A program made the translations under genes and the position numbers. From positions 6,623,001 to 6,687,000 of the forward strand of contig NC_007645.1 of assembly GCF_000012985.1 (NCBI RefSeq): a stretch of 64,000 nucleotides of DNA, given 5' to 3'. Shown in pieces: positions 1 to 64,000 of the stretch. The notes beneath the pieces are model-generated. The model had not been told where the DNA came from. It did not search any database and saw only the letters and a program-made list of their open reading frames with translations. Origin of the DNA: Hahella chejuensis KCTC 2396 (GTDB lineage Bacteria; Pseudomonadota; Gammaproteobacteria; Pseudomonadales; Oleiphilaceae). Numbering within the stretch: position 1 is the stretch's first letter; each line of letters opens with the position of its first letter.

Positions 1-2
1 TT

Positions 3-158
3 TCCGCCTGGAGCGAACCGGAACAATCCTGGGTGATGGTCTCCGTCGCCTGGAACAGCATGATTTCCCCCGACCTTGCGGCGCAGGCGACTGCTCTGCT
101 GCGACAACATGTTCAACACATCCTGACCGGCGCTGAACGGAGCGACAATGGAAAATAA
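3..158 (+). CDS. C-terminal end of an unidentified gene (5' end outside window)
   Basis: An open frame enters from the left edge and stops at a TAA that lies inside the first codons of the next gene (11-bp overlap), which points to translational coupling. The visible 51 residues contain SWVMVSVAWNSM and an amphipathic tail rich in A, L and Q. PEP-CTERM integral membrane proteins like the one downstream are often encoded beside their exosortase or an exosortase-associated protein, so this could be such a partner, but nothing in the visible piece proves it. Confidence 0.5.
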   Translation, partial: SAWSEPEQSWVMVSVAWNSMISPDLAAQATALLRQHVQHILTGAERSDNGK

Positions 159-2946
159 GAAGTTACCTGGGTGGCTGGCGGTTTGCTGCTACCTTTTATT
201 CTGGTTCTGGAACCTGACCTACGCCGTTCTTACAGGCGTTCTAATCGTTCCTTTTTTTACGCTGCCCGCTATTAGCGGCGCATTCATCGGCCTGCACAGT
301 TGGATGACGGCGGTGTTTTCCATCCTGTTGGTGGCGATACCCGCGCTCTGTATCGGGTTGGGGTTAACGCGTTTCCGGAAAAATCCCACCGCGCTGATCA
401 AACTGTTTTACGGCGTGGAGATGCCGATTATCTTCATTATGCTGAGCACGCTATTCCTGTTGCGCGAGCTGAACCCGGGCGTCACGCATGTGCTGATCAA
501 TATACTCATCGCCCTATTCGCCTATCTCGCCTGTCTATGGGGCGGCGTCAATACCCGTTTCCCCATGTGGCTGAGACTCAGTCTCGCCATGACCATGCTG
601 TTGACCGGTCTATATTGCGCGTTGCTGCTCGCGCAGTTCTTTATCCCCGCCACGGCGGGCTTCTTCGAATTACTGGGAGAGATCGAACTACGCCACTTGG
701 GTGACATTTTTAACTATCTACTCTTCCTGGTAGCGCTGATATGTGGCCTGTCGACTTGCGTGGTCTTTCTGGCGCTCCCCTTCGTTCTTACTTTCCTCTA
801 TATCCGCGAGTTTCTGCGCGAGTGGCGCATCGCGGACGCCAGCCTCGGGCGCGCCAAGGCGGGCGCCGTCGCAGCGGGGATACTGGCGTTGAACGCCCTG
901 TTATTCGCCGTATTGAACCAACAGCCGCAACAGGAAACGTTCGAACGCATGGCGTTCCTGGATCAGCGTTTCCAACCTGGCGAGACGATCCCCAGTATTC
1001 CACGGGAAGAACACGACGCCTTGCGCAAAGGACTGATCAACGCCTATCTGGCGCCCTATCGTTATCTGTCGACCACAGAGAGAAACGGTGCGGTGTTTAA
1101 CGCTTATCTGGGCGCTTTTGACTCCGCGGACCACTCTCTGGCGAAAGGATCGCAAGCCATCTTCAACTTTCTGGCGACGCCTTTTCTCTACGACGGAGCC
1201 TACTTCCGTGAGGACAAAGAACGCGCCGCCCGGTATTACCGGGCGTTCTTTGATCAGCCCATCGAGAAAGGAGAGCCGGAAGCGATTTTACACGCCATCC
1301 AAGCCACCTTCGATCAAGGTCAGCCTGTTGCGGGTCTGCTTGATGTGTTAAACCGATATGTGTTGATCACCAATATGGCGATCACTGTCGAGCCACAGGG
1401 TGACAACGCGCGCATTCGCATCGTGCAGACTCTGGAAAACCAGACCTACAACAACCATGAAGTCACCTTTCATTTCAGCCTGCCGGAAGAAGCGGCGCTC
1501 ACAGGTTTATGGCTGAGCGACGACGCCAAGGATCTGGATAAGTTCGCCTACGCCCTGGCGCCTCGCGGCGCGGCGCAACAGGTTTACAATGACGAAGTGC
1601 AACAGCGCATTGATCCCTCTTTGCTGGAGCAGGTCGGCCCTCGTCAGTATCGCTTGCGCGCGTTTCCCGTTCCGCCTCGTAGAGCCAATTACAACCGCTC
1701 CATGGGCCTGCTACTGGGTACGGACTACGAGGTCGACCCCATGTATTTGACCTTTGAATACAAAACCACCATAAACGACCAAGGCGCCTGGCCGTTGCCT
1801 CAACTATTGGAAAAGCGCAACGCCTATTGGAGCGATCAAACTCAACGTACTTTGAACGACCAGCCACTCCAAACTGAAAAAGATGCATGGCTTCCCATTA
1901 CCGCGCAGATGTCAGCGGCCGCCCCGCGCAAGCAACATGACGCCGTCGTCGCTGGCCAGCGCGTTCGCGCCGTTCCCCGCACCGGCGCCGATGCGCAATG
2001 GGACATACAGAAATCGACAACGCCGTACGCCATTCTTATCGATGGCTCCTACAGCATGGGCGAGCAGGCCGGGAATGTGACGACAGCTTTGAAACAACTA
2101 CAGCAGCTCGATGTCGCCCACGAAATTTTTCTGTGCCGCGAGCGCTGCCAGTCCATTACAGCGCCGCCGTCAGCCGACGAATTTTATGGCGATAGTCTGC
2201 CCATGAACCAGTTAGCCGCCTGGCGCAGAAAGGTGAAACAGAACTATGACGCGGTTGTGCTGCTGACTGACGCCGGCAGTTATGAATTGGAATCCCAGTT
2301 CACGCTCAAAGCCGACCAGATGCCGCCAGTATGGCTGGTTCACCTAGGCGAAACCCTCGCTTACGCCTACCACGACAAAACACTGGATTTGCTCAAACAA
2401 AGCCATGGCGGCGTAGCGCTATCGCTTCAGGAAGCGATAGCCGCGCATCAGTTCAGACAGAAGCGCGCGACTGACACTGGCTTATTCGCCGTTACCCAGC
2501 ATTACCTGTGGTATGCAGAGGCAGGCGCAGACGCTGAAGCCGTCCTGAGCAACGCAAAAACCGAAGCAGACTTCTTCTCCGCTATCGCCGCGCGCCGCTG
2601 GCTGGAGTATCTGGCGCAGACTCGCGATGTATCCGACGTTAAAGTGCTGGATGAACTCCACGCCATCGCCAAAGCCGAACACCTGGTGACGGACTACTCC
2701 TCCATGATCGTACTGGTGGAAGAGCGCCAGAAAAAAGCGCTGGAGGAAGCGGAACAAAAGGCGGATCGGTTCGATCGCGAAGTGGAGACCGGACAGGAAA
2801 CCTTCAGTGCGCCCATGGATATGTTCAGCGCCTCCCCCGTCCCTGAGCCGGAAGAATGGATACTGCTGGGACTGGCAGGGTTGATGTTGGGCTTCGCCGT
2901 CCTGAATCGCAAACGCAGGCTGGCGATGCAGCCCGCCTGTATCTAA
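148..2946 (+). CDS. PEP-CTERM family integral membrane protein with VIT and vWA domains
   Basis: A 932-residue protein. Residues 1 to about 270 carry several hydrophobic membrane segments. A VIT-like (vault/inter-alpha-trypsin) region begins near residue 410, followed by a von Willebrand A region near 625 with the MIDAS-type motif DGSYS. The C-terminus from residue 898 is a textbook PEP-CTERM signal: VPEPEEW, a hydrophobic helix, then the basic NRKRR. This architecture matches the TIGR02921-type PEP-CTERM proteins, which unlike most exosortase substrates are polytopic; their function is unknown. The ATG overlaps the stop of the preceding frame, so the two genes are probably co-transcribed. 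The cognate exosortase is not in the window. Confident in the family, not in any activity. Confidence 0.85.
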   Translation: MENKKLPGWLAVCCYLLFWFWNLTYAVLTGVLIVPFFTLPAISGAFIGLHSWMTAVFSILLVAIPALCIGLGLTRFRKNPTALIKLFYGVEMPIIFIMLSTLFLLRELNPGVTHVLINILIALFAYLACLWGGVNTRFPMWLRLSLAMTMLLTGLYCALLLAQFFIPATAGFFELLGEIELRHLGDIFNYLLFLVALICGLSTCVVFLALPFVLTFLYIREFLREWRIADASLGRAKAGAVAAGILALNALLFAVLNQQPQQETFERMAFLDQRFQPGETIPSIPREEHDALRKGLINAYLAPYRYLSTTERNGAVFNAYLGAFDSADHSLAKGSQAIFNFLATPFLYDGAYFREDKERAARYYRAFFDQPIEKGEPEAILHAIQATFDQGQPVAGLLDVLNRYVLITNMAITVEPQGDNARIRIVQTLENQTYNNHEVTFHFSLPEEAALTGLWLSDDAKDLDKFAYALAPRGAAQQVYNDEVQQRIDPSLLEQVGPRQYRLRAFPVPPRRANYNRSMGLLLGTDYEVDPMYLTFEYKTTINDQGAWPLPQLLEKRNAYWSDQTQRTLNDQPLQTEKDAWLPITAQMSAAAPRKQHDAVVAGQRVRAVPRTGADAQWDIQKSTTPYAILIDGSYSMGEQAGNVTTALKQLQQLDVAHEIFLCRERCQSITAPPSADEFYGDSLPMNQLAAWRRKVKQNYDAVVLLTDAGSYELESQFTLKADQMPPVWLVHLGETLAYAYHDKTLDLLKQSHGGVALSLQEAIAAHQFRQKRATDTGLFAVTQHYLWYAEAGADAEAVLSNAKTEADFFSAIAARRWLEYLAQTRDVSDVKVLDELHAIAKAEHLVTDYSSMIVLVEERQKKALEEAEQKADRFDREVETGQETFSAPMDMFSASPVPEPEEWILLGLAGLMLGFAVLNRKRRLAMQPACI

Positions 2947-2949
2947 AAC

Positions 2950-2980
2950 GAAAACGCCCGGGTCACCCGGGCGTTTTCTT
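2950..2980. terminator. Bidirectional rho-independent terminator
   Basis: A GC-rich perfect hairpin, CGCCCGGG-TCA-CCCGGGCG, is flanked by an A run on the left and a T run on the right. It lies 3 bp after the PEP-CTERM gene and just past the 3' end of the convergent minus-strand gene, so it can serve both. Confidence 0.85.
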
Positions 2981-3005
2981 ATGCGTCGAATCAAGTCTTG
3001 TTCGA

Positions 3006-3467
3006 TCAGTACGGCAGCAACATGCCAATGCCAAACAACAAACCAATCACGACAATCAATACCAGCAGTGAAATTCCAAACGCCACCCAATTCGAAATCA
3101 TGGCGCCGCCGTTCTCCATGTGATGCTCGACATCATCCCCTTGGTATTTTTTGGCGATCTGCATCATCGCCACCAATTGCACTACCGTGAACACTACATT
3201 GACGCCAGGAATATCCGGTACAAAGAACGCCAGTCCAAAGATCACCACCAACGCTAAAAATGAAAACACCAAAGCGTTGCGGGCCATATCTTCCCGGCCA
3301 AGCTGCTTGAAATTGTGAGAGAGAATAATGCCGCCGGCCAAGATAGTGCCAAAGAAAGTCGCCAGGCCTACGGCGGGCAGCTTATACAGGCGGTAATCGC
3401 CAACGGGCTTCCGACCGCTGCGGCTGTCAATAAGGGAGGATTCCGGGGTTTTATATACTTCTTCCAT
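3006..3467 (-). CDS. Small multi-pass membrane protein
   Basis: 153 residues from an ATG preceded by GGAG; an in-frame upstream extension exists but lacks a ribosome-binding site and reads low-complexity sequence, so I reject it. About 35 polar residues are followed by hydrophobic segments near 35-60, 72-92 and 95-108 and a C-terminal glycine/leucine-rich helix. The arrangement of a soluble N-terminus, paired helices and a final helix resembles small inner-membrane proteins of unknown function, but I do not recognise a named family. It stands alone, convergent with the PEP-CTERM gene. Confidence 0.7.
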   Translation of the reverse strand: MEEVYKTPESSLIDSRSGRKPVGDYRLYKLPAVGLATFFGTILAGGIILSHNFKQLGREDMARNALVFSFLALVVIFGLAFFVPDIPGVNVVFTVVQLVAMMQIAKKYQGDDVEHHMENGGAMISNWVAFGISLLVLIVVIGLLFGIGMLLPY

Positions 3468-3615
3468 TATCTGCTCCAAAACTCTATGCATGAAAAGGTT
3501 GACGCTGGGAGCAATGGAGGACGACGTCCATTGCGCGCCAAAGAAATGAAAGCGATGAAAAAGGCGAAAACCCGTCGCGGGAAAATAAAAACTCCCCAAT
3601 CAAAGAGGCCAAGTT

Positions 3616-3639
3616 AAAAAAACCCGGCCGAGGCCGGGC
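3616..3639 (-). terminator. Rho-independent terminator of the LysE-family gene
   Basis: On the minus strand the stem GCCCGGC / GCCGGG is followed directly by a run of T (AAAAAAA on the plus strand), 15 bp after the stop codon. Confidence 0.8.
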
Positions 3640-3654
3640 GCAAGTAAGGGTAGG

Positions 3655-4251
3655 TCAACCCAGGAGTAACCAGACGCCGACAACGATCAACCCGCCGCCG
3701 AACAAAAAAGCCTGCACTTGCTGGCCCAGTCCGCCCGCCAGGCCTTTCACCAGCACCGCGCCGGCGGCGATCCAGGCCAAATGCGTGCATACATTCAAAA
3801 GCGCCAGCATGGCCGCCAGCCACAACGCCCGTTCCGTTGCGTCTTCCCCCTGCGCGCCGAACAGGGAGAACATCAGCACAACCATGATCCAGCCCTTCGC
3901 GTTAAGCAGTTGGATAATCAGGCCATCGCGAAAACCCAGGACCTTGGGTTGCGCCGTCTCTCTGGACAATGCCGGACGGAAAAAACAGTAACCCAGATAA
4001 AACAGGTAGCAGGCCCCGGCGGTCCGCATAATGCTGTAACACTGGGGGTACTCCTGCATCACCGCTCCCAGGCCAAAGCCCACCAGCAGCGACTTGAGGA
4101 CAAACACCAGATCAATGCCCGCCATCAAGGGCAGTGAGCGCTTGACGCCTAATTGCGCGCCGGATGCGGCGAACACGACATTGGCGGGACCAGGACTGAA
4201 TACGAGGGGAAACATGACGGCCAGCCAGGCCGCGACAAAGCTTAACGACAT
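3655..4251 (-). CDS. LysE/RhtB-family amino-acid exporter
   Basis: 198 residues beginning MSLSFVAAW; this ATG has the ribosome-binding site AGGAAG, whereas the longer in-frame start 13 codons upstream has none. Six hydrophobic segments are visible, and the N-terminus carries the family signature of a proline/glycine-rich turn after the first helix (FSPGPANV). Such inner-membrane proteins export amino acids or homoserine lactones. The AraC-type regulator upstream on the same strand is a plausible controller, a common arrangement for these exporters. The substrate cannot be read from the sequence. Confidence 0.9.
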   Translation of the reverse strand: MSLSFVAAWLAVMFPLVFSPGPANVVFAASGAQLGVKRSLPLMAGIDLVFVLKSLLVGFGLGAVMQEYPQCYSIMRTAGACYLFYLGYCFFRPALSRETAQPKVLGFRDGLIIQLLNAKGWIMVVLMFSLFGAQGEDATERALWLAAMLALLNVCTHLAWIAAGAVLVKGLAGGLGQQVQAFLFGGGLIVVGVWLLLG

Positions 4252-4318
4252 AGGTTTACTTCCTGCATTGACTCCAAAGCCGACCTCCACCGTTTTGTGA
4301 AGCGGCCAACAACGGGAT

Positions 4319-5164
4319 CTAATCTATGACGAAAGGACTTTGTGGTTCTTGTATGAAATTGCGCTTGGCGAAACGGCCGGGAGTCACGCCATATACGCGT
4401 TTGAAATTACGATGCAGATGGCTTTGATCGAAGAAGCCGCACTCCAGCGCCGCCGTCAGCGGCTCCATGCCGCTTTCCAACAGCCGCTTGGCTTCACGGG
4501 TTTTCAGCAATATCAGGAATTGGTGAGGGGTCAGCGCAAAGCGCTGCTTGAAGGCGCGAATCAGCTGAAAGCGACTCATGCCGGTCAATCCCGCCAACTC
4601 TTCCAGGGCGACATTGCGACGCCAGTTGTCGTGCAGATAGTCGCGAATTCGCAGGCAGCCTTGCAGATCCTGGGCGCCTTTCGTCTCTACTTCGCCGCCA
4701 TCGCCATGGCGCTGGAAAAGCTGATGCAGCGCCGCCGTCAGCAACGAGTCCTGAGCCAGAGAAAAACTCTCCGCCTCCAGCGCCTGGTGCAATTCCAGCA
4801 GTAAGGAGAAAGTCGCGGGATCGTCAATCACCGGGCCGCGTAAAAACGGAGCGAAACCATTGCGGTTCTCGCGCAATGTCTCCCGCAGTATCGCTTCCTC
4901 GAAATAAAACATACGATAGCGCCAGCCGCCTTCGCTGGCGGCGAAACCGGTATGCGGCTCGGCGGGGTTGATGGCGACAATCTGGCCGCGGGGAATCACC
5001 GCCTTGCCGCCGCGATAATCCAACCCCTCAGCGCCCTGCAGAATAACGCCGACGGCAAGCTGGTCGTGCCAGTGCTTACTGAATGAGAAATGGTTGAAGG
5101 CGGCGGACAGCAGCTCTACGCCCTGCACCCGGGAACTCTCCCACAAGCGAGAGTATTCTTTCAC
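4319..5164 (-). CDS. AraC-family transcriptional regulator
   Basis: 281 residues. The N-terminal half is an AraC-type cupin sensing domain (RGQIVAINPAEPHTGF around 60-75); residues about 175-275 contain two helix-turn-helix motifs, including the typical SHLHRNFKRVYGVTPG region. The start is a GTG that overlaps the TGA of the upstream gene (GTGA, 4 bp), indicating translational coupling with it. The exporter just downstream, 67 bp away on the same strand, is the most likely target, but no operator was identified. Confidence 0.9.
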   Translation of the reverse strand: MKEYSRLWESSRVQGVELLSAAFNHFSFSKHWHDQLAVGVILQGAEGLDYRGGKAVIPRGQIVAINPAEPHTGFAASEGGWRYRMFYFEEAILRETLRENRNGFAPFLRGPVIDDPATFSLLLELHQALEAESFSLAQDSLLTAALHQLFQRHGDGGEVETKGAQDLQGCLRIRDYLHDNWRRNVALEELAGLTGMSRFQLIRAFKQRFALTPHQFLILLKTREAKRLLESGMEPLTAALECGFFDQSHLHRNFKRVYGVTPGRFAKRNFIQEPQSPFVID

Positions 5165-5565
5165 TTGGGCGCCTTATTGCGACGGGACAAGGCGTCGTAA
5201 ATCACACCGGCAATCGCGCCGCACGCCAAAGCGCCGGCCAACGCGTAAATGCCCAGCAACAGATACATCAAGCCTCCCCCCGCCACGCTGGCCGCCGCCG
5301 AGGCGCCGCGCTTCCAGGCGGGAGCGATAAAGGTGGCGGCGACCACGGCGCAGGCGCTCACCAGCCCGGCGCAGACAAACCTCACCTGTGCCGGCCATGC
5401 GTCCCAGCCTTCCGCCAGACAATCGCCGCCGCCATACATTTCAGCATCACATCCCCACTCAACGCGCAGATTGTAGTAGATGAGCGCCAGCAACGCGCCA
5501 TAGAGAACGCCGGCCACCCAGGCCAACGGAGTACAGAGAATGCGGACAATAGCAGTAGCGTTCAC
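5161..5565 (-). CDS. Small membrane protein, unknown
   Basis: 134 residues with three or four hydrophobic segments (near 10-32, 58-76, 82-112) and cysteines in the loop after the first helix (WGCDAEMYGGGDC) that could form a disulphide outside the cytoplasm. It overlaps the AraC gene by 4 bp and is probably the first gene of a two- or three-gene unit. I do not recognise the family. Confidence 0.65.
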   Translation of the reverse strand: MNATAIVRILCTPLAWVAGVLYGALLALIYYNLRVEWGCDAEMYGGGDCLAEGWDAWPAQVRFVCAGLVSACAVVAATFIAPAWKRGASAAASVAGGGLMYLLLGIYALAGALACGAIAGVIYDALSRRNKAPK

Positions 5566-5598
5566 AACACATCCTTTTCAGGCAGGTCCTTTCGACGC

Positions 5599-5748
5599 TT
5601 ATTAATCAGGCAGACAAATAGCTTCCTTCTATTTGTCTGCAACGACAGGGCCTACACAGGTCAGGCCTTGTCTCCCGCGGCTAACAGCCGCGCAGGCGCA
5701 TCCATGCGCCTGATGATTAACATGCCAATATCATTGCCATATTAATAA
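5599..5748 (+). repeat. Dispersed multi-hairpin repeat, copy 1 (full length)
   Basis: About 150 bp bounded by TTATTAAT and ATTAATAA. It contains, in order, a hairpin with arms GCAGACAAATAG/CTATTTGTCTGC, a hairpin around GGCC..GGCC, a GCGGC/GCCGC hairpin, and a hairpin with arms CAGGCGCA/TGCGCCTG. The same unit occurs at 13027-13160 (inverted), 21762-21808 (first hairpin only) and 54026-54173. The rest of the 5566-6027 gap shows no gene. Confidence 0.9.
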
Positions 5749-6027
5749 CGCTCCAAGGTTAAGTTTGCTAAAGATGTAAATCTCCGGCGGCAAAGTCAAT
5801 ACGCGCCCGCCACGCCGGTCGTCATTCACTGGGCGCGAGATAATAACGCGCAACAAACTCTACCCGCTGTCCGGCTTGTCTCCATCCGCTTTTATTCCTC
5901 TGGCGATCTGCGTTTACCCGCTCTAAGAGGATGAAAATCCGGGATATTTGGCGCAGAATGCTGTGCAGTAACCCAGGCGCAGGAGTTCGCGCCGCCGCAT
6001 TCCACGGAACACTGCAAGAGGCTCATT

Positions 6028-7098
6028 GTGCAACTGAATAAAATTCCCGCCACGGTCGTCACCGGATTTCTCGGCAGCGGCAAAACCACTTTATTGTCCA
6101 ATCTGTTGAAACAAGCCAACGGCAAGCGCATCGCCGTCATCGTCAATGAGTTCGGCGAGCTGGATATCGACGCCGATCTGCTGCGCAACTGCCCTCTGGA
6201 TTGCGACGACAACGCCGCCACGCAAACGGATTCCGGCATTTACGAACTCGCCAACGGCTGTATCTGCTGCACGGTGGAAGAAGAGTTCCTGCCGGTAATG
6301 CAGAAGCTGGTGGAGCGCCGCGACCAGATCGACCACATTCTGATAGAGACCTCCGGTCTGGCGCTGCCCAAGCCATTGGTGCAGGCGTTCAACTGGCCCG
6401 ACATCAAGCAGTTCTGCACCGTGGACGCAGTCATCACTGTGGTGGACGGTCCCGCTGTCGCCGCAGGCCGCTTCGCGCATGATCCGGAACGGGTGGAGCA
6501 ACAGCGTCTCGCGGACGACAGTCTGGATCACAACCCCAGCCTGCGGGAGCTGCTGGACGACCAGCTCAGCTCGGCGGATCTGGTGGTCATCAGCAAAAGC
6601 GACTGCCTTGACGAAGACGGCCGCGCGCAAGCGCTGCAGCAAGTACAGGCGAAGCTGCCGGAGCGGGTGAAAACCCTGTTCGTCGCCAATGGCGAGGTGG
6701 ACTCACAAGTGTTGATCGGCCTGGAAGCGGCGACGGAAGAGCGCATCGAAGCCATTCACACCCATCATGATCATCACCATGATCACGGTCATCACCACCG
6801 CCATGCCCATGACGATTTCGACTCCTGCGTGATTACGCTGGGCGCCGTGGACAGCGACAAGCTCCTGGCGATTACCCGCGACCTCATCAGCGCCAACACG
6901 ATCTATCGGGTCAAAGGCTTCGTCGCCAACGGCGATAAGCCCATGCGCCAAGTGGTGCAAGCGGTGGGCGACCGCATCGCTCATTACTTTGATCGCCTGT
7001 GGGGCGCGGACGAAGACCGTAAAACCCGTCTGGTGTTCATCGGCCAGGGCATCGACGCCTCCGCCCTGCGCGACACCCTGAGCGCAGCGGAACTCTGA
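6028..7098 (+). CDS. cobW: CobW-type GTPase, cobalamin biosynthesis metallochaperone
   Basis: 356 residues from a GTG start. The G3E GTPase signature is intact: Walker A GFLGSGKT at 13-20, the metal-binding CxCC motif (C78, C80, C81), and a CobW C-terminal domain from about 270. A histidine-rich linker near 245-262 probably binds metal. CobW proteins bind cobalt and are thought to deliver it to the aerobic cobaltochelatase; cobN follows after 4 bp, which supports this role over that of a zinc-homeostasis COG0523 paralogue. A dispersed repeat lies 280 bp upstream. I could not confirm a cobalamin riboswitch in the leader. Confidence 0.92.
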   Translation: MQLNKIPATVVTGFLGSGKTTLLSNLLKQANGKRIAVIVNEFGELDIDADLLRNCPLDCDDNAATQTDSGIYELANGCICCTVEEEFLPVMQKLVERRDQIDHILIETSGLALPKPLVQAFNWPDIKQFCTVDAVITVVDGPAVAAGRFAHDPERVEQQRLADDSLDHNPSLRELLDDQLSSADLVVISKSDCLDEDGRAQALQQVQAKLPERVKTLFVANGEVDSQVLIGLEAATEERIEAIHTHHDHHHDHGHHHRHAHDDFDSCVITLGAVDSDKLLAITRDLISANTIYRVKGFVANGDKPMRQVVQAVGDRIAHYFDRLWGADEDRKTRLVFIGQGIDASALRDTLSAAEL

Positions 7099-7102
7099 TT
7101 CC

Positions 7103-10100
7103 ATGCATCTGCTGGCGGCGCAACCGGGTGGTTTCAATGACGGCGAAGGCATCGTCGATCTGCAACAGACGCCCGCGGATCTGGTGATTCTCACTGCGGC
7201 GGACGGCGCGCTTGCGCTGCTCGCCCAGGTGGCGGAGACGCTGCCGGATGATTATCCCAGCCTGCGCCTCGCCAACTGGATGCACCTGAGCAAGCCGGCG
7301 GCTTTCGACCTCTATCGGGACCAGGTCCTGGACCACGCCAAAGTCGTGGTGCTGTCGCTGCTCGGCGGCGCGTCTTATTGGCCCTATGGACTGGAACAAT
7401 TGCAGGACTGGGCGCGGCGTCCAGGACGCACATTGATTGTGGTTCCTGGCGATGACGGCGAAGACCAGCAACTGCTGAACGGCGGCAACGTCGACGCCGC
7501 CTGCGCCCATCGCGTCTGGCGCTATTTGCGGGAAGGCGGTCGCGGCAACAGTCAGCAGCTGTTTCGCTATCTTGCGACGCGTTTTTTCGATTGGAAACTG
7601 CCCTGGCTTGAGCCGCAGGTTATCCCGCGCACGTTGATCTATCATCCGCACATCGCCGACGCCACCCTGCAGGACTGGCGCGATGAGTGGCGCGCGGACC
7701 AGCCCACCGTCCTGCTGTTGTTTTATCGCAGCCACCTGCAGGAAGCCAACACCGCGATGTTCGACGGGCTGATTCGCGTACTGCAGGAACAGGGTTTGAA
7801 CCCACTGCCGCTGGCGGTGGCCTCCTTGAAAGAGGCCGCCTGCCTGGAAACGGTAGATCTGCTGTGCCAGCGCAGCGCGGCTACAGTGATTCTCAACACC
7901 ACCGCTTTCGCGCTGCAAAACACCGGCAACGCATCTCTCTCATCAACGCCCACTGACTATACCCATCCACTGAGTGTCGACGTTCCTATTTTGCAGGTGA
8001 TTCTGGCTTCCAGCAGTGAAGCGGACTGGCGCGAGCAAAGCGGCGGCCTGCGTTCCCGGGATATCGCCATGCATATCGCCCTGCCGGAACTGGACGGCCG
8101 GGTCATCACCCGCGCCGTGGGATTCAAAGACTCCGATCACTACAGCGAACGCTGTCAGCTGAATGTGGTTCGCTACGCGTTACAGGAAGAGCGCGCCCGC
8201 TTCGTCGCCGAACTGGCGCTGCGTTGGAGCCGCCTGAACGCGAAGCCCAACGCCCACAAACGTATCGCCCTGGTGCTGGCCAACTACCCCACCCGGGACG
8301 GCCGCATCGGCAACGGCGTCGGCCTGGACACGCCGCGCTCCACGTTAAACCTGCTACGCGGCATGCAGGCGGCGGGATACCCAGTGATGGATATTCCCGA
8401 AAACTCCGCGGCGCTGATCGAACTGTTGCAGTCATCCATCACCAATAACCCAGATACCCTTGAGCTGTTGCCCTGCCAGCAAAGCATGGCCCTGGCGGAT
8501 TACGAAGCCTGCTTCAATCGCCTGCCGGAGCGCTGTCGACAGGCTGTACTGGAGCGCTGGGGCGCGCCACAGCAAGATCCCAAATGTCGCGCCGGCAGGT
8601 TGATGCTGTCCGGCGTCCGCCTGGGGGAAACCTTCGTCGGCATTCAGCCTGCGCGGGGCTATAACATGGATCTCGCCGCTAATTACCATGATCCCGACCT
8701 GATCCCACCTCACAGCTACCTGGCTTTCTATTTCTGGCTGCGCCACGCTTATGAGGTCGACGCCATCGTGCATGTAGGCAAGCACGGCAATCTGGAATGG
8801 CTGCCGGGCAAAGGCGTGGCCCTGTCAGAGCAGTGCTGGCCGGACATTGCTCTTGGCCCCATGCCCCATATCTATCCCTTTATCGTCAATGATCCCGGTG
8901 AAGGCGCGCAGGCCAAACGACGCGCCCAGGCGGTGATCATCGACCATCTGATGCCGCCCATGACCCGGGCGGAAGTCTATGGCGAGCTGGCGGAACTGGA
9001 GCGCATGGTGGATGAGTATTATCAGGCCATGGGCCTGGATGCGCGTCGAGAAAATCACCTGCGCCGAGAAATTCTACAAAAAGCCCGCAGCGCCCATGTG
9101 CTAACGGAACTGCCCCAGGCAGGCGCGGATTCGGACGATAACGCCGTACTGCAGGAACTGGACACTTACCTCTGCGACATCAAAGAAGCGCAGATCCGCG
9201 ATGGCCTGCATTGTCTGGGAGAACTGCCGGAGCCTATGCAGATGCGCGACACCCTGACGGCGCTGGTGCGACTGCCGCGTGGTGAACAACCTGAAGATCG
9301 CGGCCTGTTGCATGCGTTGGCGGCGGATCTGCATATGACCGCCAACGGCGCGGACGAATTCGATCCCTTGCAACCGCAACCCCGCCTCTGGCTGGGCGCA
9401 CGACCGCAGCCTCTGGTCGCGCTGTTGCAGTCAGTCTGGCGTACGGAGCAGCATACGCGGGAACGTCTGGAGATTTATGCGCAACAACTGGTTGAGCAGT
9501 ATGTGCTGAGCGATGCGCCGTTAATCGAGCTGCGCGACAGCCTGCCCAGCGCCAGCGCCCTGCTAGCCTATCTGCAGGCTGTACTGAAGCCTGCTTTGCA
9601 ACGTAGCGCCGATAACGAGATTCAACACAGCCTGCGCGCGCTGGCGGGACGCTTTGTGCCCCCCGGCCCCAGCGGCGCGCCCACGCGCGGACGTCTGGAC
9701 ACACTTCCCACCGGGCGTAATTTCTATGCCGTGGACAGCCGCGCGATTCCGTCCAAAACCGCCTGGGAACTGGGTCAGGCGTCAGCGGAGAAAGTAGTGC
9801 TGCGCCACCTGCAGGAGCACGGCGACTACCCCAGGCAAATCGGTCTGTCGGTCTGGGGCACCGCCACCATGCGCACCGGCGGCGACGATATCGCGCAAGC
9901 CTTCGCTCTGATGGGCGTGAAACCGGTCTGGGCGCCCGGCTCTCACCGTGTGGTGGACTTCGAAATCATACCGGCGTTCTATCTAAACCGCCCCCGCGTG
10001 GACGTGACTCTGCGGGTGTCCGGTTTCTTTCGCGACGCTTTCCCCAATGTCATCAAGCTGTTTGACGCCGCCGTGCAAAAACTGGCGGAACTGGAAGAGC

Positions 10101-10918
10101 CCGGCGACAGCAATCTCATTCAGCGTCATATACGGGAACGGGAGGCGCAACTGACCGCCGCTGGCGCGTCAGCGCAAGAAGCCAGAAGACAGGCGGGGTT
10201 CCGCGTTTTCGGCAGCAAACCCGGCGCCTACGGAGCGGGACTTCAGGGCTTGATCGACGAGCGTTGCTGGGAAACGCCCAACGACCTCGCCCGCGCCTAT
10301 GTGCAATGGGGCGGCTACGCTTACGGTCAAAATGAAGCAGGAGAAGAAGCCTTCGGCGCGTTCAGCTACCGCCTTGGCCAACTGGAAGTGGTGATGCAAA
10401 ATCAGGATAACCGGGAGCACGATATCCTGGATTCCGACGATTACTACCAGTTCCAGGGCGGCATGACCAATGCAGTCAGCGTGCTGCGGGGGGATGCGCC
10501 CAGCGTCTATCTCAACGATCACAGCAATCCCGCTGCGCCGAAAATACGCACGCTGAAAGAGGAGCTTAACCGGGTCATTCGCTCACGGGTGACCAATCCG
10601 AAATGGATCGCCGCCATGCAGCGACACTCTTACAAAGGCGCTTTCGAAATGGCCGCCAGCGTCGACTACCTGTTCGCCTATGACGCCACCACAGGGTTGG
10701 TGGACGACTACCAGTACGCCAATGTCAGCGACGCCCTCGCCTTCGACGCCGCCAATCAGGCCTTTATGCGCGAGCACAATCCGCAGGCGTTGCAGGAAAT
10801 GGCGGAGCGTCTATTGGAAGCCATGCAGCGTGGACTTTGGCAAGAGCCGGGGGATTATCAGGAGCGGATTGAATCGCTGATATTGGAGCTGGATGAGCAG
10901 GCGGAGAGAAGTCTGTGA
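7103..10918 (+). CDS. cobN: Cobaltochelatase large subunit CobN
   Basis: 1271 residues, the usual length for CobN, the large subunit that inserts cobalt into hydrogenobyrinic acid a,c-diamide in the aerobic B12 pathway; it works with ChlI/ChlD- or CobS/CobT-type ATPase subunits, which are not in this window. Family-typical stretches include HVGKHGNLEWLPGKG near 555-570 and, near 900, GLSVWGTATMRTGGDD. It starts 4 bp after cobW and the two surely form an operon. The frame is intact from end to end. Confidence 0.95.
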   Translation: MHLLAAQPGGFNDGEGIVDLQQTPADLVILTAADGALALLAQVAETLPDDYPSLRLANWMHLSKPAAFDLYRDQVLDHAKVVVLSLLGGASYWPYGLEQLQDWARRPGRTLIVVPGDDGEDQQLLNGGNVDAACAHRVWRYLREGGRGNSQQLFRYLATRFFDWKLPWLEPQVIPRTLIYHPHIADATLQDWRDEWRADQPTVLLLFYRSHLQEANTAMFDGLIRVLQEQGLNPLPLAVASLKEAACLETVDLLCQRSAATVILNTTAFALQNTGNASLSSTPTDYTHPLSVDVPILQVILASSSEADWREQSGGLRSRDIAMHIALPELDGRVITRAVGFKDSDHYSERCQLNVVRYALQEERARFVAELALRWSRLNAKPNAHKRIALVLANYPTRDGRIGNGVGLDTPRSTLNLLRGMQAAGYPVMDIPENSAALIELLQSSITNNPDTLELLPCQQSMALADYEACFNRLPERCRQAVLERWGAPQQDPKCRAGRLMLSGVRLGETFVGIQPARGYNMDLAANYHDPDLIPPHSYLAFYFWLRHAYEVDAIVHVGKHGNLEWLPGKGVALSEQCWPDIALGPMPHIYPFIVNDPGEGAQAKRRAQAVIIDHLMPPMTRAEVYGELAELERMVDEYYQAMGLDARRENHLRREILQKARSAHVLTELPQAGADSDDNAVLQELDTYLCDIKEAQIRDGLHCLGELPEPMQMRDTLTALVRLPRGEQPEDRGLLHALAADLHMTANGADEFDPLQPQPRLWLGARPQPLVALLQSVWRTEQHTRERLEIYAQQLVEQYVLSDAPLIELRDSLPSASALLAYLQAVLKPALQRSADNEIQHSLRALAGRFVPPGPSGAPTRGRLDTLPTGRNFYAVDSRAIPSKTAWELGQASAEKVVLRHLQEHGDYPRQIGLSVWGTATMRTGGDDIAQAFALMGVKPVWAPGSHRVVDFEIIPAFYLNRPRVDVTLRVSGFFRDAFPNVIKLFDAAVQKLAELEEPGDSNLIQRHIREREAQLTAAGASAQEARRQAGFRVFGSKPGAYGAGLQGLIDERCWETPNDLARAYVQWGGYAYGQNEAGEEAFGAFSYRLGQLEVVMQNQDNREHDILDSDDYYQFQGGMTNAVSVLRGDAPSVYLNDHSNPAAPKIRTLKEELNRVIRSRVTNPKWIAAMQRHSYKGAFEMAASVDYLFAYDATTGLVDDYQYANVSDALAFDAANQAFMREHNPQALQEMAERLLEAMQRGLWQEPGDYQERIESLILELDEQAERSL

Positions 10919-10919
10919 G

Positions 10920-10943
10920 CAGCAGGCGCGTGCATACGCCTGC
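10920..10943. terminator. Hairpin after cobN, possible terminator
   Basis: AGCAGGCG...CGCCTGCT forms a stem just after the cobN stop and just past the 3' end of the convergent acetyltransferase gene. The following sequence is AT-rich but has no clean T run. Confidence 0.45.
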
Positions 10944-10955
10944 TGGATTAATAAT

Positions 10956-11393
10956 CTAGTCGACCTTCTTTTCCATCAATATCAGATTGTCTTTCCTGTC
11001 GACCAGGGCGAAGCCGTGACGACGGTACAGATTTTTTGATGGATTACAGACGAAGGTTTTCAGGCGGACGCTGGGCAGTTCGCGCACCCAGGCGGCGGTG
11101 AACGCCCTTTGGATGGCCTGGCTGCCAACGCCGAGATTGCGATAGGCGGGCAATACGTGCATGTCGCGTACGATGCAGGCTTCTTCGTCAAACGCCAGAC
11201 GCAGCACCCCGACTTTTTCTTCGCGATAGAAAATATCGTAATTTTCGTGATCGCCCCAGTATTTCGAAACCCGCTCCGGCGTCCACTCCACCTCATATTT
11301 GTTGAAGTACTCCGCCATGCTCTCGCGGATCACCCGCTCAGCGAAGGATTGGTCATCGGATTCTCGGAAGTATACGTCCGTGTTGGCGTTCAT
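10956..11393 (-). CDS. GNAT-family N-acetyltransferase
   Basis: 145 residues. The acetyl-CoA-binding motif A is visible as VLPAYRNLGVGSQAIQRA near 80-97, preceded by the beta-strand VGVLRLAFD and followed by a typical C-terminal YRRHGFALVDR. The substrate is not predictable. It is a single gene convergent with cobN. Confidence 0.85.
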   Translation of the reverse strand: MNANTDVYFRESDDQSFAERVIRESMAEYFNKYEVEWTPERVSKYWGDHENYDIFYREEKVGVLRLAFDEEACIVRDMHVLPAYRNLGVGSQAIQRAFTAAWVRELPSVRLKTFVCNPSKNLYRRHGFALVDRKDNLILMEKKVD

Positions 11394-11599
11394 AGGGACA
11401 AAATACTAGTGTTGTTGCGGTTAATGGGCCGCCGATAATAGCTTTTCTGCGCCTGCAACGCCACCACCCCGGGCTCAGAGCCCTGAAAAATAAAGGGGAA
11501 AACGGCTTTTTATCATCTTTACGGTCTAAAACATTACCGCCAATCTAGACTCTACGACCTAATACCTGAACATCGTTTATACAACCATGATTGCAAGAA

Positions 11600-12232
11600 T
11601 CACCTGACTCCCAATTCAACACTGGACGATTCGCATTCCTCAGACTCCTCTCTCCGCAGACGCTCTCGCTTGTGATAACGGCCCACCACCCAACTCAACA
11701 CCACAAACCCCAACAGCGACCACAACAGTTCCCAGCCGTTAAACACCCAGGCGCCGACCAACGCCACCAGACAGTCCGACGCGAACAGCGTCTGCCCGGC
11801 CTGCAGGTCATAACGGTGCTCCGCCCAGACCGCAACGATATTCACCCCGCCGAGGGATGCGCCATGACGCATGATCCAGGTCAGCCCCGCGCCGATGAGC
11901 CCGCCTGCGATCAGCGCGGCCAGCCATTGCGGCGTCGCCTGCAAGGCGATCAACGCCATCAGTCCGTCGCTCAACAGACTGACAAAAGCGATGGCCGCCA
12001 AAGACTTAAAGGTGAATGCGCGCCCCAAGGTAAGCCATGAAAGCACAAAGAAGGGGCAATTCAGCAGGAAAAACAGGCCGCCGAAACTCAAGGGAATCCA
12101 GTGCCCGATGATCAACGCCCACCCGGCGACGCCGCTGACCAGCAAGTGCGAACTGTTGAGAAACACCAACCCCAAGGCTACGAGGGCGCAGCCCTCAACG
12201 ATGGCAAGACCTTTACGCCACTGCACGGACAT
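11600..12232 (-). CDS. YitT-family membrane protein
   Basis: 210 residues with five hydrophobic segments and the YitT signature MRHGASLGGVNIVAVW near 118-133. The start ATG is preceded by GGAG at normal distance. The C-terminus is an acidic, serine-rich cytoplasmic tail. Members of this family are inner-membrane proteins; their transported substrate, if any, is not established. The canonical C-terminal YitT cytoplasmic domain seen in Firmicutes is absent, as is usual for short proteobacterial members. Confidence 0.85.
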   Translation of the reverse strand: MSVQWRKGLAIVEGCALVALGLVFLNSSHLLVSGVAGWALIIGHWIPLSFGGLFFLLNCPFFVLSWLTLGRAFTFKSLAAIAFVSLLSDGLMALIALQATPQWLAALIAGGLIGAGLTWIMRHGASLGGVNIVAVWAEHRYDLQAGQTLFASDCLVALVGAWVFNGWELLWSLLGFVVLSWVVGRYHKRERLRREESEECESSSVELGVR

Positions 12233-12523
12233 CTACTGCTCCTGTATGTATGTGAGGATCGCTCAATACGCCGCCGCGTCGATGCCGGGATCGCCGGCGC
12301 TGGCGCGGGTTGCATCAAAGGGGGCTTACAGCAATATCCGGACCAGCGCCAATAACCGCGTCAGAGCCATAGGTTTCAAGCGTACAAAAAGCGATCAATA
12401 CTGTGTCTTAAGGGCTATAATTTATGAATGCGGCGAACAGGTAGACTCCCTCTATTATTTGCTCGCCGCGCCTGCTCAGTCAGGCGTCGCTTTTGCGTTA
12501 ATTAGCTGTAGGAGGACGAGAAA

Positions 12524-13030
12524 ATGTCTATTGCCTACCGAGTCAGACAGTACCTCAACAATCAACAGATCTCCTATGACGTCACCCACCATGTCTATAG
12601 CGAAGGCGCCGTACAGACCGCCATCGCCGCCCATGTGCCCTTTAAGAACATGGCCAAGGCCGTGGTGATGGAGGATCACGAAGGTCGCCATCTCATGGCG
12701 GTGCTTCCCGCCATCAACAAAGTTCAGATGAGGAAGCTGGGCGCCCTCGTGCAGCGAGGGTTGAAACTGGCGGATGAGAAATCCCTGTCTTCCTTGTTCG
12801 ACGATTGCTCCCTCGGCGCCATTCCCGCCGTCGGGCTGGCCTATCAGATGGAGACTATCGTCGATGATGAGCTGCTGCGTTCAGCGGAGCTATATCTGGA
12901 GGCGGGCGATCACCGGGATCTGATTCACATGAATCATCAGCAATTCGAAACGCTGGTGCGGGACTGCAAACATGGCGACTTCAGCGCGCCTATCGGCAGC
13001 CCCTCCGCCTTTCATATGTTCGGACGTTAA
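12524..13030 (+). CDS. YbaK/ProRS-editing-domain aminoacyl-tRNA deacylase
   Basis: 168 residues after a strong AGGAGG site. The YbaK/EbsC fold is recognisable through the strand MAKAVVMEDHEGRHLMAVLP and the glycine/proline region GAIPAVGLAYQM, with a conserved acidic/aromatic C-terminal part. Proteins of this family hydrolyse mischarged tRNAs in trans. The stop codon sits on the boundary of an inverted copy of the dispersed 150-bp repeat, so the last few codons may have been set by its insertion. Confidence 0.85.
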   Translation: MSIAYRVRQYLNNQQISYDVTHHVYSEGAVQTAIAAHVPFKNMAKAVVMEDHEGRHLMAVLPAINKVQMRKLGALVQRGLKLADEKSLSSLFDDCSLGAIPAVGLAYQMETIVDDELLRSAELYLEAGDHRDLIHMNHQQFETLVRDCKHGDFSAPIGSPSAFHMFGR

Positions 13031-13160
13031 TAATATGGCGATGATATTGGCATGTTAATCATCAGGCGCATGGACGGGCCGCGGGAGACAGGGGCAGACC
13101 TGTGCAGGCCCTGTCGTTGCAGACAAATAGAAGGAAGCTATTTGTCTGCCTGATTAATAG
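13027..13160 (-). repeat. Dispersed multi-hairpin repeat, copy 2 (inverted)
   Basis: Inverted copy of the element at 5599-5748, with the same terminal ATTAATAA/TTATTAAT ends and the 12-bp hairpin GCAGACAAATAG. It is slightly shorter because the CAGGCGCA hairpin and the GCGGC hairpin are compressed. It fills the space between the YbaK gene and the next convergent gene. Confidence 0.88.
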
Positions 13161-13178
13161 TGAACCCCGCCCGGGCGC

Positions 13179-13853
13179 TCAATCCTGCAGCCAGATTAAG
13201 TGGTAAGAGCGCCCGTCCGCTTCATAAGCCAGGACGATAAAGTCTCCCTCTTTGGTCAGCTGCACGGGGGTTTCCCGCTGCGTCAACATGGCCGGCCCTA
13301 CGCCGCCCTCCATCTCCAGCATCCAGTTGGCGCCGTCGAAGTACAGCAGCCCGCTGCCGGTGTAGATGTCACGCAGGCCTTGGTCGTCGTAGGCGTTGAG
13401 TTCAACGAAGATCTGATATTGGTCAGCTTTGAGCGCATACAGATCCATGCCGCCCACAAGATGCATCTGTTTGTTGTCGCGCGAGTAACTCATCAACTCA
13501 TAGCCGCCCGCCGTTAATATAGATGCTTTCGCTTGAATGGAGACCTGCGGCTGACTTTCCGACTGCGCGACATCGGCGATCTGCGTGGACGAGGCGGACA
13601 TGTTCTCGATCCCCGCCGCCGGCGCAGGCAATTGATTGAATCCATATTGACCGTTCTGGGTCAGCCGGGGCGTCAGCGCGATGCCGACGCCCGCCAGCAG
13701 CAACACCAGAGTGGGCGTATTAAAGCTTGCGTAGACGCCGCTCTGGCGTGCTTCCGAGCCATGGTTGGCGAGCTTTCCGCCGAAAAACAACACGACGCCG
13801 CTCAACACCAGCACGACGCTGGCGATAGTAATGACCGCATTGAGAGTTTCCAT
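13179..13853 (-). CDS. Hypothetical membrane-anchored protein
   Basis: 224 residues. Two hydrophobic helices (about 5-25 and 47-63) are followed by a Q/S-rich linker and a C-terminal beta-rich domain from about 105, with alternating hydrophobic residues such as IFVELNAYDDQG and YHLIWLQD. The C-terminal domain is probably periplasmic. I do not recognise a family. Single gene. Confidence 0.65.
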   Translation of the reverse strand: METLNAVITIASVVLVLSGVVLFFGGKLANHGSEARQSGVYASFNTPTLVLLLAGVGIALTPRLTQNGQYGFNQLPAPAAGIENMSASSTQIADVAQSESQPQVSIQAKASILTAGGYELMSYSRDNKQMHLVGGMDLYALKADQYQIFVELNAYDDQGLRDIYTGSGLLYFDGANWMLEMEGGVGPAMLTQRETPVQLTKEGDFIVLAYEADGRSYHLIWLQD

Positions 13854-14054
13854 AATCCTCAGCCTGTATATTGTTATTGTCGCGTCAGCGCCTTACTGGA
13901 ACTCATCGTCATCAGTCAGGCGTCAGACAATTCGCTACTGATAGAGACTCTTGTTGATGTCTTATAAATTAGTCCTTTTTGTGACGCAGTTCAAAAAATA
14001 ATCACATAGAGCGCCAATAACGACACAAAAACGCGGGGAACGGTTACGAAAGGA

Positions 14055-14543
14055 TTACAAAGAGGCGCTGATTGCGGAGACCTGATCGATCAACGCGATC
14101 TGGAACAAAGGCAGCTTACGACCGGGAAAACGGGTGGAGTCGGCATAGCCGATCAGAGTCGCGCCAAAGGTCTGGTAAAAACCGGCGGCGTTAGGGTCGC
14201 CCTGAATCATCATCAGGTGATAACCGCATTGATAGGCCCACAGCACCGCATGTTCGATCAGAGCGCGACCGACGCCCTGACGCATGTAGTCCGGGCGCAC
14301 GAACAACGCGTCCATTTCCGTACATACCGGAGATAACGCGCGCAAAGAATAGAAACCGGCGATTTCACCGCTGCGGGCGACCGCCGTATATACCGTGTGT
14401 CGGGACATATAGTCCTCGGAATAAGTCAGCTCCGCCTGGCAGGCGTCCATGAACTCCTGGGAATAACCCCAGACCGCCTTGCTCTCCATGGCGATCTCAC
14501 TCAATACAACACACTCTTCCGAGAAAGCTCGCCTAATCTTCAT
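14055..14543 (-). CDS. GNAT-family N-acetyltransferase
   Basis: 162 residues. The sequence starts MKIRRAFSEECVVLSEIA, typical of a GNAT N-terminus, and has the acetyl-CoA loop MRQGVGRALIEHA near 97-109 followed by a GAT-like C-terminal ...FYQTFGATLIGYADS. Substrate unknown. It is preceded by a probable terminator of the gene upstream. Confidence 0.85.
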   Translation of the reverse strand: MKIRRAFSEECVVLSEIAMESKAVWGYSQEFMDACQAELTYSEDYMSRHTVYTAVARSGEIAGFYSLRALSPVCTEMDALFVRPDYMRQGVGRALIEHAVLWAYQCGYHLMMIQGDPNAAGFYQTFGATLIGYADSTRFPGRKLPLFQIALIDQVSAISASL

Positions 14544-14588
14544 TGCCGATACTTCACACCAAACCTTGGCGAATCGTTAGCAAAACAA

Positions 14589-14638
14589 GCCCCAAGCCGG
14601 CCCGTCCGCAGGAAGACGGAGCGGAACGGACCGGCGCA
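14589..14638 (-). terminator. Imperfect GC-rich hairpin, possible terminator
   Basis: GCCGGCCCGT on one side and ACGGACCGGC on the other form a long imperfect stem; on the minus strand it is followed within a few bases by TTGTTTT. It lies about 70 bp after the minus-strand gene at 14707-15144. Confidence 0.4.
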
Positions 14639-14706
14639 GGCAACTCTTTAATAATTCGGAATATTTTTGAGGGGCCCTTATATTGACACATCCAAGCCCC
14701 GGAGTC

Positions 14707-15144
14707 TTAACAATATTTACGCTTATTTCGCAATCCCGTCGTCAGCGTAGACGGCTGTGGTACGAACGACACCGGACCATTGTGGTCGATCACCCACAGG
14801 TTGCCGCCCATATGCGAGAATAACCAACGCACGGAAGCGACATCAGACAGCAGCAGGGTGAACCAATAAGGTTTGATCACCGGCTCAGCGCCCACAAACC
14901 TCGGCGTGCGGGCCTCCACCTGAAACATTTCCTGCACATAGGCTTCCAGCCAGACGTCCGGCTCGCTCGACGTTCGTTCCTGTCGATGCTCATGCTCCGA
15001 AGCGCGACGCCGCGCAGCGATTTCTTCCGCATGGATTTGCGACGGGCTCCAAGTCGCCTCTTCCGCTTCCCCGATGACAGAAGCCTGCGCCATCCCAACC
15101 ACCAGCCAAGCGCCCAGAAAACCAAGAACTGTCGCCTTTCGCAT
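14707..15144 (-). CDS. Hypothetical secreted protein
   Basis: 145 residues from the ATG that follows AGGAGG; a longer in-frame start 22 codons upstream is not supported. Residues 1-21 form a signal peptide (MRKATVLGFLG... ending MAQAS). The mature part is charged (RRRASEHEHRQER) and then has a W-rich C-terminal half. No family recognised. Confidence 0.6.
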   Translation of the reverse strand: MRKATVLGFLGAWLVVGMAQASVIGEAEEATWSPSQIHAEEIAARRRASEHEHRQERTSSEPDVWLEAYVQEMFQVEARTPRFVGAEPVIKPYWFTLLLSDVASVRWLFSHMGGNLWVIDHNGPVSFVPQPSTLTTGLRNKRKYC

Positions 15145-15435
15145 AAAAAGCCTCCTCTTACATTCTGCGGCGCTACAACGACTCAACGAAAACTGTTGGG
15201 AGTAATTCAAGTTTCATACCAGGAAACCTGAATATCGCGGACAAACTGAAAAAGAAACCAAAAAGAAATATTTTTTCTTTTAAAAACAATAAATTGAATA
15301 AAACAAAATCGACAGAAAAGAAGATCAAAGCAGGCTTCAATCCAGGAAAAACAAGAGGAGTCCTAGGCAACGCTTATAAAGCCGTTGCAATAAAGTAACT
15401 GAACTTTACGGAGGGGCGCTGGAAACAGCGGAAAC
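15145..15435. other. Gene-free AT-rich stretch
   Basis: No frame with plausible coding use. The middle part (about 15235-15320) is unusually A/T-rich with poly-A and poly-T runs, and probably contains the promoter of the secreted-protein gene at its left edge. Confidence 0.5.
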
Positions 15436-15452
15436 GCCCGGCTTAGCCGGGC
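15436..15452 (-). terminator. Hairpin terminator of the quinone-reductase gene
   Basis: Perfect 7-bp stem GCCCGGC-TTA-GCCGGGC, followed on the minus strand by GTTTCC, about 45 bp beyond the stop codon. Confidence 0.6.
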
Positions 15453-15495
15453 ATCGGGCGGTTGCAATACGGAAACACCGAGGCGATCAAAAGTG

Positions 15496-16524
15496 TCAGA
15501 ATCCTTCCAGCACGATTTTGCCGATGGCGGCGTCGCTCTCAATCAGGCTGTGGGCGCGTTTCAGGTTCTCTGCATTGATCTTGCCCAGGTTCTGCTTCAG
15601 CGTCGTGCGCACAGCGCCTTCCTCGACCAGTTCCGCCACGCGATTCAACAAGCGGTGCTGCTCAATCATATCTGCGGTTTCATATAAAGAGCGGGTGAAC
15701 ATCATCTCCCAATGCAAAGACAGACTCTTACGTTTCAGGGGCATGATGTCGATCGGCGTGGAAGGATCGTCGATCATGGCCAGCCGCCCCTGCGGCTCCA
15801 GCGCCTGAACGATGCTGTCGTAGTGCTTTTCCGTGTGGGTAAGACTCGCTACATGAGTGACGCCGTCAATGCCGATGCGCTGTAGCTCCTCATGCAATGG
15901 AAGACGATGATCGATCACATGATGCGCGCCCATGGCCAGGGCCCAATCACGGGTTTCCTGACGCGACGCCGTGCCGATGATCACCGCGTCAGTCAGTTTG
16001 CGCGCCAGCTGTAGCATGATGGAGCCCACGCCGCCAGCGGCGCCGACCACTAACAGGCGGACGGGCTCGCCGTTTTCACTGCTTGCTCCCTTCTGGCTGA
16101 TCTGCAAACGATCAAACAGCATTTCCCAGGCAGTGATAGCGGTTAACGGCAGCGCAGCCGCTTCCGCAAAGCCGAGATTGGATGGCTTACGTCCGACAAT
16201 ACGTTCATCCACCAGATGCAGTTCGCTGTTTGTGCCGGGGCGGGCGATTGAGCCGGCGTAATACACTTCGTCTCCGGGCTTGAACAGGCTGACCTGATCT
16301 CCAACAGCTTTCACCACGCCCGCAGCGTCCCAACCAATGACTTTATGGGCGTCGCCTTCCGCGGACATGCTTCGACGCACTTTCACGTCCACAGGGTTGA
16401 CCGCCACCGCCTTGATCTCCACCAACAGGTCGCGTCCCTGAGGTTGCGGATCAGGCTGGGTGATGTCCAATAGCGATTCTGGATGATCGATGGGTTGCGC
16501 TTGCAGATAACCAATAGCTTTCAT
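15496..16524 (-). CDS. Zinc-type alcohol dehydrogenase-like / NADPH:quinone reductase family protein
   Basis: 342 residues, full length for the medium-chain dehydrogenase superfamily. An N-terminal GroES-like domain (VAVNPVDVKVR) precedes a Rossmann domain with VVGAAGGVGSIMLQLAR near 160-176. The catalytic-zinc cysteine of true alcohol dehydrogenases is lacking, as in the quinone-reductase branch (close to TIGR02817). It probably reduces electrophilic carbonyls or quinones in the cytoplasm with NADPH. A LysR regulator is divergently transcribed beside it and is the likely controller. Confidence 0.88.
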   Translation of the reverse strand: MKAIGYLQAQPIDHPESLLDITQPDPQPQGRDLLVEIKAVAVNPVDVKVRRSMSAEGDAHKVIGWDAAGVVKAVGDQVSLFKPGDEVYYAGSIARPGTNSELHLVDERIVGRKPSNLGFAEAAALPLTAITAWEMLFDRLQISQKGASSENGEPVRLLVVGAAGGVGSIMLQLARKLTDAVIIGTASRQETRDWALAMGAHHVIDHRLPLHEELQRIGIDGVTHVASLTHTEKHYDSIVQALEPQGRLAMIDDPSTPIDIMPLKRKSLSLHWEMMFTRSLYETADMIEQHRLLNRVAELVEEGAVRTTLKQNLGKINAENLKRAHSLIESDAAIGKIVLEGF

Positions 16525-16642
16525 ATTCGTGTTCCTGTGAAGGTGAATTCAGGGCCGTAATGCGGCGATAAGGCATTCTCGTGGATTGACTGTTAACGAA
16601 AAACAGCCTATTAGTTGTTTCTTTTTCAAATATTTTTTGAAA

Positions 16643-17548
16643 ATGACCTCCATCAACGACCTTACTGTTTTCCACCAGACCGCTCTGCACGGCAGCCTCA
16701 CCGCCGCCGCGCGGGAACTGGATATAACTCCCGCCGCCGCCAGCGCCGCCATCAAACGCCTGGAACAAAGCCTGGATACCGCACTGTTTGTGCGCTCCAC
16801 CCGCAGCCTGCGCCTCACCGGCGAAGGAGAAAGCTTTCTGCAACACTGCCGGGCGGCGCTGAACGCACTCGATACCGGGCGGCGGGAGTTACTGGCGAAG
16901 AAAGGCGAAATTGGCGGAACCCTGCGTATCTCCGCGTCTTCAGACTTTGGCCGCAATCTGCTGATGCCCTGGCTGGACGAGTTTCAGACGCAGCACCCAA
17001 ACCTTGTATTGCGTTTGGAGCTGACAGATCGGGTGGCGGACATCAACCGGGAGAACGTGGATATCGCCCTGCGTTACGGCGCGCCGCCGGACTCCAACCA
17101 TGTCGCCTTCAATATCGTGCGCACGCGGCGCATCATCTGCGGCTCGCCGGCGTATTTCGAACGCTACGGCGACCCGCTGACGCCGGAAGACCTGCAAAAC
17201 CATAACTGCCTGTTGTATCTGGTGGATGAGCGCGCCTATGACCAGTGGGGTTTCCATGACGGCGAGCGACGCATCACCGTCAACGTCAATGGCGACCGCA
17301 TCAGCAATGACGCCGAAGCGGTACACCGCTGGGCCGTCGCCGGCGTGGGTCTGGCCAACAAGTCCATGCTCGACATGTGCCAAGATCTGCTGCACGGCCG
17401 CGTCCGCACCACCCTCACCCAATATGCCTGCGCGGAAATCAGCATGTATCTGATCTGTCCCGGTAAAAAACAGGTGACGCCCGCCGCGCTATTGCTGCGG
17501 GATTTCTTGCGGGAGAAATGCGCGGCGGCGTTGGCGGCGGTGGAATAG
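16643..17548 (+). CDS. LysR-family transcriptional regulator
   Basis: 301 residues starting MTSINDLTVF; the frame can be extended 19 codons to a TTG, but the helix-turn-helix normally begins within the first few residues, as it does from this ATG (AARELDITPAAASAAIKRLE at 20-39). The rest is a LysR substrate-binding domain (IAVRYG-like region DIALRYGAP). Divergence from the quinone reductase, with a short shared intergenic region, suggests it controls that gene in response to an unknown effector. Confidence 0.9.
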   Translation: MTSINDLTVFHQTALHGSLTAAARELDITPAAASAAIKRLEQSLDTALFVRSTRSLRLTGEGESFLQHCRAALNALDTGRRELLAKKGEIGGTLRISASSDFGRNLLMPWLDEFQTQHPNLVLRLELTDRVADINRENVDIALRYGAPPDSNHVAFNIVRTRRIICGSPAYFERYGDPLTPEDLQNHNCLLYLVDERAYDQWGFHDGERRITVNVNGDRISNDAEAVHRWAVAGVGLANKSMLDMCQDLLHGRVRTTLTQYACAEISMYLICPGKKQVTPAALLLRDFLREKCAAALAAVE

Positions 17549-17583
17549 GCATGTTTTTCAGTTCTGATTCAGTTTTATGCTCT

Positions 17584-17740
17584 GGGAAGCCCTTCGACAA
17601 GCTCAGGGCGAACGGCTGATTCCGATTATTGAGACACAGCAGGAACGCAGCCCTTCGACAGGCTCAGGGCGAACGGCTGATTCCGATTATTGAGACGCAG
17701 CAGGAACGCAGCCCTTCGACAGGCTCAGGGCGAACGGTTG
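17584..17740 (+). repeat. REP-type repeats, three tandem copies
   Basis: Three direct copies of a REP core (CTTCGACARGCTCAGG plus GGCGAACGG) spaced by a conserved TTCCGATTATTGAGAC spacer. The core folds into an imperfect palindrome. The same core occurs twice more at 24446-24607. The remainder of the 17549-17856 gap holds no gene. Confidence 0.9.
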
Positions 17741-17856
17741 ATCTCGATTATTTCAGTCATCAGGCGGTAAAGTTGAGGCTCCATCTTGCTGCATAAACCG
17801 CTAAGCTATAAATAAAAACCGCTTAACCGCCAGGACTTTCTCTCGATGGATACGTA

Positions 17857-19587
17857 ATGAGCCCAATCTCACTTCACCGAGTTTTTCGCTGGTTCTTCGC
17901 CGCAACGTCGGGTTGCTGCGCCGCTCAGGTCTTAGCGGAGCAGGAAGCCGGGCTGGTCTGTGAGTATGCGGAGATTCAGCCCGGCGAGGTGGATTTTGAT
18001 AACCCCAGGGAGCAGTTGCGACAGGAACTGGGCTTAACCATCCCGGAAAATGCGTTGATTGGCGAGGTCTATGTCTTCAACCGGGAGATTTTCGACGCCA
18101 CTGATCCGGAAGAGGATCACTGGATTTACCGCACCGCCAACGCCCTGCACATTCGCACCCGAGAAGAAACCGCCCGTTATCAGTTGCTGTTCAAAAGCGG
18201 CGATCCCTACGACCCGCATATGCTGCAGCAAAGCGAGCGCGCTCTACGGGACAAATCCTACCTGTACAACGCCTGGGTGCGGCCCTTCCGCGTGTGTGGG
18301 CGAGTCGTGGATGTCGCCGTGGTCACCCGGGACTTATGGACGCTGCTTCCCGCGCTGGGTTTCAGTCGCAGCGGCGGCGAGAACACCACCGTACTGGGCC
18401 TGACCGACGAGAACTTTCTGGGGTATGGCAAACGCCTGGCTTTCAGCCATAAGAAAGATGAATCCCGCACCGGCTTCACCGTTGATTATCAGGACCCCAA
18501 CCTGCTTGGCTCCCGCTGGTCCTCGCAGCTGACGTTTTCGGAAAACAGCGACGGCTATCGTCGCGCCGCTCAGTTCGTGCGACCTTTCTATAAAGTGGGC
18601 GCCAACTGGTCCGGCGGCGTCGGCTACAACCGTGAGCAGTTGACGCAAAAGCTCTATTACCGGGGCGACAGCGTCAGCGAGTTCAAGCAGCGTCTGGAGA
18701 ATTACAACCTGTTCAGCGGCCATTCCATCGGCGGCGGAGAATTCAGCGATCACCGTCTGCTCTACGGCTATGAATACGCCCATTACGACTTTTCGGAAGA
18801 AGCGGGGGAAACGCCCCCCGATCCCTTTCCCGAGGACCGTACCCTCAGTTATCCCTGGATCGGTTACGAGTATCGAGAGGACCTTTACTTTCAGACCTAC
18901 AACTTCAACCAGATCCAACAGATCGAGGATATTCCCACCGGCCTGCAGCTATATGCGCGTCTGGGCTGGTCGTCGGAATCTTTCGGCGCCAGCGAAGATC
19001 AGTGGGTGCTGAAAAGCGGAATCAGCCGCGCGCTGATTGCAGAGCGTCTGCAATTCGCGGACTTTCAATTCGACCAGAGCGGTTACTGGAGCCCTTCGGG
19101 AGACCGGCTGGAAAATCTGATCCTGGGCCTGCAGACCCGTTATCTGCGTACTGACTCCAAGCGCAAGAACAGCTGGTACGCCGCGTTGAATCTGGCTTAC
19201 AGCAAAGACCTCACCTCGGATTTACAGCTGACCTTAGGGGGCGACAACGGACTGCGCGGATACCCGTTACGTTATCAGACCGGAGATCGTAGCTTTCTGC
19301 TCACTTTGGAGCGGCGTTATTATTCCAACTGGCATCCGTTCGAACTGTTTCGCCTGGGCGGCGCGGTCTTCGTGGACATGGGGCGGGCGTGGTTTCCCGG
19401 TGAGGATAACGGTCCCAACAACGGCGTCCTGCACGATGTCGGGATCGGTCTGCGTCTGACCTCCAGCCGTATCCAGGTGACTCGCGTCCTGCACCTGGAT
19501 ATCGCCGTCCCGCTGGACCGGGACGAAGGCGGCGGAGAGGAAATCGATGGCGTGCAATTCCTCATCCGCGGCCGGCAGACGTTCTGA
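17857..19587 (+). CDS. Omp85/BamA-TamA superfamily outer-membrane protein
   Basis: 576 residues. A signal peptide (about 1-27) is followed by a POTRA-like segment near 85-150 and a C-terminal beta-barrel of alternating aromatic residues that ends in F. The Omp85 L6-loop motif is present as GGDNGLRGYPLRY near 470-482. Short members with a single recognisable POTRA lie between TamA and the TPS transporters; no secreted partner is encoded nearby. It is convergent with phoX, 7 bp apart. The insertion or transport substrate is unknown. Confidence 0.82.
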   Translation: MSPISLHRVFRWFFAATSGCCAAQVLAEQEAGLVCEYAEIQPGEVDFDNPREQLRQELGLTIPENALIGEVYVFNREIFDATDPEEDHWIYRTANALHIRTREETARYQLLFKSGDPYDPHMLQQSERALRDKSYLYNAWVRPFRVCGRVVDVAVVTRDLWTLLPALGFSRSGGENTTVLGLTDENFLGYGKRLAFSHKKDESRTGFTVDYQDPNLLGSRWSSQLTFSENSDGYRRAAQFVRPFYKVGANWSGGVGYNREQLTQKLYYRGDSVSEFKQRLENYNLFSGHSIGGGEFSDHRLLYGYEYAHYDFSEEAGETPPDPFPEDRTLSYPWIGYEYREDLYFQTYNFNQIQQIEDIPTGLQLYARLGWSSESFGASEDQWVLKSGISRALIAERLQFADFQFDQSGYWSPSGDRLENLILGLQTRYLRTDSKRKNSWYAALNLAYSKDLTSDLQLTLGGDNGLRGYPLRYQTGDRSFLLTLERRYYSNWHPFELFRLGGAVFVDMGRAWFPGEDNGPNNGVLHDVGIGLRLTSSRIQVTRVLHLDIAVPLDRDEGGGEEIDGVQFLIRGRQTF

Positions 19588-19594
19588 GCGAGGC

Positions 19595-21565
19595 TTAGCT
19601 GCCGATAACGCCGCCGTCGTCTTTGGTGATGATGACGGTTGCGGCGCGGGGACGGGCGGAACCGCCGTCCGGCCAGTTGCTGGTATAGCTGCCGTCGCCG
19701 TTCTTGCTGCCTGGGTGCTGAATATTGACGAACATGGTCTTCAGGTCCGGCGTCGAGGTCACGCCCGTGACTTCGCAATCCACGACTCCGGTGAAGAAAC
19801 GGCGGATTTCACGGGTGGACGGATCGGCGGCGAGCATCTGATCGTTGCCGAATTCTTCCGTTCCGCCGGTGTCGGTCTGAATCCACAATACGCCGCGCTT
19901 GTCGAACCACAAACCGTCCGGGCTGTTGAACTTGTTGCTGTCGTCCAGCGTCACCAGCGCCGCGGTCTCACCTGGCGTCGCCGTCCCGGCGGGGCCGCCC
20001 AGCACAAAGATATCCCACTGGAATGCGGTGACGGAACCGCTGTTCTCGCGCCAGCGAATGATATGGCCGTACTGGTTATTGGGGCGTGGGTTCGCCGCAT
20101 TCACCTGATCTTCGGTGCGTCGGCTGTTATTGGTGAGCGTAAAGTACGCCTCGCCGGTCGTCGGATGCACCGCGCCCCACTCTGGACGATCCATCGGCGT
20201 GGCGCCGACGAAATCCGCCGCGGTGCGGGTATTGATCAGAATATCCGCCTGATCCGCAAAGCCATTATCCACCGTCAGGCCGTTGACGCCATGAGACAGC
20301 TCCAGCCACTCGCCGCTGCCGTCATCGTTATACTTGGCCACGTATAGCTTGCCGTCGTCCAGCAGCGCGCCGCTGGCGGTGTCCGCATAGTAGGCCTGGT
20401 TGGACACGTACTTGTAGATGTATTCGAAACGGGAGTCGTCGCCGGAGTAGCAAACGATGGGTTTGCCCTCTTCCACCAGCCCGAAGATGATGCCTTCATG
20501 GCCGAAGCGGCCCAGCGCAGTGCGCTTCTGTGGCGTGGAAGCCGGTTCGAACGGATCGATTTCCACAATCCAGCCATAGGTGTTGGGCTCATTGCGATAG
20601 TCGTCCGCAGCGCTGGCGCCTTTGCTGCTGGCGTCGAAACGTTCGTAGACGTCCACCCCCGCCACGGTGTCCCAGCCATAGCGGGAGTTGCTCCCCACGC
20701 CGTAACGGGAAAGGTTGCGCGGCTTGGGATCGTCATCGCTCTTGAAGTATCCCGCCCAGTTCTCTTCGCAGGCCAGATAGGTTCCCCAAGGCGTGTGCCC
20801 CATGGCGCAGTTGTTCAGCGTGCCGCGGGCCAGCGTTCCGTCGTTGCTGTGCTTAGTGACGGCGTAATCGCTTCCACGCACCGGTCCGCGCAACTCCATG
20901 TCGGTAGCGCCGGTCACGCGACGGTTGTACTGGCTGCCATGCACGATATCCCAAACGCCAGCGGTCTTCTTGATATGAATAACGCTGACGCCATGGGCCG
21001 CCACTTCTTTGTGCACTTCCGCTTCAGGACGGGCGCCGCCCACTTCGGTCGGGCCGTCTGGATGCAGGAAGTCCGGCTCGATGTATTCGTGGTTCATCAC
21101 CAGCAAACCTTCTTCCGAGCTGGAGCCGCCTTCTTTGAAATCAATCGGGAAGTAGTGCATGCCGTCGTGGTTCATGCCCACTTGCTGTTCCTGGTCCGCG
21201 CCGGTATTGGTTCCGTCGCCCAGATACTCAGGCAGCGCGCCGGTCAGGGGCGTACCCCAGGGAACGAATGGCGTGGCGGTGTAGCCGGCCGCCACTTTCA
21301 CCTCGTTGGCGACGCTGGTGGCGATAGCGGTGAAGCCCAGCAATGGGCCCTGGTTGTCATCAGGGTCATCGCCGTTGTCATCGCTGCTGCAGCCCACCAG
21401 GGACATGCCGAGCATGCCCGCCAGAGCGGCGCTAACGCCGCCCTTGATAACCGTGCGACGGGCGATGCGGGTTTCAAGCACGGAAGCGAAAGGGCGGTTT
21501 CCGGAAAAGTTAGTGACTGGATCAATTCCGGAGTTGTCGAATTCGAATTTTTTTATGTTGGACAT
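19595..21565 (-). CDS. phoX: PhoX-family alkaline phosphatase (DUF839)
   Basis: 656 residues from ATG preceded by AGAGG. The N-terminus carries a twin-arginine signal (RRTVIKGG near 35-42) and then a lipobox-like LVGC, so a Tat-exported lipoprotein is likely. The body has PhoX-typical regions, including NHEYIEP (about 148), GTLNNCAMGHTPWGTYLACEE (split around 245-265) and a C-terminal FVNIQHPG. PhoX enzymes are calcium- and iron-dependent phosphomonoesterases that release phosphate from organic esters. No Pho box was identified in the upstream region. Confidence 0.9.
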   Translation of the reverse strand: MSNIKKFEFDNSGIDPVTNFSGNRPFASVLETRIARRTVIKGGVSAALAGMLGMSLVGCSSDDNGDDPDDNQGPLLGFTAIATSVANEVKVAAGYTATPFVPWGTPLTGALPEYLGDGTNTGADQEQQVGMNHDGMHYFPIDFKEGGSSSEEGLLVMNHEYIEPDFLHPDGPTEVGGARPEAEVHKEVAAHGVSVIHIKKTAGVWDIVHGSQYNRRVTGATDMELRGPVRGSDYAVTKHSNDGTLARGTLNNCAMGHTPWGTYLACEENWAGYFKSDDDPKPRNLSRYGVGSNSRYGWDTVAGVDVYERFDASSKGASAADDYRNEPNTYGWIVEIDPFEPASTPQKRTALGRFGHEGIIFGLVEEGKPIVCYSGDDSRFEYIYKYVSNQAYYADTASGALLDDGKLYVAKYNDDGSGEWLELSHGVNGLTVDNGFADQADILINTRTAADFVGATPMDRPEWGAVHPTTGEAYFTLTNNSRRTEDQVNAANPRPNNQYGHIIRWRENSGSVTAFQWDIFVLGGPAGTATPGETAALVTLDDSNKFNSPDGLWFDKRGVLWIQTDTGGTEEFGNDQMLAADPSTREIRRFFTGVVDCEVTGVTSTPDLKTMFVNIQHPGSKNGDGSYTSNWPDGGSARPRAATVIITKDDGGVIGS

Positions 21566-21761
21566 ACTCAAACCTCTTCTCATCAGAGTTCACTTCAGAA
21601 CGCAGTGGGCCAGAAATACCGGAAAGAGGTGACAGCATGGTTACAAACAGATTTCATTCCTCAACAATCAGTTAAACGCCCTGTCGGCGCGCCGACGAAA
21701 AAATGTCGACTTTATGGCGTCCCGCCTGAGTCCGGGCGACATGGGCGACCTCTGCATATAC

Positions 21762-21808
21762 TTATTAATCAGGCAGACAAATAGCTTCCTTCTATTTGTC
21801 TGCAACGA
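21762..21808 (+). repeat. Dispersed multi-hairpin repeat, copy 3 (partial)
   Basis: Only the left end and the first hairpin (GCAGACAAATAG / CTATTTGTCTGC) of the 150-bp element are present, ending in TGCAACGAC. It lies 35 bp before the start of the sugar-binding protein gene, so it is probably transcribed in that gene's leader. Confidence 0.85.
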
Positions 21809-21842
21809 CTACGTACACAGACTCCTGTCACAAGGAATTGTA

Positions 21843-23108
21843 ATGATCTACCGCGTCCTGCTGGCCATGTGCGGTCTGCTGATCTGGCTCCCCGCAGCGG
21901 CGGAGCCTCTCAAACTCGGCGTGGGATTGCTAACCGCCTCCGGCGACGCCCGTGAAGGCGTCATTGAAACCGTGCGCCGCTTTGAAGCGCTATACCCAGG
22001 GGCCAAGGTGGAGGTCATCGCTAAATACGACGAGGAGTTCAAGCTTTCCACCCTGTCCTGGCTGGAGAAAGGCGGCGACAACGCGCCGGATATCTACTTC
22101 GGCAGCGCGGGTGAGCGCCTGTATCGTCTGGTGCGCAAAGATCTGGTGGCGGACATCAGCGCCATCTGGAACAAAGAGAAGCTGGACGAACAGTTCAAGC
22201 CCGGCATCAAGGCCTCGGTGAGTCATAACGGACAGGTTTACGCCATTCCCTTCGCTTACTATCAATGGGGGCTCTATTACAACGCCCTCACCCTGGTCCA
22301 GTACAATCTGGAGCCCCCGCAGACCTGGAGTGAGCTGCTAAAGGTCTGCGGCGTATTGAAGCAGCATAACGTGTATTGTTTCGGCATCGGCACAAAAGAC
22401 TTCTGGCCCGCCGCCGGATGGTTCGACTATATCGACTTGCGTCTGAATGGTCTGGCTTTTCATCAGGCGCTTACCCGCGGCTGCGTGCCGTATTGGGATC
22501 GCCGGGTCGTTAAGGCCATGCGGTTATGGGCGGAATTGATCAACGCCGGTTATTTCTCTCCCGGCGCGGCGGAGCATGATTGGAGGGACGTGTTCCCGGA
22601 AATCTACCGCGGCAAAACCGTCTTCACTCTCACCGGGAATTTTGCCGAGACCGCCCTCGTCAACATCCCCGAAAGAGTTAAGGAAGCCATACGCTTTCTC
22701 CCCTTTCCCCGCATCGCCGATAACATGCCGAATTACGAAGACGCCCCCACGGATATCTTTTTTCTCAGCAAAGCCGCCGCCAACAAACCCTACGCTAACG
22801 AACTGATAGCCTTTCTGGCGCGTCCGGACATTCAGGAGCTGCTCACCAGCGGTTTGTTCATGATTCCGGTCAACATCAAAGCTCAGGCGCAGGATACTTA
22901 CTTCGTAAAAGAAGGCCTCAAAGTGCTGCATGAGAGCGACGGCTTCGCACAATTCTTCGACCGCGACACGCCAAAAAGCATGGCTGACGACGCCATCCGC
23001 ATCTTCAGCCAGTTTATTGAACACGGCGATGTGGAACGCGCCGTCAACGCTCTGGAAAAAGCCCGTATCGACGCTTATCAAGGCGTGCATGCAGCGGTGG
23101 ACTGCTGA
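21843..23108 (+). CDS. Orphan ABC-type sugar-binding periplasmic protein
   Basis: 421 residues from the ATG after AAGGA; longer in-frame starts run into the repeat and are not credible. A signal peptide (1-19, ending AAAEP) precedes an extracellular solute-binding protein family 1 fold: GDARE...FEALYPGAKVEV, NAPDIYFGSAG, YAIPFAYYQWGLYYN, and a C-terminal PIRKDVKA-like replaced region. Family members bind mono- or oligosaccharides for ABC importers. No permease or ATPase gene is adjacent on either side, so it either serves a distant transporter or acts as a sensor partner. Confidence 0.85.
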   Translation: MIYRVLLAMCGLLIWLPAAAEPLKLGVGLLTASGDAREGVIETVRRFEALYPGAKVEVIAKYDEEFKLSTLSWLEKGGDNAPDIYFGSAGERLYRLVRKDLVADISAIWNKEKLDEQFKPGIKASVSHNGQVYAIPFAYYQWGLYYNALTLVQYNLEPPQTWSELLKVCGVLKQHNVYCFGIGTKDFWPAAGWFDYIDLRLNGLAFHQALTRGCVPYWDRRVVKAMRLWAELINAGYFSPGAAEHDWRDVFPEIYRGKTVFTLTGNFAETALVNIPERVKEAIRFLPFPRIADNMPNYEDAPTDIFFLSKAAANKPYANELIAFLARPDIQELLTSGLFMIPVNIKAQAQDTYFVKEGLKVLHESDGFAQFFDRDTPKSMADDAIRIFSQFIEHGDVERAVNALEKARIDAYQGVHAAVDC

Positions 23109-23116
23109 GGCTGGAA

Positions 23117-23893
23117 TTACTTAAGCCCGTATTTTTCCTGCAACGCCCGAATCGTCTCTGCAGGCAACGCGGACTTCTGGCCATCAAGATAGACAGCGGC
23201 TTTGTCGCGGCGTTCCATGCCAATCAACGCCTGCACAATGCGTTCGGACAGTTCAGGGTCCTGTTGCAGTTGAGGATCGCTTTCCTGCGCTGTCACGCCA
23301 GCCTGGACGACGGTGAGATAGTCTTTGGTCTCCAGTGCGGCCTTGCTTAACAGCACGTAGCCTTCCAGGGTCAACTCGATCTTCAGGGAGGTCGTCACGG
23401 CTTTCACCGCGTCGTCATAGCGTCCGCTGGCGTAGTAGGACTGCGCCAGGGTCAGAGGGGCGAGATACCAGTCGGGATAGGCGTTGATGAGCTTGTTCAT
23501 CAACGATTCCACCGCCTCGTAGGCGCCTTGCTGAATGCCCAGCTCAGCAATTTTGAGGTAGGGCCAGCGATTGCCGGGATCGAGTTTTACGCTTTGGTTA
23601 AACGCCTGCAGCGCCGCTTCATTTTGTTGCAAGTCCTGGTAGATTTTTCCCAGCCAGTATTCATAACGCCCATCTGTTCCGCCCAGTTCCGGCTCCAGTG
23701 AACGCCAATAATCCAGCGCCTGTTGCGGCGACTTGATTTCACTCAGCTTCTCCACATAGGCCAGTACTTTTTGTTGATCAACGTCTTTCTCAACGCCAAA
23801 GGTCGCCGCAGCCCAGAGCAGCGCACACAAGGCCGCAATTCCGCGCAGCCGGCGGAGAGCGCCGACGCTTTTTAATGTCACTCTTTTGTTCAT
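23117..23893 (-). CDS. TPR-repeat secreted protein
   Basis: 258 residues. An N-terminal hydrophobic segment (about 15-34) looks like a signal peptide or anchor. Tetratricopeptide repeats occupy about 65-215, for example YEYWLGKIYQDLQQNEAALQ and YLAPLTLAQSYYASGRYDDA. It follows the gene at 23906-24352 by 12 bp and is surely in the same operon. Its last bases come within 9 bp of the convergent sugar-binding protein gene. Function unknown; TPR domains mediate protein contacts. Confidence 0.8.
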   Translation of the reverse strand: MNKRVTLKSVGALRRLRGIAALCALLWAAATFGVEKDVDQQKVLAYVEKLSEIKSPQQALDYWRSLEPELGGTDGRYEYWLGKIYQDLQQNEAALQAFNQSVKLDPGNRWPYLKIAELGIQQGAYEAVESLMNKLINAYPDWYLAPLTLAQSYYASGRYDDAVKAVTTSLKIELTLEGYVLLSKAALETKDYLTVVQAGVTAQESDPQLQQDPELSERIVQALIGMERRDKAAVYLDGQKSALPAETIRALQEKYGLK

Positions 23894-23905
23894 GTACTAG
23901 CCCGT

Positions 23906-24352
23906 CTATAAGTTCTCCGCGTTCTTCGAGGGACGTCGCCATTCGACTGGCAACTCAGACACAGGCGTCATCGTTTCGCTCAATGGCGCATACTCAATAC
24001 GTATCCGCTCGCCTTCAATAATAATTTTGGTCGGCGCTTGATTCGCCGCGCCCTCGGGTCCTCTGTCGATATCAACATTATCAAGGGCTTCGGAACTAAC
24101 GCCACCGCATTTATCGTAGACAAGGTCGCCGCGATACAGTGTCAAAAACTCAAGCTTATCCGCCCACCCCGCCACGACATAATAAAGCTGATAAGCGTCG
24201 CCGTTCGTGTCTTTGGAGCTTAGCAGGCTGTATTGATCAGGAATAAAACATTCATCCGGTTCACGGGTCGTCCATAAATACGCCAGCGCCGTCACCGCCA
24301 GGAGCGCGAATATAAAAACGGCTAGAGACAGGTACTTCAGTAACTTCCACAC
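23906..24352 (-). CDS. Hypothetical membrane-anchored protein
   Basis: 148 residues. One N-terminal transmembrane helix (about 6-27) is followed by a soluble, probably periplasmic domain with two cysteines (ECFIPDQ and YDKCGG) that may pair. The C-terminus is proline-rich with WRRPSKN. It is the first gene of a two-gene operon with the TPR protein. No family recognised. Confidence 0.65.
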   Translation of the reverse strand: MWKLLKYLSLAVFIFALLAVTALAYLWTTREPDECFIPDQYSLLSSKDTNGDAYQLYYVVAGWADKLEFLTLYRGDLVYDKCGGVSSEALDNVDIDRGPEGAANQAPTKIIIEGERIRIEYAPLSETMTPVSELPVEWRRPSKNAENL

Positions 24353-24445
24353 GCTTGCTTGCGTCCTATGTATTTTATTGCGCCGGTGAGTATAGGGTTA
24401 GCTGTTTGGTTCAGGCAAAGGCGTCTGGGCTACCGGGGGTTTCTT

Positions 24446-24607
24446 TGGCGCTCTGGGGGGCCCTTCGACCGGCTCAGGGCGAACGGGGCATAGGGTGGCC
24501 CGACGGATGAAAGTATGTGTGAGTGGGAGTTGTATTGGATTAGTCTTTGCTGTGGGTTCGTTGGCGCTCTGGGAGGCCCTTCGACAAGCTCAGGGCGAAC
24601 GGGGGGT
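24446..24607 (+). repeat. REP-type repeats, two direct copies
   Basis: Two copies of the REP core CTTCGACMRGCTCAGG each preceded by a conserved TTGGCGCTCTGGG, so the duplicated unit is about 45 bp. They belong to the same family as 17584-17740. The surrounding gap (24353-24726) has no supported gene. Confidence 0.88.
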
Positions 24608-24726
24608 TTTGTGTCCCGATTTATTCGCTTCTTTTCGCTTGAGGCCAGTCGATGGCTCTTTCCCTGTTCGAATAACTTTGGCATAAAGGCGCTGATTTTA
24701 ATGGGACAGCTTATCAGGAGTCTGAC

Positions 24727-25224
24727 TTGCACTATGTCGATAGGAGTAAAGTGGTGGAAACCTCCGCTTACTTAAAAACGCTTTCACAGGATAAAGACGA
24801 TTTTTCCGAGCTTCTGCGCGCTGCAGGGGATGAGCTCGCTTTTTACAACTGGTGTGAGGAGGTTTTGCAGTCTTATATCGGCATGTATACGCCAGGCATT
24901 CTGGGGGTGTTTCTTTTTCAGATTCGCCCGGCGCGGCCCGAGGTGGATGAATGGGTCTGGGTGATTACCGGCGATTTGCCAACCGCGTATATCACCACGG
25001 AAGACGCGCCCAATGCCGCCTGCGCCCTGGATGGCTATATCGGAGCCATGGAGGAATGGGTGGCGGCGGTGGAGCAAGGCGAGTCGGTGCAGAATCTGAT
25101 TCCGGTGAATGCGCCGCCGACGCCTGAATACGCGCAGGCGTTGAAGGTTCGGCTGGAGCTGCTGGACCAGCATATTCTTGCGGATTATCAGGATGATCTC
25201 GCGCAAACTGGACCGGCGGAATAA
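24727..25224 (+). CDS. Hypothetical protein, DUF4826-like
   Basis: 165 residues from a TTG that has AGGAG six bases upstream; GTG codons at 24751 and 24754 also have an AGGAG site, so the exact start is open. The protein is acidic and soluble, with FQIRPARPEVDEWVWVITG followed by DLPTAYI and a helical C-terminus. The W-V-I-(S/T)-G-D-L-P-T pattern resembles DUF4826-type proteins; this is a resemblance from memory and not a search. Function unknown. Confidence 0.6.
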   Translation: MHYVDRSKVVETSAYLKTLSQDKDDFSELLRAAGDELAFYNWCEEVLQSYIGMYTPGILGVFLFQIRPARPEVDEWVWVITGDLPTAYITTEDAPNAACALDGYIGAMEEWVAAVEQGESVQNLIPVNAPPTPEYAQALKVRLELLDQHILADYQDDLAQTGPAE

Positions 25225-25245
25225 TAGCGCATCTTCTGAAAACGG

Positions 25246-26184
25246 TTATTCAAACCGCTGTCGGTATTCGCTTGGGGTAACGCCGGTGAGTTGTTTGAAA
25301 CTGCGACGCAGGGTGGCGTCGTCGGCGAAGCCCAGCTCATCGCTGATCCGGTAGATGGACTTGCTGGTAGCGATGAGTTCGTCGCTGACTTGGTTATGTT
25401 TGATCAACCGCATGAGCTGGCCGCTGCTGTAGCCGGTTTCCCGTTTTATCCGTCGCGCCAGGGTGCGGCTGGATAAGTTGAGGTGATCGGCCAACGCCTC
25501 CGTGGTCAACGCCTCGGCGGGACATTGCTCCACCCATAACGCGACCGCGCGCATGAAAGGCCCTTGTTGCAGCAGGCCGGGAATCCCCTGAAATGGGGTG
25601 TGACGCTCCTTGAACCGGGGTAGCACCATGTACTTCTGTATTTCCTCCGCCACTCTGCGACCGCAATGCTGCTCAATCAACGCCATACCGAGCGGCAGAT
25701 AGCCGTTAACGCCCGCCGCGGTGGCGTTGCGAGTGTTCATCACCACCGTGGACGCCGGTTTCCAGCGCACACCGGGAAAGCGGTCTGCGGCGGTCTCCGC
25801 CAGCCACCATGTGGTGGTCGCAGCCTGCCCGGTCAGCTTGCCCGCTTCTGCAACCAGGCATACGCCCGTGCAATAACTTAATAGCATTACCTGATCAGGC
25901 AGCTTGCTCAGTGCCGCCACCAGCGCGTTATCCTGCGCCGTCACCACCGTGGTCGCATCCCGCCAGGCGCCGGGCACGACCAACGCGCCCAGATTCGCGT
26001 CGCTCAATTTGTTGGTGGCGATGCTGACGCCATTCCCCACTTCAAACGTCTCACCGGACAGGGTCAGCCAGTTCACCTCGAACTGTGGCTTATGCAAACG
26101 CAGATTTACCGCTTTGAAGATATCCGCCAACGCAAGCAATCCTGACGCGATGCATCCGGGATATAAAAGCAAACCGATATTCAT
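25246..26184 (-). CDS. GlxA-type transcriptional regulator (DJ-1/PfpI plus AraC HTH)
   Basis: 312 residues. Residues 1 to about 175 form a DJ-1/PfpI-like domain with the nucleophile-elbow region LLSYCTGVCLVAEAGKL; residues about 210-310 contain an AraC-type double helix-turn-helix (ALADHLNLSSRTLARRIKRE and ISDELGFADDATLRRSFKQL). These regulators are usually activators of an adjacent metabolic gene. The divergently transcribed metallo-hydrolase shares its 115-bp intergenic region and is the likely target. Confidence 0.9.
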   Translation of the reverse strand: MNIGLLLYPGCIASGLLALADIFKAVNLRLHKPQFEVNWLTLSGETFEVGNGVSIATNKLSDANLGALVVPGAWRDATTVVTAQDNALVAALSKLPDQVMLLSYCTGVCLVAEAGKLTGQAATTTWWLAETAADRFPGVRWKPASTVVMNTRNATAAGVNGYLPLGMALIEQHCGRRVAEEIQKYMVLPRFKERHTPFQGIPGLLQQGPFMRAVALWVEQCPAEALTTEALADHLNLSSRTLARRIKRETGYSSGQLMRLIKHNQVSDELIATSKSIYRISDELGFADDATLRRSFKQLTGVTPSEYRQRFE

Positions 26185-26299
26185 AATGGTCTCGCCACTC
26201 TGTCCAAAAATGTATGTTTTATGTCTTAGATAGACATGCTAGCCATTGTCTGGACTCCCTACAATAAGTCCAACGCTAACAGACAGCCGGAGCCCGGAC

Positions 26300-27133
26300 A
26301 TGATCATCACACAGTTGCGCAACGCCACTCTCCTCGTGGAAATAAACGAGATGGCCATTTTGGTGGACCCCATGCTGGCGCCGCAGGGCGCGATTCCGTC
26401 GCTGAAGTACGCCACCCGCACTCGACGCAGAAACCCACTGGTGGGCCTGCCGCCAACCGCGCCGGAAATCCTGGAGAAAGTCACCCACTGCCTGATCACC
26501 CACTGTCAAAAAGGGCATTTCGATCATCTTGACCGGGCGGGAGTGAAGTGGCTAAGAGAACGGCGCATCCCCGTGTTTTGCATGCAGCAGGATGCGGCGT
26601 ACCTGAAAAACAAAGGCTTGGTTGTCCAGCCAATACAGAATCAGTCCCGTCAGGCGTTTCTGGTCGGACGGATCACGCCGATTCCCTGCGTTCACGGCGA
26701 AGGTCTGATCGGCCGCTTTATGGCCCATGGATTCGGCTATGTGATGGCGTTTCCCGGCCAGCCAACGCTCTACATTATCGGCGATTCGATTTTCACCGAT
26801 GTCATCGAACGGGCGGTCGAAACCTATCGCCCCGACGTGATCGTCATGCCCGCCGGCGGCGCGCAATTTGATTTGGGTGGGGAGATTATTATGGGCGCGG
26901 ACGACGTGAGCAGAATGTGCGCGCTCAGCGGCGGGGTCGTGCTGGCCAACCATCTGGAGGCGTTGGATCACTGTCCGGTCACTCGCGCAGAGCTGCGGGC
27001 GCGACGGGAGCGCGAAGGATTACAGGACCAACTGGTTATTCTGGAGGACGGGGAAAGCTGGCGCGCCGATATCAAACATAGACGCGAGTCTCGCCCGTCC
27101 CAAACGCATGCAGCGCCACTACCCGCTGAATAG
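26300..27133 (+). CDS. MBL-fold metallo-hydrolase
   Basis: 277 residues starting MIITQLRNATLLVEI; this ATG has a GGAG about 9 bases upstream, while an in-frame ATG 18 codons earlier has no such site. The fold is that of UlaG-like hydrolases: LLVEINEMAILVDPM, then THCQKGHFDHLDRAG (metal-binding H-x-D-H in HFDHLD near 94-99), IGDSIF near 175, and NHLEALDHC near 232. The last 62 bp overlap the convergent SGNH hydrolase gene. The substrate is unknown. Confidence 0.85.
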   Translation: MIITQLRNATLLVEINEMAILVDPMLAPQGAIPSLKYATRTRRRNPLVGLPPTAPEILEKVTHCLITHCQKGHFDHLDRAGVKWLRERRIPVFCMQQDAAYLKNKGLVVQPIQNQSRQAFLVGRITPIPCVHGEGLIGRFMAHGFGYVMAFPGQPTLYIIGDSIFTDVIERAVETYRPDVIVMPAGGAQFDLGGEIIMGADDVSRMCALSGGVVLANHLEALDHCPVTRAELRARREREGLQDQLVILEDGESWRADIKHRRESRPSQTHAAPLPAE

Positions 27134-27728
27134 CTTTGGCGATTTTCTTGCCGCCCTGAGCGGAGGGTTCAATGGGAGACGTGGCGGAATAATCTCCCAC
27201 GTCCTGACAAAGGTTGCGCAGATCGATGACAGGGAGCCGTCTGGCGATGGCTTCCTCCAGAATGATCTCATTGAACAGCGCCAACCCGGCCACGGTTTCC
27301 GTTCCCAGACCGGGGATATTGTTGTAAACGGTGCAGACCACCAGATTCGGGCTTCTTTCCAGCAGGGCCTCCAGCATGTTGCTGTAGTTGGAGCGAAAGG
27401 CGTCGCGCTCCCGGTCCATCGCGCGCATGGCCGCGCCGACTGTGTTAACGCGGGCGTCCAGAATATTAATCACGCTCAGGGCGTCATTGCCGCCGCAGCT
27501 CACGATGACGTGAGAGGCGTCGTCGGGAAAGTCCGCCAATTGCTTAGATACATCCGTGGTGACGCTGCCGTCCACCGCGATCAGAGTCACGGTGACGTCA
27601 TCGCCCATCACCGCCTGGAGTTGCTCCACAACGGAATCGCCTTCATCGACGTAGGATGCATTATCAAATATGGAGTCGCCGACCAGAACCACGTGCACCG
27701 GCGTATTTATCGCGCTTACTTTAGCCAT
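27072..27728 (-). CDS. SGNH/GDSL-family hydrolase
   Basis: 218 residues. Block I is VLVGDSIFDNASYV (nucleophile Ser in GDS near 18), block III SCGGNDAL near 80, and a C-terminal region before the catalytic Asp-His. No signal peptide, so cytoplasmic. The substrate (ester or thioester) cannot be read. The 3' end overlaps the metallo-hydrolase gene tail-to-tail by 62 bp. Confidence 0.82.
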   Translation of the reverse strand: MAKVSAINTPVHVVLVGDSIFDNASYVDEGDSVVEQLQAVMGDDVTVTLIAVDGSVTTDVSKQLADFPDDASHVIVSCGGNDALSVINILDARVNTVGAAMRAMDRERDAFRSNYSNMLEALLERSPNLVVCTVYNNIPGLGTETVAGLALFNEIILEEAIARRLPVIDLRNLCQDVGDYSATSPIEPSAQGGKKIAKAIQRVVALHAFGTGETRVYV

Positions 27729-27881
27729 AACCCTGCTCTACTCGCCTCTCGAACGCCCACTACCAAAAGTCTTTTCCTTCTTCTCTGCTAAAACAGATAG
27801 CCCACTATTCCCGGTTTAACCAGTGGGGAAAGGGTTTACCCTAGGCGGATGCGGCGAATTTCTCAGAATTAACCGCTAATT

Positions 27882-27902
27882 ACCAAGCCGGCTTTCTATA
27901 CA
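27882..27902 (+). promoter_or_regulatory. Upstream element shared with the YafO-toxin locus
   Basis: ACCAAGCC-G-GCTTTCTATACA here recurs, with one substitution, at 41379-41399. Similarity continues weakly to a GATAAT about 25 bp further on in both places. Each copy lies about 95 bp before the first ATG of a unit that contains a member of the same paralogous family, so it may be a promoter or operator; TCTATACA and GATAAT could be -10-like elements. Confidence 0.5.
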
Positions 27903-27995
27903 GTTCCCTTCTCAGCATAGATAATTTCCGCGTGAAGCGGTCCCCTTCAACCCGAGTATACGCCGGGATAGTAGAACAGGAAAAAGTGAAATTTA

Positions 27996-28469
27996 ATGAC
28001 ATCGCCGACAATTGCTAAGCCCATGTGGCTGTCTGGATCAGAGTGTAAAGTCGGTATTCTTTATCTGGCGGCGATAGCCTATCCGGCGGGACTGGTTTAT
28101 GACGCCGTTTATCGACACCACGATCACTACACTGGAATCACCAGTTGGTATGGACTGGCGTCGCCAAGCGCTGAGGTTATCGCTTTCATGCCCGTCAAAG
28201 ACGCCTTGCGATACCTGACCGGAGCCTATTACATCGAGGAAGGCTACCAAGCCGACGCCGCCATATTGCCCTGGCGCGACGGCGAACCAGACGCCAAAGC
28301 GCCCCAGATCGCCGCCGCTCCGGGCTCTTACGATATCCTCACCTGGGACGAAGAATTCGGCTGGAGCACACCCATCGCTTACTGCCGCGGGCATATCCCA
28401 CTGGAAGCATTCCTGAATGCAGCCGCCAGATATATTCCTTTAACGCGCAAGACCTGCTGTCGGCCTTAA
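27996..28469 (+). CDS. Hypothetical protein, paralogue of 42155-42613
   Basis: 157 residues, soluble. It aligns along its length with the protein at 42155-42613: both have YPAG.VYD near the start, an internal F(I/M)PV block and the near-identical TWDEEFGWS.P followed by C...IPL(D/E).FL. Here the gene stands alone, whereas the paralogue overlaps a toxin gene. It is convergent with the LRR gene. Function unknown; the conserved WDEEFGW could be a binding or active-site motif. Confidence 0.7.
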   Translation: MTSPTIAKPMWLSGSECKVGILYLAAIAYPAGLVYDAVYRHHDHYTGITSWYGLASPSAEVIAFMPVKDALRYLTGAYYIEEGYQADAAILPWRDGEPDAKAPQIAAAPGSYDILTWDEEFGWSTPIAYCRGHIPLEAFLNAAARYIPLTRKTCCRP

Positions 28470-28516
28470 GACGCGCTAATCAGTGTCGCCAGTTCAAAAG
28501 TTCTGGAGGACAAGCA

Positions 28517-29437
28517 TTAACAGTAAACCAAGCAGCCTCGGGCTCTAAGTTCATCGAGCCATTCCGGCTCTTGCAGCCGCTCGGACCAGCGCAGGTCCAG
28601 TTTGCAGAGGTTCTCCAACGACAGGATCGACTCAGGCAACGTCTTAAGACGATTTTTTCTGAGATCCAACAGGCGCAGTTGTTTCAGCTCGCCGATGGAG
28701 TCTGGCAGTTGCTCGATAGGATTATTGCGCAGATCCAACTCTTCCAATGACGCGCAACACCCGATTTCATCTGGCAACGTCGTAATCTGGTTGCCCTCCA
28801 GGAATAACTTACGCAGTTTGATTGAACGACCAATCGTTTGCGGCAGTTCAGTCAGGCGATTGTTCTGGAGATACACTTCTTTCAGCGTTCGGGACAGAAA
28901 GAATGAATCCGGCAAGGCGATAAGACCGCTGTTATACAACCTGAACTCCACCAATGACTCAAAACTGAAATCCTCCGGCAATGCCGTCAGCGGGTTGTCG
29001 CTCAGATTAAGGTAGAGCAATTTGTCCAATTGCTTCAGAGAGCCAGGGAGCGCGGCAATTTTATTGTTGCTGGCGTATAAAAACTCTACGTCACGACAGT
29101 GTGCAATCGAGCCAGGCATCTCACTCAACCTGTTGTGCGCGATATCGATAATCTTCAACTTGGTCAGATTGCCAATCTCACTGGACACCGCTTCCAGCTG
29201 ATTCTTGCTGACGTTCAAATCTTCCAGCTGAGTCAGACTCCAGATCTCAGGCACAATCTCCGCGATCTGGTTATCGAAGACACTGAGTTTTTTCAGTTCC
29301 GCCGCACTTCCGATACTGTGCGGAATAGCGCTGATGCGGTTGCCGTTCAAAGACAACTCACGAAGAGAAGCGTAATCCTCAATGACCGGAAAGGAATCCA
29401 GCTTCTCGTTGTTTATTGAAATAATCCTGTTATTCAC
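28517..29437 (-). CDS. Leucine-rich-repeat protein, last gene of the nucleotide-phosphate operon
   Basis: 306 residues composed almost wholly of about 12 leucine-rich repeats of 22-24 residues with the pattern LPxxIxxLxxLxxLdLxxNxL (for example LPDSIGELKQLRLLDLRKNR). No signal peptide or membrane helix, so it is cytoplasmic. The GTG start overlaps the stop of the upstream CYTH gene by 8 bp, which ties it to the operon translationally. LRR domains bind proteins; here it may be a scaffold or regulator of the operon's enzymes, which is inference. Confidence 0.88.
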   Translation of the reverse strand: MNNRIISINNEKLDSFPVIEDYASLRELSLNGNRISAIPHSIGSAAELKKLSVFDNQIAEIVPEIWSLTQLEDLNVSKNQLEAVSSEIGNLTKLKIIDIAHNRLSEMPGSIAHCRDVEFLYASNNKIAALPGSLKQLDKLLYLNLSDNPLTALPEDFSFESLVEFRLYNSGLIALPDSFFLSRTLKEVYLQNNRLTELPQTIGRSIKLRKLFLEGNQITTLPDEIGCCASLEELDLRNNPIEQLPDSIGELKQLRLLDLRKNRLKTLPESILSLENLCKLDLRWSERLQEPEWLDELRARGCLVYC

Positions 29438-29924
29438 TTTCAGAGTTCCACGAGGTAAAAGGCGTATGGTAAAGGTAAGCGTTACGATAACGGCGGTCTT
29501 CAGTCACCTCAAGCCCTAGCCAGTCTGGGGAAGCAAACGGCTCATCTACGCTATCAAGCTCAATCTCAGCCATCACTAAGCCTTGGTTGTCGCCGTGAAA
29601 TACATCGACGGACCATTCTTTATTCGAAACGGACACTATGTATCTGGTTTTCTCAATTGGCGGGCGCTCCATCGCGGACGCAAACAAACTTTCTCCGTCC
29701 GCCACAGGAATCGGGTACTCATACTCCTCGCGAACGATACCAGTCTGATTCACCTTGACGGTGAGATAGTAGTTATCGTTTTTATTTCGCAAGCGCACTT
29801 CCTTATTTGCATCCAAGAACATATAGCCCTGCCGGATCTGATGAATGGACTTAACCTCCATACGCTCAGGATCAAAGCGCTCTACAAGAAACTTCCGTTC
29901 TATTTCCAGGTTGTCCATTTTCAT
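29430..29924 (-). CDS. CYTH-domain triphosphatase (triphosphate tunnel metalloenzyme)
   Basis: 164 residues, the normal size of single-domain bacterial CYTH proteins. The signature ExExK is intact at the N-terminus (E7-I-E9-R-K11), followed by RQGYMFL, EVRLRNK and the second acidic strand EIELD. Such enzymes hydrolyse inorganic triphosphate or nucleoside triphosphates with a divalent metal, or in some members make cAMP. The ATG overlaps the TGA of the MFS gene by one base, and the LRR gene overlaps its 3' end, so expression is coupled. Confidence 0.9.
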   Translation of the reverse strand: MKMDNLEIERKFLVERFDPERMEVKSIHQIRQGYMFLDANKEVRLRNKNDNYYLTVKVNQTGIVREEYEYPIPVADGESLFASAMERPPIEKTRYIVSVSNKEWSVDVFHGDNQGLVMAEIELDSVDEPFASPDWLGLEVTEDRRYRNAYLYHTPFTSWNSESE

Positions 29925-31105
29925 CACTCTTGGGTTACGACTTCTCTTAGTTTCACTTCAAGCCTTAAATATGAAAGCAGGCTGAATATCAGGGCCGCCA
30001 CTGATACAGCGGCAAAAAGATATTTCAAATTATCCCAGTCGCCATTAACGACAAACAGTGAAGCGACAATAGGGCCAAAGAACGAACCGAAGTTGCCCGT
30101 GTGAATATAGCCGGACTTAATTTCTATCATTTCATGCTCATTGAAAGCCACCAATGTCACCAGAGAGAAAACAGCGCCTTCAAATACGCCCAGGAATAGA
30201 AAGTGAATGCAGTAATGGAGCGGCGATAAATCATCCGTATCAAACATATAGGCCACATTAACGCCAATAAAAACCGCCGAAATGGCGATCATTAATAGCG
30301 GAGAGACGTTCTTGCTGATCAGATACGAGGTTACCAGGACCGAGAAGACTCCCAGTAAGGTGCAAATGAAGATGATAGTAGTAGCGTAGTCGATGCCTTC
30401 TGCTGAGTTCTCCGATAGAAAGGAGGTAATCATGGACACGCTTGAAATGTACATCAGCGTAAAACACAGAAACACCATCATGATGAGCTGATAGGGTCTG
30501 TGCGTTAGCAACCTTTTATAGATAGACAGACCAAAACCGTCAGCGTTCGTCTGGGCAGGCGTTGCTTCTTTGGCCTTGTGATAGACGCTCATGTACGCCG
30601 CCAGCAAACACAGGAGCATGAGTGAGTGCGCCAAAAACACCGCATTCCAAGAAAAAATCGTGATGATGTAAGGAAAAATAACGTTGGCGGCGGCAAAACC
30701 TACTCCAAACACAGCCCCCCATAACGCCATCACGACATTAGTGTTGTTCTTACACACTTTGAACAGGAGAGTCGGGATGGCGATCATCATCAGGATATTG
30801 GTGATCCCCTCCACTACCCTTAGAAAAACGAAAACATATGATTCTGTTGTGAAGTACATCGCCAGCGAAGCCAGAGACGCGACCACCAAAGACCGGGTCA
30901 CAATGACTTCTACGCTTAATTTTTTAACAAGACTCGCCAGATAAGCCCCAAAGAAAATGCCTATAAAGCTGATCATAGAAAGAATTGAGTTGGCTTCGAC
31001 GATGGTCATTCCCATGTCTGACGAAAGATAGGGAACAATGATTGGGAACTTCGAGTACTGAAATACAACAACCACTCCCAACAAGAACAAAAAGGCAACC
31101 TTCAC
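29924..31105 (-). CDS. MFS transporter
   Basis: 393 residues with 12 hydrophobic segments and two six-helix halves separated by a charged loop near 185-205 (HKAKEATPAQTNADG). No N-terminal signal. Major facilitator proteins of this size usually export or import small organic molecules by proton exchange. Its place in an operon of nucleotide-phosphate enzymes suggests that it moves the pathway's product or precursor. Codon use is distinctly more AT-rich than in the flanking backbone genes. Confidence 0.88.
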   Translation of the reverse strand: MKVAFLFLLGVVVVFQYSKFPIIVPYLSSDMGMTIVEANSILSMISFIGIFFGAYLASLVKKLSVEVIVTRSLVVASLASLAMYFTTESYVFVFLRVVEGITNILMMIAIPTLLFKVCKNNTNVVMALWGAVFGVGFAAANVIFPYIITIFSWNAVFLAHSLMLLCLLAAYMSVYHKAKEATPAQTNADGFGLSIYKRLLTHRPYQLIMMVFLCFTLMYISSVSMITSFLSENSAEGIDYATTIIFICTLLGVFSVLVTSYLISKNVSPLLMIAISAVFIGVNVAYMFDTDDLSPLHYCIHFLFLGVFEGAVFSLVTLVAFNEHEMIEIKSGYIHTGNFGSFFGPIVASLFVVNGDWDNLKYLFAAVSVAALIFSLLSYLRLEVKLREVVTQE

Positions 31106-31121
31106 AAAAGAAACTCCTTTT

Positions 31122-31835
31122 CTACTTAGTAAACAGTAGGACTAACCCATACGCCATGCACAAACCTGTCACTAAATGATTGTACAGTCCACTCTTTATA
31201 TTATTATAAATCAGTTTCCCTACGCTCAAATAAACAGCAATCGCCATGACGGGATAATAATAATTTAGAGAACGAAAATCCTCGCCCAGTATAGTGAAGA
31301 TAACAGTTAGCTGCGCTATAGCAAAGATCAAATATCCATAAGCTATATTACTACGCACTTTTCCCTTATCACTGTATAGACTTGAAGCAAGTATGGTAAG
31401 CAGAGCGCCTCCCATATTAGTCAATCCATGTATCAGCCCCATAATTGGAATGTATGAGAAGAGAAAACGCGAAGCAAAGTGGCCCATAAAAGCAGATGCT
31501 TTAACAGATAACCTTGATATAGCTGTCAACACCATTCCTACACCAATCAGCGAGTATAATACACTGGGCTCGTCAAAACTAGCGGAAAAATATATCCCCA
31601 TAGCAATGGTGGGAATAGATAATAATGGAAGGGTTAATTTAAGTTTATCGAGTTGACGCCATGAGGAACTTACCTGCACCGCACTGATTACCAAAGAGCA
31701 AGGTAAAAGTATAATTAAAGTCTCTATAAAACCATAGCCGAGTATAAGTAGCGTAGGCGTCCCAAAAACCAATAAGCCAACGCCCAATATAGATTGCACG
31801 ACAGAAAATATTAAAACAACTATTACAACATCCAT
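31122..31835 (-). CDS. TSUP (TauE/SafE)-family membrane transporter
   Basis: 237 residues starting at the ATG with GGAG seven bases upstream (an in-frame GTG two codons earlier is less likely). Seven or eight hydrophobic helices, with the family features FG(T)P near residue 25 and GLTNMGGALLTILAS near 136-150. TSUP proteins typically export sulphite, organosulphonates or other small anions. It sits 17 bp after the ApaH gene and 16 bp before the MFS gene in the same operon. AT-rich. Confidence 0.85.
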   Translation of the reverse strand: MDVVIVVLIFSVVQSILGVGLLVFGTPTLLILGYGFIETLIILLPCSLVISAVQVSSSWRQLDKLKLTLPLLSIPTIAMGIYFSASFDEPSVLYSLIGVGMVLTAISRLSVKASAFMGHFASRFLFSYIPIMGLIHGLTNMGGALLTILASSLYSDKGKVRSNIAYGYLIFAIAQLTVIFTILGEDFRSLNYYYPVMAIAVYLSVGKLIYNNIKSGLYNHLVTGLCMAYGLVLLFTK

Positions 31836-31858
31836 TATCACACTCCATTATGTTACAT

Positions 31859-32680
31859 CTATGCATCCGCTTTATGGTCACTCGCCACTTTGGTAATACT
31901 TAAATCATCCAAATTAACTGCACATAAATTCCCTCCCCAGACACAACCGTCGTCGCAGCATATATAATAATCGCTAATGGTCATCCCCAGCGCCGCCCAG
32001 TGACCAAATACAATCTTATAGCCTGCGTTTCTTTTCACATCTCTACACGCATACCAAGGATAGAGACAGTCAGGTTGGGAACCTGGCGCGCAATTGAATG
32101 AAGTATTCATAAGGCCATTAGAATCCACAAACTTAACCCGGGTTAGCGCTTGTGCGGTATATATAAGGTTTGATTCAAAATCATTGCTTAGTCCATCAGG
32201 CAATCCAACGCTGTACATCTTGCGTAGAAGCCACTCATATCCATGCTCCGCTATGGATTCTTCCAATAACTTCACCTGTTTTCTGAGCTGACTGACCGGC
32301 CAGTTGAGTGGTATTCCTCCATGCACCACAATGACAGCGCCGCCCTCATCCCAATGAGCGAATTTGGCGTCTTCAAGCCAGGCGACATAGTCCTTGGCTC
32401 TTGGGCTGCGCAACAGTCTTTCCGTGCGATCCGACTTCTTCGGCGCAGCCAATCCATAATGCGTCGCAAGAAGTTTCAGGTCATGGTTGCCAAGCACCTT
32501 AACCACCGCGTCGCCATACTCCATGAGCTGCGCTATCACTTCTTCGGAAGCGGGGCCTCTACCCACCAGGTCGCCAGCAAGAATGAGCTTGTCGTAAAGG
32601 CGGTTGAACTTAATTTTCCGAAGCAGGCGGTTTAACTCATCCGCACAGCCATGAATATCTCCAATGATATAAGTGCTCAT
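31859..32680 (-). CDS. apaH: ApaH-type symmetrical bis(5'-nucleosyl)-tetraphosphatase
   Basis: 273 residues, the normal ApaH length. All metallophosphoesterase blocks are present: GDIHG at 7-11, GDLVGRGP at 36-43, GNHD at 64-67, VHGGIP near 119, and VFGHWAALG. The ApaH-specific stretches ALTRVKF, PWYACRD and DDGCVWGGNL are also recognisable, which separates it from generic PP2A-like phosphatases. ApaH cleaves Ap4A into two ADP. Housekeeping apaH normally sits with ksgA-apaG; here it lies in an accessory operon, so it is probably a second, dedicated copy. It overlaps the NDK-like gene by 4 bp. Confidence 0.85.
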   Translation of the reverse strand: MSTYIIGDIHGCADELNRLLRKIKFNRLYDKLILAGDLVGRGPASEEVIAQLMEYGDAVVKVLGNHDLKLLATHYGLAAPKKSDRTERLLRSPRAKDYVAWLEDAKFAHWDEGGAVIVVHGGIPLNWPVSQLRKQVKLLEESIAEHGYEWLLRKMYSVGLPDGLSNDFESNLIYTAQALTRVKFVDSNGLMNTSFNCAPGSQPDCLYPWYACRDVKRNAGYKIVFGHWAALGMTISDYYICCDDGCVWGGNLCAVNLDDLSITKVASDHKADA

Positions 32681-33492
32681 AACTCATTAACTTCCACTTT
32701 GTTCTGCACTTTTATCGCTCTCATTAAATCTACCTCCCTGATTCCATCCTGCTGACAGCCAGACAGATGCATAGCATTTCTTGATATATTTATATCAATT
32801 CTGAAGTTATCTTTATTTCTATAAAGAAATCCTCTTAATGAGTCCGGATGACTTTCTTCTGGGTTCGTACTTCCTTGTAGAAAGCACTTCAATACATCAA
32901 AGGACGTATCCGAATAAAAAGTAAAAAAAATAGAACGGCTTTTATCCGCTAGAAAGTGACTAAGCTGAAGTGGATAAAATCCATTCGCCAGAATTACTTT
33001 TTTTCCATCCAGGTCCGCCTTAACAACATAAAGTCCTTCCTCAATGCGGACAGCAGGCTCTCCACAATGCCAGAGCGCCATAAGACGCTGGCTAGAGTAG
33101 CCTATACGTTGTAACGACAGACTTCCGTATACCTCGCACTCGGAGCCGGAAAGCGCAACAATGCGCGCGTACAGCTCCTGATTTGCAGCGAACTCATTGG
33201 GAGACATGGAAGCGTATACATAGGCTTTTTCATATACGCCATTGATCAAGTTATGTTCTTTTAGATAGCCGCCAGGGAGAATATGACAACTGTCAATGCA
33301 AACACCGTATTTATCACAAAGCTGGTGAAAGTATGAAAATACCTCTTTCGTATTAATCAAACTATTCGCCAGTTCCGGCTTCAGAATTATCAAGCCATTT
33401 GAAGCATCGAAGCTTGGTTTTTTGTATAAATGAGATCTATGCTTGCACCTGATTTCCCTGAAACAACTCTGCAAAAATCCATTTTTACTCAT
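32677..33492 (-). CDS. NDK-like protein (diverged nucleoside diphosphate kinase fold)
   Basis: 271 residues. The N-terminal third has LIILKPELAN (KPE at 38-40, compare KPD of NDK). Near the C-terminus, PDSLRGFL (217-223, compare GTIRGDF) is followed by N239-A-M-H242, the same N-x-x-H spacing that positions the phosphorylated histidine in NDKs, then a helix ending REVDL. The middle is longer and quite unlike ordinary NDKs (about 140 residues). I therefore call it NDK-like with a conserved catalytic histidine; activity and substrate are open. It overlaps apaH by 4 bp and follows the histidine phosphatase by 5 bp. Confidence 0.55.
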   Translation of the reverse strand: MSKNGFLQSCFREIRCKHRSHLYKKPSFDASNGLIILKPELANSLINTKEVFSYFHQLCDKYGVCIDSCHILPGGYLKEHNLINGVYEKAYVYASMSPNEFAANQELYARIVALSGSECEVYGSLSLQRIGYSSQRLMALWHCGEPAVRIEEGLYVVKADLDGKKVILANGFYPLQLSHFLADKSRSIFFTFYSDTSFDVLKCFLQGSTNPEESHPDSLRGFLYRNKDNFRIDINISRNAMHLSGCQQDGIREVDLMRAIKVQNKVEVNEL

Positions 33493-33497
33493 AAAAT

Positions 33498-34064
33498 TTA
33501 AGTCACCATTTCCAATGGCAGGTGATTACATTCATTAAGCGCATCCAAATGCCATCGGGAGCGACGCCATGTAAGCGTCGTTAAAGAACAATTTTTTATC
33601 TGGTAGCAAACGGTGTCCGTACTATGAATAACTCTCAGAATAGTTTTAATCACGCCTCCATGAGTAAATAGAAAGACATCCTTACTTTCATTGTGCGTAA
33701 GCTGTTTGAATACATCTGCAACAGCGCGCCTGAAATCCAGATACCTTTGACTATCGGAAAGTAACCGCTCATGCTTCGCCGGATGTGCGAAACCTGGCAG
33801 CTCGCTCGCCACATGAAAACTTGCTTCCTTCAATCCGGTAGCAATCGAGTAATTAACGCCAGCCGCGTTTACTGTCTGCACAGACCGGATCAACGGACTG
33901 CTATAAAATACGCTTTCTGTTTGATTGCCGTTGACGAGGGCGGAGAGTCTTCCCCCAAGTAACAACGATTGCCTGACGCCAAGCTCAGTGAGAGCGCTGT
34001 CTTTACTTGCGCTCTCTCCAGTTTGCCACTTGGATTGGCCATGCCTGATAAGGTGTACTTTCAT
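33498..34064 (-). CDS. Histidine phosphatase superfamily protein
   Basis: 188 residues. The catalytic RHG motif is at the N-terminus (LIRHGQSKW at 5-13, active His8), with the paired arginine in SPLIRSVQT and the second histidine in FTHGGVIKT near 131. This is the phosphoglycerate-mutase-like branch 1 fold, which includes phosphatases for nucleoside and cobalamin intermediates. Its place between a CYTH-like and an NDK-like gene suggests dephosphorylation of a pathway intermediate. No signal peptide. Confidence 0.88.
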   Translation of the reverse strand: MKVHLIRHGQSKWQTGESASKDSALTELGVRQSLLLGGRLSALVNGNQTESVFYSSPLIRSVQTVNAAGVNYSIATGLKEASFHVASELPGFAHPAKHERLLSDSQRYLDFRRAVADVFKQLTHNESKDVFLFTHGGVIKTILRVIHSTDTVCYQIKNCSLTTLTWRRSRWHLDALNECNHLPLEMVT

Positions 34065-34113
34065 TATCTTCCCAAAGATCAGCCGGACACAGATTGCGTC
34101 CGGCTATCGCCAG

Positions 34114-34935
34114 TTACTCTATTCCTAGCGCTTCAGCCGCGCGCTGATATTTGATGTCATAGATAACCTTGGTTGAGAATCGCTGCTTCAAGCTATCCAC
34201 CAGATAGTCAATCAGCTCGATAATGCGCACATCTTCAGAGATTTCTTTTTTGATTCTTGGATATATGGAAATTTCCACTTCCTGGAAAAAAGCCTTTCGT
34301 TCTCCATTAATATCCTTTCTGTAATCCATAACTCTGGACCGATCCAAAGAGCAACGAAGTACGTCATACTCGTCAATCCGGACAAAGAACGTAGAGCGAT
34401 TGCCAAAAAGGAGCACAGCTGGCTCCAGCTCTTCGCCAGAGATATTAAACTCCCTGAACAAATACTTACCTGGCTGATCAAGCTCTTTATCTTTTAATAA
34501 GTCTTTTACAATTTTGACGGACTCAGGGCTGTATGGAGCCTCCTGAATTTGCTTTTTCTTCTCGTCCTGAAAAACATGGCGGCGATCCAGCCGGTTTCCA
34601 TGCTCGTTTTCCGGCATTTTAAAAGCGCAGAAAGCATGAGTGACTTTATTGCACGAAGTCCGTAAAAGCGCACCAGTCGGCAAGAGCTTATAATCTTTGG
34701 TGTCGTAGTAGACGGCGGTATTTAGAGGCGGATTCTCCCTGACGCCTTCTTTTTCCAGGAAGCGCACGCCGTTGATGTGTTTCGCCGCATCTTCAGCCAC
34801 GAAGTCCAACCATTCAAAATACTGCTCATCCGTCACGCCATTCATATCAACTTTTACCGCAAGTTGATTAAATACGTTATGGCCTTTTTTTACTTCAAAA
34901 ACTGGTTGAGAGTTATCTATCTTCAGACTTTTCAT
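34114..34935 (-). CDS. Diverged CYTH-like protein
   Basis: 273 residues. YYDTKDYKLLPTGALLRTS near 77-95 matches the CYTH pattern YyDT.d..L...g..LR.R; later FFVRIDEYDVLRCSLDR and FQEVEISIYP supply the paired acidic strands. The N-terminal ExExK is not clean (VFEVKKG), so catalysis could be altered. It could also be related to VTC-like polyphosphate polymerase folds, which share the tunnel. It overlaps the cupin-like gene by 4 bp. This is the second CYTH-like protein of the operon. Confidence 0.6.
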   Translation of the reverse strand: MKSLKIDNSQPVFEVKKGHNVFNQLAVKVDMNGVTDEQYFEWLDFVAEDAAKHINGVRFLEKEGVRENPPLNTAVYYDTKDYKLLPTGALLRTSCNKVTHAFCAFKMPENEHGNRLDRRHVFQDEKKKQIQEAPYSPESVKIVKDLLKDKELDQPGKYLFREFNISGEELEPAVLLFGNRSTFFVRIDEYDVLRCSLDRSRVMDYRKDINGERKAFFQEVEISIYPRIKKEISEDVRIIELIDYLVDSLKQRFSTKVIYDIKYQRAAEALGIE

Positions 34936-35678
34936 GCTGATTCCAAAATCCTTCTTAGTTTATTTTCCAATTGCGCCGGGCTCATCATAGGGGTGTTATG
35001 TTCCTTGCCACGATCTGGATAGAACGTGTTATAGGTATTTGTGAACTCCCTTTCTCTTGGGCCACGCAGCACAAAAGTGCATAACGCTTCGCCTTTTTCA
35101 GGGAAATTAACCCTGTGCGTAACGAGATAGTTTAGGTAGTAGGTTTGCCCCTGAACGTATTCTGTTTTAGCAATCTTGTTCAATTGGGCTTCGCTTTCAA
35201 AGTCACAGGTATGAATATTTCCTGTTTTTGAAGGCATGTATTTATATTTACGAAATGTTTTCAGCTCAACTGACTCTTCATCCGCCTCAATAAAATTATC
35301 AGAAGAAAGTTTTCCTCTGAATATATGAGACCAGAAACTGAACCGGTGATTATGAACTAACTCTTCATGCCTTTTAGAGTCGTCCAGATTTGGGTTCCAA
35401 TTATGCAAGGTCAGTCTATACCCTCTTGGATCAGGGTTATCTATTAGTACTATTTTGTCGAAGTGATTGACGTGCTCGTACGAGCGTCCCGCAATTTTAT
35501 CCAACAATTCTTCAGAGTTCAGAATCTCCAACAGCATACGCTCTGGGATATTTTCTTTAACAAGCCCTTTCATAAAGTCCAAGTTATATTTTATGGCCTC
35601 TTCAGTACTCACATCCTTTGGTAGGTCAAGTAGTTTTTCGGCTACTTCGTCTAAAATTGATAGCTCTGTTAACTGCAC
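34932..35678 (-). CDS. Cupin-like protein, first gene of the nucleotide-phosphate operon
   Basis: 248 residues from a GTG with AGGGA seven bases upstream. An alpha-helical N-terminal part (1-85) is followed by a beta-rich half containing HNHRFSFWSHIFRGKL and, later, YYLNYLVTHRVNFPEKG, with alternating strands ending in LCTFVLRGPRE. The H-x-H ... H pattern with an R/K-G turn is what a cupin metal site looks like. The enzyme could be an oxygenase or epimerase, or the domain could bind a ligand. No closer family recognised. Confidence 0.6.
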   Translation of the reverse strand: MQLTELSILDEVAEKLLDLPKDVSTEEAIKYNLDFMKGLVKENIPERMLLEILNSEELLDKIAGRSYEHVNHFDKIVLIDNPDPRGYRLTLHNWNPNLDDSKRHEELVHNHRFSFWSHIFRGKLSSDNFIEADEESVELKTFRKYKYMPSKTGNIHTCDFESEAQLNKIAKTEYVQGQTYYLNYLVTHRVNFPEKGEALCTFVLRGPREREFTNTYNTFYPDRGKEHNTPMMSPAQLENKLRRILESA

Positions 35679-36099
35679 AATATTCCCTTAACTTAACATT
35701 GGCGTCTTATTTTTTAGAAAAACAAAACGCTAGCTTACCTACATCCATATTCGAAAATATGGCGTCCATATATCCGCATAGATAGCGAATCGAGTGTATT
35801 ATCCGACCACTCCTTATTATCGATGAAAGGAATGTCGCGAGTATTTTTATCAACTCCTTCGTGAAGCGAAATGTCCCTGCTTCGTCAATGAGTGCATTAT
35901 ATAAAAGCGTAACGACACATCAGTGCAATGCCGCTGAATTTATGTGATTTTCGTTATTATTTTTTATGCATTCCTATGGCTTCATTTATATAGATGAAGG
36001 CAAGCATTCGGGATGTACAGGATTTGGAAGGAGCAGCACAAAACTTGCCCAAGCTTGTTGCTTCCCCGGTAGAAATTAAGAGCTGACGTGACGGAGATT
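35679..36099. other. Gene-free AT-rich region upstream of the operon
   Basis: No convincing frame on either strand. It must hold the promoter of the minus-strand operon; a TATAAT on the minus strand at 35896-35901 is a candidate -10, but no well-spaced -35 is visible. Confidence 0.5.
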
Positions 36100-36387
36100 C
36101 TAAGGTGGGACCATGGGCTCCTGAGAAGGCCTGAGAAATTTCCTGATGTAGAAGTCGGCCATATCCGACTCCTTCAGCTCATAAGTCGCCGCTATGTGTG
36201 GATTTAAGACGAGCAACAATGTCGCTGCGATAATCATGATGACGAAATCCGCGCAGAAAGCCTCAACGCCCAGGAAGACAGTGACATCACCACCAAGGAA
36301 CAGCTCAACCAGTATCAATGCGCCAGCGATTGGAGCCGCTGTGCCTAGGGATAACTCTAGCTTTATTACTAGCCAAACCTGTGACAT
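36100..36387 (-). CDS. Possible small membrane protein
   Basis: 95 residues with two hydrophobic stretches (about 17-36 and 40-62) and a charged C-terminus. The ribosome-binding site is poor (AAGG directly against the ATG) and nothing else supports the frame, so it may be spurious. Confidence 0.35.
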   Translation of the reverse strand: MSQVWLVIKLELSLGTAAPIAGALILVELFLGGDVTVFLGVEAFCADFVIMIIAATLLLVLNPHIAATYELKESDMADFYIRKFLRPSQEPMVPP

Positions 36388-36515
36388 CCTTAACTATACG
36401 CGCAATAACGCTATCTCATATTATTATGTTCAAAGGAAGTTAGGGGCATGGATTTTTCAGGCAGAGTATTTTTTCTTCTATCGCAACGATGCATTGTGAA
36501 TAATTAGGTGTAAAT

Positions 36516-37475
36516 ATGACTATCACTATTACCAGTTCTGTAGGTATAAATGGTGCCAATAGGAGAAATGACGTCGCTATCATCCAAGCACTGATTAATG
36601 CCTTTGACGCCTGGAAAACTGAGATTAAACCATTAACGGTAGACGGTAAAATTGGAAACAAATCCATTTATGCCATAAAAGAATTTCAAAAACAGGCAAT
36701 TGGAATAAGACACCCCGATGGCAGGGTAGATCCCAATGGAAAAACTTTTCGATATTTAACCATGTATTTAAGCAATGATGAGCTATCTCTCCTGGAAACC
36801 TCACTGTTTAATGGAAAAGAAGCAACTCTCATAGTTTCTACTAAAAAAATACAGTCATTCTCTGGCCTAAGTGGTCAAACTGTCACCTACAAAAGCACCC
36901 TTCCGAAGGATCAGCAACTTGTATCAAATTATGCTATTTCTGTTATAAAGATAGCGCTTAAAGAAGCAGGAATGTCCCACGCAGTTATTACCTCAACCCT
37001 TCGAACGCCGAGTGAGCAGGCGAAACTAATGTATAAAAATGCAAAGCTCAATCTGAAGAAACAGTATGCTTTATACGGTCGAAATGGTGACAAAGTCCTA
37101 GATATATATGATAGTAACAAGGAAAAATCAGAGAGCGACATTATTAGCTTAATGGAGGACGAGATAGTAAATCTTGAGAAGGCCGGAAAAAGGGTGTCAA
37201 AGCATTGTGTTTCCGAGAGCTCATACAAAACCTTAAACGTCTTCGATATTGGCTACAATTCAACAAAGTCCGCAAGCAAAAATTTCAATAAAGAAAAATT
37301 TCACAACGCATTAAGTCAACTCAATAAAGATGGGTACATAAGCCAGTTAATTGATGAGACAAACAAATCAAATAAGTGCTGGCATATAGAAATTATCCCA
37401 AATAATAAGGCACTCCCTATATATGACAAAGGATCTATCTTAAACCCCATAAAATACATAAATGGACTTTGCTAA
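36516..37475 (+). CDS. Peptidoglycan-binding plus M15-type peptidase, candidate antibacterial effector
   Basis: 319 residues with no signal peptide. Residues 15-80 form a peptidoglycan-binding domain (TVDGKIGNKSIYAIKEFQ). The C-terminal half looks like an M15 D,D- or L,D-carboxypeptidase: SKH at 228-230, NVFDIGY with D244, and CWHIEI with H290 supply the usual H...D...H zinc ligands. A cytoplasmic-start, secreted-by-other-means wall hydrolase followed 12 bp later by a periplasmic lipoprotein is the classic effector-immunity layout, for instance for type VI secretion; no secretion genes are in the window. AT-rich compared with the backbone. Confidence 0.65.
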   Translation: MTITITSSVGINGANRRNDVAIIQALINAFDAWKTEIKPLTVDGKIGNKSIYAIKEFQKQAIGIRHPDGRVDPNGKTFRYLTMYLSNDELSLLETSLFNGKEATLIVSTKKIQSFSGLSGQTVTYKSTLPKDQQLVSNYAISVIKIALKEAGMSHAVITSTLRTPSEQAKLMYKNAKLNLKKQYALYGRNGDKVLDIYDSNKEKSESDIISLMEDEIVNLEKAGKRVSKHCVSESSYKTLNVFDIGYNSTKSASKNFNKEKFHNALSQLNKDGYISQLIDETNKSNKCWHIEIIPNNKALPIYDKGSILNPIKYINGLC

Positions 37476-37487
37476 TTGGAGCCTGAA

Positions 37488-38045
37488 GTGAAAAAAATCA
37501 TATTCTCCTCATTTTTACTTATTGCAACCGCTAGTTGTAGTGCTGAAGAAGTCGAATGCCACTATAAAGCTTCGTTTGTTCAGGAGGCGGCCGTAACAGA
37601 TAGCAGTGTGGCGCTTTCACACTGGAGCACAGAACGAGACAGAAAAAGCGATGAATATATAAAAAAGCTTTATCTTGTGTATAAAAATGGCGATATCGCC
37701 GTTATAGAACACAAATACTGTGACATGTATAACTTTGAGGTCAGCTATTCTTTCTCCAGTCAGAATCCAGCCCCCACAAGCCAGTCCATTGGGCAAATCG
37801 TCGCCAAGCATGCTCAATACGCTCAACTCACGCCAACCTATTCGCCCTCGCTGAGCAGCATAGTGACATCCGAGTTGGAGAAAAACGCATTTAATGGCCA
37901 GAAGCCTCTCTCACTTGGGTTGCCTCAAGAACCACTCACCTTCGACGACTTTGTCGAATACAGCGTTTCCTTTTTGCCGAATAAAGAAAGCAACATCCTG
38001 CAATCAAGCCTGAGCTTCTATATGGGCATTGGCGGGGCGGATTAA
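37488..38045 (+). CDS. Secreted lipoprotein, probable immunity partner of the upstream peptidase
   Basis: 185 residues from a GTG with GGAG six or seven bases upstream; the in-frame TTG four codons earlier leaves no room for a ribosome-binding site. The N-terminus KKIIFSSFLLIATASC is a lipoprotein-like signal with the cysteine at the cleavage point. The mature part has cysteines and is polar. Location in the periplasm, just after a cytoplasm-start wall peptidase, suggests that it neutralises that enzyme; no family was recognised. Confidence 0.6.
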   Translation: MKKIIFSSFLLIATASCSAEEVECHYKASFVQEAAVTDSSVALSHWSTERDRKSDEYIKKLYLVYKNGDIAVIEHKYCDMYNFEVSYSFSSQNPAPTSQSIGQIVAKHAQYAQLTPTYSPSLSSIVTSELEKNAFNGQKPLSLGLPQEPLTFDDFVEYSVSFLPNKESNILQSSLSFYMGIGGAD

Positions 38046-38096
38046 GCCTGCGCCGTTGAGATTTATGGGGTACGAGGTGAAGGCTTTGAGGCGCTG

Positions 38097-38178
38097 TTGG
38101 ATGGCGCTTTGCTTATCCAACCTACGGTGATTGAGAGTCAGAGATTACGTAGTTCTCGTCAGCGGATTGGATAAGCCC
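38097..38178 (+). repeat. GTTGGAT/ATCCAAC palindromic repeat
   Basis: GTTGGATGGCGC and GCTTATCCAAC form a hairpin; a second half with GGATTGGATAAGC follows. Copies or parts occur at 39831-39952, 40736-40799, 42625-42662 and, inverted, 42745-42781. Confidence 0.8.
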
Positions 38179-38183
38179 AAATA

Positions 38184-38220
38184 AAGAAAAACGCCCTGCC
38201 CGTTCAATAGGTTCAGGGCG
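38184..38220 (-). terminator. Rho-independent terminator of the Sel1 gene
   Basis: On the minus strand the stem CGCCCTG...CAGGGCG is followed immediately by TTTTTC, 43 bp after the stop of the minus-strand gene. Confidence 0.85.
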
Positions 38221-38262
38221 ATCTCAGGATCGAGCAAAGTCTGCAGCCCAATAATTTACGGA

Positions 38263-39657
38263 TCAACTGCCGCTTGGCAGTGGAGCGCCGATGGGTTGCA
38301 TGTCGAGGAGGATATTTTTTGCTTCTTGTTTCCATTGCAGAGGCAACGAATAGTTGGGGAATCTGAGTGCTAGCACCGCCCCCTCGTTGAGTAAAGCGCG
38401 TACATTCGCCGGCATTTCCTGGTCCAGTTCCGCGCAGCCCTCGGCGTTCACTAAACCGCTAAAAGAAAGCGGTTCGACTTCGCCCAGCGCTTTGTGCGCT
38501 TCCAGACGCCAGCTCGAATTTTCGCCGATGTTGAATTGCTCTCCATGAGGCTGACTGAATCCCAGTCCGCAGGCTTTGAGAACGATCGGCAGCGCGGGGA
38601 GAGGCTGAGCTGTTCGTTTTTGATCACGCAAAAATTTCCCCCAGATCAGGCGGGCTTCAGGCGAGTTCAGCGATACGTAGTTATAATCATCCGGCTTGCG
38701 TAGGGCCTCCAGCCGTTTCAGGCCTTGTTCCAGTTTGTCTATGTCGGTTTCGTATCTGAGTTCCTCTTCCAACAGGTTTCTGGCGGGTTGGCGGGCCGCT
38801 TCCAGCCCTGACAGGGAGGCTTTCTCGTAGTGAATCAACGCCTGTTCTCTATTGCGCTCTTCCTGACCCCATCCCATTTCCGCAATGCGGGCCAGATGAT
38901 AGTGGGCCACCGGCTCGTCCTGCGCGGCGCTTTTGCTGAAGGCGGATTGGGCTTCCACGTAGTTTTTCTCATCAAGCATTAGCACCCCGTAGTTGGTCCA
39001 TGCCTGCCTGAGGCCTCTGTCCATCCCCTTCTGCAGCCACTCCACCGCCTGCTTTCTCATGGCGGACGAGTCAAAACTATCACGCTCTCCCGGCAATAAG
39101 TGTCTGGACATCTGGTAAGCGCGCACATATTGCCGGGAGGCTTCGAAGTCATAGCCTGCGTCCGGTTTCAACTCATGCGCCTGAGCGTAGTAATCGCCGG
39201 ACTTGAGAATGTTGGGAAGCACGCCCGCCACGGCAAACACAGACGTAGGATCGGGCTCGTTATACGCAACCGCGAAATTAATATACGTAGGCATCTTCAA
39301 CCCCCGCTCCAGCGCTTCCTGCAAAAGCGGTATTGCGGCCTTGGGTCGCCCGGCGTCAATCTCCATCACGCCCAGGTTATGGCTGGCTCGCGCAGAGCCT
39401 TTCTCCCGAGCCTGTTGATAAAAAGCACGCGCCTGCTCGCGGTCCTCATTAACGCCTTTTCCAAGATCGTGAGCTTTACCAAGCAAAAACAGGGCGTCTG
39501 CATCACCCTTGGCCGCGGCGTCACGAGCCTGAGAAAAAAATTCATCGTACTGCCCGCTGTTGAACAACTCTTCCGGCGTTGCGGCGCACGCGGAACGCCA
39601 ACCGGCGCCGCTTATCAGTAATCCACACAGCAGTCCGGCCAAATAGTGTTTTTTCAT
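38263..39657 (-). CDS. Sel1-repeat/TPR secreted protein
   Basis: 464 residues. A signal peptide is present (1-25, with AAT cleavage region). Sel1-like repeats follow, for example ALFLLGKAHDLGKGVNEDREQARAF (split over 55-80) and ARIAEMGWGQEERNREQALIHY. The C-terminal 120 residues are not repetitive. Such proteins are often periplasmic protein-interaction or quality-control factors. Codon use is backbone-like, so it may be native gene content inside the accessory region. Confidence 0.82.
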   Translation of the reverse strand: MKKHYLAGLLCGLLISGAGWRSACAATPEELFNSGQYDEFFSQARDAAAKGDADALFLLGKAHDLGKGVNEDREQARAFYQQAREKGSARASHNLGVMEIDAGRPKAAIPLLQEALERGLKMPTYINFAVAYNEPDPTSVFAVAGVLPNILKSGDYYAQAHELKPDAGYDFEASRQYVRAYQMSRHLLPGERDSFDSSAMRKQAVEWLQKGMDRGLRQAWTNYGVLMLDEKNYVEAQSAFSKSAAQDEPVAHYHLARIAEMGWGQEERNREQALIHYEKASLSGLEAARQPARNLLEEELRYETDIDKLEQGLKRLEALRKPDDYNYVSLNSPEARLIWGKFLRDQKRTAQPLPALPIVLKACGLGFSQPHGEQFNIGENSSWRLEAHKALGEVEPLSFSGLVNAEGCAELDQEMPANVRALLNEGAVLALRFPNYSLPLQWKQEAKNILLDMQPIGAPLPSGS

Positions 39658-39830
39658 ATGAGGTTGTAAAAGTATGACTCGTTGAGTGAAGGGATATCAG
39701 GTTGTGGAAAACGGAGAAACGCTGTGATGTTATCCGAGCGTATTCCCGAAAGAAATATAGCGAGAACAACGCCTAAAGTCCGTCGTGGGGGGGGAAACAA
39801 GCTTGCTTTCACCCGAAGCGGAGAAGCACC

Positions 39831-39952
39831 GTTGGATGGCGCTTCGCTTATCCAACCTACGGTGATTGAGGTTCAGAGCATCAATGCTTTACGCCGTAGC
39901 TCTCGCCAAGCGGATTGGATAAGTCCGAATGGAGAAAAATGCCGGTTAGTTC
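39831..39952 (+). repeat. GTTGGAT palindrome plus 60-bp direct repeat, copy A
   Basis: A GTTGGATGGCGC/TTATCCAAC palindrome is followed by a roughly 60-bp segment (39893-39952) that is repeated with one mismatch at 40738-40798, on the other side of the 243-residue gene. No gene is supported in the rest of 39658-39978. Confidence 0.8.
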
Positions 39953-39978
39953 TTCCACTAATCATGGGCCAAGGAAAA

Positions 39979-40710
39979 TCAATCTTTACGGAGCTCTACC
40001 ATCGACATGATTCGTTGGGCATCCTCCAGCATTCGCTCTCTTCTTAACTCTTTTGGGTCTCCGACTTCAAAAGACATTCGGAAACCAATCGTTAAATAAT
40101 ATTCATCGCTTAACGGATATGCCCAATAATAACTATGCCGGTACCCCGCACGTCCCTCTGGACCGATATAATATGCTAACCACTCAATATTATTAATGAT
40201 CTGCCGGTCATAGCCCTCAGGCAGTCTGACGAGGTATTGCGAAGGAGCTTCGCCCTTGGTAAGAGCATTATCTTTAAATTTTTGACGCGCTCTCCAATTT
40301 GCGCCCCCTCGACAATCCGTCTCGTAATAGTTCCAATATTCGTGCTTCAAGTATTTCTCTAAACTACTAAGATCGCCTTCGATAATTGGAGTGTGGCCTT
40401 CAGCTCTATTAACATCTACATGCATACTAAGCCGACATAGCTTTCCAAAACTCCCTTGGAAAAACATACCTTTATAGCCCCATACACCAAACCCCATGGT
40501 TACATGAGTTCTATTGAACGTTTGCTCTGTATTTGAGTCAAACATATCGGCTCGAAGATTAAGATATGAGGGAAACGGCGGGGTCTGGGTCCCTTCGGAG
40601 TATGAGCTACTCGGAAGTTTATATGTCAACCTATAATCGCCAATACCACACTCTTTAGTAATGACATTGGAAAAATCGGGACCTTTCCCTGTCAATATGG
40701 CCACTGGCAT
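39979..40710 (-). CDS. Hypothetical protein, possibly an immunity-type protein
   Basis: 243 residues, soluble, rich in aromatic residues (YWNYYETDCRGG, RHSYYWAYPLSDEYYLTIG). No signal peptide or membrane helix. The composition and neighbourhood, next to an Imm11-like gene, suggest an immunity protein of a contact-dependent toxin, but no family is recognised. It is flanked by 60-bp direct repeats. Confidence 0.55.
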   Translation of the reverse strand: MPVAILTGKGPDFSNVITKECGIGDYRLTYKLPSSSYSEGTQTPPFPSYLNLRADMFDSNTEQTFNRTHVTMGFGVWGYKGMFFQGSFGKLCRLSMHVDVNRAEGHTPIIEGDLSSLEKYLKHEYWNYYETDCRGGANWRARQKFKDNALTKGEAPSQYLVRLPEGYDRQIINNIEWLAYYIGPEGRAGYRHSYYWAYPLSDEYYLTIGFRMSFEVGDPKELRRERMLEDAQRIMSMVELRKD

Positions 40711-40728
40711 AGTTTTATAACCATCTTT

Positions 40729-41307
40729 TCAATGTTTGACGCCGTAGCTCTCGCCGAGCGGATTGGATAAGTCCGAATGGAGAAAAATGCCGGTTAGTTT
40801 TGACTGCCTGTAAGCTTCGGCGAAGGCTTCATTACAAAATATGCCCTGGAAGGTATCCAGTTCCGTTCGGAATATAGGAAAGCCGCCAACCTTGGACTCG
40901 TCAAAGGCGATGTTTACCAAGTTCTGATTAGCATCGTACGCCGTCAAACGCCGATCCACGCCATCCACTTCTTCCGCTGTTCGCAAAGGATTGAATAGGT
41001 AGCCGTGGGATTCGTCAAAGTTAACCGGTAAGAACTCCCCTGCTTGGGCCAAAAGACCGCTCAGTGCTTTGTAGGCCTTTTCATTAAAGAAAAGTCGACC
41101 GTTCCTGGCTGCTATATCTGGGATATTTTTTGCACGGCTTTCTGTCGCTTTAAATCGGATAGTTAACGGTTTCCAAACAGCGCTGTAAGGCACAGGCGAG
41201 CGCTTGATATGAAACGGGTATTCGCGCCCCAGCTTTTTCAGGACTTCGCCCGTGGGGATCTCGAAAGTTAGATAGGATTCCTCATGAATAATACGATATA
41301 TAGTCAT
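40729..41307 (-). CDS. Imm11-like (DUF1629) immunity protein
   Basis: 192 residues from MTIYRIIHEES, whose ATG has GGAAG eight bases upstream (an in-frame ATG five codons earlier has none). The middle matches the Imm11/DUF1629 pattern: NGRLFFNEKAYKAL, EFLPVNF, VDGVDRRLTAYD, FPIFRTELD, then FAEAYRQSKLTGIFLHSDL. Such proteins neutralise polymorphic toxins. No toxin gene is adjacent, so it is an orphan. Its last 20 codons lie inside the 60-bp direct repeat, so the C-terminus may have been altered by recombination. Confidence 0.7.
   Translation of the reverse strand: MTIYRIIHEESYLTFEIPTGEVLKKLGREYPFHIKRSPVPYSAVWKPLTIRFKATESRAKNIPDIAARNGRLFFNEKAYKALSGLLAQAGEFLPVNFDESHGYLFNPLRTAEEVDGVDRRLTAYDANQNLVNIAFDESKVGGFPIFRTELDTFQGIFCNEAFAEAYRQSKLTGIFLHSDLSNPLGESYGVKH
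40736..40799 (+). repeat. 60-bp direct repeat, copy B (inside the Imm11-like gene)
   Basis: Near-identical (one mismatch) to 39893-39952. It starts with ACGCCGTAGCTCTCGCC and continues through GGATTGGATAAGTCC and GAGAAAAATGCCGGTTAG. Here it encodes the end of the immunity protein. Confidence 0.85.
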
Positions 41308-41378
41308 GTTTATATCTTCCATCCAAAGCTTCGTAGAACTATAAGCTCACCACTCCAATTAATCATTTTTAACATTAA

Positions 41379-41399
41379 ACCAAGCCAGCTTTCTATACA
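41379..41399 (+). promoter_or_regulatory. Upstream element shared with 27882-27902
   Basis: ACCAAGCC-A-GCTTTCTATACA differs by one base from the copy at 27882. It is 98 bp before the start of the 52-residue ORF and probably belongs to the promoter of the toxin locus. Confidence 0.5.
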
Positions 41400-41496
41400 T
41401 GACCCGGCTCATAAACGATAATCAAAATCGTTGTCAATATACATATGAATTTCGAAGTTCAAAACCATCTTATCCATGCTTAAAGGATTAGTCACT

Positions 41497-41655
41497 ATGA
41501 CCGACAAGAAAAAAAACGAAACTCCAAACAAGCCAGCTTACGTACCTCGTTTTAAGCCAACCCCAGAAAACATAAAGAAAGTCGCCGATGCATTCGAAAG
41601 AGCAAGAAAGGATGCCGAGAAAAATGGACACAAGTGGACCATGATTGTTTACTAA
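41497..41655 (+). CDS. 52-residue ORF before the toxin gene, candidate antitoxin
   Basis: A short gene, ATG to TAA, with AAGGA nine bases upstream of the ATG. The product is strongly charged: a lysine-rich start (MTDKKKN), a PRFKPTPEN segment, a helical stretch VADAFERARKDAEKNG, and the end WTMIVY. It lies 17 bp before the YafO-family toxin, in the position normally held by an antitoxin. It is much shorter than YafN (Phd/YefM type), and no DNA-binding domain is visible, so it could be a truncated or new type of antitoxin. Confidence 0.65.
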   Translation: MTDKKKNETPNKPAYVPRFKPTPENIKKVADAFERARKDAEKNGHKWTMIVY

Positions 41656-41672
41656 ACACAGGGAAGTATTTA

Positions 41673-42161
41673 ATGAGCAAGGCTAAAAAGGTTTGGCTTA
41701 GTCCACAGATAAAGAGCCAGTTCCAAGCAATTCCAGAGCTTCAGGACTTAATAAGGGATTTTATCGAGTACAAGAAAGAAAACTTAAAATTCAATGACAC
41801 AAATAACTATATAAACATTAGATATCTTATCGGGAGGGATGTTCCTTATGACAAAGATCCTCTTAAGCTAGAAGATACATACCACGCACATATTCTAGAA
41901 AAAGGCTCTCCCTCGCATTTGAAGGCGACAAGAAGATACAACTTTAACAAACAAGTAGACTGGACAAGCAATTACGCCCTAGTATACTGCACGCTTTGGT
42001 CAGAAGATAAACTTCCACATAAAGAAAGAAGCGCATTTGGAATACTTGATTTCTGGCTTGATGCGCATGGCCAGCTCAATACAAATTCTAAATTCAGACT
42101 TCAAGAAATGGTTGATGAGTTTGAAAGAGCGGTAAATAAAGGAGAGACAATGCTATGGTAG
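41673..42161 (+). CDS. YafO-family ribosome-dependent mRNA interferase toxin
   Basis: 162 residues from an ATG that follows GGGAAG; an in-frame TTG or ATG upstream is inside the preceding ORF. The YafO pattern is visible: FIEYKKENL, GRDVPYDKDP, DTYHAHIL, then SNYALVYCTLW, compare the E. coli toxin regions FISYKRDG, GRDALYDD, VAHIHL and AHLVYCQG. YafO cleaves mRNA in the ribosome. It is 30 residues longer than the E. coli protein. The 3' end overlaps the next gene by 7 bp. Confidence 0.75.
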   Translation: MSKAKKVWLSPQIKSQFQAIPELQDLIRDFIEYKKENLKFNDTNNYINIRYLIGRDVPYDKDPLKLEDTYHAHILEKGSPSHLKATRRYNFNKQVDWTSNYALVYCTLWSEDKLPHKERSAFGILDFWLDAHGQLNTNSKFRLQEMVDEFERAVNKGETMLW

Positions 42162-42613
42162 CTTCAAATAGTGAAGTCAATTGGCGCCAGGGCGCTCCAG
42201 AAAAAGGCGGTATTTATTATGTCTCCGCCATCCAGTATCCAGCAGGCACTGTTTATGATGTTCTCTTTTGGCAGGTTGATCCAAGTGGAGATAGTTACTG
42301 GGTGCCCTTCGACTCCAAAATCGCCAAGGTAGTCGGTTTCATACCCGTTTCTGAAGTCATAGGCGCCTTCACTGGTGTTCTAGATCCTTCTGATGGTTCT
42401 AAAGTTCCAGACGCCATTATCCAATGGCAATATGGCGAGCCAGATCGCACAAAACCTTGTCTTGCCGCCCTTCGCTATATGTACGACGTGATGACCTGGG
42501 ATGAGGAGTTTGGCTGGAGCGTTCCTTTGGAGCACTGCGACGCTTATATTCCCTTGGATGAGTTTTTAACGAAAGTCGCCGATCTCCTGCCTTTTGAAGA
42601 TAAGAACCAGTAA
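42155..42613 (+). CDS. Hypothetical protein, third gene of the toxin locus
   Basis: 152 residues, soluble, paralogous to the protein at 27996-28469 (shared YPAG.VYD, F(I/M)PV, TWDEEFGWS and IPL(D/E).FL blocks). The ATG lies inside the last codons of the toxin gene (7-bp overlap), which points to translational coupling and hence to a role in the same system, for example as a second immunity or modulating factor. Function unknown. Confidence 0.7.
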   Translation: MVASNSEVNWRQGAPEKGGIYYVSAIQYPAGTVYDVLFWQVDPSGDSYWVPFDSKIAKVVGFIPVSEVIGAFTGVLDPSDGSKVPDAIIQWQYGEPDRTKPCLAALRYMYDVMTWDEEFGWSVPLEHCDAYIPLDEFLTKVADLLPFEDKNQ

Positions 42614-42624
42614 CATACGCACAA

Positions 42625-42662
42625 TGTTGGATGGCGCTTCGCTTATCCAACCTACAGTTATT
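42625..42662 (+). repeat. GTTGGAT/ATCCAAC palindrome
   Basis: GTTGGATGGCGCTTCGC followed by TTATCCAAC folds into a hairpin just after the toxin locus; it may act as a terminator as well as a repeat. Confidence 0.75.
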
Positions 42663-42744
42663 GCCATACACGCCCAGTTGCTTCCCTGGGCGCACGCCAC
42701 GCATTCTTAACAGAACATCTCTATCACTGACGCCGCCGAATTTT

Positions 42745-42781
42745 CGTAGGTTGGAAAAGCGCAGCGCCTTCCAACATTCGG
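42745..42781 (-). repeat. Inverted copy of the GTTGGAT palindrome
   Basis: GTAGGTTGGAAAAGCGC then GCCTTCCAAC, the reverse orientation of the repeat at 42625. It is just beyond the 3' end of the radC-type pseudogene. Confidence 0.65.
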
Positions 42782-42802
42782 AGTAGCTCAAATCCCCCTC
42801 CG

Positions 42803-43237
42803 CTACAAAATCCCATTCTCCACAAAACTAAACTCCTCCATCCCTCCAATAATCACATGGTCCAGCACTCGCACTTCCAACAGGTCGAGGGTGCGTTTCA
42901 CTTCTCGGGTGAGGCGGATGTCTCTTTGGCTTGGGCGGGCGTTTTGGGAGGGGTGATTGTGAGCGAGGATGACGGCGGCGGCGTTGAGTGAAAGCGCCTT
43001 TTTGGCGATTTCGCGGGTGTGGACGGTGGATTCGTTGTAGGTGCCCCGGAACATCAGATCGAATTCGATAACGCGGTGCTGATTATCCAGAAACAACACG
43101 CCGAAGGCTTCGTGCTGGAGTTCCGCCAGATTCAGTTTCAGGTAGTCGTAGGCGAAGCGGGGGCTGGCGATCACTGCGCCGGGCTCGCGCAGGCGGGCGG
43201 CCAGGATGGTCAGTGCTTGTTTAATGATATTATTAAA
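42803..43237 (-). pseudogene. radC-type (JAB/MPN domain) gene, 5'-truncated
   Basis: The MPN core is intact: ESTVH, AVILAHNHPS and D (JAMM-like H-x-H-P-x10-D), ending LDHVIIGGM. Homology to mobile-island radC proteins can be read upstream to IIKQALTILAARL, but a TAG stop at 43238-43240 and a switch to AT-rich sequence remove the first roughly 40 codons; no ATG is available. A GTG at 43174 could start a shortened 123-residue product. These RadC-like proteins are found mainly on integrative elements and defence islands. Confidence 0.72.
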
Positions 43238-43300
43238 CTAGATCCTTAAAGAAATTCTAATAGTTGTGCCTCAGCACATTAAGACATAAAAAAATATTCA

Positions 43301-45292
43301 TTAGAATCCTTCTATATCATCTTCAACATTCTTCATACATACACGAAAATAAGAAAATTCATCATCTGTTATCTCCTTTGCATGAGCATCAACTCTGGAT
43401 GAGTTTATAAATTCCAAAGTGGAGAAAACATCTTTTTTCGTTCTTGAGAAAACGTGATTAAAAACATCCCAATTCTTTGAAATTATTTTTGATATATCCG
43501 AAAAATATATTTCACTCTTATTAGGGTCAAAAATCTCTCTATATTTACTTCCTTTTAGCCTGTCTTTTCTTGGATTACCAAATATTTCTAAAACTTTTTC
43601 TTTTGCTTTATTCTCACCGAAGCTGACCATCAAAACCATTCTAACAATATTTCTTAATTTAACCTCCGCCCTATTCCTTCTTTCTGATATCTCGCTCCAC
43701 TTTTCTTGAACCGTAAGTCTCAATTTTTGATACTTATCCTTCCCTACAATATAGTCCTTAACCGCATCAATATTAAAATCATATCCAAGCCTATTTTTTC
43801 TAATTATCCCATACCCTATTAGATGAGACGTATATGAGTGATGCATTTCTGCAAACCCATTAAAACTCTCAAAGTCCTCGTTTGCCAGCATAGATAACAT
43901 ATCATACTCATCTGGATAAAATTCTTTCAAAACGACTATAATCATTTCTATATAGTTTGAGCAGTTCGTCATAAAGTCGTCTTTCCCCTTCTTATACGCC
44001 AATCTATCAATATCTACAGGACGTTCCTTATCGCTAACATTCTTCGATATCAAACTACACACATGTCGCATAAGAAAAGGATGACCTCCAAAATCTTCTG
44101 TCAGCCTTGAGAACACTGCTTCGTTGAACTTTAAACCCATTCTCCTACCAAGCTTCCTAACCATTTCTCGAGTATCTCTAACTTCAAACCCTGGTATATA
44201 TGTTGGCTGAAAATGGTTGAATATAGGATTATCTATACTGTCTATCTTGGGTAGCTCGACACATGTCGGATTTGTACCAACAATCAAATACGACAATAGA
44301 CGATCATTTCTTTGAAAGATTGATCTAAGTGTTTGCCAAAACAAAGCAAAGTCTATTCCATTTCGCCAGTGTTCCGAAGATGCTGTATCTCGAGATATAT
44401 TTTCTATTTCATCAAAAATAAAAAACAGTGGTATCTTTTTAATATCTCTACAAGAAATTAGAAACTCTTCGAAGAAAATAGATGCATTTTTTTCATTAAA
44501 TTCACTCTCTCTAGGCAAACTTGTTGATAAATTTAATATGGACTTAACTCTAACACACATGTAATGCAAAGCTTCATTCCATCTCCTCTGATTAAAAGAC
44601 GTATCTTGACAATCAATAATTATAGACTGAATACCTTCTCTCTGAAGGTTCCTTTCAATACCATTAACCAGTGATGTCTTACCGGTTTTTCGAAGCCCAA
44701 ATAGCCCCGAATTCTCTCCACTCTTAAACCTATTAACAAGCTCTTGAATCAAATCATTTCTACCAAAAAAATAAATATCTTTTTTTAATGGAGCCTCAAA
44801 GGCAAACAAGTCCCTACTATAAAAATACTTTCTAAATCTATTCCTAAAAAAATACTGATCATCAACTCTCTTTAACTCCTCATATGAAAATGGAATAATT
44901 ATTTGCGACTCAGGCTCACTTTTAATCAAGTCGGTTAAAGATGACTCAACATTTTCGTCCTTACTTATCAACACATTACATATCTTCTCTATACGTAACG
45001 TTGAATGACGCCTTACCACATGTTCGAATACATCAAGAGTTCTAGCCTGAATCCTCTCATAAGGACTAAACACAACAACAATTTCCCTATCAAGGTTAAA
45101 CATATCCTTATAAATTTCTGTTGGACTTACAATTATATATCTATATTCACTATTTATTCCCAACTGAACCTTCTCACCACCATGTGTAACATAAAACTCT
45201 TTTGAAACCACTTCTATTATGGATTTCTCTACATCCAAGAAATGGTTATATTTAAGAAGCTTATGCTTTCCAGGATATACAGTATTTCCCAT
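43301..45292 (-). CDS. AAA/STAND-like ATPase with C-terminal HEPN-like domain, candidate defence gene
   Basis: 663 residues from the ATG after AGGAGG (a GTG six bases earlier overlaps that site). Residues 1-165 have no recognised fold. An AAA_35/Orc1-like ATPase follows: Walker A GLRKTGKTS (199-207), Walker B FFIFDE (about 290-295), a sensor region IVGTNPT, and GGHPFLMRHV near 402. After a winged-helix-like stretch, the last 140 residues look like a HEPN domain: RNRAEVKLRNIV, a long helix and INSSRVDAHAKEIT, with R633 and H637 as the possible RNase pair. ATPase-HEPN fusions are typical of abortive infection. Strikingly AT-rich; the flanking backbone genes are GC-rich. Confidence 0.65.
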   Translation of the reverse strand: MGNTVYPGKHKLLKYNHFLDVEKSIIEVVSKEFYVTHGGEKVQLGINSEYRYIIVSPTEIYKDMFNLDREIVVVFSPYERIQARTLDVFEHVVRRHSTLRIEKICNVLISKDENVESSLTDLIKSEPESQIIIPFSYEELKRVDDQYFFRNRFRKYFYSRDLFAFEAPLKKDIYFFGRNDLIQELVNRFKSGENSGLFGLRKTGKTSLVNGIERNLQREGIQSIIIDCQDTSFNQRRWNEALHYMCVRVKSILNLSTSLPRESEFNEKNASIFFEEFLISCRDIKKIPLFFIFDEIENISRDTASSEHWRNGIDFALFWQTLRSIFQRNDRLLSYLIVGTNPTCVELPKIDSIDNPIFNHFQPTYIPGFEVRDTREMVRKLGRRMGLKFNEAVFSRLTEDFGGHPFLMRHVCSLISKNVSDKERPVDIDRLAYKKGKDDFMTNCSNYIEMIIVVLKEFYPDEYDMLSMLANEDFESFNGFAEMHHSYTSHLIGYGIIRKNRLGYDFNIDAVKDYIVGKDKYQKLRLTVQEKWSEISERRNRAEVKLRNIVRMVLMVSFGENKAKEKVLEIFGNPRKDRLKGSKYREIFDPNKSEIYFSDISKIISKNWDVFNHVFSRTKKDVFSTLEFINSSRVDAHAKEITDDEFSYFRVCMKNVEDDIEGF

Positions 45293-45344
45293 GCCCACCT
45301 CCTAAAATAAAATTCAATATATTTTCTCCATCAATACTCCCCCC

Positions 45345-48300
45345 TCAAAACCCACTAACCTTCATACTCTTCAACACCAACTTCCAGTTCTCCATCGGGG
45401 TGCCTTCAAGGTTCAGTCTGCTGACCATGTAGTACAGACGCTGTGTGGCCACGCCGTTGGGGGTGGTGGTGAAGCGTTGTTTTAGCCAGTAGGGGGGGAT
45501 GGATTGGTAGTAGAGGGTGGCTTTTACGCTGAGGGCGCCGGTGTTGACGCCGGATGGCAGGGTGACTTTGTAGGTCAGTGCGTCCTGGCCTTTGAAGCCG
45601 GGGCCCTGGTCCTGGTAGTCCGGGTCGTCGCCCACGCCATGGGGATCGGTGACGGCCATGAATTGTTCCATTACCTGCCCTTGTGGTTTGAACACGGTGG
45701 AGACGCGCCAGCCTTTGGGTAGCAGGCGGTTGTCTTTGGGGCTGTAGACGCGGTGGACGAAGCTGGTGGTGAATTCGTGTTGCGCGTTCTGGTTCAGCTC
45801 TTCGTAGATCTGCACCTGATTCTCCTGCGTGATCAGCTGATAGTGCGGCTGATAAGCGTCCGGGCTGGGCAGGAATTCGGTTTTCAGGGGGATGCCTTTG
45901 CCGTCCACGATGACGCCCACGGAGTTGGTGCGGCCGGAGCCCCACACCACTTTGTCGCCGTCCATCACCAGAAACTCCAGGAAAGCGCGGCGGAAGGCCA
46001 CGCCGCTGGGGAAGCGGTGGCCGGTTTTGTTGGTGAGGGTGACGTTGGCGGTGAGCACGCCGTTGCTGACGCCCTCCACTTTCACGTCGATATCCACCGT
46101 CTCTTTCTGCGCCTGCAGAATCATATTGTCGATGGCCAGGTCCACGCCGTTGTCGGCGCCGGTCATGTAGTCGGTTTTATCCACGCCGAGAATGTCCGGG
46201 AACTGGTCGAACATCTCTAGCAGGAACACATTCAGGCCCACATGCTCGTGACGGTTGTAGTCCGGCCGCAGGGGAATGTCGATGTCTTCCAGCGGCAGGG
46301 TATGCTCCGCCGCGGGGAAGTTGGCGTCCTGAATCGCCGCGATCTGGGTGACGAGCTGGTCGATTTTGACGCTGCCGTCCAGAGTTTCGAAACCGCCGGG
46401 CATGTGACAGCCCTGACAGCTCTTGAAGTCTGAGTTGGGGTCATTCTCGCCCTGGGCGAAGGCGCTGTTCTGCCACTCCAGGAAGGTGGCCTGCTCAATG
46501 GTGTGCGGATAGTCTTTAAACGCCGGATTGGTTTCGGCGGCGTCCAGCACCGGATACGGATTCTGGGTCATGCCGATATTGGGCAGGTTGATGGTGTGGC
46601 AGGTTCCGCACATCTGCGAGTCTTTCATAAAGCCGTTATGCACCGGCTTCACGCCCAGCACATCCTCCATGGGACGCGTAGAGACATCCTTGAAGGGGCC
46701 GTAATACTCATCATCCGGCCCGCGCTCGAAGCGGCCGGTGGAATTGTGGAACAGGCCAAACGCCAGCTCTTTCGGCGTCAACGGCGTCAGCCAGCCAGGA
46801 TTGGCGGGATTCCAGCTTGCGACCTGCTCGGCGGAGGGCTCGTTGATATGGTGACACACCGTGCAACTGATTCCCTCACGCGCCAGCTCGCCGTATTTGT
46901 GGTAGGCGTAGTCTGCGGGTTTGGGCTCGGCGGCGGAGAGCACCTGGGTAAGATAGAAGTAATCCACCTTGAAGTTGGGGTCGAGGGCCGGGTCGGTAGC
47001 GGCGTCGATTTCCAACTGGCGCTGTCCCATGGCGCCGTGGCAGCTCAGGCAGGTGTTGGTGATGGCGGTTTGCGTATCGGCGACGCTGCCTTTCAACGGC
47101 GTGGGGGTCATCAGCCCGTCCGCCGCCACATAAGCCATTTCGCTTTCCAGCTGCGAGTGGAAGATGGGATCGCGCCCGGCCAGCCCCATGGGCGACCAAC
47201 GCCATTCCCCGTACTCGGAGACGTTAAAACCGTCGCCGTAATTAGGACCGGTCTGCAGGAACATGGTGACGCCATACGGCAAACCGCCCAGACCGCCATG
47301 ACAGCCCAGACAGTTACTGGAAGTGATAAACGCTTCCGCGCCATCTGGACCGGGCACTACATGGTCGGCCCACTGCGACGGGAAAGGTTTCACCTTTAGA
47401 TAGACGCTGCGCGCCAACTCAGGAAACTGCTTCAGAAACGCGCTGTTCGGATTAGGCAGGGCTTCGTTCTTCATCGGCAGCGCGGAGAGCTCCGCCTGCC
47501 CCATATGCTGACTGAGGAAGGCCTGCAGACCGGGTACTTCAGAGTCTTCCCAGGGGCGTTGTAATTCAGGAATTTCAAACACCGACTGGGCGTAGGGATC
47601 GTCTTTCAGCAACGACAGCGGGTAGTTGCTCATATGTTCCGGGCTGCGCCAGGACGTATCGACGAAAAAGCGCAGGGGATATTCTTCCGGGAAGAAACCT
47701 TCAATGTTGCGCAGCGCGCTGAAGGTGAACATATTCTCCGCCGAACCGTGGCAGCGCAGGCAGGGCGCGCCGAAGCTGGAATACGGGGCGTGGCTGTAAT
47801 TATCCAACTGACTGTCCACCGCCTTCTCGACGGTCTGCCCTTCTCCCGGCGCACTGGGCCCGGCCCAGAACCAGCCGTCCTTGGAGCCGGCCTTGTCGCG
47901 CACCATTACCGTCCAGGCGGTGAGCAGTTTGCCCAGCATGGCTTCATAAGCGGCGGGATCGGCCTGATATTTGGGGTCTTTGGCGAGATCCTGATAGAGC
48001 ACGCCGGGGGCGGTGTACATCTCTTTGATGATCATGGAGCCGTCGGGGATATCGCCCTGACGGCCGCCCTCCAGCCAGCGCATGACCTCCGGCGAGTAGA
48101 AAATGCGCACGGCGGGGTGAGTGCCAAAGTATTCGTTGCGAATGAACGGGCCGGTGTCGCGCACGCCTTTGTCGTGCTTCCAGCCGAGCTTCTTGTAATC
48201 GTATTGCATCAGCCAGGTGTAGAGGACTTTTTCATAGTCCCGCAGAGGCATGCTGGTGGGTAACGGGAGATCGGCGGGTTGGCCGTCGGACTGACTGGCG

Positions 48301-48413
48301 GATTGCGACCTTGGCGGGGAGTTGGCGCCCGTCTCCGGCGTGCGGCAACTGGCGAGCAGTAACGACAGACAAACCGATACGCCGCCGACGAGGGTCAGAA
48401 CATCCTTACGCAT
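45345..48413 (-). CDS. Multihaem c-type cytochrome lipoprotein (six CxxCH)
   Basis: 1022 residues from the ATG that follows AGGAGG. The N-terminus is a lipoprotein signal (LLLASC), so the mature protein is anchored by lipid. Six haem-binding motifs occur in order: CLRCH, CLGCH, CLSCH, CTVCH, CGTCH, CQGCH. The last third is haem-free and beta-rich (NKTGHRFPSG, VDGKGIPL). Proteins like this move electrons in the periplasm or at the outer surface. No redox partner or biogenesis gene is adjacent. Its 3' end lies 47 bp from the AT-rich ATPase gene. Confidence 0.88.
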   Translation of the reverse strand: MRKDVLTLVGGVSVCLSLLLASCRTPETGANSPPRSQSASQSDGQPADLPLPTSMPLRDYEKVLYTWLMQYDYKKLGWKHDKGVRDTGPFIRNEYFGTHPAVRIFYSPEVMRWLEGGRQGDIPDGSMIIKEMYTAPGVLYQDLAKDPKYQADPAAYEAMLGKLLTAWTVMVRDKAGSKDGWFWAGPSAPGEGQTVEKAVDSQLDNYSHAPYSSFGAPCLRCHGSAENMFTFSALRNIEGFFPEEYPLRFFVDTSWRSPEHMSNYPLSLLKDDPYAQSVFEIPELQRPWEDSEVPGLQAFLSQHMGQAELSALPMKNEALPNPNSAFLKQFPELARSVYLKVKPFPSQWADHVVPGPDGAEAFITSSNCLGCHGGLGGLPYGVTMFLQTGPNYGDGFNVSEYGEWRWSPMGLAGRDPIFHSQLESEMAYVAADGLMTPTPLKGSVADTQTAITNTCLSCHGAMGQRQLEIDAATDPALDPNFKVDYFYLTQVLSAAEPKPADYAYHKYGELAREGISCTVCHHINEPSAEQVASWNPANPGWLTPLTPKELAFGLFHNSTGRFERGPDDEYYGPFKDVSTRPMEDVLGVKPVHNGFMKDSQMCGTCHTINLPNIGMTQNPYPVLDAAETNPAFKDYPHTIEQATFLEWQNSAFAQGENDPNSDFKSCQGCHMPGGFETLDGSVKIDQLVTQIAAIQDANFPAAEHTLPLEDIDIPLRPDYNRHEHVGLNVFLLEMFDQFPDILGVDKTDYMTGADNGVDLAIDNMILQAQKETVDIDVKVEGVSNGVLTANVTLTNKTGHRFPSGVAFRRAFLEFLVMDGDKVVWGSGRTNSVGVIVDGKGIPLKTEFLPSPDAYQPHYQLITQENQVQIYEELNQNAQHEFTTSFVHRVYSPKDNRLLPKGWRVSTVFKPQGQVMEQFMAVTDPHGVGDDPDYQDQGPGFKGQDALTYKVTLPSGVNTGALSVKATLYYQSIPPYWLKQRFTTTPNGVATQRLYYMVSRLNLEGTPMENWKLVLKSMKVSGF

Positions 48414-48691
48414 AGCAACCTCCTCGCTATGTGAGCGCAACGCGACGGTCAACGCCGACGTCACGGCTCCTTTGCACCCATGGCAATCACTTTTTATCCC
48501 GACAACGCGCCGTTGCGGGGTCAGTCGCGCTTCATCCGATGCATCCCCCCTCCAGGATGTCGGCGACCTGACATTACAAAAGTTTTAGACCATGTTTGAA
48601 ATTACGCAAGGCGGGAGATAACGGAAAAAAGGCGGGGAGGCCCTGCCGCGCAGAGCGATGGACATGCGCGGCGAACGGCCTGGAGAGGCGT

Positions 48692-49249
48692 TTACTCGTA
48701 GTCGACGGCGGAAGGATGTCTTTCGAAATAACGTTTGTAGAAATTTATGTAGTTGTTGTTGACTTTCATGGCGGTGATTTCGTCATAGCCCAGTTCCGTC
48801 GCTTCGTCGTCCCACAGCCCCTCGCCGTCAAAGCCGTTGACGAGCACGTAGTCGTCGTTCACTTCCGCCAGTTTGCCCATCAGGAACATCGGGTCTTGCG
48901 GGTTTTCGTCTTCCAGAATCAGGTAGTCGCAGCGCTGCCCCAGGGTGGACAAAGTCGTGCGCCAGTTGCTCAGGTCGCATTGGATGTCGAACTCAACCTT
49001 CTCATAGAGCCCCTCTTCCTTCAGCATTTGCGTCTGCAGGATATTGATGGCGCCCATGTAAACGTCGGTAATGTCATCCATGCGAATTACCATCAGACCG
49101 TCGAGGTTGAAGTCATACACGTACTGCAGCAGCACCAGCTCGTCGGAGTAATCCAGCACAAACGCCTGCAGGCAGTTTTCGTCCACGTCATCCCGTTCGA
49201 TGGAGACCAGGGTTCCGTTTTCTTTGGCTTCTTTGATTTCTTCCAGCAT
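48692..49249 (-). CDS. Hypothetical cytoplasmic protein
   Basis: 185 residues starting MLEEIKEAKENG; a TTG four codons upstream is possible but not preferred. The protein is very acidic with many D/E and beta-strand patterns (LVSIERDDVDEN, DYLILEDENP, FLMGKLAEVNDDYVLVNGF). It begins 36 bp after the GFA-family gene on the same strand. No family recognised. Confidence 0.65.
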   Translation of the reverse strand: MLEEIKEAKENGTLVSIERDDVDENCLQAFVLDYSDELVLLQYVYDFNLDGLMVIRMDDITDVYMGAINILQTQMLKEEGLYEKVEFDIQCDLSNWRTTLSTLGQRCDYLILEDENPQDPMFLMGKLAEVNDDYVLVNGFDGEGLWDDEATELGYDEITAMKVNNNYINFYKRYFERHPSAVDYE

Positions 49250-49285
49250 AAATTTTCTCAAGATTATGGAGGACAGGCGGGTGAG

Positions 49286-49633
49286 TTATTTCGAGCGCCC
49301 GTCGTAGTGATTCACTTTCAACGCGTCCAGATCCACCCCTTCCAGACAGCGGGCGTTGATCGCCGCCATCTTGGCGCCGGAGGGGTCGGTTCCCTCCCCG
49401 AAAGGATGAATGCCGCAGGTGGGGCAAAATCGATGCTGGATAACGTGGGTGTTGAAGGTATAGGTGCTCATGGCGTTTTCCCCGGACGTCAGCGTCAACT
49501 GCGCCCGCGGCACGAACCACAGCAATGACCCCTTACGGGAACAAATGGAACAATTACACGCTAAAACTTCCGTCAGTTCGCCTTCCACTTCAAATGCGAT
49601 TTTGCCGCAGTGACAACTGCCTTTGTAGTTCAT
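49286..49633 (-). CDS. GFA-family (glutathione-dependent formaldehyde-activating-like) protein
   Basis: 115 residues. The zinc ligands of the GFA/CENP-V fold are present: CHCG (8-11), CNCSIC (about 27-32) and FCPTCG (about 69-74). Most family members bind zinc and have unknown substrates despite the name; a glutathione link is not proven. It is followed on the same strand by the acidic hypothetical protein. Confidence 0.88.
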   Translation of the reverse strand: MNYKGSCHCGKIAFEVEGELTEVLACNCSICSRKGSLLWFVPRAQLTLTSGENAMSTYTFNTHVIQHRFCPTCGIHPFGEGTDPSGAKMAAINARCLEGVDLDALKVNHYDGRSK

Positions 49634-49665
49634 AGTGGCTCCTTGAGTTTTGTTGCGGTCAATCT

Positions 49666-50046
49666 CTATTCAGTTATCCAGCCAGACGTTACGCAACGCC
49701 CGGATGTATACGGAATGAGGTTCGTCTTCATCCGCATTTCGTCTTTATCCAAACAAAGAAGGCCATCCTCCTGCAAAACGCCTTTCTGAACAAGTGCTGC
49801 GATGACAGCGTCGGTGCGATCGGGGTAGGCGAGATAATCTTTACGCTGACCGGAACGAAACGGCCAGTCGTCATAGGTGTCGGAAACAAACTGAATGTCG
49901 TCGCCGATATTATTCATCAGATACCAGCACACCATGGTCGCCGAGACCGGATGGCCAGTGATTTCATTTTGGGTACTGACGGGAAGATGGGCGAACGTGA
50001 TGCGTTCTTTCTTGGTCTGGTTGACAAGTTCGTAGCCGACGGACAT
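49666..50046 (-). CDS. Hypothetical protein
   Basis: 126 residues, soluble, beginning MSVGYELVNQTKKE. The middle has helical and polar stretches (SATMVCWYLMNNIGDDIQF) and the end is cysteine- and threonine-containing. It may be co-transcribed with the GFA gene (32 bp apart). No family recognised. Confidence 0.6.
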   Translation of the reverse strand: MSVGYELVNQTKKERITFAHLPVSTQNEITGHPVSATMVCWYLMNNIGDDIQFVSDTYDDWPFRSGQRKDYLAYPDRTDAVIAALVQKGVLQEDGLLCLDKDEMRMKTNLIPYTSGRCVTSGWITE

Positions 50047-50176
50047 AGGCGCTCTCGCAAAGATTGTTCAGGCATATAAGCCGCCCCCCACCCCGCTTCC
50101 GCAGAAGACGAGGGGGAGGAAAGCTGCTTCAGCGCATCGCGCCGACGCTTAGCCTAACAATCCAGGCGCGCGCCGA

Positions 50177-52684
50177 CTACAGCAGGCGCAGGAAGGCGAA
50201 CACGTCCAGGAAGCTGATGCGGCCGTCTTCGTTCAAGTCGTACTGACGGTTATCGTCATTGACTGAACGGAACAGTTGCTTCAGCAGCATGAGCAGGTCG
50301 CGGCCATCCACATCGCCGTCGCCGTCGAAGTCGCCTTTCACTTCTTCTTTGACGCCGTCGAGGCTGATCTCGACGATCACCGGATCATGGTCGGAAGAGC
50401 GGAACGCATCCGGACTGTACAGGCTGAGCACCTGAGCGTCGGTTTTGAATTCCACGTTGTAGTCCAGCGCGCGAGGCTCGTCGCCATTGATGTGCCATTC
50501 GGAAACGCCGACGACCTGGGACCTGAGCGACTCGCTCGCCAAAGCATGGTCCAGATAGCCGGTTTCACCGGAGAACACGTAGGAATAAGCTGCGTCGCCA
50601 TTCAACTCCGCCAACAGATTGTGATACCCCTGCGTCTGCAGCGCCATGATGGGATCTTCCTTGGCGTAGGCGTTAAGGTCGCCGATGATCAGCACGTCCG
50701 CATCTTCCGCGCCGGTAGGATCGCTCGCCAGCCAGTCCGCCAGCGCCACCGCCGCTTCACTGCGTTTTGCGTTGTAGCAGCCCTGGCCGTCGCCTTGGTC
50801 CTGGTTGTCGCCTTCCGCGTTAGTGCAGCCTTTGGATTTGAAGTGGTTGACCACCACCGTGATCTTGCCGTCGTTATCATTCAGAGAGAACGTCTGCGCC
50901 AGAGGCTGACGGTTGAAGTTATCAAACGGATAGCTGCTCAGGGACTTGGCGGCGCCGGCCGGAGTTACTTTATCCGCCTTGTAGATCATGCCGACGGCGA
51001 TCTCATCGCCGCCCAGTGCGGACAGACCGGGATTGACGACCGCATAGTTTGCGCCCGCCGCATTCAGACGATTGACCAGATCCTGAATCGCGGAGTCTGC
51101 GCCGTAACCGTCGTTTTCAATCTCCATCAGACCCACGACATCCGCGTCCATGGCCAACAGAGCCGCTACGGTTTTCGCCGCCTGACGCTCCAGCTCTTCC
51201 GCTGTGGTAGCGCCGCGAGAAGTGGGGAAGCCGCCGCCCTGACCGTCGCCGTTGAAGTAGTTAAGCACGTTGAAGCTGGCCACTTTCAGGTTGCCGGCGC
51301 CGGTGGTCACAGGCGCGTCGGTGCGAGGGTTTTCCGCCACAAACGCCGGCGTGACGGTGGGATACATACGGTATACGGAGAAGCTGTAGCTGATGACGCC
51401 AGTGACTTCGTTCACCTTGTCACCCACACGCAGGGTGTTGAGCGCGCTCAGTTCCGGCGCGGGGAAGGGAATCACCGCCGGGTTCTGTTTGGTGCTGCCG
51501 TCGTCCAACACCAGCTGGTTCAGGGCGTTGGCCGCCGCCACCGCCGCCGCCTCTTCTCCCGGCGTCGCTAAATGCGTAGGGATATAACGACGGCCATTAC
51601 CCAGCAGGACCTCGCCGTAGCGGCCCAGGTTATAGACTTCGTTGACGGTCCAGGGCTGCGCGGAAGTCACCAGCATGCCTTCCACTTTTTCCAGCGCGTC
51701 GGCGCTGTCCAGAGGCAGAGACACCTGTGCGGGAGTCACTTGATTGTCGCCGCCGCACACTTTAATCGCCTGCACCGCGTTCACTTCGGTCAGATCGTAG
51801 TATTCGGTCACCGAGCCCAGCACCCGCACTTTCTGGCCGACGCTCACGTCCAGCACTGACGCGTCTGCATAGACCAACACGCCTTCGGAGGTCTTGTCGT
51901 TACCGTCCTGGTCCGCGTCCTCTTCCTGCACGAAGAAGCCCTTTTGCTCATCCGCGCCTTGCAAGTCCGCCGTCACTACCGCTTCCAGCACTACCTGCTG
52001 GCCATTCAACGGCGAACTTGCGCCGTCGCCCTGAATCGCGCTGATCAAAGTGGCGGGATCTCCGCACTCGCCGATTTCACCGGGTTCGCCGCCCGGATCG
52101 GTGGGACCGTCGCCATAGGAACCCAGGCCGTCAAAGGTGTCGTTGGCATAACCGTCCCATTGCAGGGTGGGGTCGTAGGCGTCGTAGGGGTCGTTGTCGC
52201 CGGCTTCCACGTCGGATTTACGACGCATCGTGTTATTGGCGGTGCTGACGTCGCCGCTGCCCCACTCACTGCCGGGGTCCACGCCGATCTGGCCAATGGA
52301 GTCCACCGCTGCGCCGCCTTTCAGCAACAGGATGGCGTCATCGCCGTTGAAAAAGCCGCCGCCGCTGGTTAGATCCGCCTGCGTCAGAATCGCCGGATCG
52401 GCGCTGCTGTGTGCGATGACGTAGACGTCTCCCGCCGCCAGGGTTCCACTGAGATTCAACGTCACGCCCGCACTGGAGGAGCCGTTAAAATACATCTGCA
52501 CTTCATAGGCGCTCAGGTCAACGTCGGCGCTGGTTCCGTTATAGATTTCCAATGCTTTGTTGTTGCTGGAGCCTTCCACATACTCAGAGAAAAAGAGGTC
52601 CGCCGCTGCGTGGACCGCGCCGGTATGGAGCATCGCCATGCCCAATAACAGCGCGGATACCCTGAACCTTGGCTTGGTAGTCAT
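50177..52684 (-). CDS. ExeM/NucH-family extracellular nuclease with lamin-tail and dockerin-like domains
   Basis: 835 residues. A signal peptide (1-26) is followed by a lamin-tail domain (about 27-140), an OB-like segment (about 215-345), and an endonuclease/exonuclease/phosphatase domain (about 460-770) with the motifs FNVLNYF, MEIENDGYG, NHFKSKG, GDLNAYAKEDP, and SDHDPVIVEI. The last 52 residues carry two EF-hand-like loops (DFDGDGDVDGRD and DLNEDGRISFLD) in a dockerin-type layout. Homologues degrade DNA outside the cell, for example in biofilms. The dockerin tail could bind calcium or attach the enzyme to a partner; no cohesin is in the window. Confidence 0.88.
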   Translation of the reverse strand: MTTKPRFRVSALLLGMAMLHTGAVHAAADLFFSEYVEGSSNNKALEIYNGTSADVDLSAYEVQMYFNGSSSAGVTLNLSGTLAAGDVYVIAHSSADPAILTQADLTSGGGFFNGDDAILLLKGGAAVDSIGQIGVDPGSEWGSGDVSTANNTMRRKSDVEAGDNDPYDAYDPTLQWDGYANDTFDGLGSYGDGPTDPGGEPGEIGECGDPATLISAIQGDGASSPLNGQQVVLEAVVTADLQGADEQKGFFVQEEDADQDGNDKTSEGVLVYADASVLDVSVGQKVRVLGSVTEYYDLTEVNAVQAIKVCGGDNQVTPAQVSLPLDSADALEKVEGMLVTSAQPWTVNEVYNLGRYGEVLLGNGRRYIPTHLATPGEEAAAVAAANALNQLVLDDGSTKQNPAVIPFPAPELSALNTLRVGDKVNEVTGVISYSFSVYRMYPTVTPAFVAENPRTDAPVTTGAGNLKVASFNVLNYFNGDGQGGGFPTSRGATTAEELERQAAKTVAALLAMDADVVGLMEIENDGYGADSAIQDLVNRLNAAGANYAVVNPGLSALGGDEIAVGMIYKADKVTPAGAAKSLSSYPFDNFNRQPLAQTFSLNDNDGKITVVVNHFKSKGCTNAEGDNQDQGDGQGCYNAKRSEAAVALADWLASDPTGAEDADVLIIGDLNAYAKEDPIMALQTQGYHNLLAELNGDAAYSYVFSGETGYLDHALASESLRSQVVGVSEWHINGDEPRALDYNVEFKTDAQVLSLYSPDAFRSSDHDPVIVEISLDGVKEEVKGDFDGDGDVDGRDLLMLLKQLFRSVNDDNRQYDLNEDGRISFLDVFAFLRLL

Positions 52685-53042
52685 GTTTGTTCCCTTTTTA
52701 CTTTATTTATTATCGAGTTATCCCCACCCGTTTTCTCTAACGGGCAGGCTTAGTCTAGCTTATCGGCGGACGCTGATTATGCGATCTGATCCGGATTCCG
52801 GATATTTACCTTGAGACGCGGACGCAGATAGTTGCGACCGTCAGGCGCTCCAGCCTGGAAATCATCGAACCGTCGGGGAGGAAGTCGTTTCCGGGAAAAC
52901 CTGTCTAATGAAACAGGAAACCGGTGACAGGTTTACGCGAAACAGATGACAAAAATGTGACGAACTATCTGGAAAATCAGAGGATTAAGAGAGATATGAT
53001 TAGAGCTGCGGGCAGGAAGAAGGTGACGGACGAGGGAAGCTA
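52685..53042. other. Gene-free region upstream of the nuclease gene
   Basis: No supported frame on either strand. It should contain the nuclease promoter (minus strand) near 52700-52760, a stretch with TTATTTATTATC-like AT content, but no clear -10/-35 pair was found. Confidence 0.45.
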
Positions 53043-53059
53043 AGGACGGCCTGGCCGTC
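53043..53059 (-). terminator. Palindromic hairpin after the HDAC-family gene
   Basis: GGACGGCCTGGCCGTCC is a perfect palindrome beginning 3 bp beyond the stop codon of the minus-strand gene. There is no strong T run, so termination is only possible. Confidence 0.4.
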
Positions 53060-53061
53060 CC

Positions 53062-53982
53062 CTATAACGCATACTCCTGATAAAGACGGTTGGCCACGCC
53101 ATGCATGACGCCATGACGGGCGGCCAGACGTTTGCGGTCCTTGTCGTAACCGCCGCCGATAACGCAGGCCACCGGGACGCCGCGCTCCAGGCACTGACGG
53201 ATGACATACTCATCCCGCTCCGCGATATCCGCGTCTTTGAGATGCAAATGCCCCAGCACATCATCGTCGTGCACGTCGACGCCGGCGTCGTACAGCACAA
53301 AGTCCGGCTGGGTCAGGTCAAAGATATAAGGCAGCCAGTGCTCCATGGTTTGCATGTAGGCGCGGCCGTCGGAGCCCCGGTCCAGCTCAATATCGAAATC
53401 ACTGTGCGCCTTGCGATAGGGAAAGTTCTGCCGACAGTGAAAGGAGCAGGTGAAGATATCCGGATCGTCCGTGAGGATGCGCGCCGTGCCGTCACCCTGA
53501 TGCACATCGCAGTCGATGATCAGCACCCGCGACGCCTCGCCTCCGCGCACCAGCACTCGCGCCGCCACCGCCAGATCATTGAACACGCAAAAGCCGCTGC
53601 CGTGATCATAATGCGCATGATGGGTGCCGCCCGCCAGGTGCGCCACCAAGCCGTATTTCAACGCCAGTCGCGCGGTCAGCAAGGTGCCGCCCACCGCCCG
53701 GAAAGTCCGCGTGCAGACGCCTTCCGACCAGGGCAAACCGATCTGACGCATGTGTTTGGCGGACAGTTCTCCGTGGCGAAAATCGCGCACGTAATCCGCG
53801 CAGTGCGCCAGGGCGATGTCTTCCTGGGTCGCCGCTTCCGGCGTAAACAGGTTGGCGTCCGTCAGCACGCCCTCCGCGCGCAGGAACTCCGCCAACAGGC
53901 GGAACTTTTCCATGGGGAAACGGTGACCGGCGGGAATTTCAGGACTGTATTCGGGGTGATAAACCAGCGGAACCTTTGCCAT
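53062..53982 (-). CDS. Histone-deacetylase-family hydrolase
   Basis: 306 residues. Features of the class II/IV bacterial arginase/deacetylase fold are intact: HHAHYDHGSGFCVFND near 137-152 (catalytic His pair), DCDVHQGDGTA near 173-183 (zinc Asp/His), and LYDAGVDVHDDD near 237-248. These enzymes remove acetyl groups from polyamines or lysine. Single gene. Confidence 0.9.
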   Translation of the reverse strand: MAKVPLVYHPEYSPEIPAGHRFPMEKFRLLAEFLRAEGVLTDANLFTPEAATQEDIALAHCADYVRDFRHGELSAKHMRQIGLPWSEGVCTRTFRAVGGTLLTARLALKYGLVAHLAGGTHHAHYDHGSGFCVFNDLAVAARVLVRGGEASRVLIIDCDVHQGDGTARILTDDPDIFTCSFHCRQNFPYRKAHSDFDIELDRGSDGRAYMQTMEHWLPYIFDLTQPDFVLYDAGVDVHDDDVLGHLHLKDADIAERDEYVIRQCLERGVPVACVIGGGYDKDRKRLAARHGVMHGVANRLYQEYAL

Positions 53983-54025
53983 ACAACCAATATCATCTCT
54001 TACGGGCGGCGCATGCGCCCAAACT

Positions 54026-54173
54026 CTTAATCAGGCAGCCAAATAGCTTCCTTCTATTTGTCTGCAACGACAGGGCCTGCACAGGTCAGGCCCTGTCTCC
54101 TGCGGATTGTCGCCGCGCAGGCGCATCCATGCGCCTGATGATTAACATGCCAATACCATTGCCATATTAATAG
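54026..54173 (+). repeat. Dispersed multi-hairpin repeat, copy 4
   Basis: Essentially a full copy of 5599-5748, with a left-end change (CTTAATCAGG) and a substitution in the first hairpin (CAGCCAAATAG). It lies between the divergent HDAC-family and trxC genes, so it is inside their shared promoter region. Confidence 0.9.
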
Positions 54174-54236
54174 CTTGAAACACCCTCGTCCTTCCCCCAT
54201 CTAGCATGGAGTTCAAACATTCAGGGCGATAAAGAA

Positions 54237-54671
54237 ATGAGCGATACATTACAGGTTGTCTGTCCCCATTGCGACACCACCAACCGGGTTCCCGCAGCCA
54301 AACTCACCGCTGGCGGCAAATGCGGCCGCTGCAAACACCCCTTGTTCGCAGGACATCCCGTCGCCCTCGGACAGAATAACTTCGGCAAGCACCTGCAGGC
54401 CAGCGACCTGCCCCTGCTGGTGGACTTCTGGGCGCCCTGGTGCGGCCCCTGCAAAATGTTCGCGCCGATTTTCGAGCAGGCCGCCGCGCAATTGGAGCCT
54501 GCCGTGCGTTGCGTGAAAGTGGATACGGAGAGCAACCCGCAACTGGCTCAACAATTCCAGATCCGCAGCATCCCCACCCTGGCGATCTTCAAAAAAGGCG
54601 TGGAAGTCGCCCGCATTTCCGGAGCGCTGCAGGGTCCGCAACTGGTCCAATGGGTTCGGGAGAATTTGTAA
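54237..54671 (+). CDS. trxC: Thioredoxin 2
   Basis: 144 residues. The TrxC-specific N-terminal zinc site is present (C9-x2-C12 and C29-x2-C32), followed by a thioredoxin domain with WCGPC at 68-72 and the cis-proline region RSIPT. TrxC reduces cytoplasmic disulphides and is often induced by oxidants. The weak inverted repeat CGCTCC...GGAGCG after the gene could be a terminator. Confidence 0.95.
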   Translation: MSDTLQVVCPHCDTTNRVPAAKLTAGGKCGRCKHPLFAGHPVALGQNNFGKHLQASDLPLLVDFWAPWCGPCKMFAPIFEQAAAQLEPAVRCVKVDTESNPQLAQQFQIRSIPTLAIFKKGVEVARISGALQGPQLVQWVRENL

Positions 54672-54809
54672 AGCCCTTTCTTTTATCCCCGCTCCTGTTG
54701 TCGACGGGAGCGCTACTTGTCCATCAACGACGCATGATTTCTGTATGAGTAGATTTGCCAGCGACAGAAGAGAAAGCTTGGCTTAAACATTCTGATTCAT
54801 ACGTTCACT

Positions 54810-55004
54810 CTACCGGGTAACAGGAAGGGGTTTCTGAGAGCTCTTTTCCTGGTGCTGCTGGCTTTTCTTTTTTGCCCATTCAGCAGCTTCACGCCCTAAG
54901 CGCTCCAGTCCCTCAGTCGTATCCAGCTCCCGCGCCCATTGCTCCATTTGAAACTCAGTCAGAGCATTTTTAGACTTCTTTTTAGCCTCTTTCGTATCCG
55001 CCAT
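54810..55004 (-). CDS. Small charged protein
   Basis: 64 residues from the ATG preceded by a G-rich ribosome-binding site. Mainly helical: KEAKKKSKN, LTEFQMEQWARELD, GLERLGREAAEWAKKKSQQ. No cysteine, no membrane segment. Function unknown. Confidence 0.55.
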   Translation of the reverse strand: MADTKEAKKKSKNALTEFQMEQWARELDTTEGLERLGREAAEWAKKKSQQHQEKSSQKPLPVTR

Positions 55005-55414
55005 TAGCCCCCCCAATAACAACACTACTTGCGTTCTCACATCTTATACCAGTGATCCTTTGAAGCGTAACCCGGACTTTCAGGCTATTAATCTAGACGC
55101 CAATTCGAATTTTGCTGGCTAAGTTTTTTAGTTCGTAGTCCAGCAGAGAGGTAGCGTCTTCGCCTCCTGAATCTGAAAAAAACCGCCTGTCTAACTATTG
55201 ATCTAACTGGTCAAAAAATATTTCTTTTTTCATATTTCTGAAAAATCAATCAGTTATATTTCCTCGTAAAAAAATACGGAATATTTTGACGCATTTCATA
55301 AAAAGTCAGCGCTTACTATTGCATTGTCCCGCGGGAACGCATATCCAATGTTTGCCGGCTGTTTTATCGTCAGCGCACATTGAGAAACTAAACTAATAAG
55401 AAGAACACAGAGTC
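55005..55414. other. AT-rich gene-free region
   Basis: No frame is supported. The middle (55195-55310) is very AT-rich. It probably contains the promoter of the DUF6795/lipase pair; a TTGACG at 55285 is a -35 candidate, but its spacing to TACTAT is too wide to call. Confidence 0.45.
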
Positions 55415-55897
55415 GTGACTACCAAAAATATTATCTGGATGGTTGCCGTTCTATCGATATGTCTGTCTAGCAAAGGATGGTCTATGTCTATTTTCGATAT
55501 CGGAAAGGTCTGTCTCGCTTCAGAAATGTCGGCCGTCGTCACCCTCAACGGCGAGCCTGTCGCCGACGCGCAGGTGCAGCGCACGCTGACCTGGGGGAGC
55601 GATGAAACCGCGGTTGAAGAAACCGCCACCGACGCTCAGGGCCGCTTCCAATTTCCCGCTTATTATTCCCGCACTGTATCCAAATACTTACCTGGTCAAC
55701 CCGTCATCCATCAAAGAATGATCATTCGTCATGACGGTCAGGAATATCTCGCCTGGACGACCAGCAAATTAAGTTTCGATGAAGATTCCGAACTCGGCAA
55801 AGGCGTCAAGATTCGTCTTAAGTGCGACCTCGCCGACGAGGAGTCCGTCAAGGAAGGTCGCTCCTATGTAGTCAAGGGCATATGCCAATTGGAATGA
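55415..55897 (+). CDS. DUF6795-like secreted protein, probable immunity partner of the lipase
   Basis: 160 residues from a GTG start. An N-terminal signal or anchor (about 5-22) is followed by a carboxypeptidase-regulatory-like (Ig-like) domain: AVVTLNGEPVADAQVQRTL and TDAQGRFQFP, features of DUF6795-type proteins. It precedes the lipase gene by 44 bp. Such proteins are often found before phospholipase effectors and may hold or neutralise them in the periplasm; this is inference. Confidence 0.65.
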   Translation: MTTKNIIWMVAVLSICLSSKGWSMSIFDIGKVCLASEMSAVVTLNGEPVADAQVQRTLTWGSDETAVEETATDAQGRFQFPAYYSRTVSKYLPGQPVIHQRMIIRHDGQEYLAWTTSKLSFDEDSELGKGVKIRLKCDLADEESVKEGRSYVVKGICQLE

Positions 55898-55941
55898 CCG
55901 AATAACCAAAACAAAAGCAGTCATTACAGGGGAAATCAGTC

Positions 55942-57099
55942 GTGGCAGTTCTAACTCCATCTGAGGCGGCGTACGCTGCAGAGCGTTCGTACCGCATCAT
56001 TCATGAACGAGACGTCAGTCTTTTCGGCAGCAAACTGGCGGATAAGTTCGCTCTCACCAATGAGTCGCGCTTCGAAGGCGTCGCCGGCGCGTCCATTTTC
56101 AAATATCAATCTGGATTCGGTCTCGCCGCCCGGGGGGTGAGCGATATCTGCAACGAGTTCCGCGACGACGCGTTTATCGTCACTCGCGGCACTGACGCCA
56201 CCAACTTCCGGGATATTCTGACCGACGCGCATACGTCCGTGCAGCGCTCCAGCAGCGGCAACTTCGTGCATACGGGGTTCAACACCACTTTCAAATCCTT
56301 CGAACAGGATATGCGCAATTTCTTCCGCGGCTACAATCCGCGGCGGGTGCATTGCGTAGGTCACAGCCTGGGCGGCGCACTGGCGTCACTGATCTCGGAG
56401 TGGCTGGTGGAGAACAACGTGGCGGAACCGGTGCTGTACACCTTCGGCAGTCCACGGGTAGGCTCGTCCGGCTTCGCCTCCAACCTCACCCGCCAGGTGA
56501 ACGCCGCGAATATCTATCGCGTCGCCCACAGTACGGACCCGGTGCCCTGGATACCGACCTGGCCGTTCTATCATGTGCCCACCCCCGGAACGGAATGCTT
56601 CATCGACTGCGGGATGAACTTCGCCTCCAAGAACCACTTGATGGATCACTATATTGATTCGGTGGAAGGCAAGACCTGGGAATCCCTGAAAGTCAGACAA
56701 CCCGGCGCCAGCCTGACGGACGATGTGGAGAAGTGGCTGAAATCGGATGGTCCCATCTCCTTCACCGTCAACTCCTTCAAAATGATCAACAAAGCGCTGA
56801 TCTGGGTATTGAAGAAAGTGCTGCACGGCGCAGGTATCGTAATCAACGTCGCTCTGGCGGCGGGGCTGACCGTCATGGATCAGTTGGCGATGCTGCTGGA
56901 ACAGGCGGTGCGCATGGGTAAAGAGATGGCGGGACTGGTGGAGCGCCTGATTCTGAAGATGCTCAACGCGGTGGGTTACGCCATTTCCAAGGTGGAAAGC
57001 ATCACCGTGAACTTCCTGCGCTGGACCCTGAAGGTATTCACCTCCTTCATGTACAACCTGGCCCGCAGAGCGGCGGACGCGGTTCGCCTGAGACGCTAA
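55942..57099 (+). CDS. Class 3 lipase, candidate type VI lipase effector
   Basis: 385 residues from a GTG with AGGGG ten bases upstream. The alpha/beta-hydrolase core has the nucleophile elbow GHSLGG (140-145, Ser142), D199 in HSTDPVPWIP, and candidate catalytic histidines in NHLMDHYID (231-239). No signal peptide. Residues about 285-325 are hydrophobic helices that could act on or insert into membranes. Together with the DUF6795-like gene upstream this looks like a lipase effector and immunity pair; no secretion genes are here. The 3' end overlaps the convergent gene by 4 bp. Confidence 0.75.
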   Translation: MAVLTPSEAAYAAERSYRIIHERDVSLFGSKLADKFALTNESRFEGVAGASIFKYQSGFGLAARGVSDICNEFRDDAFIVTRGTDATNFRDILTDAHTSVQRSSSGNFVHTGFNTTFKSFEQDMRNFFRGYNPRRVHCVGHSLGGALASLISEWLVENNVAEPVLYTFGSPRVGSSGFASNLTRQVNAANIYRVAHSTDPVPWIPTWPFYHVPTPGTECFIDCGMNFASKNHLMDHYIDSVEGKTWESLKVRQPGASLTDDVEKWLKSDGPISFTVNSFKMINKALIWVLKKVLHGAGIVINVALAAGLTVMDQLAMLLEQAVRMGKEMAGLVERLILKMLNAVGYAISKVESITVNFLRWTLKVFTSFMYNLARRAADAVRLRR

Positions 57100-57449
57100 T
57101 CCGTCTGCGTCAGAGATGCGTCCGTCCCTATGGGCGGGCGCGTTAACGCATACAGGCTGGCGTCCACTTTGCCGGCGTTGGCGTAGATGCGCAGGTTACC
57201 GCCCATGGCGTTTACTTCTGTGTTGGTGGGATTCTGGTACACGGCCGCGCGAAACTGTGGGTATTGAATATCCGGGGCGTTAAAGAGCTTGTGGCGAAGA
57301 CAGAATTCGAACAATCCGGGAAGAGTAAAGACCAGCTCATTCCCTTCCTCCCGCAGCGCGCCGTCAAACTCCGCAATCCAGCCGGACAGCATCGCATCTG
57401 CATGCAGATAGCGGCGAAATACCGCCAAAATGTCAGAAAATAAGGTCAT
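57096..57449 (-). CDS. Hypothetical protein beside the lipase
   Basis: 117 residues, soluble. The sequence ILAVFRRYLHADAMLSGWIA is helical, followed by a beta-rich part (FRAAVYQNPTNTEVNAM). It overlaps the lipase gene tail-to-tail by 4 bp. It could be a further immunity factor or be unrelated; no family recognised. Confidence 0.55.
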   Translation of the reverse strand: MTLFSDILAVFRRYLHADAMLSGWIAEFDGALREEGNELVFTLPGLFEFCLRHKLFNAPDIQYPQFRAAVYQNPTNTEVNAMGGNLRIYANAGKVDASLYALTRPPIGTDASLTQTD

Positions 57450-57642
57450 TTTCTCTCCTTTTCTCCCTCATTCTTTCTATGTCCGCCAAAGACGCTCTGT
57501 TCCTCCCCCGCACTCCTCCGACGAATCCCCGACGACGAAGGAGCAGACCTGTCGTTTTTGGGGCTATTCTGCCTGGACGACGGTTGTTTGTCCGTCGCTA
57601 ATAATAAATCCATCATCCCTTTTACCTTCAGGCGGTATCCCT

Positions 57643-58542
57643 ATGTCCAAGTCCGTATTGGTCGTCGGCGGCGCGTCCCTCAACACCCTGATTCATTTGG
57701 ATAACTTCCCGCAACCCCAGCCTCAGACCCTGCTCGCCAAAGGCAGCTATCAGGCGGTCGGCGGCACTGGCGCCGGCAAGGCGTTCAACCTCAAGCAGCT
57801 GGGCATGGATGTGCGACTGCATATGCTTCTCGGTAAAGACGAAGCCGGCCACGCCATTCTGCGGGAATGCCGTCGTCGCGACCTGCCCTGCATCGTTGAA
57901 CTGATCGATCAACCCACGGAACAGCACACCAACCTGATGGCCGCCGACGGCGGACGCATTTCCATCTTCACCCATCCCTCCGCAGACGAGGCGCCGCTGC
58001 ATTGGAGCGAACTGGACCCGGCGCTGAAACAATGCGACATCGCCGCCGTCAGCATTCTCAACTATACCCGGCCGGTGTTGGCGCGGGCGCGGGAGTTAGG
58101 CAAGCCGCTATGGATCGACCTGCACGACTACGACGGCGTCAACCCGCATCATGAAGAGTTCATTCAAGCAGCGGATGCGCTGTTTCTGTCCAGCGACAAT
58201 CTTCCGGATTACCGTCCTTTCATGGCGCAGCAAGTGGCCGCAGGCAAGGATTTTGTCGTCTGTACTCACGGGGCGCGCGGCAGTACCGCCCTGGATGCGG
58301 CGGGGAACTGGTATGAGCAAGATATTGCAGAAGGCTTTGAGCTGGTGGACAGCAACGGCGCCGGAGACGCGTTTTTCAGCGGCTTTCTCTACGCCTACTC
58401 TCAGGGCTGGGACATGAATCGTCGGTTACGGGCGGGAACCCTGGCGGCGGCGTTTTGCATTACGTCCACCCAACTGGCGTCGGACCTGCTCTCAGCGGCG
58501 GCGCTGGAGCAGGACCATCTATCCGCGCAGGATCAGAACTGA
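57643..58542 (+). CDS. PfkB-family carbohydrate kinase
   Basis: 299 residues from the ATG preceded by AGGCGG; a longer frame reaching 57430 runs over gene-free sequence and is not credible. Signatures: GGTGAGKAFNLKQLGMDV near 44-61, and DSNGAGDAFFSGFLYAY near 239-255 with the catalytic Asp and anion hole. It phosphorylates a sugar or nucleoside; the substrate cannot be read. Its last 10 bases overlap the convergent receptor gene. Confidence 0.9.
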   Translation: MSKSVLVVGGASLNTLIHLDNFPQPQPQTLLAKGSYQAVGGTGAGKAFNLKQLGMDVRLHMLLGKDEAGHAILRECRRRDLPCIVELIDQPTEQHTNLMAADGGRISIFTHPSADEAPLHWSELDPALKQCDIAAVSILNYTRPVLARARELGKPLWIDLHDYDGVNPHHEEFIQAADALFLSSDNLPDYRPFMAQQVAAGKDFVVCTHGARGSTALDAAGNWYEQDIAEGFELVDSNGAGDAFFSGFLYAYSQGWDMNRRLRAGTLAAAFCITSTQLASDLLSAAALEQDHLSAQDQN

Positions 58543-60560
58543 GCTTTCAGAGACAGATAATAGCGACGTCCGTCTTCATTGATTTCATAGCTCTGCTCGC
58601 GATCCACCTGTTTGTCCGCCAGGTTCAGCACGCCAGCGCCGACGGAGAAATGCTCGTTGATCGCGTACAGAGATTGCAGATCGAAGGTGGCGTATTCCGG
58701 CAGCTTGATCAGCTCGGACCCATCGCGGGAAATGTAGGCGTACTGCTCTCCCACATAATTGCCGGTCAGCCCCAGATCCCACTGATCGCTGACGGACCAG
58801 CCCAGTTTCACCGTCCCGGAGTGACGCGGACGATACAGCAGGGGTTTGGCGTCCTGCCCCGCGCTGATGTCCTTGGCGTCCAGGTAGGTGTAGCTGGCGC
58901 GCACATCCAGGTCGGCGGTCAGGTTGTAGCGGAATGAGGCCTCAACGCCTTCGGTCTTCACTTTGCTGACGTTCTGGTAGGCGAATATCGGGCGCCCGTC
59001 GGGCAGGAAGCCGACAAAGTTATCGAAGGTCGGGGCCAGATCCGGATCGCGGGTGCGGCTGGAAATGTCGATCATGTCCTCGATATCGTTGCGGAAGACG
59101 GTGAGCGAGCCGCCCCACTCTGAATAGTCGAAGCGCACGCCGATTTCCTTGCTTTCGCTGGTTTCCGGCTTCAGTTCGTCGGAGCCGACGATATAGCATC
59201 CCGCCGTGGCGCTGCCGCAGGAGGCGGAGCCCCAATTGGGACTGTTCTGCAGCAACGTAGGCGCGCGAAACGCCTTGCCCCAACCGCCTTTCACGCTGAT
59301 TTCATCGTTCAGCAGATACACCAGATACGCCCGTGGGCTGTTGTGGTTGCCGAAGTTTTCGTGGTGATCCAGACGGTTGCCCAAAGTCAGCAACAGGTCG
59401 TCGCGCAACATGAACTCGTCTTCAATGAACAGCGCCTGTTGTCTGACGTCAGTGGAGTCGGACTCGCCGAAGGAATCCGTCCCCGGTCTGCCCGTCAGCG
59501 TGGAAGGATCTTTCAGTTTTTGATAGCGCGCTTCCGCCCCCAAGGTCAGGGTTTGCGCCCAGGCGTCGATGGGCAGCGTCACGCGGCCGTCGATGCTGGC
59601 GTTGTGCGCCTTGTTGGGGTTGGTCTGGCCGCCGATATTGCCGGTGTTGTTCTCGATGCGGTCGCCATACACCTTGATTTCAGTATCGCCGAAACTCCAT
59701 TTGCCTTTGTGGGTCAGCGCCACACCGAGGCGGTCGAGATCCTGTTCATCGTGCTCCCGGGAGGAGCTTTCCAGCGCCAGACTGACGTTCTGCGTATCGC
59801 TGGCGGCCCAGGTCAGTTCGCCGTTCAGCGCGTGGTTGTCGTTCTTGGCGAACCCTTCCAGCGGTTCGCCGCCGCTCTCCGGGTCTGGATTCACTTCGCC
59901 ATCGGCCTCGCGGCGATCCACACTGCCGAATAGCTTCACGCCCAGGCTTTTCTCCGCCAGCGGACCGCTGACATAAAAGCCCAGCTTGCGGCTGTCGCCG
60001 GCGGCGCTGTCTTCCTGCACGACCGTATCCACGGTGACGGAGCCATGCCACTGTTCGCTCACCGGTTTGGTGATGATGTTAATCACCCCGCCGATAGCGT
60101 CGGAGCCATACAGCGAAGACATGGGACCACGAATCACTTCGACTCTGTCGATGGCTTCGACGGGTATCCAGCCGGTGTCGAAGTCATTGCCGCGAAACAC
60201 CGCCGAGGTGCTGTCCACGCGACGCCCGTCGATCAGCATCAACACATAGGCGCGATCCAGGCCGCGCAGTTGCAGGGTGCGGCGGTTAGTGGCTCCGCTG
60301 ACGGTGACGCCTTCGATCTCCCCCAACGCATCCACCAGATCATGCACCGGTTTCGCCTGCAGTTCCTCACCACTGATAACACTGACGCTGGCCGGCGCTG
60401 TCGCTTCATCCTGGCCTTTGCCGGAGGCGGTCACCACCACCGGCTGCAATACCTGGACACCCTCCCGGGATTCCGCCGCGGTGGCGGAAGCGGCGGCGAG
60501 ACCACAGGTTCCGAACAACGCTAAAGAGCGAACGAGCATACGATGCGAACTGTTTTTCAT
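58533..60560 (-). CDS. TonB-dependent outer-membrane receptor, siderophore type
   Basis: 675 residues. Signal peptide 1-28; a plug domain with APASVSVISGEELQAK and VDALGEIEGVTVSG near 55-95 and IEVIRGP-like DRVEVIRGPMSSLYG near 137-150; and a 22-strand barrel ending in a terminal F. It belongs to the FepA/CirA-like group that imports iron-siderophore complexes with TonB energy. The Fur box 200 bp upstream and the nearby catecholate biosynthesis genes support a catecholate substrate. A TonB box is not obvious. Confidence 0.9.
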   Translation of the reverse strand: MKNSSHRMLVRSLALFGTCGLAAASATAAESREGVQVLQPVVVTASGKGQDEATAPASVSVISGEELQAKPVHDLVDALGEIEGVTVSGATNRRTLQLRGLDRAYVLMLIDGRRVDSTSAVFRGNDFDTGWIPVEAIDRVEVIRGPMSSLYGSDAIGGVINIITKPVSEQWHGSVTVDTVVQEDSAAGDSRKLGFYVSGPLAEKSLGVKLFGSVDRREADGEVNPDPESGGEPLEGFAKNDNHALNGELTWAASDTQNVSLALESSSREHDEQDLDRLGVALTHKGKWSFGDTEIKVYGDRIENNTGNIGGQTNPNKAHNASIDGRVTLPIDAWAQTLTLGAEARYQKLKDPSTLTGRPGTDSFGESDSTDVRQQALFIEDEFMLRDDLLLTLGNRLDHHENFGNHNSPRAYLVYLLNDEISVKGGWGKAFRAPTLLQNSPNWGSASCGSATAGCYIVGSDELKPETSESKEIGVRFDYSEWGGSLTVFRNDIEDMIDISSRTRDPDLAPTFDNFVGFLPDGRPIFAYQNVSKVKTEGVEASFRYNLTADLDVRASYTYLDAKDISAGQDAKPLLYRPRHSGTVKLGWSVSDQWDLGLTGNYVGEQYAYISRDGSELIKLPEYATFDLQSLYAINEHFSVGAGVLNLADKQVDREQSYEINEDGRRYYLSLKAQF

Positions 60561-60770
60561 GACTGCTGCTACCGATAAAAAAACTGAAATGAAATATTGC
60601 GAAGAAACCAGCGCCGGGGCGCGTCTTCGGGGGTGGCGTCGGAATGACAGCGAGGGTCAGGCGTTATCCAAGTCTGGAAATGAGTCAGGAGTCCGCTGCG
60701 AGCATGCATACAAGTGTGCGTCGCGGATGACGGCGCGCTGTCCTTACGAGCGGGGCCAGACTATTGCAAA

Positions 60771-60785
60771 TGAGAATCATTGTCA
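60771..60785. promoter_or_regulatory. Fur box between receptor and ChaN/TraB-like gene
   Basis: TGAGAATCATTGTCA matches the 7-1-7 consensus TGATAATNATTATCA with two mismatches. It overlaps a plausible plus-strand promoter (TTGTCA at 60779 and TTATCT near 60803) and lies upstream of both the receptor (minus) and the next gene (plus). Confidence 0.8.
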
Positions 60786-60888
60786 AATGACAAAAAATCG
60801 TCTTATCTGTAGAATCTTTTCTCCGTATAACAAGCGACTACAGCCGCCTGACCCTATTCAAAGTAACCACAAGGCATATAAACGATTC

Positions 60889-61839
60889 GTGAACCACCGC
60901 GACTCTTCTCTCCCTGTCCACGAGCCCGCCACCGAGGCCCTGGCGTCATTGCTGACGCAATACCAGGTTGTCGGGATCGGCGACGCCCATGGCGTGGAGG
61001 CCGTGCTGCAGTGGCTTACCGACAGTCTGAATCGTCCCGACATCGCGCCCTTGCTGGATACCATCGTGGTGGAATTCGCCGCCGGTCGGCGCCAGTCGCT
61101 GCTGGATGATTATCTGCTCGGCGCGCCGGGACTTGAGGACAAGATCGACGCTGTTTGCCACGATACTCTGTATTTTTGCGCCTGGTTCGCCGATGTTTAC
61201 CGAAGATTTTTTCAGGCGCTGCGACGCATCAATCAACGGCTGTCGCAATCCCGCCTCCGGGTCCTGGCGGCGGACCCGCCCTTCGACTGGCGCGCCGTCG
61301 ACGCCGGGCGCCAATGGCGAGAGGCCAATCACAGCCGGGAAGCTCATTACCAGGATTTGATTGAGCGGGAGATCATCGTCCCCAACCGACGCGCGCTGCT
61401 GGTCTTCGGGGCGTTTCATCTGCTGCGCAATTGTCCTGGGGGCAGCCTGCAGGCATTGAACGGGCCGCCCCTGGCCAGTCGTCTGCGCGGCGTCGATCCC
61501 ACACAGTGTTTCTACCTCTGGCCCCACTTTGGTCATCGGCCGGAGGTCGATGCGGTAAGGGAACTTGAAGGTTGGTCTGCGCCAGCGCTGGTGCGCACCG
61601 AGTTCAGCGAGCTTGGCGCTCTGCCGTTTGGCGCGCTCAGCAACCGGGCTCCCTCTCTCGTCGAGCGACCTGTGCGGGAACTGTTCGACGGCTACCTGTT
61701 TCTCGGCTCGGTCCGTAAGCACACCCACCTCCCTCGTCAGAAAGACGATCCGGGCTGGCTGGCTGAAATGCGCCGCCGCGCCAACCTGCCGCCAACCCCA
61801 CATCGCGAGCGTTTTTTAAACGCCATCGCCGCAACATAG
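60889..61839 (+). CDS. ChaN/TraB-like (TIKI superfamily) protein, Fur-controlled
   Basis: 316 residues from a GTG; an ATG at 60787 is in frame but overlaps the Fur box and -35, so a downstream start is more likely. The body has VVGIGDAHGVEAVLQWL and VVEFAAGRRQSLLDDYLLG, as in ChaN/TraB-like proteins (VVLLGE.HD...H...EMF pattern), and a C-terminal region GAFHLLR. Relatives of ChaN bind haem or iron. This is a resemblance read by eye. Position in an iron-acquisition locus supports an iron-related role. Confidence 0.55.
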   Translation: MNHRDSSLPVHEPATEALASLLTQYQVVGIGDAHGVEAVLQWLTDSLNRPDIAPLLDTIVVEFAAGRRQSLLDDYLLGAPGLEDKIDAVCHDTLYFCAWFADVYRRFFQALRRINQRLSQSRLRVLAADPPFDWRAVDAGRQWREANHSREAHYQDLIEREIIVPNRRALLVFGAFHLLRNCPGGSLQALNGPPLASRLRGVDPTQCFYLWPHFGHRPEVDAVRELEGWSAPALVRTEFSELGALPFGALSNRAPSLVERPVRELFDGYLFLGSVRKHTHLPRQKDDPGWLAEMRRRANLPPTPHRERFLNAIAAT

Positions 61840-62095
61840 ACCAATCCAGTAACGCTTTTTCAGCCACACTCTGTCCAGTAATCCTAGTCGTCGGTGATGA
61901 TTGATCGCGACTAACGAACTATTGCAAACAAGAATCAATATCAAATAACATTGATTTTCTTTACGCGAATTTGCGCGAAGCACGGACAATCCGTCCGCAC
62001 CCTATGCGACGCGCGCCGCTCCCTTCCGGCGGTACATAAACCAAACCCGAACTTGTCATTTTCCACTTCATGGGACAAGAAAATTTCTCTTCAAA
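61840..62095. other. Gene-free region upstream of the siderophore operon
   Basis: No frame supported. A weaker Fur-box-like sequence, CAAGAATCAATATCA at 61929-61943, with about four mismatches to the consensus, lies in its left part. Confidence 0.4.
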
Positions 62096-62110
62096 TGAGA
62101 ATTATTTTCA
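62096..62110 (+). promoter_or_regulatory. Fur box upstream of isochorismate synthase
   Basis: TGAGAATTATTTTCA matches the 7-1-7 Fur consensus with two mismatches, 90 bp before the start codon and embedded in the AT-rich sequence TTTAGATTATATTTTAC that likely holds the promoter. Confidence 0.85.
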
Positions 62111-62200
62111 TTTAGATTATATTTTACATTTCTTAACGCGGGGCGGCTCACCGGTTCTGAGGAGCAGCCTGTCTGATAACCAGTCACCTAAGGAGCAGGC

Positions 62201-63415
62201 ATGAATGACTTGACGTTGCATCTGGAACCACAGGCGGATGATCAAGCGTTTCTCCAATTGCTGAAAAAACATCTGACGGAAACTCCTTTTTTCTTCTCCT
62301 CACCCCGGCAAACCCTGATGACCGCCGGCGTTTTCGCCCGCCTGGGCGCTGGAGATCTGAATGAAGCCATCCCCGCCGCCCTGCGCGAGGCCAGGGAACA
62401 AGGAATCGAAGATCCCATGGTGGTCGGCGCCGCTCCTTTCCTGCCTGGGGAAGCGCCAATGCTGACGGTTCCTACCCGGTCCTGGCGGCGTCGTGACGTG
62501 GTTTCCGGACGCACCGGCGTCATCACCGATTTCGGTTCTTATGAGGCGAAGGAAGTACCATCCGGCGCGGGCTACAAGCAAAGCGTGAACAGTGCGCTGG
62601 AACATATCCGCCGCGGCGACATCAGCAAGGTGGTGCTGGCGCGCTCCCTGGAGCTGCGCGCCGACCGTCCTATCGACATCGTGCAGTTACTCACCAATCT
62701 GCGCCGCGCCAACCCAAAGGGGTATAACTTCGCCGCCAATCTGGCGGATGCGGCGCATCCCCGACGCTTTCTGGTAGGGGCCAGCCCTGAGTTGCTGGTG
62801 TCCCGCAGCGGTATGCGCGTGTTCGCCAATCCGCTGGCGGGTTCTGTGGCGCGCAGCCCGGACCGCAAGGAAGACGCCCGCCGCGCCGGCGCGTTGCTGC
62901 AATCGGAAAAAGACCTGCACGAACATGCCGTCGTGATCGACGCCGTCGCCAAAGCGCTGGCGCCGTTCTGTCGCAATCTGGATGTGCCCAGCACGCCTTC
63001 ACTGACGCAAACGCCGACGCTGTGGCACCTGTCCACGGAAATCACCGGCGAGTTGATCGATCCGGCCATTACCTCTTACGCTCTGGCGCAGGCGCTGCAC
63101 CCCACGCCCGCCGTGTGCGGTTATCCCACGGAGCGCGCGCGGGAATTGATTGGTGAACTGGAGCCCTTTAACCGGGGCTTTTTCACAGGCATGGTGGGCT
63201 GGAGCGACGCCTCCGGCGACGGTGAGTGGGCCGTCACCATCCGTTGCGCGGAAGTAGAGGACCGTCTGCTTCGCCTGTACGCCGGCGCCGGCGTGGTGGA
63301 AGGCTCCGATCCGCAGAAGGAGCTGGACGAGACCTCCACCAAGTTAAAAACCATGTTGAACGCCATTGGCCTCGACAGCCATGCGGCTACGCCTGTCCGC
63401 GTGGAGATCGCCTGA
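62201..63415 (+). CDS. dhbC: Isochorismate synthase
   Basis: 404 residues from an ATG preceded by AAGGAG. The chorismate-utilising domain has [17 protein letters not shown] near 132-148, [12 protein letters not shown] near 208-219, [10 protein letters not shown] near 245-254, [10 protein letters not shown] near 300-309, and VTIRCAEV near 345, all typical of EntC/DhbC. It converts chorismate to isochorismate, the first step of 2,3-dihydroxybenzoate synthesis. The Fur box upstream implies iron-repressed expression. Its stop overlaps the start of the next gene by one base. Confidence 0.93.
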
Positions 63416-64000
63416 TGTCCGCGAGCATGGAGCAGCCGCAAATCGAACTCACGCCCTGGCCGGAGGCTGAGGCGGAGCTGTATCGCGCCGCCGGCTACTG
63501 GACCGGTGACGTTCTGGGAAGCATCCTGAGCCGCGGCGCTCAGGCGTTCGGCGACCGCACCGCGGTGATCGCCGGCGAGCGTTCCTGGACTTATGGCGAT
63601 CTTAACGCCAGGGCGGATCAGTTGGCATCAGGATTAAATACCCTCGGAATTACTCCGGGTTCCAAGGTCGTGGTGCAACTGCCTAACATCGGCGAATTCA
63701 TCGAAGTGATTTTTGCGCTGTTTCGCCTGGGCGCGGCGCCGATCATGGCCCTGCCCACCCACCGCTACGCCGAGATCAGTTACTTTTGCGAATTCGCCGA
63801 CGCCGTCGCCTATATCGCACCAGCTAAATCCGGCGGATTCGACTATCGCGACATTGGTAAAAAGTTGAAAGACGAAGGACTCGTGCGACAGGTCATCATC
63901 GCCGGCGATGCAGGCGATTTCGTCCCTCTCGACGGCTTATATCAAGCGCCTGGCGCGGCGCCGGAGATAGATCCGTCCGCCATCGCGCTGTTGCAGTTGT
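63415..64000 (+). CDS. dhbE: 2,3-dihydroxybenzoate-AMP ligase (N-terminal part; continues beyond window)
   Basis: An open frame from ATG at 63415 (TGATG overlap with the preceding stop) runs to the right edge, 195 residues. It matches the N-terminus of EntE/Dhb[19 protein letters not shown], then the adenylation-domain stretches [47 protein letters not shown] (all early A-domain blocks). It activates dihydroxybenzoate as the acyl adenylate and loads it onto an aryl carrier protein. The downstream carrier and NRPS genes are presumably outside the window. Confidence 0.92.

Follow-up and report, generated by a model that had tools for sequence, protein, structure and literature searches.

A compact gene cluster of Hahella chejuensis with a four-gene core that may act on a phosphorylated, nucleotide-like substrate

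What might a run of tightly packed genes be for, if it joins relatives of nucleotide- and phosphate-handling enzymes to a cupin, two transporters and a leucine-rich-repeat (LRR) protein? Such a set lies on the minus strand of Hahella chejuensis KCTC 2396, where nine open reading frames (ORFs) occupy positions 28517–35678 of the window, the 64,000-nucleotide stretch of DNA that was analysed (Table 1). From the cupin gene onward, the junctions are a 4-bp overlap (cupin/CYTH-like), gaps of 49 bp (CYTH-like/phosphatase) and 5 bp (phosphatase/NDK-like), a 4-bp overlap (NDK-like/ApaH), gaps of 17 bp (ApaH/TSUP) and 16 bp (TSUP/MFS), and overlaps of 4 bp (MFS/short CYTH) and 8 bp (short CYTH/LRR). 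With a largest gap of 49 bp and four overlaps of 4–8 bp, the tight gene order described in the original prediction is real.

Table 1 Genes of the cluster in window coordinates.
Feature	Position	Strand	Basis
Cupin, 3-His thiol-dioxygenase-like, core	34932..35678	-	ORF, hhalign, conserved His
CYTH/TTM-like protein without N-terminal acidic patch, core	34114..34935	-	ORF, hhalign
Histidine phosphatase, core	33498..34064	-	PF00300 and catalytic residues
NDK-like protein, core	32677..33492	-	hhalign and conserved residues
ApaH-type symmetrical Np4N hydrolase, accessory, Hahella loci only	31859..32680	-	NF001204
TSUP (TauE/SafE) transporter, accessory	31122..31841	-	PF01925
MFS transporter, accessory	29924..31105	-	PF07690
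Short CYTH protein, accessory, predicted inorganic triphosphatase	29430..29927	-	PF01928 and ExExK motif
Leucine-rich-repeat protein, accessory, Hahella loci only	28517..29437	-	LRR_8

The GC content of the nine cluster genes is 0.386–0.492, against 0.58–0.61 for six of the nine other window genes that were measured (those at 7–27 kb and 45–53 kb), which bears out the AT-richness that had been ascribed to the operon. The right-hand neighbours are mixed (0.370 for 36516–37475, 0.560 for 38263–39657 and 0.334 for 43301–45298); since low-GC genes lie just to the right of the cluster, the AT-rich region extends beyond the operon. A promoter scan returned 10 matches, fewer than the mean of 16.1 in shuffled sequences, and a terminator scan returned 14 matches compared to 8.3 in shuffles.

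The gene families also stand together in other genomes. Hahella sp. HN01 has the full set of nine in the same order, and four loci of the Pantoea group hold six of the nine families together (cupin, CYTH-like, MFS, NDK-like, histidine phosphatase and TSUP), a degree of linkage that rules out chance neighbours. The co-occurrence for which the original prediction had called thus extends beyond H. chejuensis for most of the set and stops short of the remainder: ApaH, the short CYTH protein and the LRR protein were not matched in those Pantoea-group stretches that were searched and therefore do not belong to the common machinery. The Pantoea-group version adds a deoxynucleoside-kinase homologue (E = 9.5e-6, just under the cut-off), and in Pantoea-like bacteria the cluster is found on plasmids. 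It is seldom met and patchily distributed (1 of 369 Gammaproteobacteria); the NDK-like protein is present in two of seven Hahella genomes, E. coli gave no DNA match to the P. alfalfae cupin-to-phosphatase region at the sensitivity of blastn, and a search in the three-genome order around genome G075 found nothing.

Plasmid carriage elsewhere and an AT-rich setting that holds, 5–10 kb from the Hahella cluster, an AAA_35/STAND-like gene (43301–45298) and an Imm11-type gene (40729–41322) would suit an anti-phage or competition module acting via a modified nucleotide. We consider such a module very improbable: when the nine proteins were run through PADLOC 2.0.0, a single match was obtained up to E = 0.1 (at 0.041), which leaves a known defence system without support. 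None of 50,697 phage records matched the cupin, and alignments A1, A2, A6 and A9 had no relatives in viral contigs; this speaks against phage cargo, and says little on defence either way.

The family names that had been given from the sequence alone were recovered by Pfam or NCBIfam models for the LRR, short CYTH, MFS, TSUP, ApaH and histidine phosphatase proteins; those of the NDK-like, CYTH-like and cupin proteins needed profile–profile comparison, the last two being without any relevant match to either model collection. The histidine phosphatase scores 85.1 bits with PF00300 (cut-off 21.7), and its catalytic residues R7, H8, R60, E80 and H135 are present in all eight homologues. ApaH lies above the cut-off of NF001204 (264.7 vs 176) and below that of TIGR00668 (176.5 vs 222.85). 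The TSUP protein just passes PF01925 (TauE; 32.9 vs 32.6) and is 30% identical to the TSUP protein of P. alfalfae, and the MFS protein matches PF07690 (MFS_1, E = 1.9e-31) and has 23% identity to its P. alfalfae counterpart. The LRR protein (LRR_8, E = 4.2e-34) is 88% identical in Hahella sp. HN01. The short CYTH protein scores 48.5 bits with PF01928 (cut-off 23.2) and, as it carries the ExExK motif in the form EIERK, is predicted to be an inorganic triphosphatase; a relative of it (44%) is encoded divergently to the cupin gene on a contig of a Bacteriovorax metagenome-assembled genome. The Pfam and NCBIfam scans named no enzyme of the Hahella cluster that is a classical signature of biosynthesis, which counts against a biosynthetic role.

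The NDK-like protein falls below the Pfam threshold for nucleoside diphosphate kinases (NDKs; PF00334, 12.7 bits vs a gathering score of 27, E = 0.12), and two of its eight homologues have a Pfam NDK match (best E = 0.0093). Aligned as a profile of eight homologues to 25 NDKs, the family matched with an hhalign p of 6.7e-5 (0.0022 before the reference set was cleaned and enlarged once), compared to at least 0.12 for 11 controls, over 37–57 columns of the C-terminal motif region. The Hahella pair alone gave p = 9.3e-4 (best control 0.10), the five Pantoea proteins a weak p = 0.031 (best control 0.061) and the Parageobacillus protein no match (p = 0.16). The link to NDK, as judged from these profiles, is carried by the Hahella proteins. 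Separate profiles join the Hahella, Pantoea and Parageobacillus proteins into one family (p = 1.8e-5, 7.3e-9 and 0.0019). Residues K38, R220, N239, H242 and S244 are present in all eight homologues, as are a KPE motif (KPD in NDK), a G...R stretch and an N-x-x-H-x-S motif; we take H242 in the latter to occupy the position of the catalytic histidine of NDK, and R220 that of a phosphate-binding arginine. The Hahella rows of the alignment contain the GSTNP motif of NDK, the Pantoea rows do not. At 209–334 amino acids, the NDK-like proteins are longer than NDKs.

The CYTH-like protein, which is 54% identical to its P. alfalfae homologue, had no match to PF01928 in four members. Compared with YgiF-type CYTH proteins it gave p = 8.5e-4 (0.013 before the reference set was cleaned and enlarged once), against at least 0.043 for nine non-CYTH controls; with five short triphosphate tunnel metalloenzymes (TTMs) p was 0.32, and a comparison in global mode gave 0.086. 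With CYTH/TTM enzymes such as YgiF, NeuTTM, AtTTM3 and Vtc4p it shares conserved basic residues and an ExE pair near the C-terminus (E219-V-E221). In hydrolytic TTMs, the N-terminal Glu pair of an acidic patch activates water, according to the available part of PMC4641920. The CYTH-like proteins differ in that all eight homologues lack this ExExK patch and have Q24, A26 (Ser in locus L019) and K28 in its place, with the N-terminal register aligned by eye. The same excerpted source describes the polyphosphate polymerase Vtc4p as also being without that metal site (PMC4641920). The protein thus appears weakly linked to CYTH and would be devoid of the acidic patch of the hydrolytic members.

The cupin was also missed by the corresponding Pfam model, as no thiol-dioxygenase match (PF05995) was found in six members. 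Its profile matched 10 thiol-dioxygenase-type proteins with p = 7.3e-4, compared to at least 0.073 for 12 control queries and at least 0.064 for 11 other families. This is the third of three successive reference profiles (p = 0.12, 0.0061 and 7.3e-4), the first two of which were smaller; the first, a CDO profile, included one wrong-frame sequence and was replaced. Over 148 aligned columns, H109, H111 and H188, conserved in all eight homologues, align with the HxH and HR motifs of the reference, and presumably occupy the positions of the 3-His metal triad of thiol dioxygenases (cysteine and 3-mercaptopropionate dioxygenase). In contrast to these enzymes, the cupin family has a long segment between the His motifs that does not align, and two additional invariant histidines, H92 and H156. 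The cupin is probably a relative of the 3-His thiol dioxygenases, a kinship that the original prediction had overlooked.

Taken one by one, the family links of these three core proteins are weak, as neither Pfam nor PDB sequence searches reached significance. Six profiles run against the sequences of the PDB yielded no convincing match: NDK chains were found at E = 0.14–0.43, below unrelated chains that were taken as chance matches (Rop protein at 0.02, an ABC-F protein at 0.023 and ferritins at 0.026–0.045). AlphaFold2 models built from three and two sequences were unusable (pLDDT 37 and 38).

This inventory bears on the idea that the NDK-like, CYTH-like, ApaH and phosphatase proteins form a signalling or metabolite-repair module that controls how much of an alarmone-like nucleotide is present or removes toxic polyphosphates, with the transporters as outputs. 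The ApaH and short CYTH families degrade dinucleoside polyphosphates and inorganic triphosphate, respectively, as stated in the accessible portion of PMC3440374, which would fit. Yet neither of them, nor the LRR protein, has a match in the Pantoea-group stretches, the CYTH-like protein is without the water-activating patch (PMC4641920, in part), and a cupin oxygenase would be unexpected in such a module. We therefore regard this explanation as improbable.

The smallest carrier genomes narrow the set further. In a 1.1-Mb genome, intact cupin, CYTH-like, NDK-like and histidine phosphatase genes lie together with RepA- and RepB-type genes on a plasmid-like contig of 6905 bp, a reduction to the four genes that we call the core. 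Three small-genome loci gave no significant match to the MFS, TSUP and kinase genes, and as both transporter genes are missing there, they are not indispensable in these bacteria. The core itself is intact in one of the three small genomes, since in Ca. P. carbekii the CYTH-like gene is split and no NDK-like match was found, and since the NDK-like gene of locus L020 has an internal stop. Between two small-genome loci, dN/dS is 0.14–0.19 for three genes, compared to 0.03–0.07 between Pantoea-group loci, where computable, for the CYTH-like and phosphatase genes; the higher ratio resembles that expected under relaxed selection. In a 61-genome sample of the Pantoea group, the sole genome below 2 Mb has the gene, as do three of the 60 others, which does not prove that small genomes are enriched in it. 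Some of the shrunken carrier genomes are related to insect gut symbionts.

A more distant relative of the NDK-like protein (24% identity) is found in a plasmid cluster of Parageobacillus caldoxylosilyticus (loci L008/L092), where its gene overlaps that of a SurE nucleotidase and is accompanied by an MFS gene, much as in the Hahella set. Unlike the latter, this cluster also holds MIPS, methionine adenosyltransferase, aminotransferase pieces, SDR and Nudix genes, a content that appears aminocyclitol-like; no cupin, CYTH-like protein or related phosphatase was found in L008. In three bacterial groups, the NDK-like gene directly adjoins a phosphatase gene (histidine phosphatase, or SurE in Parageobacillus). 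A precedent is RosC, a histidine-superfamily phosphatase that dephosphorylates a modified nucleotide-like intermediate in the synthesis of the antibiotic roseoflavin, as given in an excerpt of PMC12051542; it belongs to the superfamily of the cluster phosphatase, the likeness is one of role only, and family scans name no flavin-modifying gene in the Hahella cluster. Two other candidates were set aside: judging from partial texts, the Pantoea antibiotic PNP-1 is made by a different seven-gene cluster (PMC4010436), and Synteruptor GI-9 has no more in common with the set than a histidine phosphatase and an MFS label (PMC11195616). Excerpts of stink-bug symbiont genome papers mention plasmids, not this set (PMC7218078, PMC8032781), and no description of it was found in the literature searched, a body that leaves out most subscription journals.

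Considering (i) the linkage of six families, (ii) the deoxynucleoside-kinase homologue and (iii) the NDK-like gene beside a phosphatase gene, we tentatively favour a horizontally mobile cassette for the synthesis of a specialised small molecule from a phosphorylated, nucleotide-like substrate, a reading that we hold to be a real possibility while stopping short of calling it probable. The low GC content, the plasmid location elsewhere, the presence of the NDK-like protein in two of seven Hahella genomes, the intact core on the 6905-bp contig and the dN/dS of 0.14–0.19 also speak for it. The CYTH-like and NDK-like proteins, with their phosphate-handling folds, would act on the substrate, the cupin would oxidise it, perhaps at sulfur, the phosphatase would take off the phosphate in a final step, like RosC in the roseoflavin pathway, and the MFS and TSUP proteins would export the product. 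ApaH and the short CYTH protein might, in Hahella, clear by-products (Np4N and inorganic triphosphate), for the second of which there is a triphosphatase precedent (PMC3440374, as far as the excerpt goes); the Pantoea group has the nucleoside-kinase homologue instead. We infer the substrate, product, step order, transport direction and biological role. The suggestion that the operon makes, processes and exports a phosphorylated nucleotide-like molecule thus survives in outline, tempered by the absence of the transporters from the three small-genome loci and by the dependence of the NDK link on the Hahella proteins. ApaH as a protector of the cell is kept as a proposal for Hahella, outside the machinery shared with the Pantoea group.

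The same genes could be read in the opposite direction, as a salvage or catabolic module in which an organic phosphate, nucleoside or organosulfur compound enters through MFS and TSUP, is trapped by kinase homologues, and is degraded to nutrients by the phosphatases and the cupin. The deoxynucleoside-kinase homologue of the Pantoea group, the numerous hydrolases of Hahella (ApaH, CYTH, phosphatase), the suitability of a thiol-dioxygenase relative for sulfur catabolism and the retention of the core in one small genome all agree with this, but the lack of significant transporter and kinase matches in the three small-genome loci, the rare and patchy occurrence, and the place of an NDK-like relative in an aminocyclitol-like cluster do not, and we judge salvage to be rather unlikely.

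A bolder version of the cassette that makes a small molecule would have the core handle a triphosphate-bearing, sulfur-containing intermediate on the way to a new class of metabolite, with the CYTH-like protein, devoid of a water-activating site, transferring rather than hydrolysing, the NDK-like protein dedicated to phosphotransfer and the cupin oxidising sulfur; a shrunken lineage of insect gut symbionts would then have kept the core on a mini-plasmid since its product serves the host or the symbiosis. We think it quite unlikely that all of this holds. Should the favoured reading of a small-molecule cassette hold, two textbook folds (NDK and CYTH) would have acquired new chemistry and the 3-His cupins a new substrate, and a natural-product or symbiosis gene set would have come to light that ordinary genome mining likely misses, as no classical biosynthetic enzyme is named in the Hahella version and Pfam thresholds leave three of the four core proteins unnamed. 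For finding the product, the four-gene contig of the 1.1-Mb genome points to a minimal set of few genes.

ORF calling agrees with the nine minus-strand ORFs that the original prediction placed across 35678–28517 of the window (cupin, CYTH-like, histidine phosphatase, NDK-like, ApaH, TSUP, MFS, short CYTH, LRR). No gap between neighbors exceeds 49 bp, and four junctions overlap, three by 4 bp and one by 8 bp. The AT-richness claimed for this operon is also borne out: the GC content of the nine genes is 0.386–0.492 compared to 0.58–0.61 for genes measured at 7–27 kb and 45–53 kb, and the 36–45 kb stretch just right of the cluster is mixed, in part more AT-rich than the cluster. The genome is a single contig of 7,215,267 bp. 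Pfam and NCBIfam name six of the proteins, namely the histidine phosphatase, ApaH (passing one equivalog model out of two), TauE/TSUP (by a narrow margin), MFS, CYTH, and LRR, and give no safe name to the other three, the cupin, CYTH-like, and NDK-like proteins, which with the phosphatase form the core.

Location of the genes and features discussed (window coordinates unless a locus or genome is given)
Feature	Location	Strand	Observation
Cupin gene	34932-35678	minus	core
CYTH-like gene	34114-34935	minus	core
Histidine phosphatase gene	33498-34064	minus	core
NDK-like gene	32677-33492	minus	core
Imm11-type gene	40729-41322		same accessory region as the cluster
AAA_35/STAND-like protein gene	43301-45298		very AT-rich (GC 0.334); same accessory region
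1039-aa protein gene	45345-48464		cytochrome c-type and P460-like matches; adjoins AT-rich region
Short repeats (~27-66 bp)	17579-17737, 24442-24618		common to both places and Hahella sp. HN01; ORF over the second place encodes a PELVEG-like peptide
Third CYTH domain of the window's genome	G000:C1:6512696-6513178 (L084)		~140 kb from the cluster
VOC/glyoxalase-family gene (Pantoea alfalfae)	L005:8378-8776		divergent to cupin gene; copies in L007, L024, L025
Four-gene set (small-genome locus L020)	L020:3306-6766	minus	inositol monophosphatase, Nudix, DegT aminotransferase, Gfo/Idh dehydrogenase; 1.2-4.7 kb upstream of cupin gene
Parageobacillus cluster	L092:5989-20189		NDK-like gene beside SurE; MFS, nucleotidyltransferase-like protein, PqqD-type protein, HAD hydrolase, inositol-phosphate synthase; methionine adenosyltransferase, aminotransferase pieces, SDR, small P-loop ATPase, weak APH match, Nudix

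For the three unnamed proteins, sequence searches of Pfam and the PDB found no convincing match, and two AlphaFold models were unusable. Family links were examined by profile–profile comparison (hhalign) with unrelated families as controls. The NDK-like profile (eight homologues) matches 25 NDKs with p = 6.7e-5 (score 36.6; 11 control profiles, p ≥ 0.12) and matched an earlier set of 12 with p = 0.0022. Taken by group, the Hahella pair gives p = 9.3e-4, the five Pantoea-group proteins give 0.031 with a best control of 0.061, and Parageobacillus gives 0.16; the NDK link thus rests mainly on Hahella. The groups are also linked mutually: Pantoea to Hahella with p = 1.8e-5 across 196 columns (the Pantoea profile gave p ≥ 0.061 with 12 controls), Hahella to Parageobacillus with p = 7.3e-9, and Pantoea to Parageobacillus with p = 0.0019. 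Lys38, Arg220, Asn239, and His242, counterparts of residues with roles in NDK, are present in all eight homologues.

The cupin aligns with ten thiol-dioxygenase-type proteins across 148 columns (p = 7.3e-4). Twelve control queries gave p ≥ 0.073, and 11 other families compared with the cupin profile gave p ≥ 0.064. Smaller, earlier reference sets gave 0.12 (a set with one wrong sequence) and 0.0061. His109, His111, and His188 are found in 8/8 homologues.

The CYTH-like protein matches YgiF-type CYTH domains with p = 8.5e-4 (nine non-CYTH controls, p ≥ 0.043), a first CYTH reference set with p = 0.013, and five short TTMs not at all (p = 0.32); global mode gave p = 0.086 and a poor alignment. 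In a mixed alignment with CYTH proteins, the Y-Y-D-T, L-R, and E-V-E motifs and the last Lys are in register. Where hydrolytic TTMs carry two N-terminal Glu residues, all eight CYTH-like homologues, positioned by eye, have Gln24 and Ala26 (Ser in one). According to an excerpt of PMC4641920, these Glu residues help to hold the water-activating metal in TTMs, and Vtc4p is without this site. Considering the replacement of these residues and their role in TTMs, the CYTH-like protein may bind triphosphate but not hydrolyze it in the usual way.

The original prediction looked to the same families occurring together in other genomes, and they are present elsewhere, rarely. Hahella sp. HN01, the nearest named match found for the window's genome, carries all nine genes collinearly (protein identity 79–99%), and of 58 relatives' genomes sampled, two have the NDK-like protein, both from among the seven Hahella. 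In overlapping samples, the CYTH-like profile matched 1/369 Gammaproteobacteria (the window's own genome), 2/394 genomes in the order around G196, 0/3 in that around G075, and, around P. alfalfae (G689), 5/392 in the family and 4/61 in the genus. Among 72,556 plasmid records, the cupin and CYTH-like proteins occur in the same three: P. alfalfae p1_CQ10, Erwiniaceae bacterium PD-1 pPD-1, and Candidatus Pantoea carbekii pBMSBPS4, whose source is the stink bug Halyomorpha halys. Beyond these lie the small-genome loci L019 (G464 C7) and L020 (G1152 C1) and the Pantoea-group loci L024 (G1208 C25) and L025 (G1192 C5). A 3.2-kb Bacteriovorax MAG contig encodes a cupin (57% over 127 residues, truncated where the contig stops) and, in divergent orientation, a short CYTH (44%), an arrangement that links these two genes in a second lineage.

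P. alfalfae, PD-1, L024, and L025 share the order cupin, CYTH-like, MFS, NDK-like, histidine phosphatase, TSUP, and deoxynucleoside-kinase homologue; the cupin reading frame of L024 shifts near the gene start. The P. alfalfae kinase homologue scores slightly below the PF01712 cut-off (25.9 against 27; E = 9.5e-6). As a tblastn query, the Hahella NDK-like protein did not detect that of Pantoea, which was recognized by alignment. ApaH, short CYTH, and LRR had no match in the Pantoea-group stretches searched (14.5 to 20.6 kb each). The VOC-family gene upstream (82–92% identity to the P. alfalfae copy in the other three) could serve self-protection.

Three small genomes carry the core, intact in one and partly broken in two. 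In a 1.1-Mb genome, the 6905-bp contig L019 has all four genes intact; apart from them, its ORFs of at least 70 codons comprise an IncFII RepA-type gene, a RepB-type regulator, and two short ORFs, of which one runs antisense to the phosphatase gene. All four also occur in L020, whose 1.4-Mb genome belongs to the P. alfalfae genus, with one internal stop in the NDK-like gene. A frame change splits the CYTH-like gene of Ca. P. carbekii, where the search for an NDK-like match at E 1e-3 was negative. MFS, TSUP, and kinase had no significant match in L019, the whole Ca. P. carbekii record, or 40,000 bases of the 42,233-base L020 contig; the strongest hit was that of the Pantoea TSUP query in L021 (E = 0.039). 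From their small genomes and kinship, we infer that the bearers of L019 and L020 are insect symbionts.

A conjugative plasmid of Parageobacillus caldoxylosilyticus provides a second setting for the NDK-like protein (24% identity, E = 1e-6). Its gene overlaps that of the SurE nucleotidase, so that an NDK-like gene adjoins a phosphatase gene in three groups. At E ≤ 1, this locus (L008) had no match to the cupin, the CYTH-like protein, or the phosphatase. The gene set looks like an aminocyclitol-type biosynthetic one, whose aminotransferase homologue, with matches in two reading frames, is perhaps broken. The four-gene set of L020 is likewise aminocyclitol- or aminosugar-like, and its DegT aminotransferase shares 42% and 32% identity with the two Parageobacillus pieces; as genes like this set had no match in the other loci tested, the link is perhaps due to chance.

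Combining these findings, we propose that the cluster is most likely a mobile cassette for a specialized metabolite. The NDK-like and CYTH-like proteins would perform phosphotransfer or triphosphate handling, the cupin an oxidation step, and the histidine phosphatase a final dephosphorylation, for which the excerpted text of PMC12051542 offers a precedent in RosC of roseoflavin synthesis. One rival to such a synthetic role is salvage or catabolism. ApaH and the short CYTH would serve in Hahella to remove side products of the proposed synthesis; YgiF and NeuTTM are described as inorganic triphosphatases in an excerpt of PMC3440374. Signaling or metabolite repair and defense or competition are further rivals to the metabolite cassette. 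Putative specialized-metabolite clusters are a known kind, and the single parts appear to be divergent members of known folds; no description of this gene set turned up in the literature searched, and both the combination and its reduction, on a small contig, to four genes appear to be new.

Between L019 and L020, dN/dS is 0.19 for the cupin, 0.14 for the CYTH-like protein, and 0.17 for the phosphatase at a near-saturated dS of 1.5–1.9, and the computable Pantoea-group pairs, the remaining ones being saturated, give 0.03–0.04 for CYTH-like, 0.07 for the phosphatase, and 0.12–0.14 for NDK-like. Constraint is therefore visible and, along the small-genome path, looser; free-living ancestry may also form part of this path. 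Identity between Hahella and P. alfalfae falls from 54% (CYTH-like) through 39% (cupin), 34% (phosphatase), 30% (TSUP), and 23% (MFS) to 20–21% (NDK-like). Between P. alfalfae and PD-1, NDK-like (55%) and MFS (62%) are the most divergent, followed by the kinase (73%), cupin (79%), TSUP (80%), phosphatase (83%), and CYTH-like protein (88%), and our guess is that these two fastest genes may set the product or its export.
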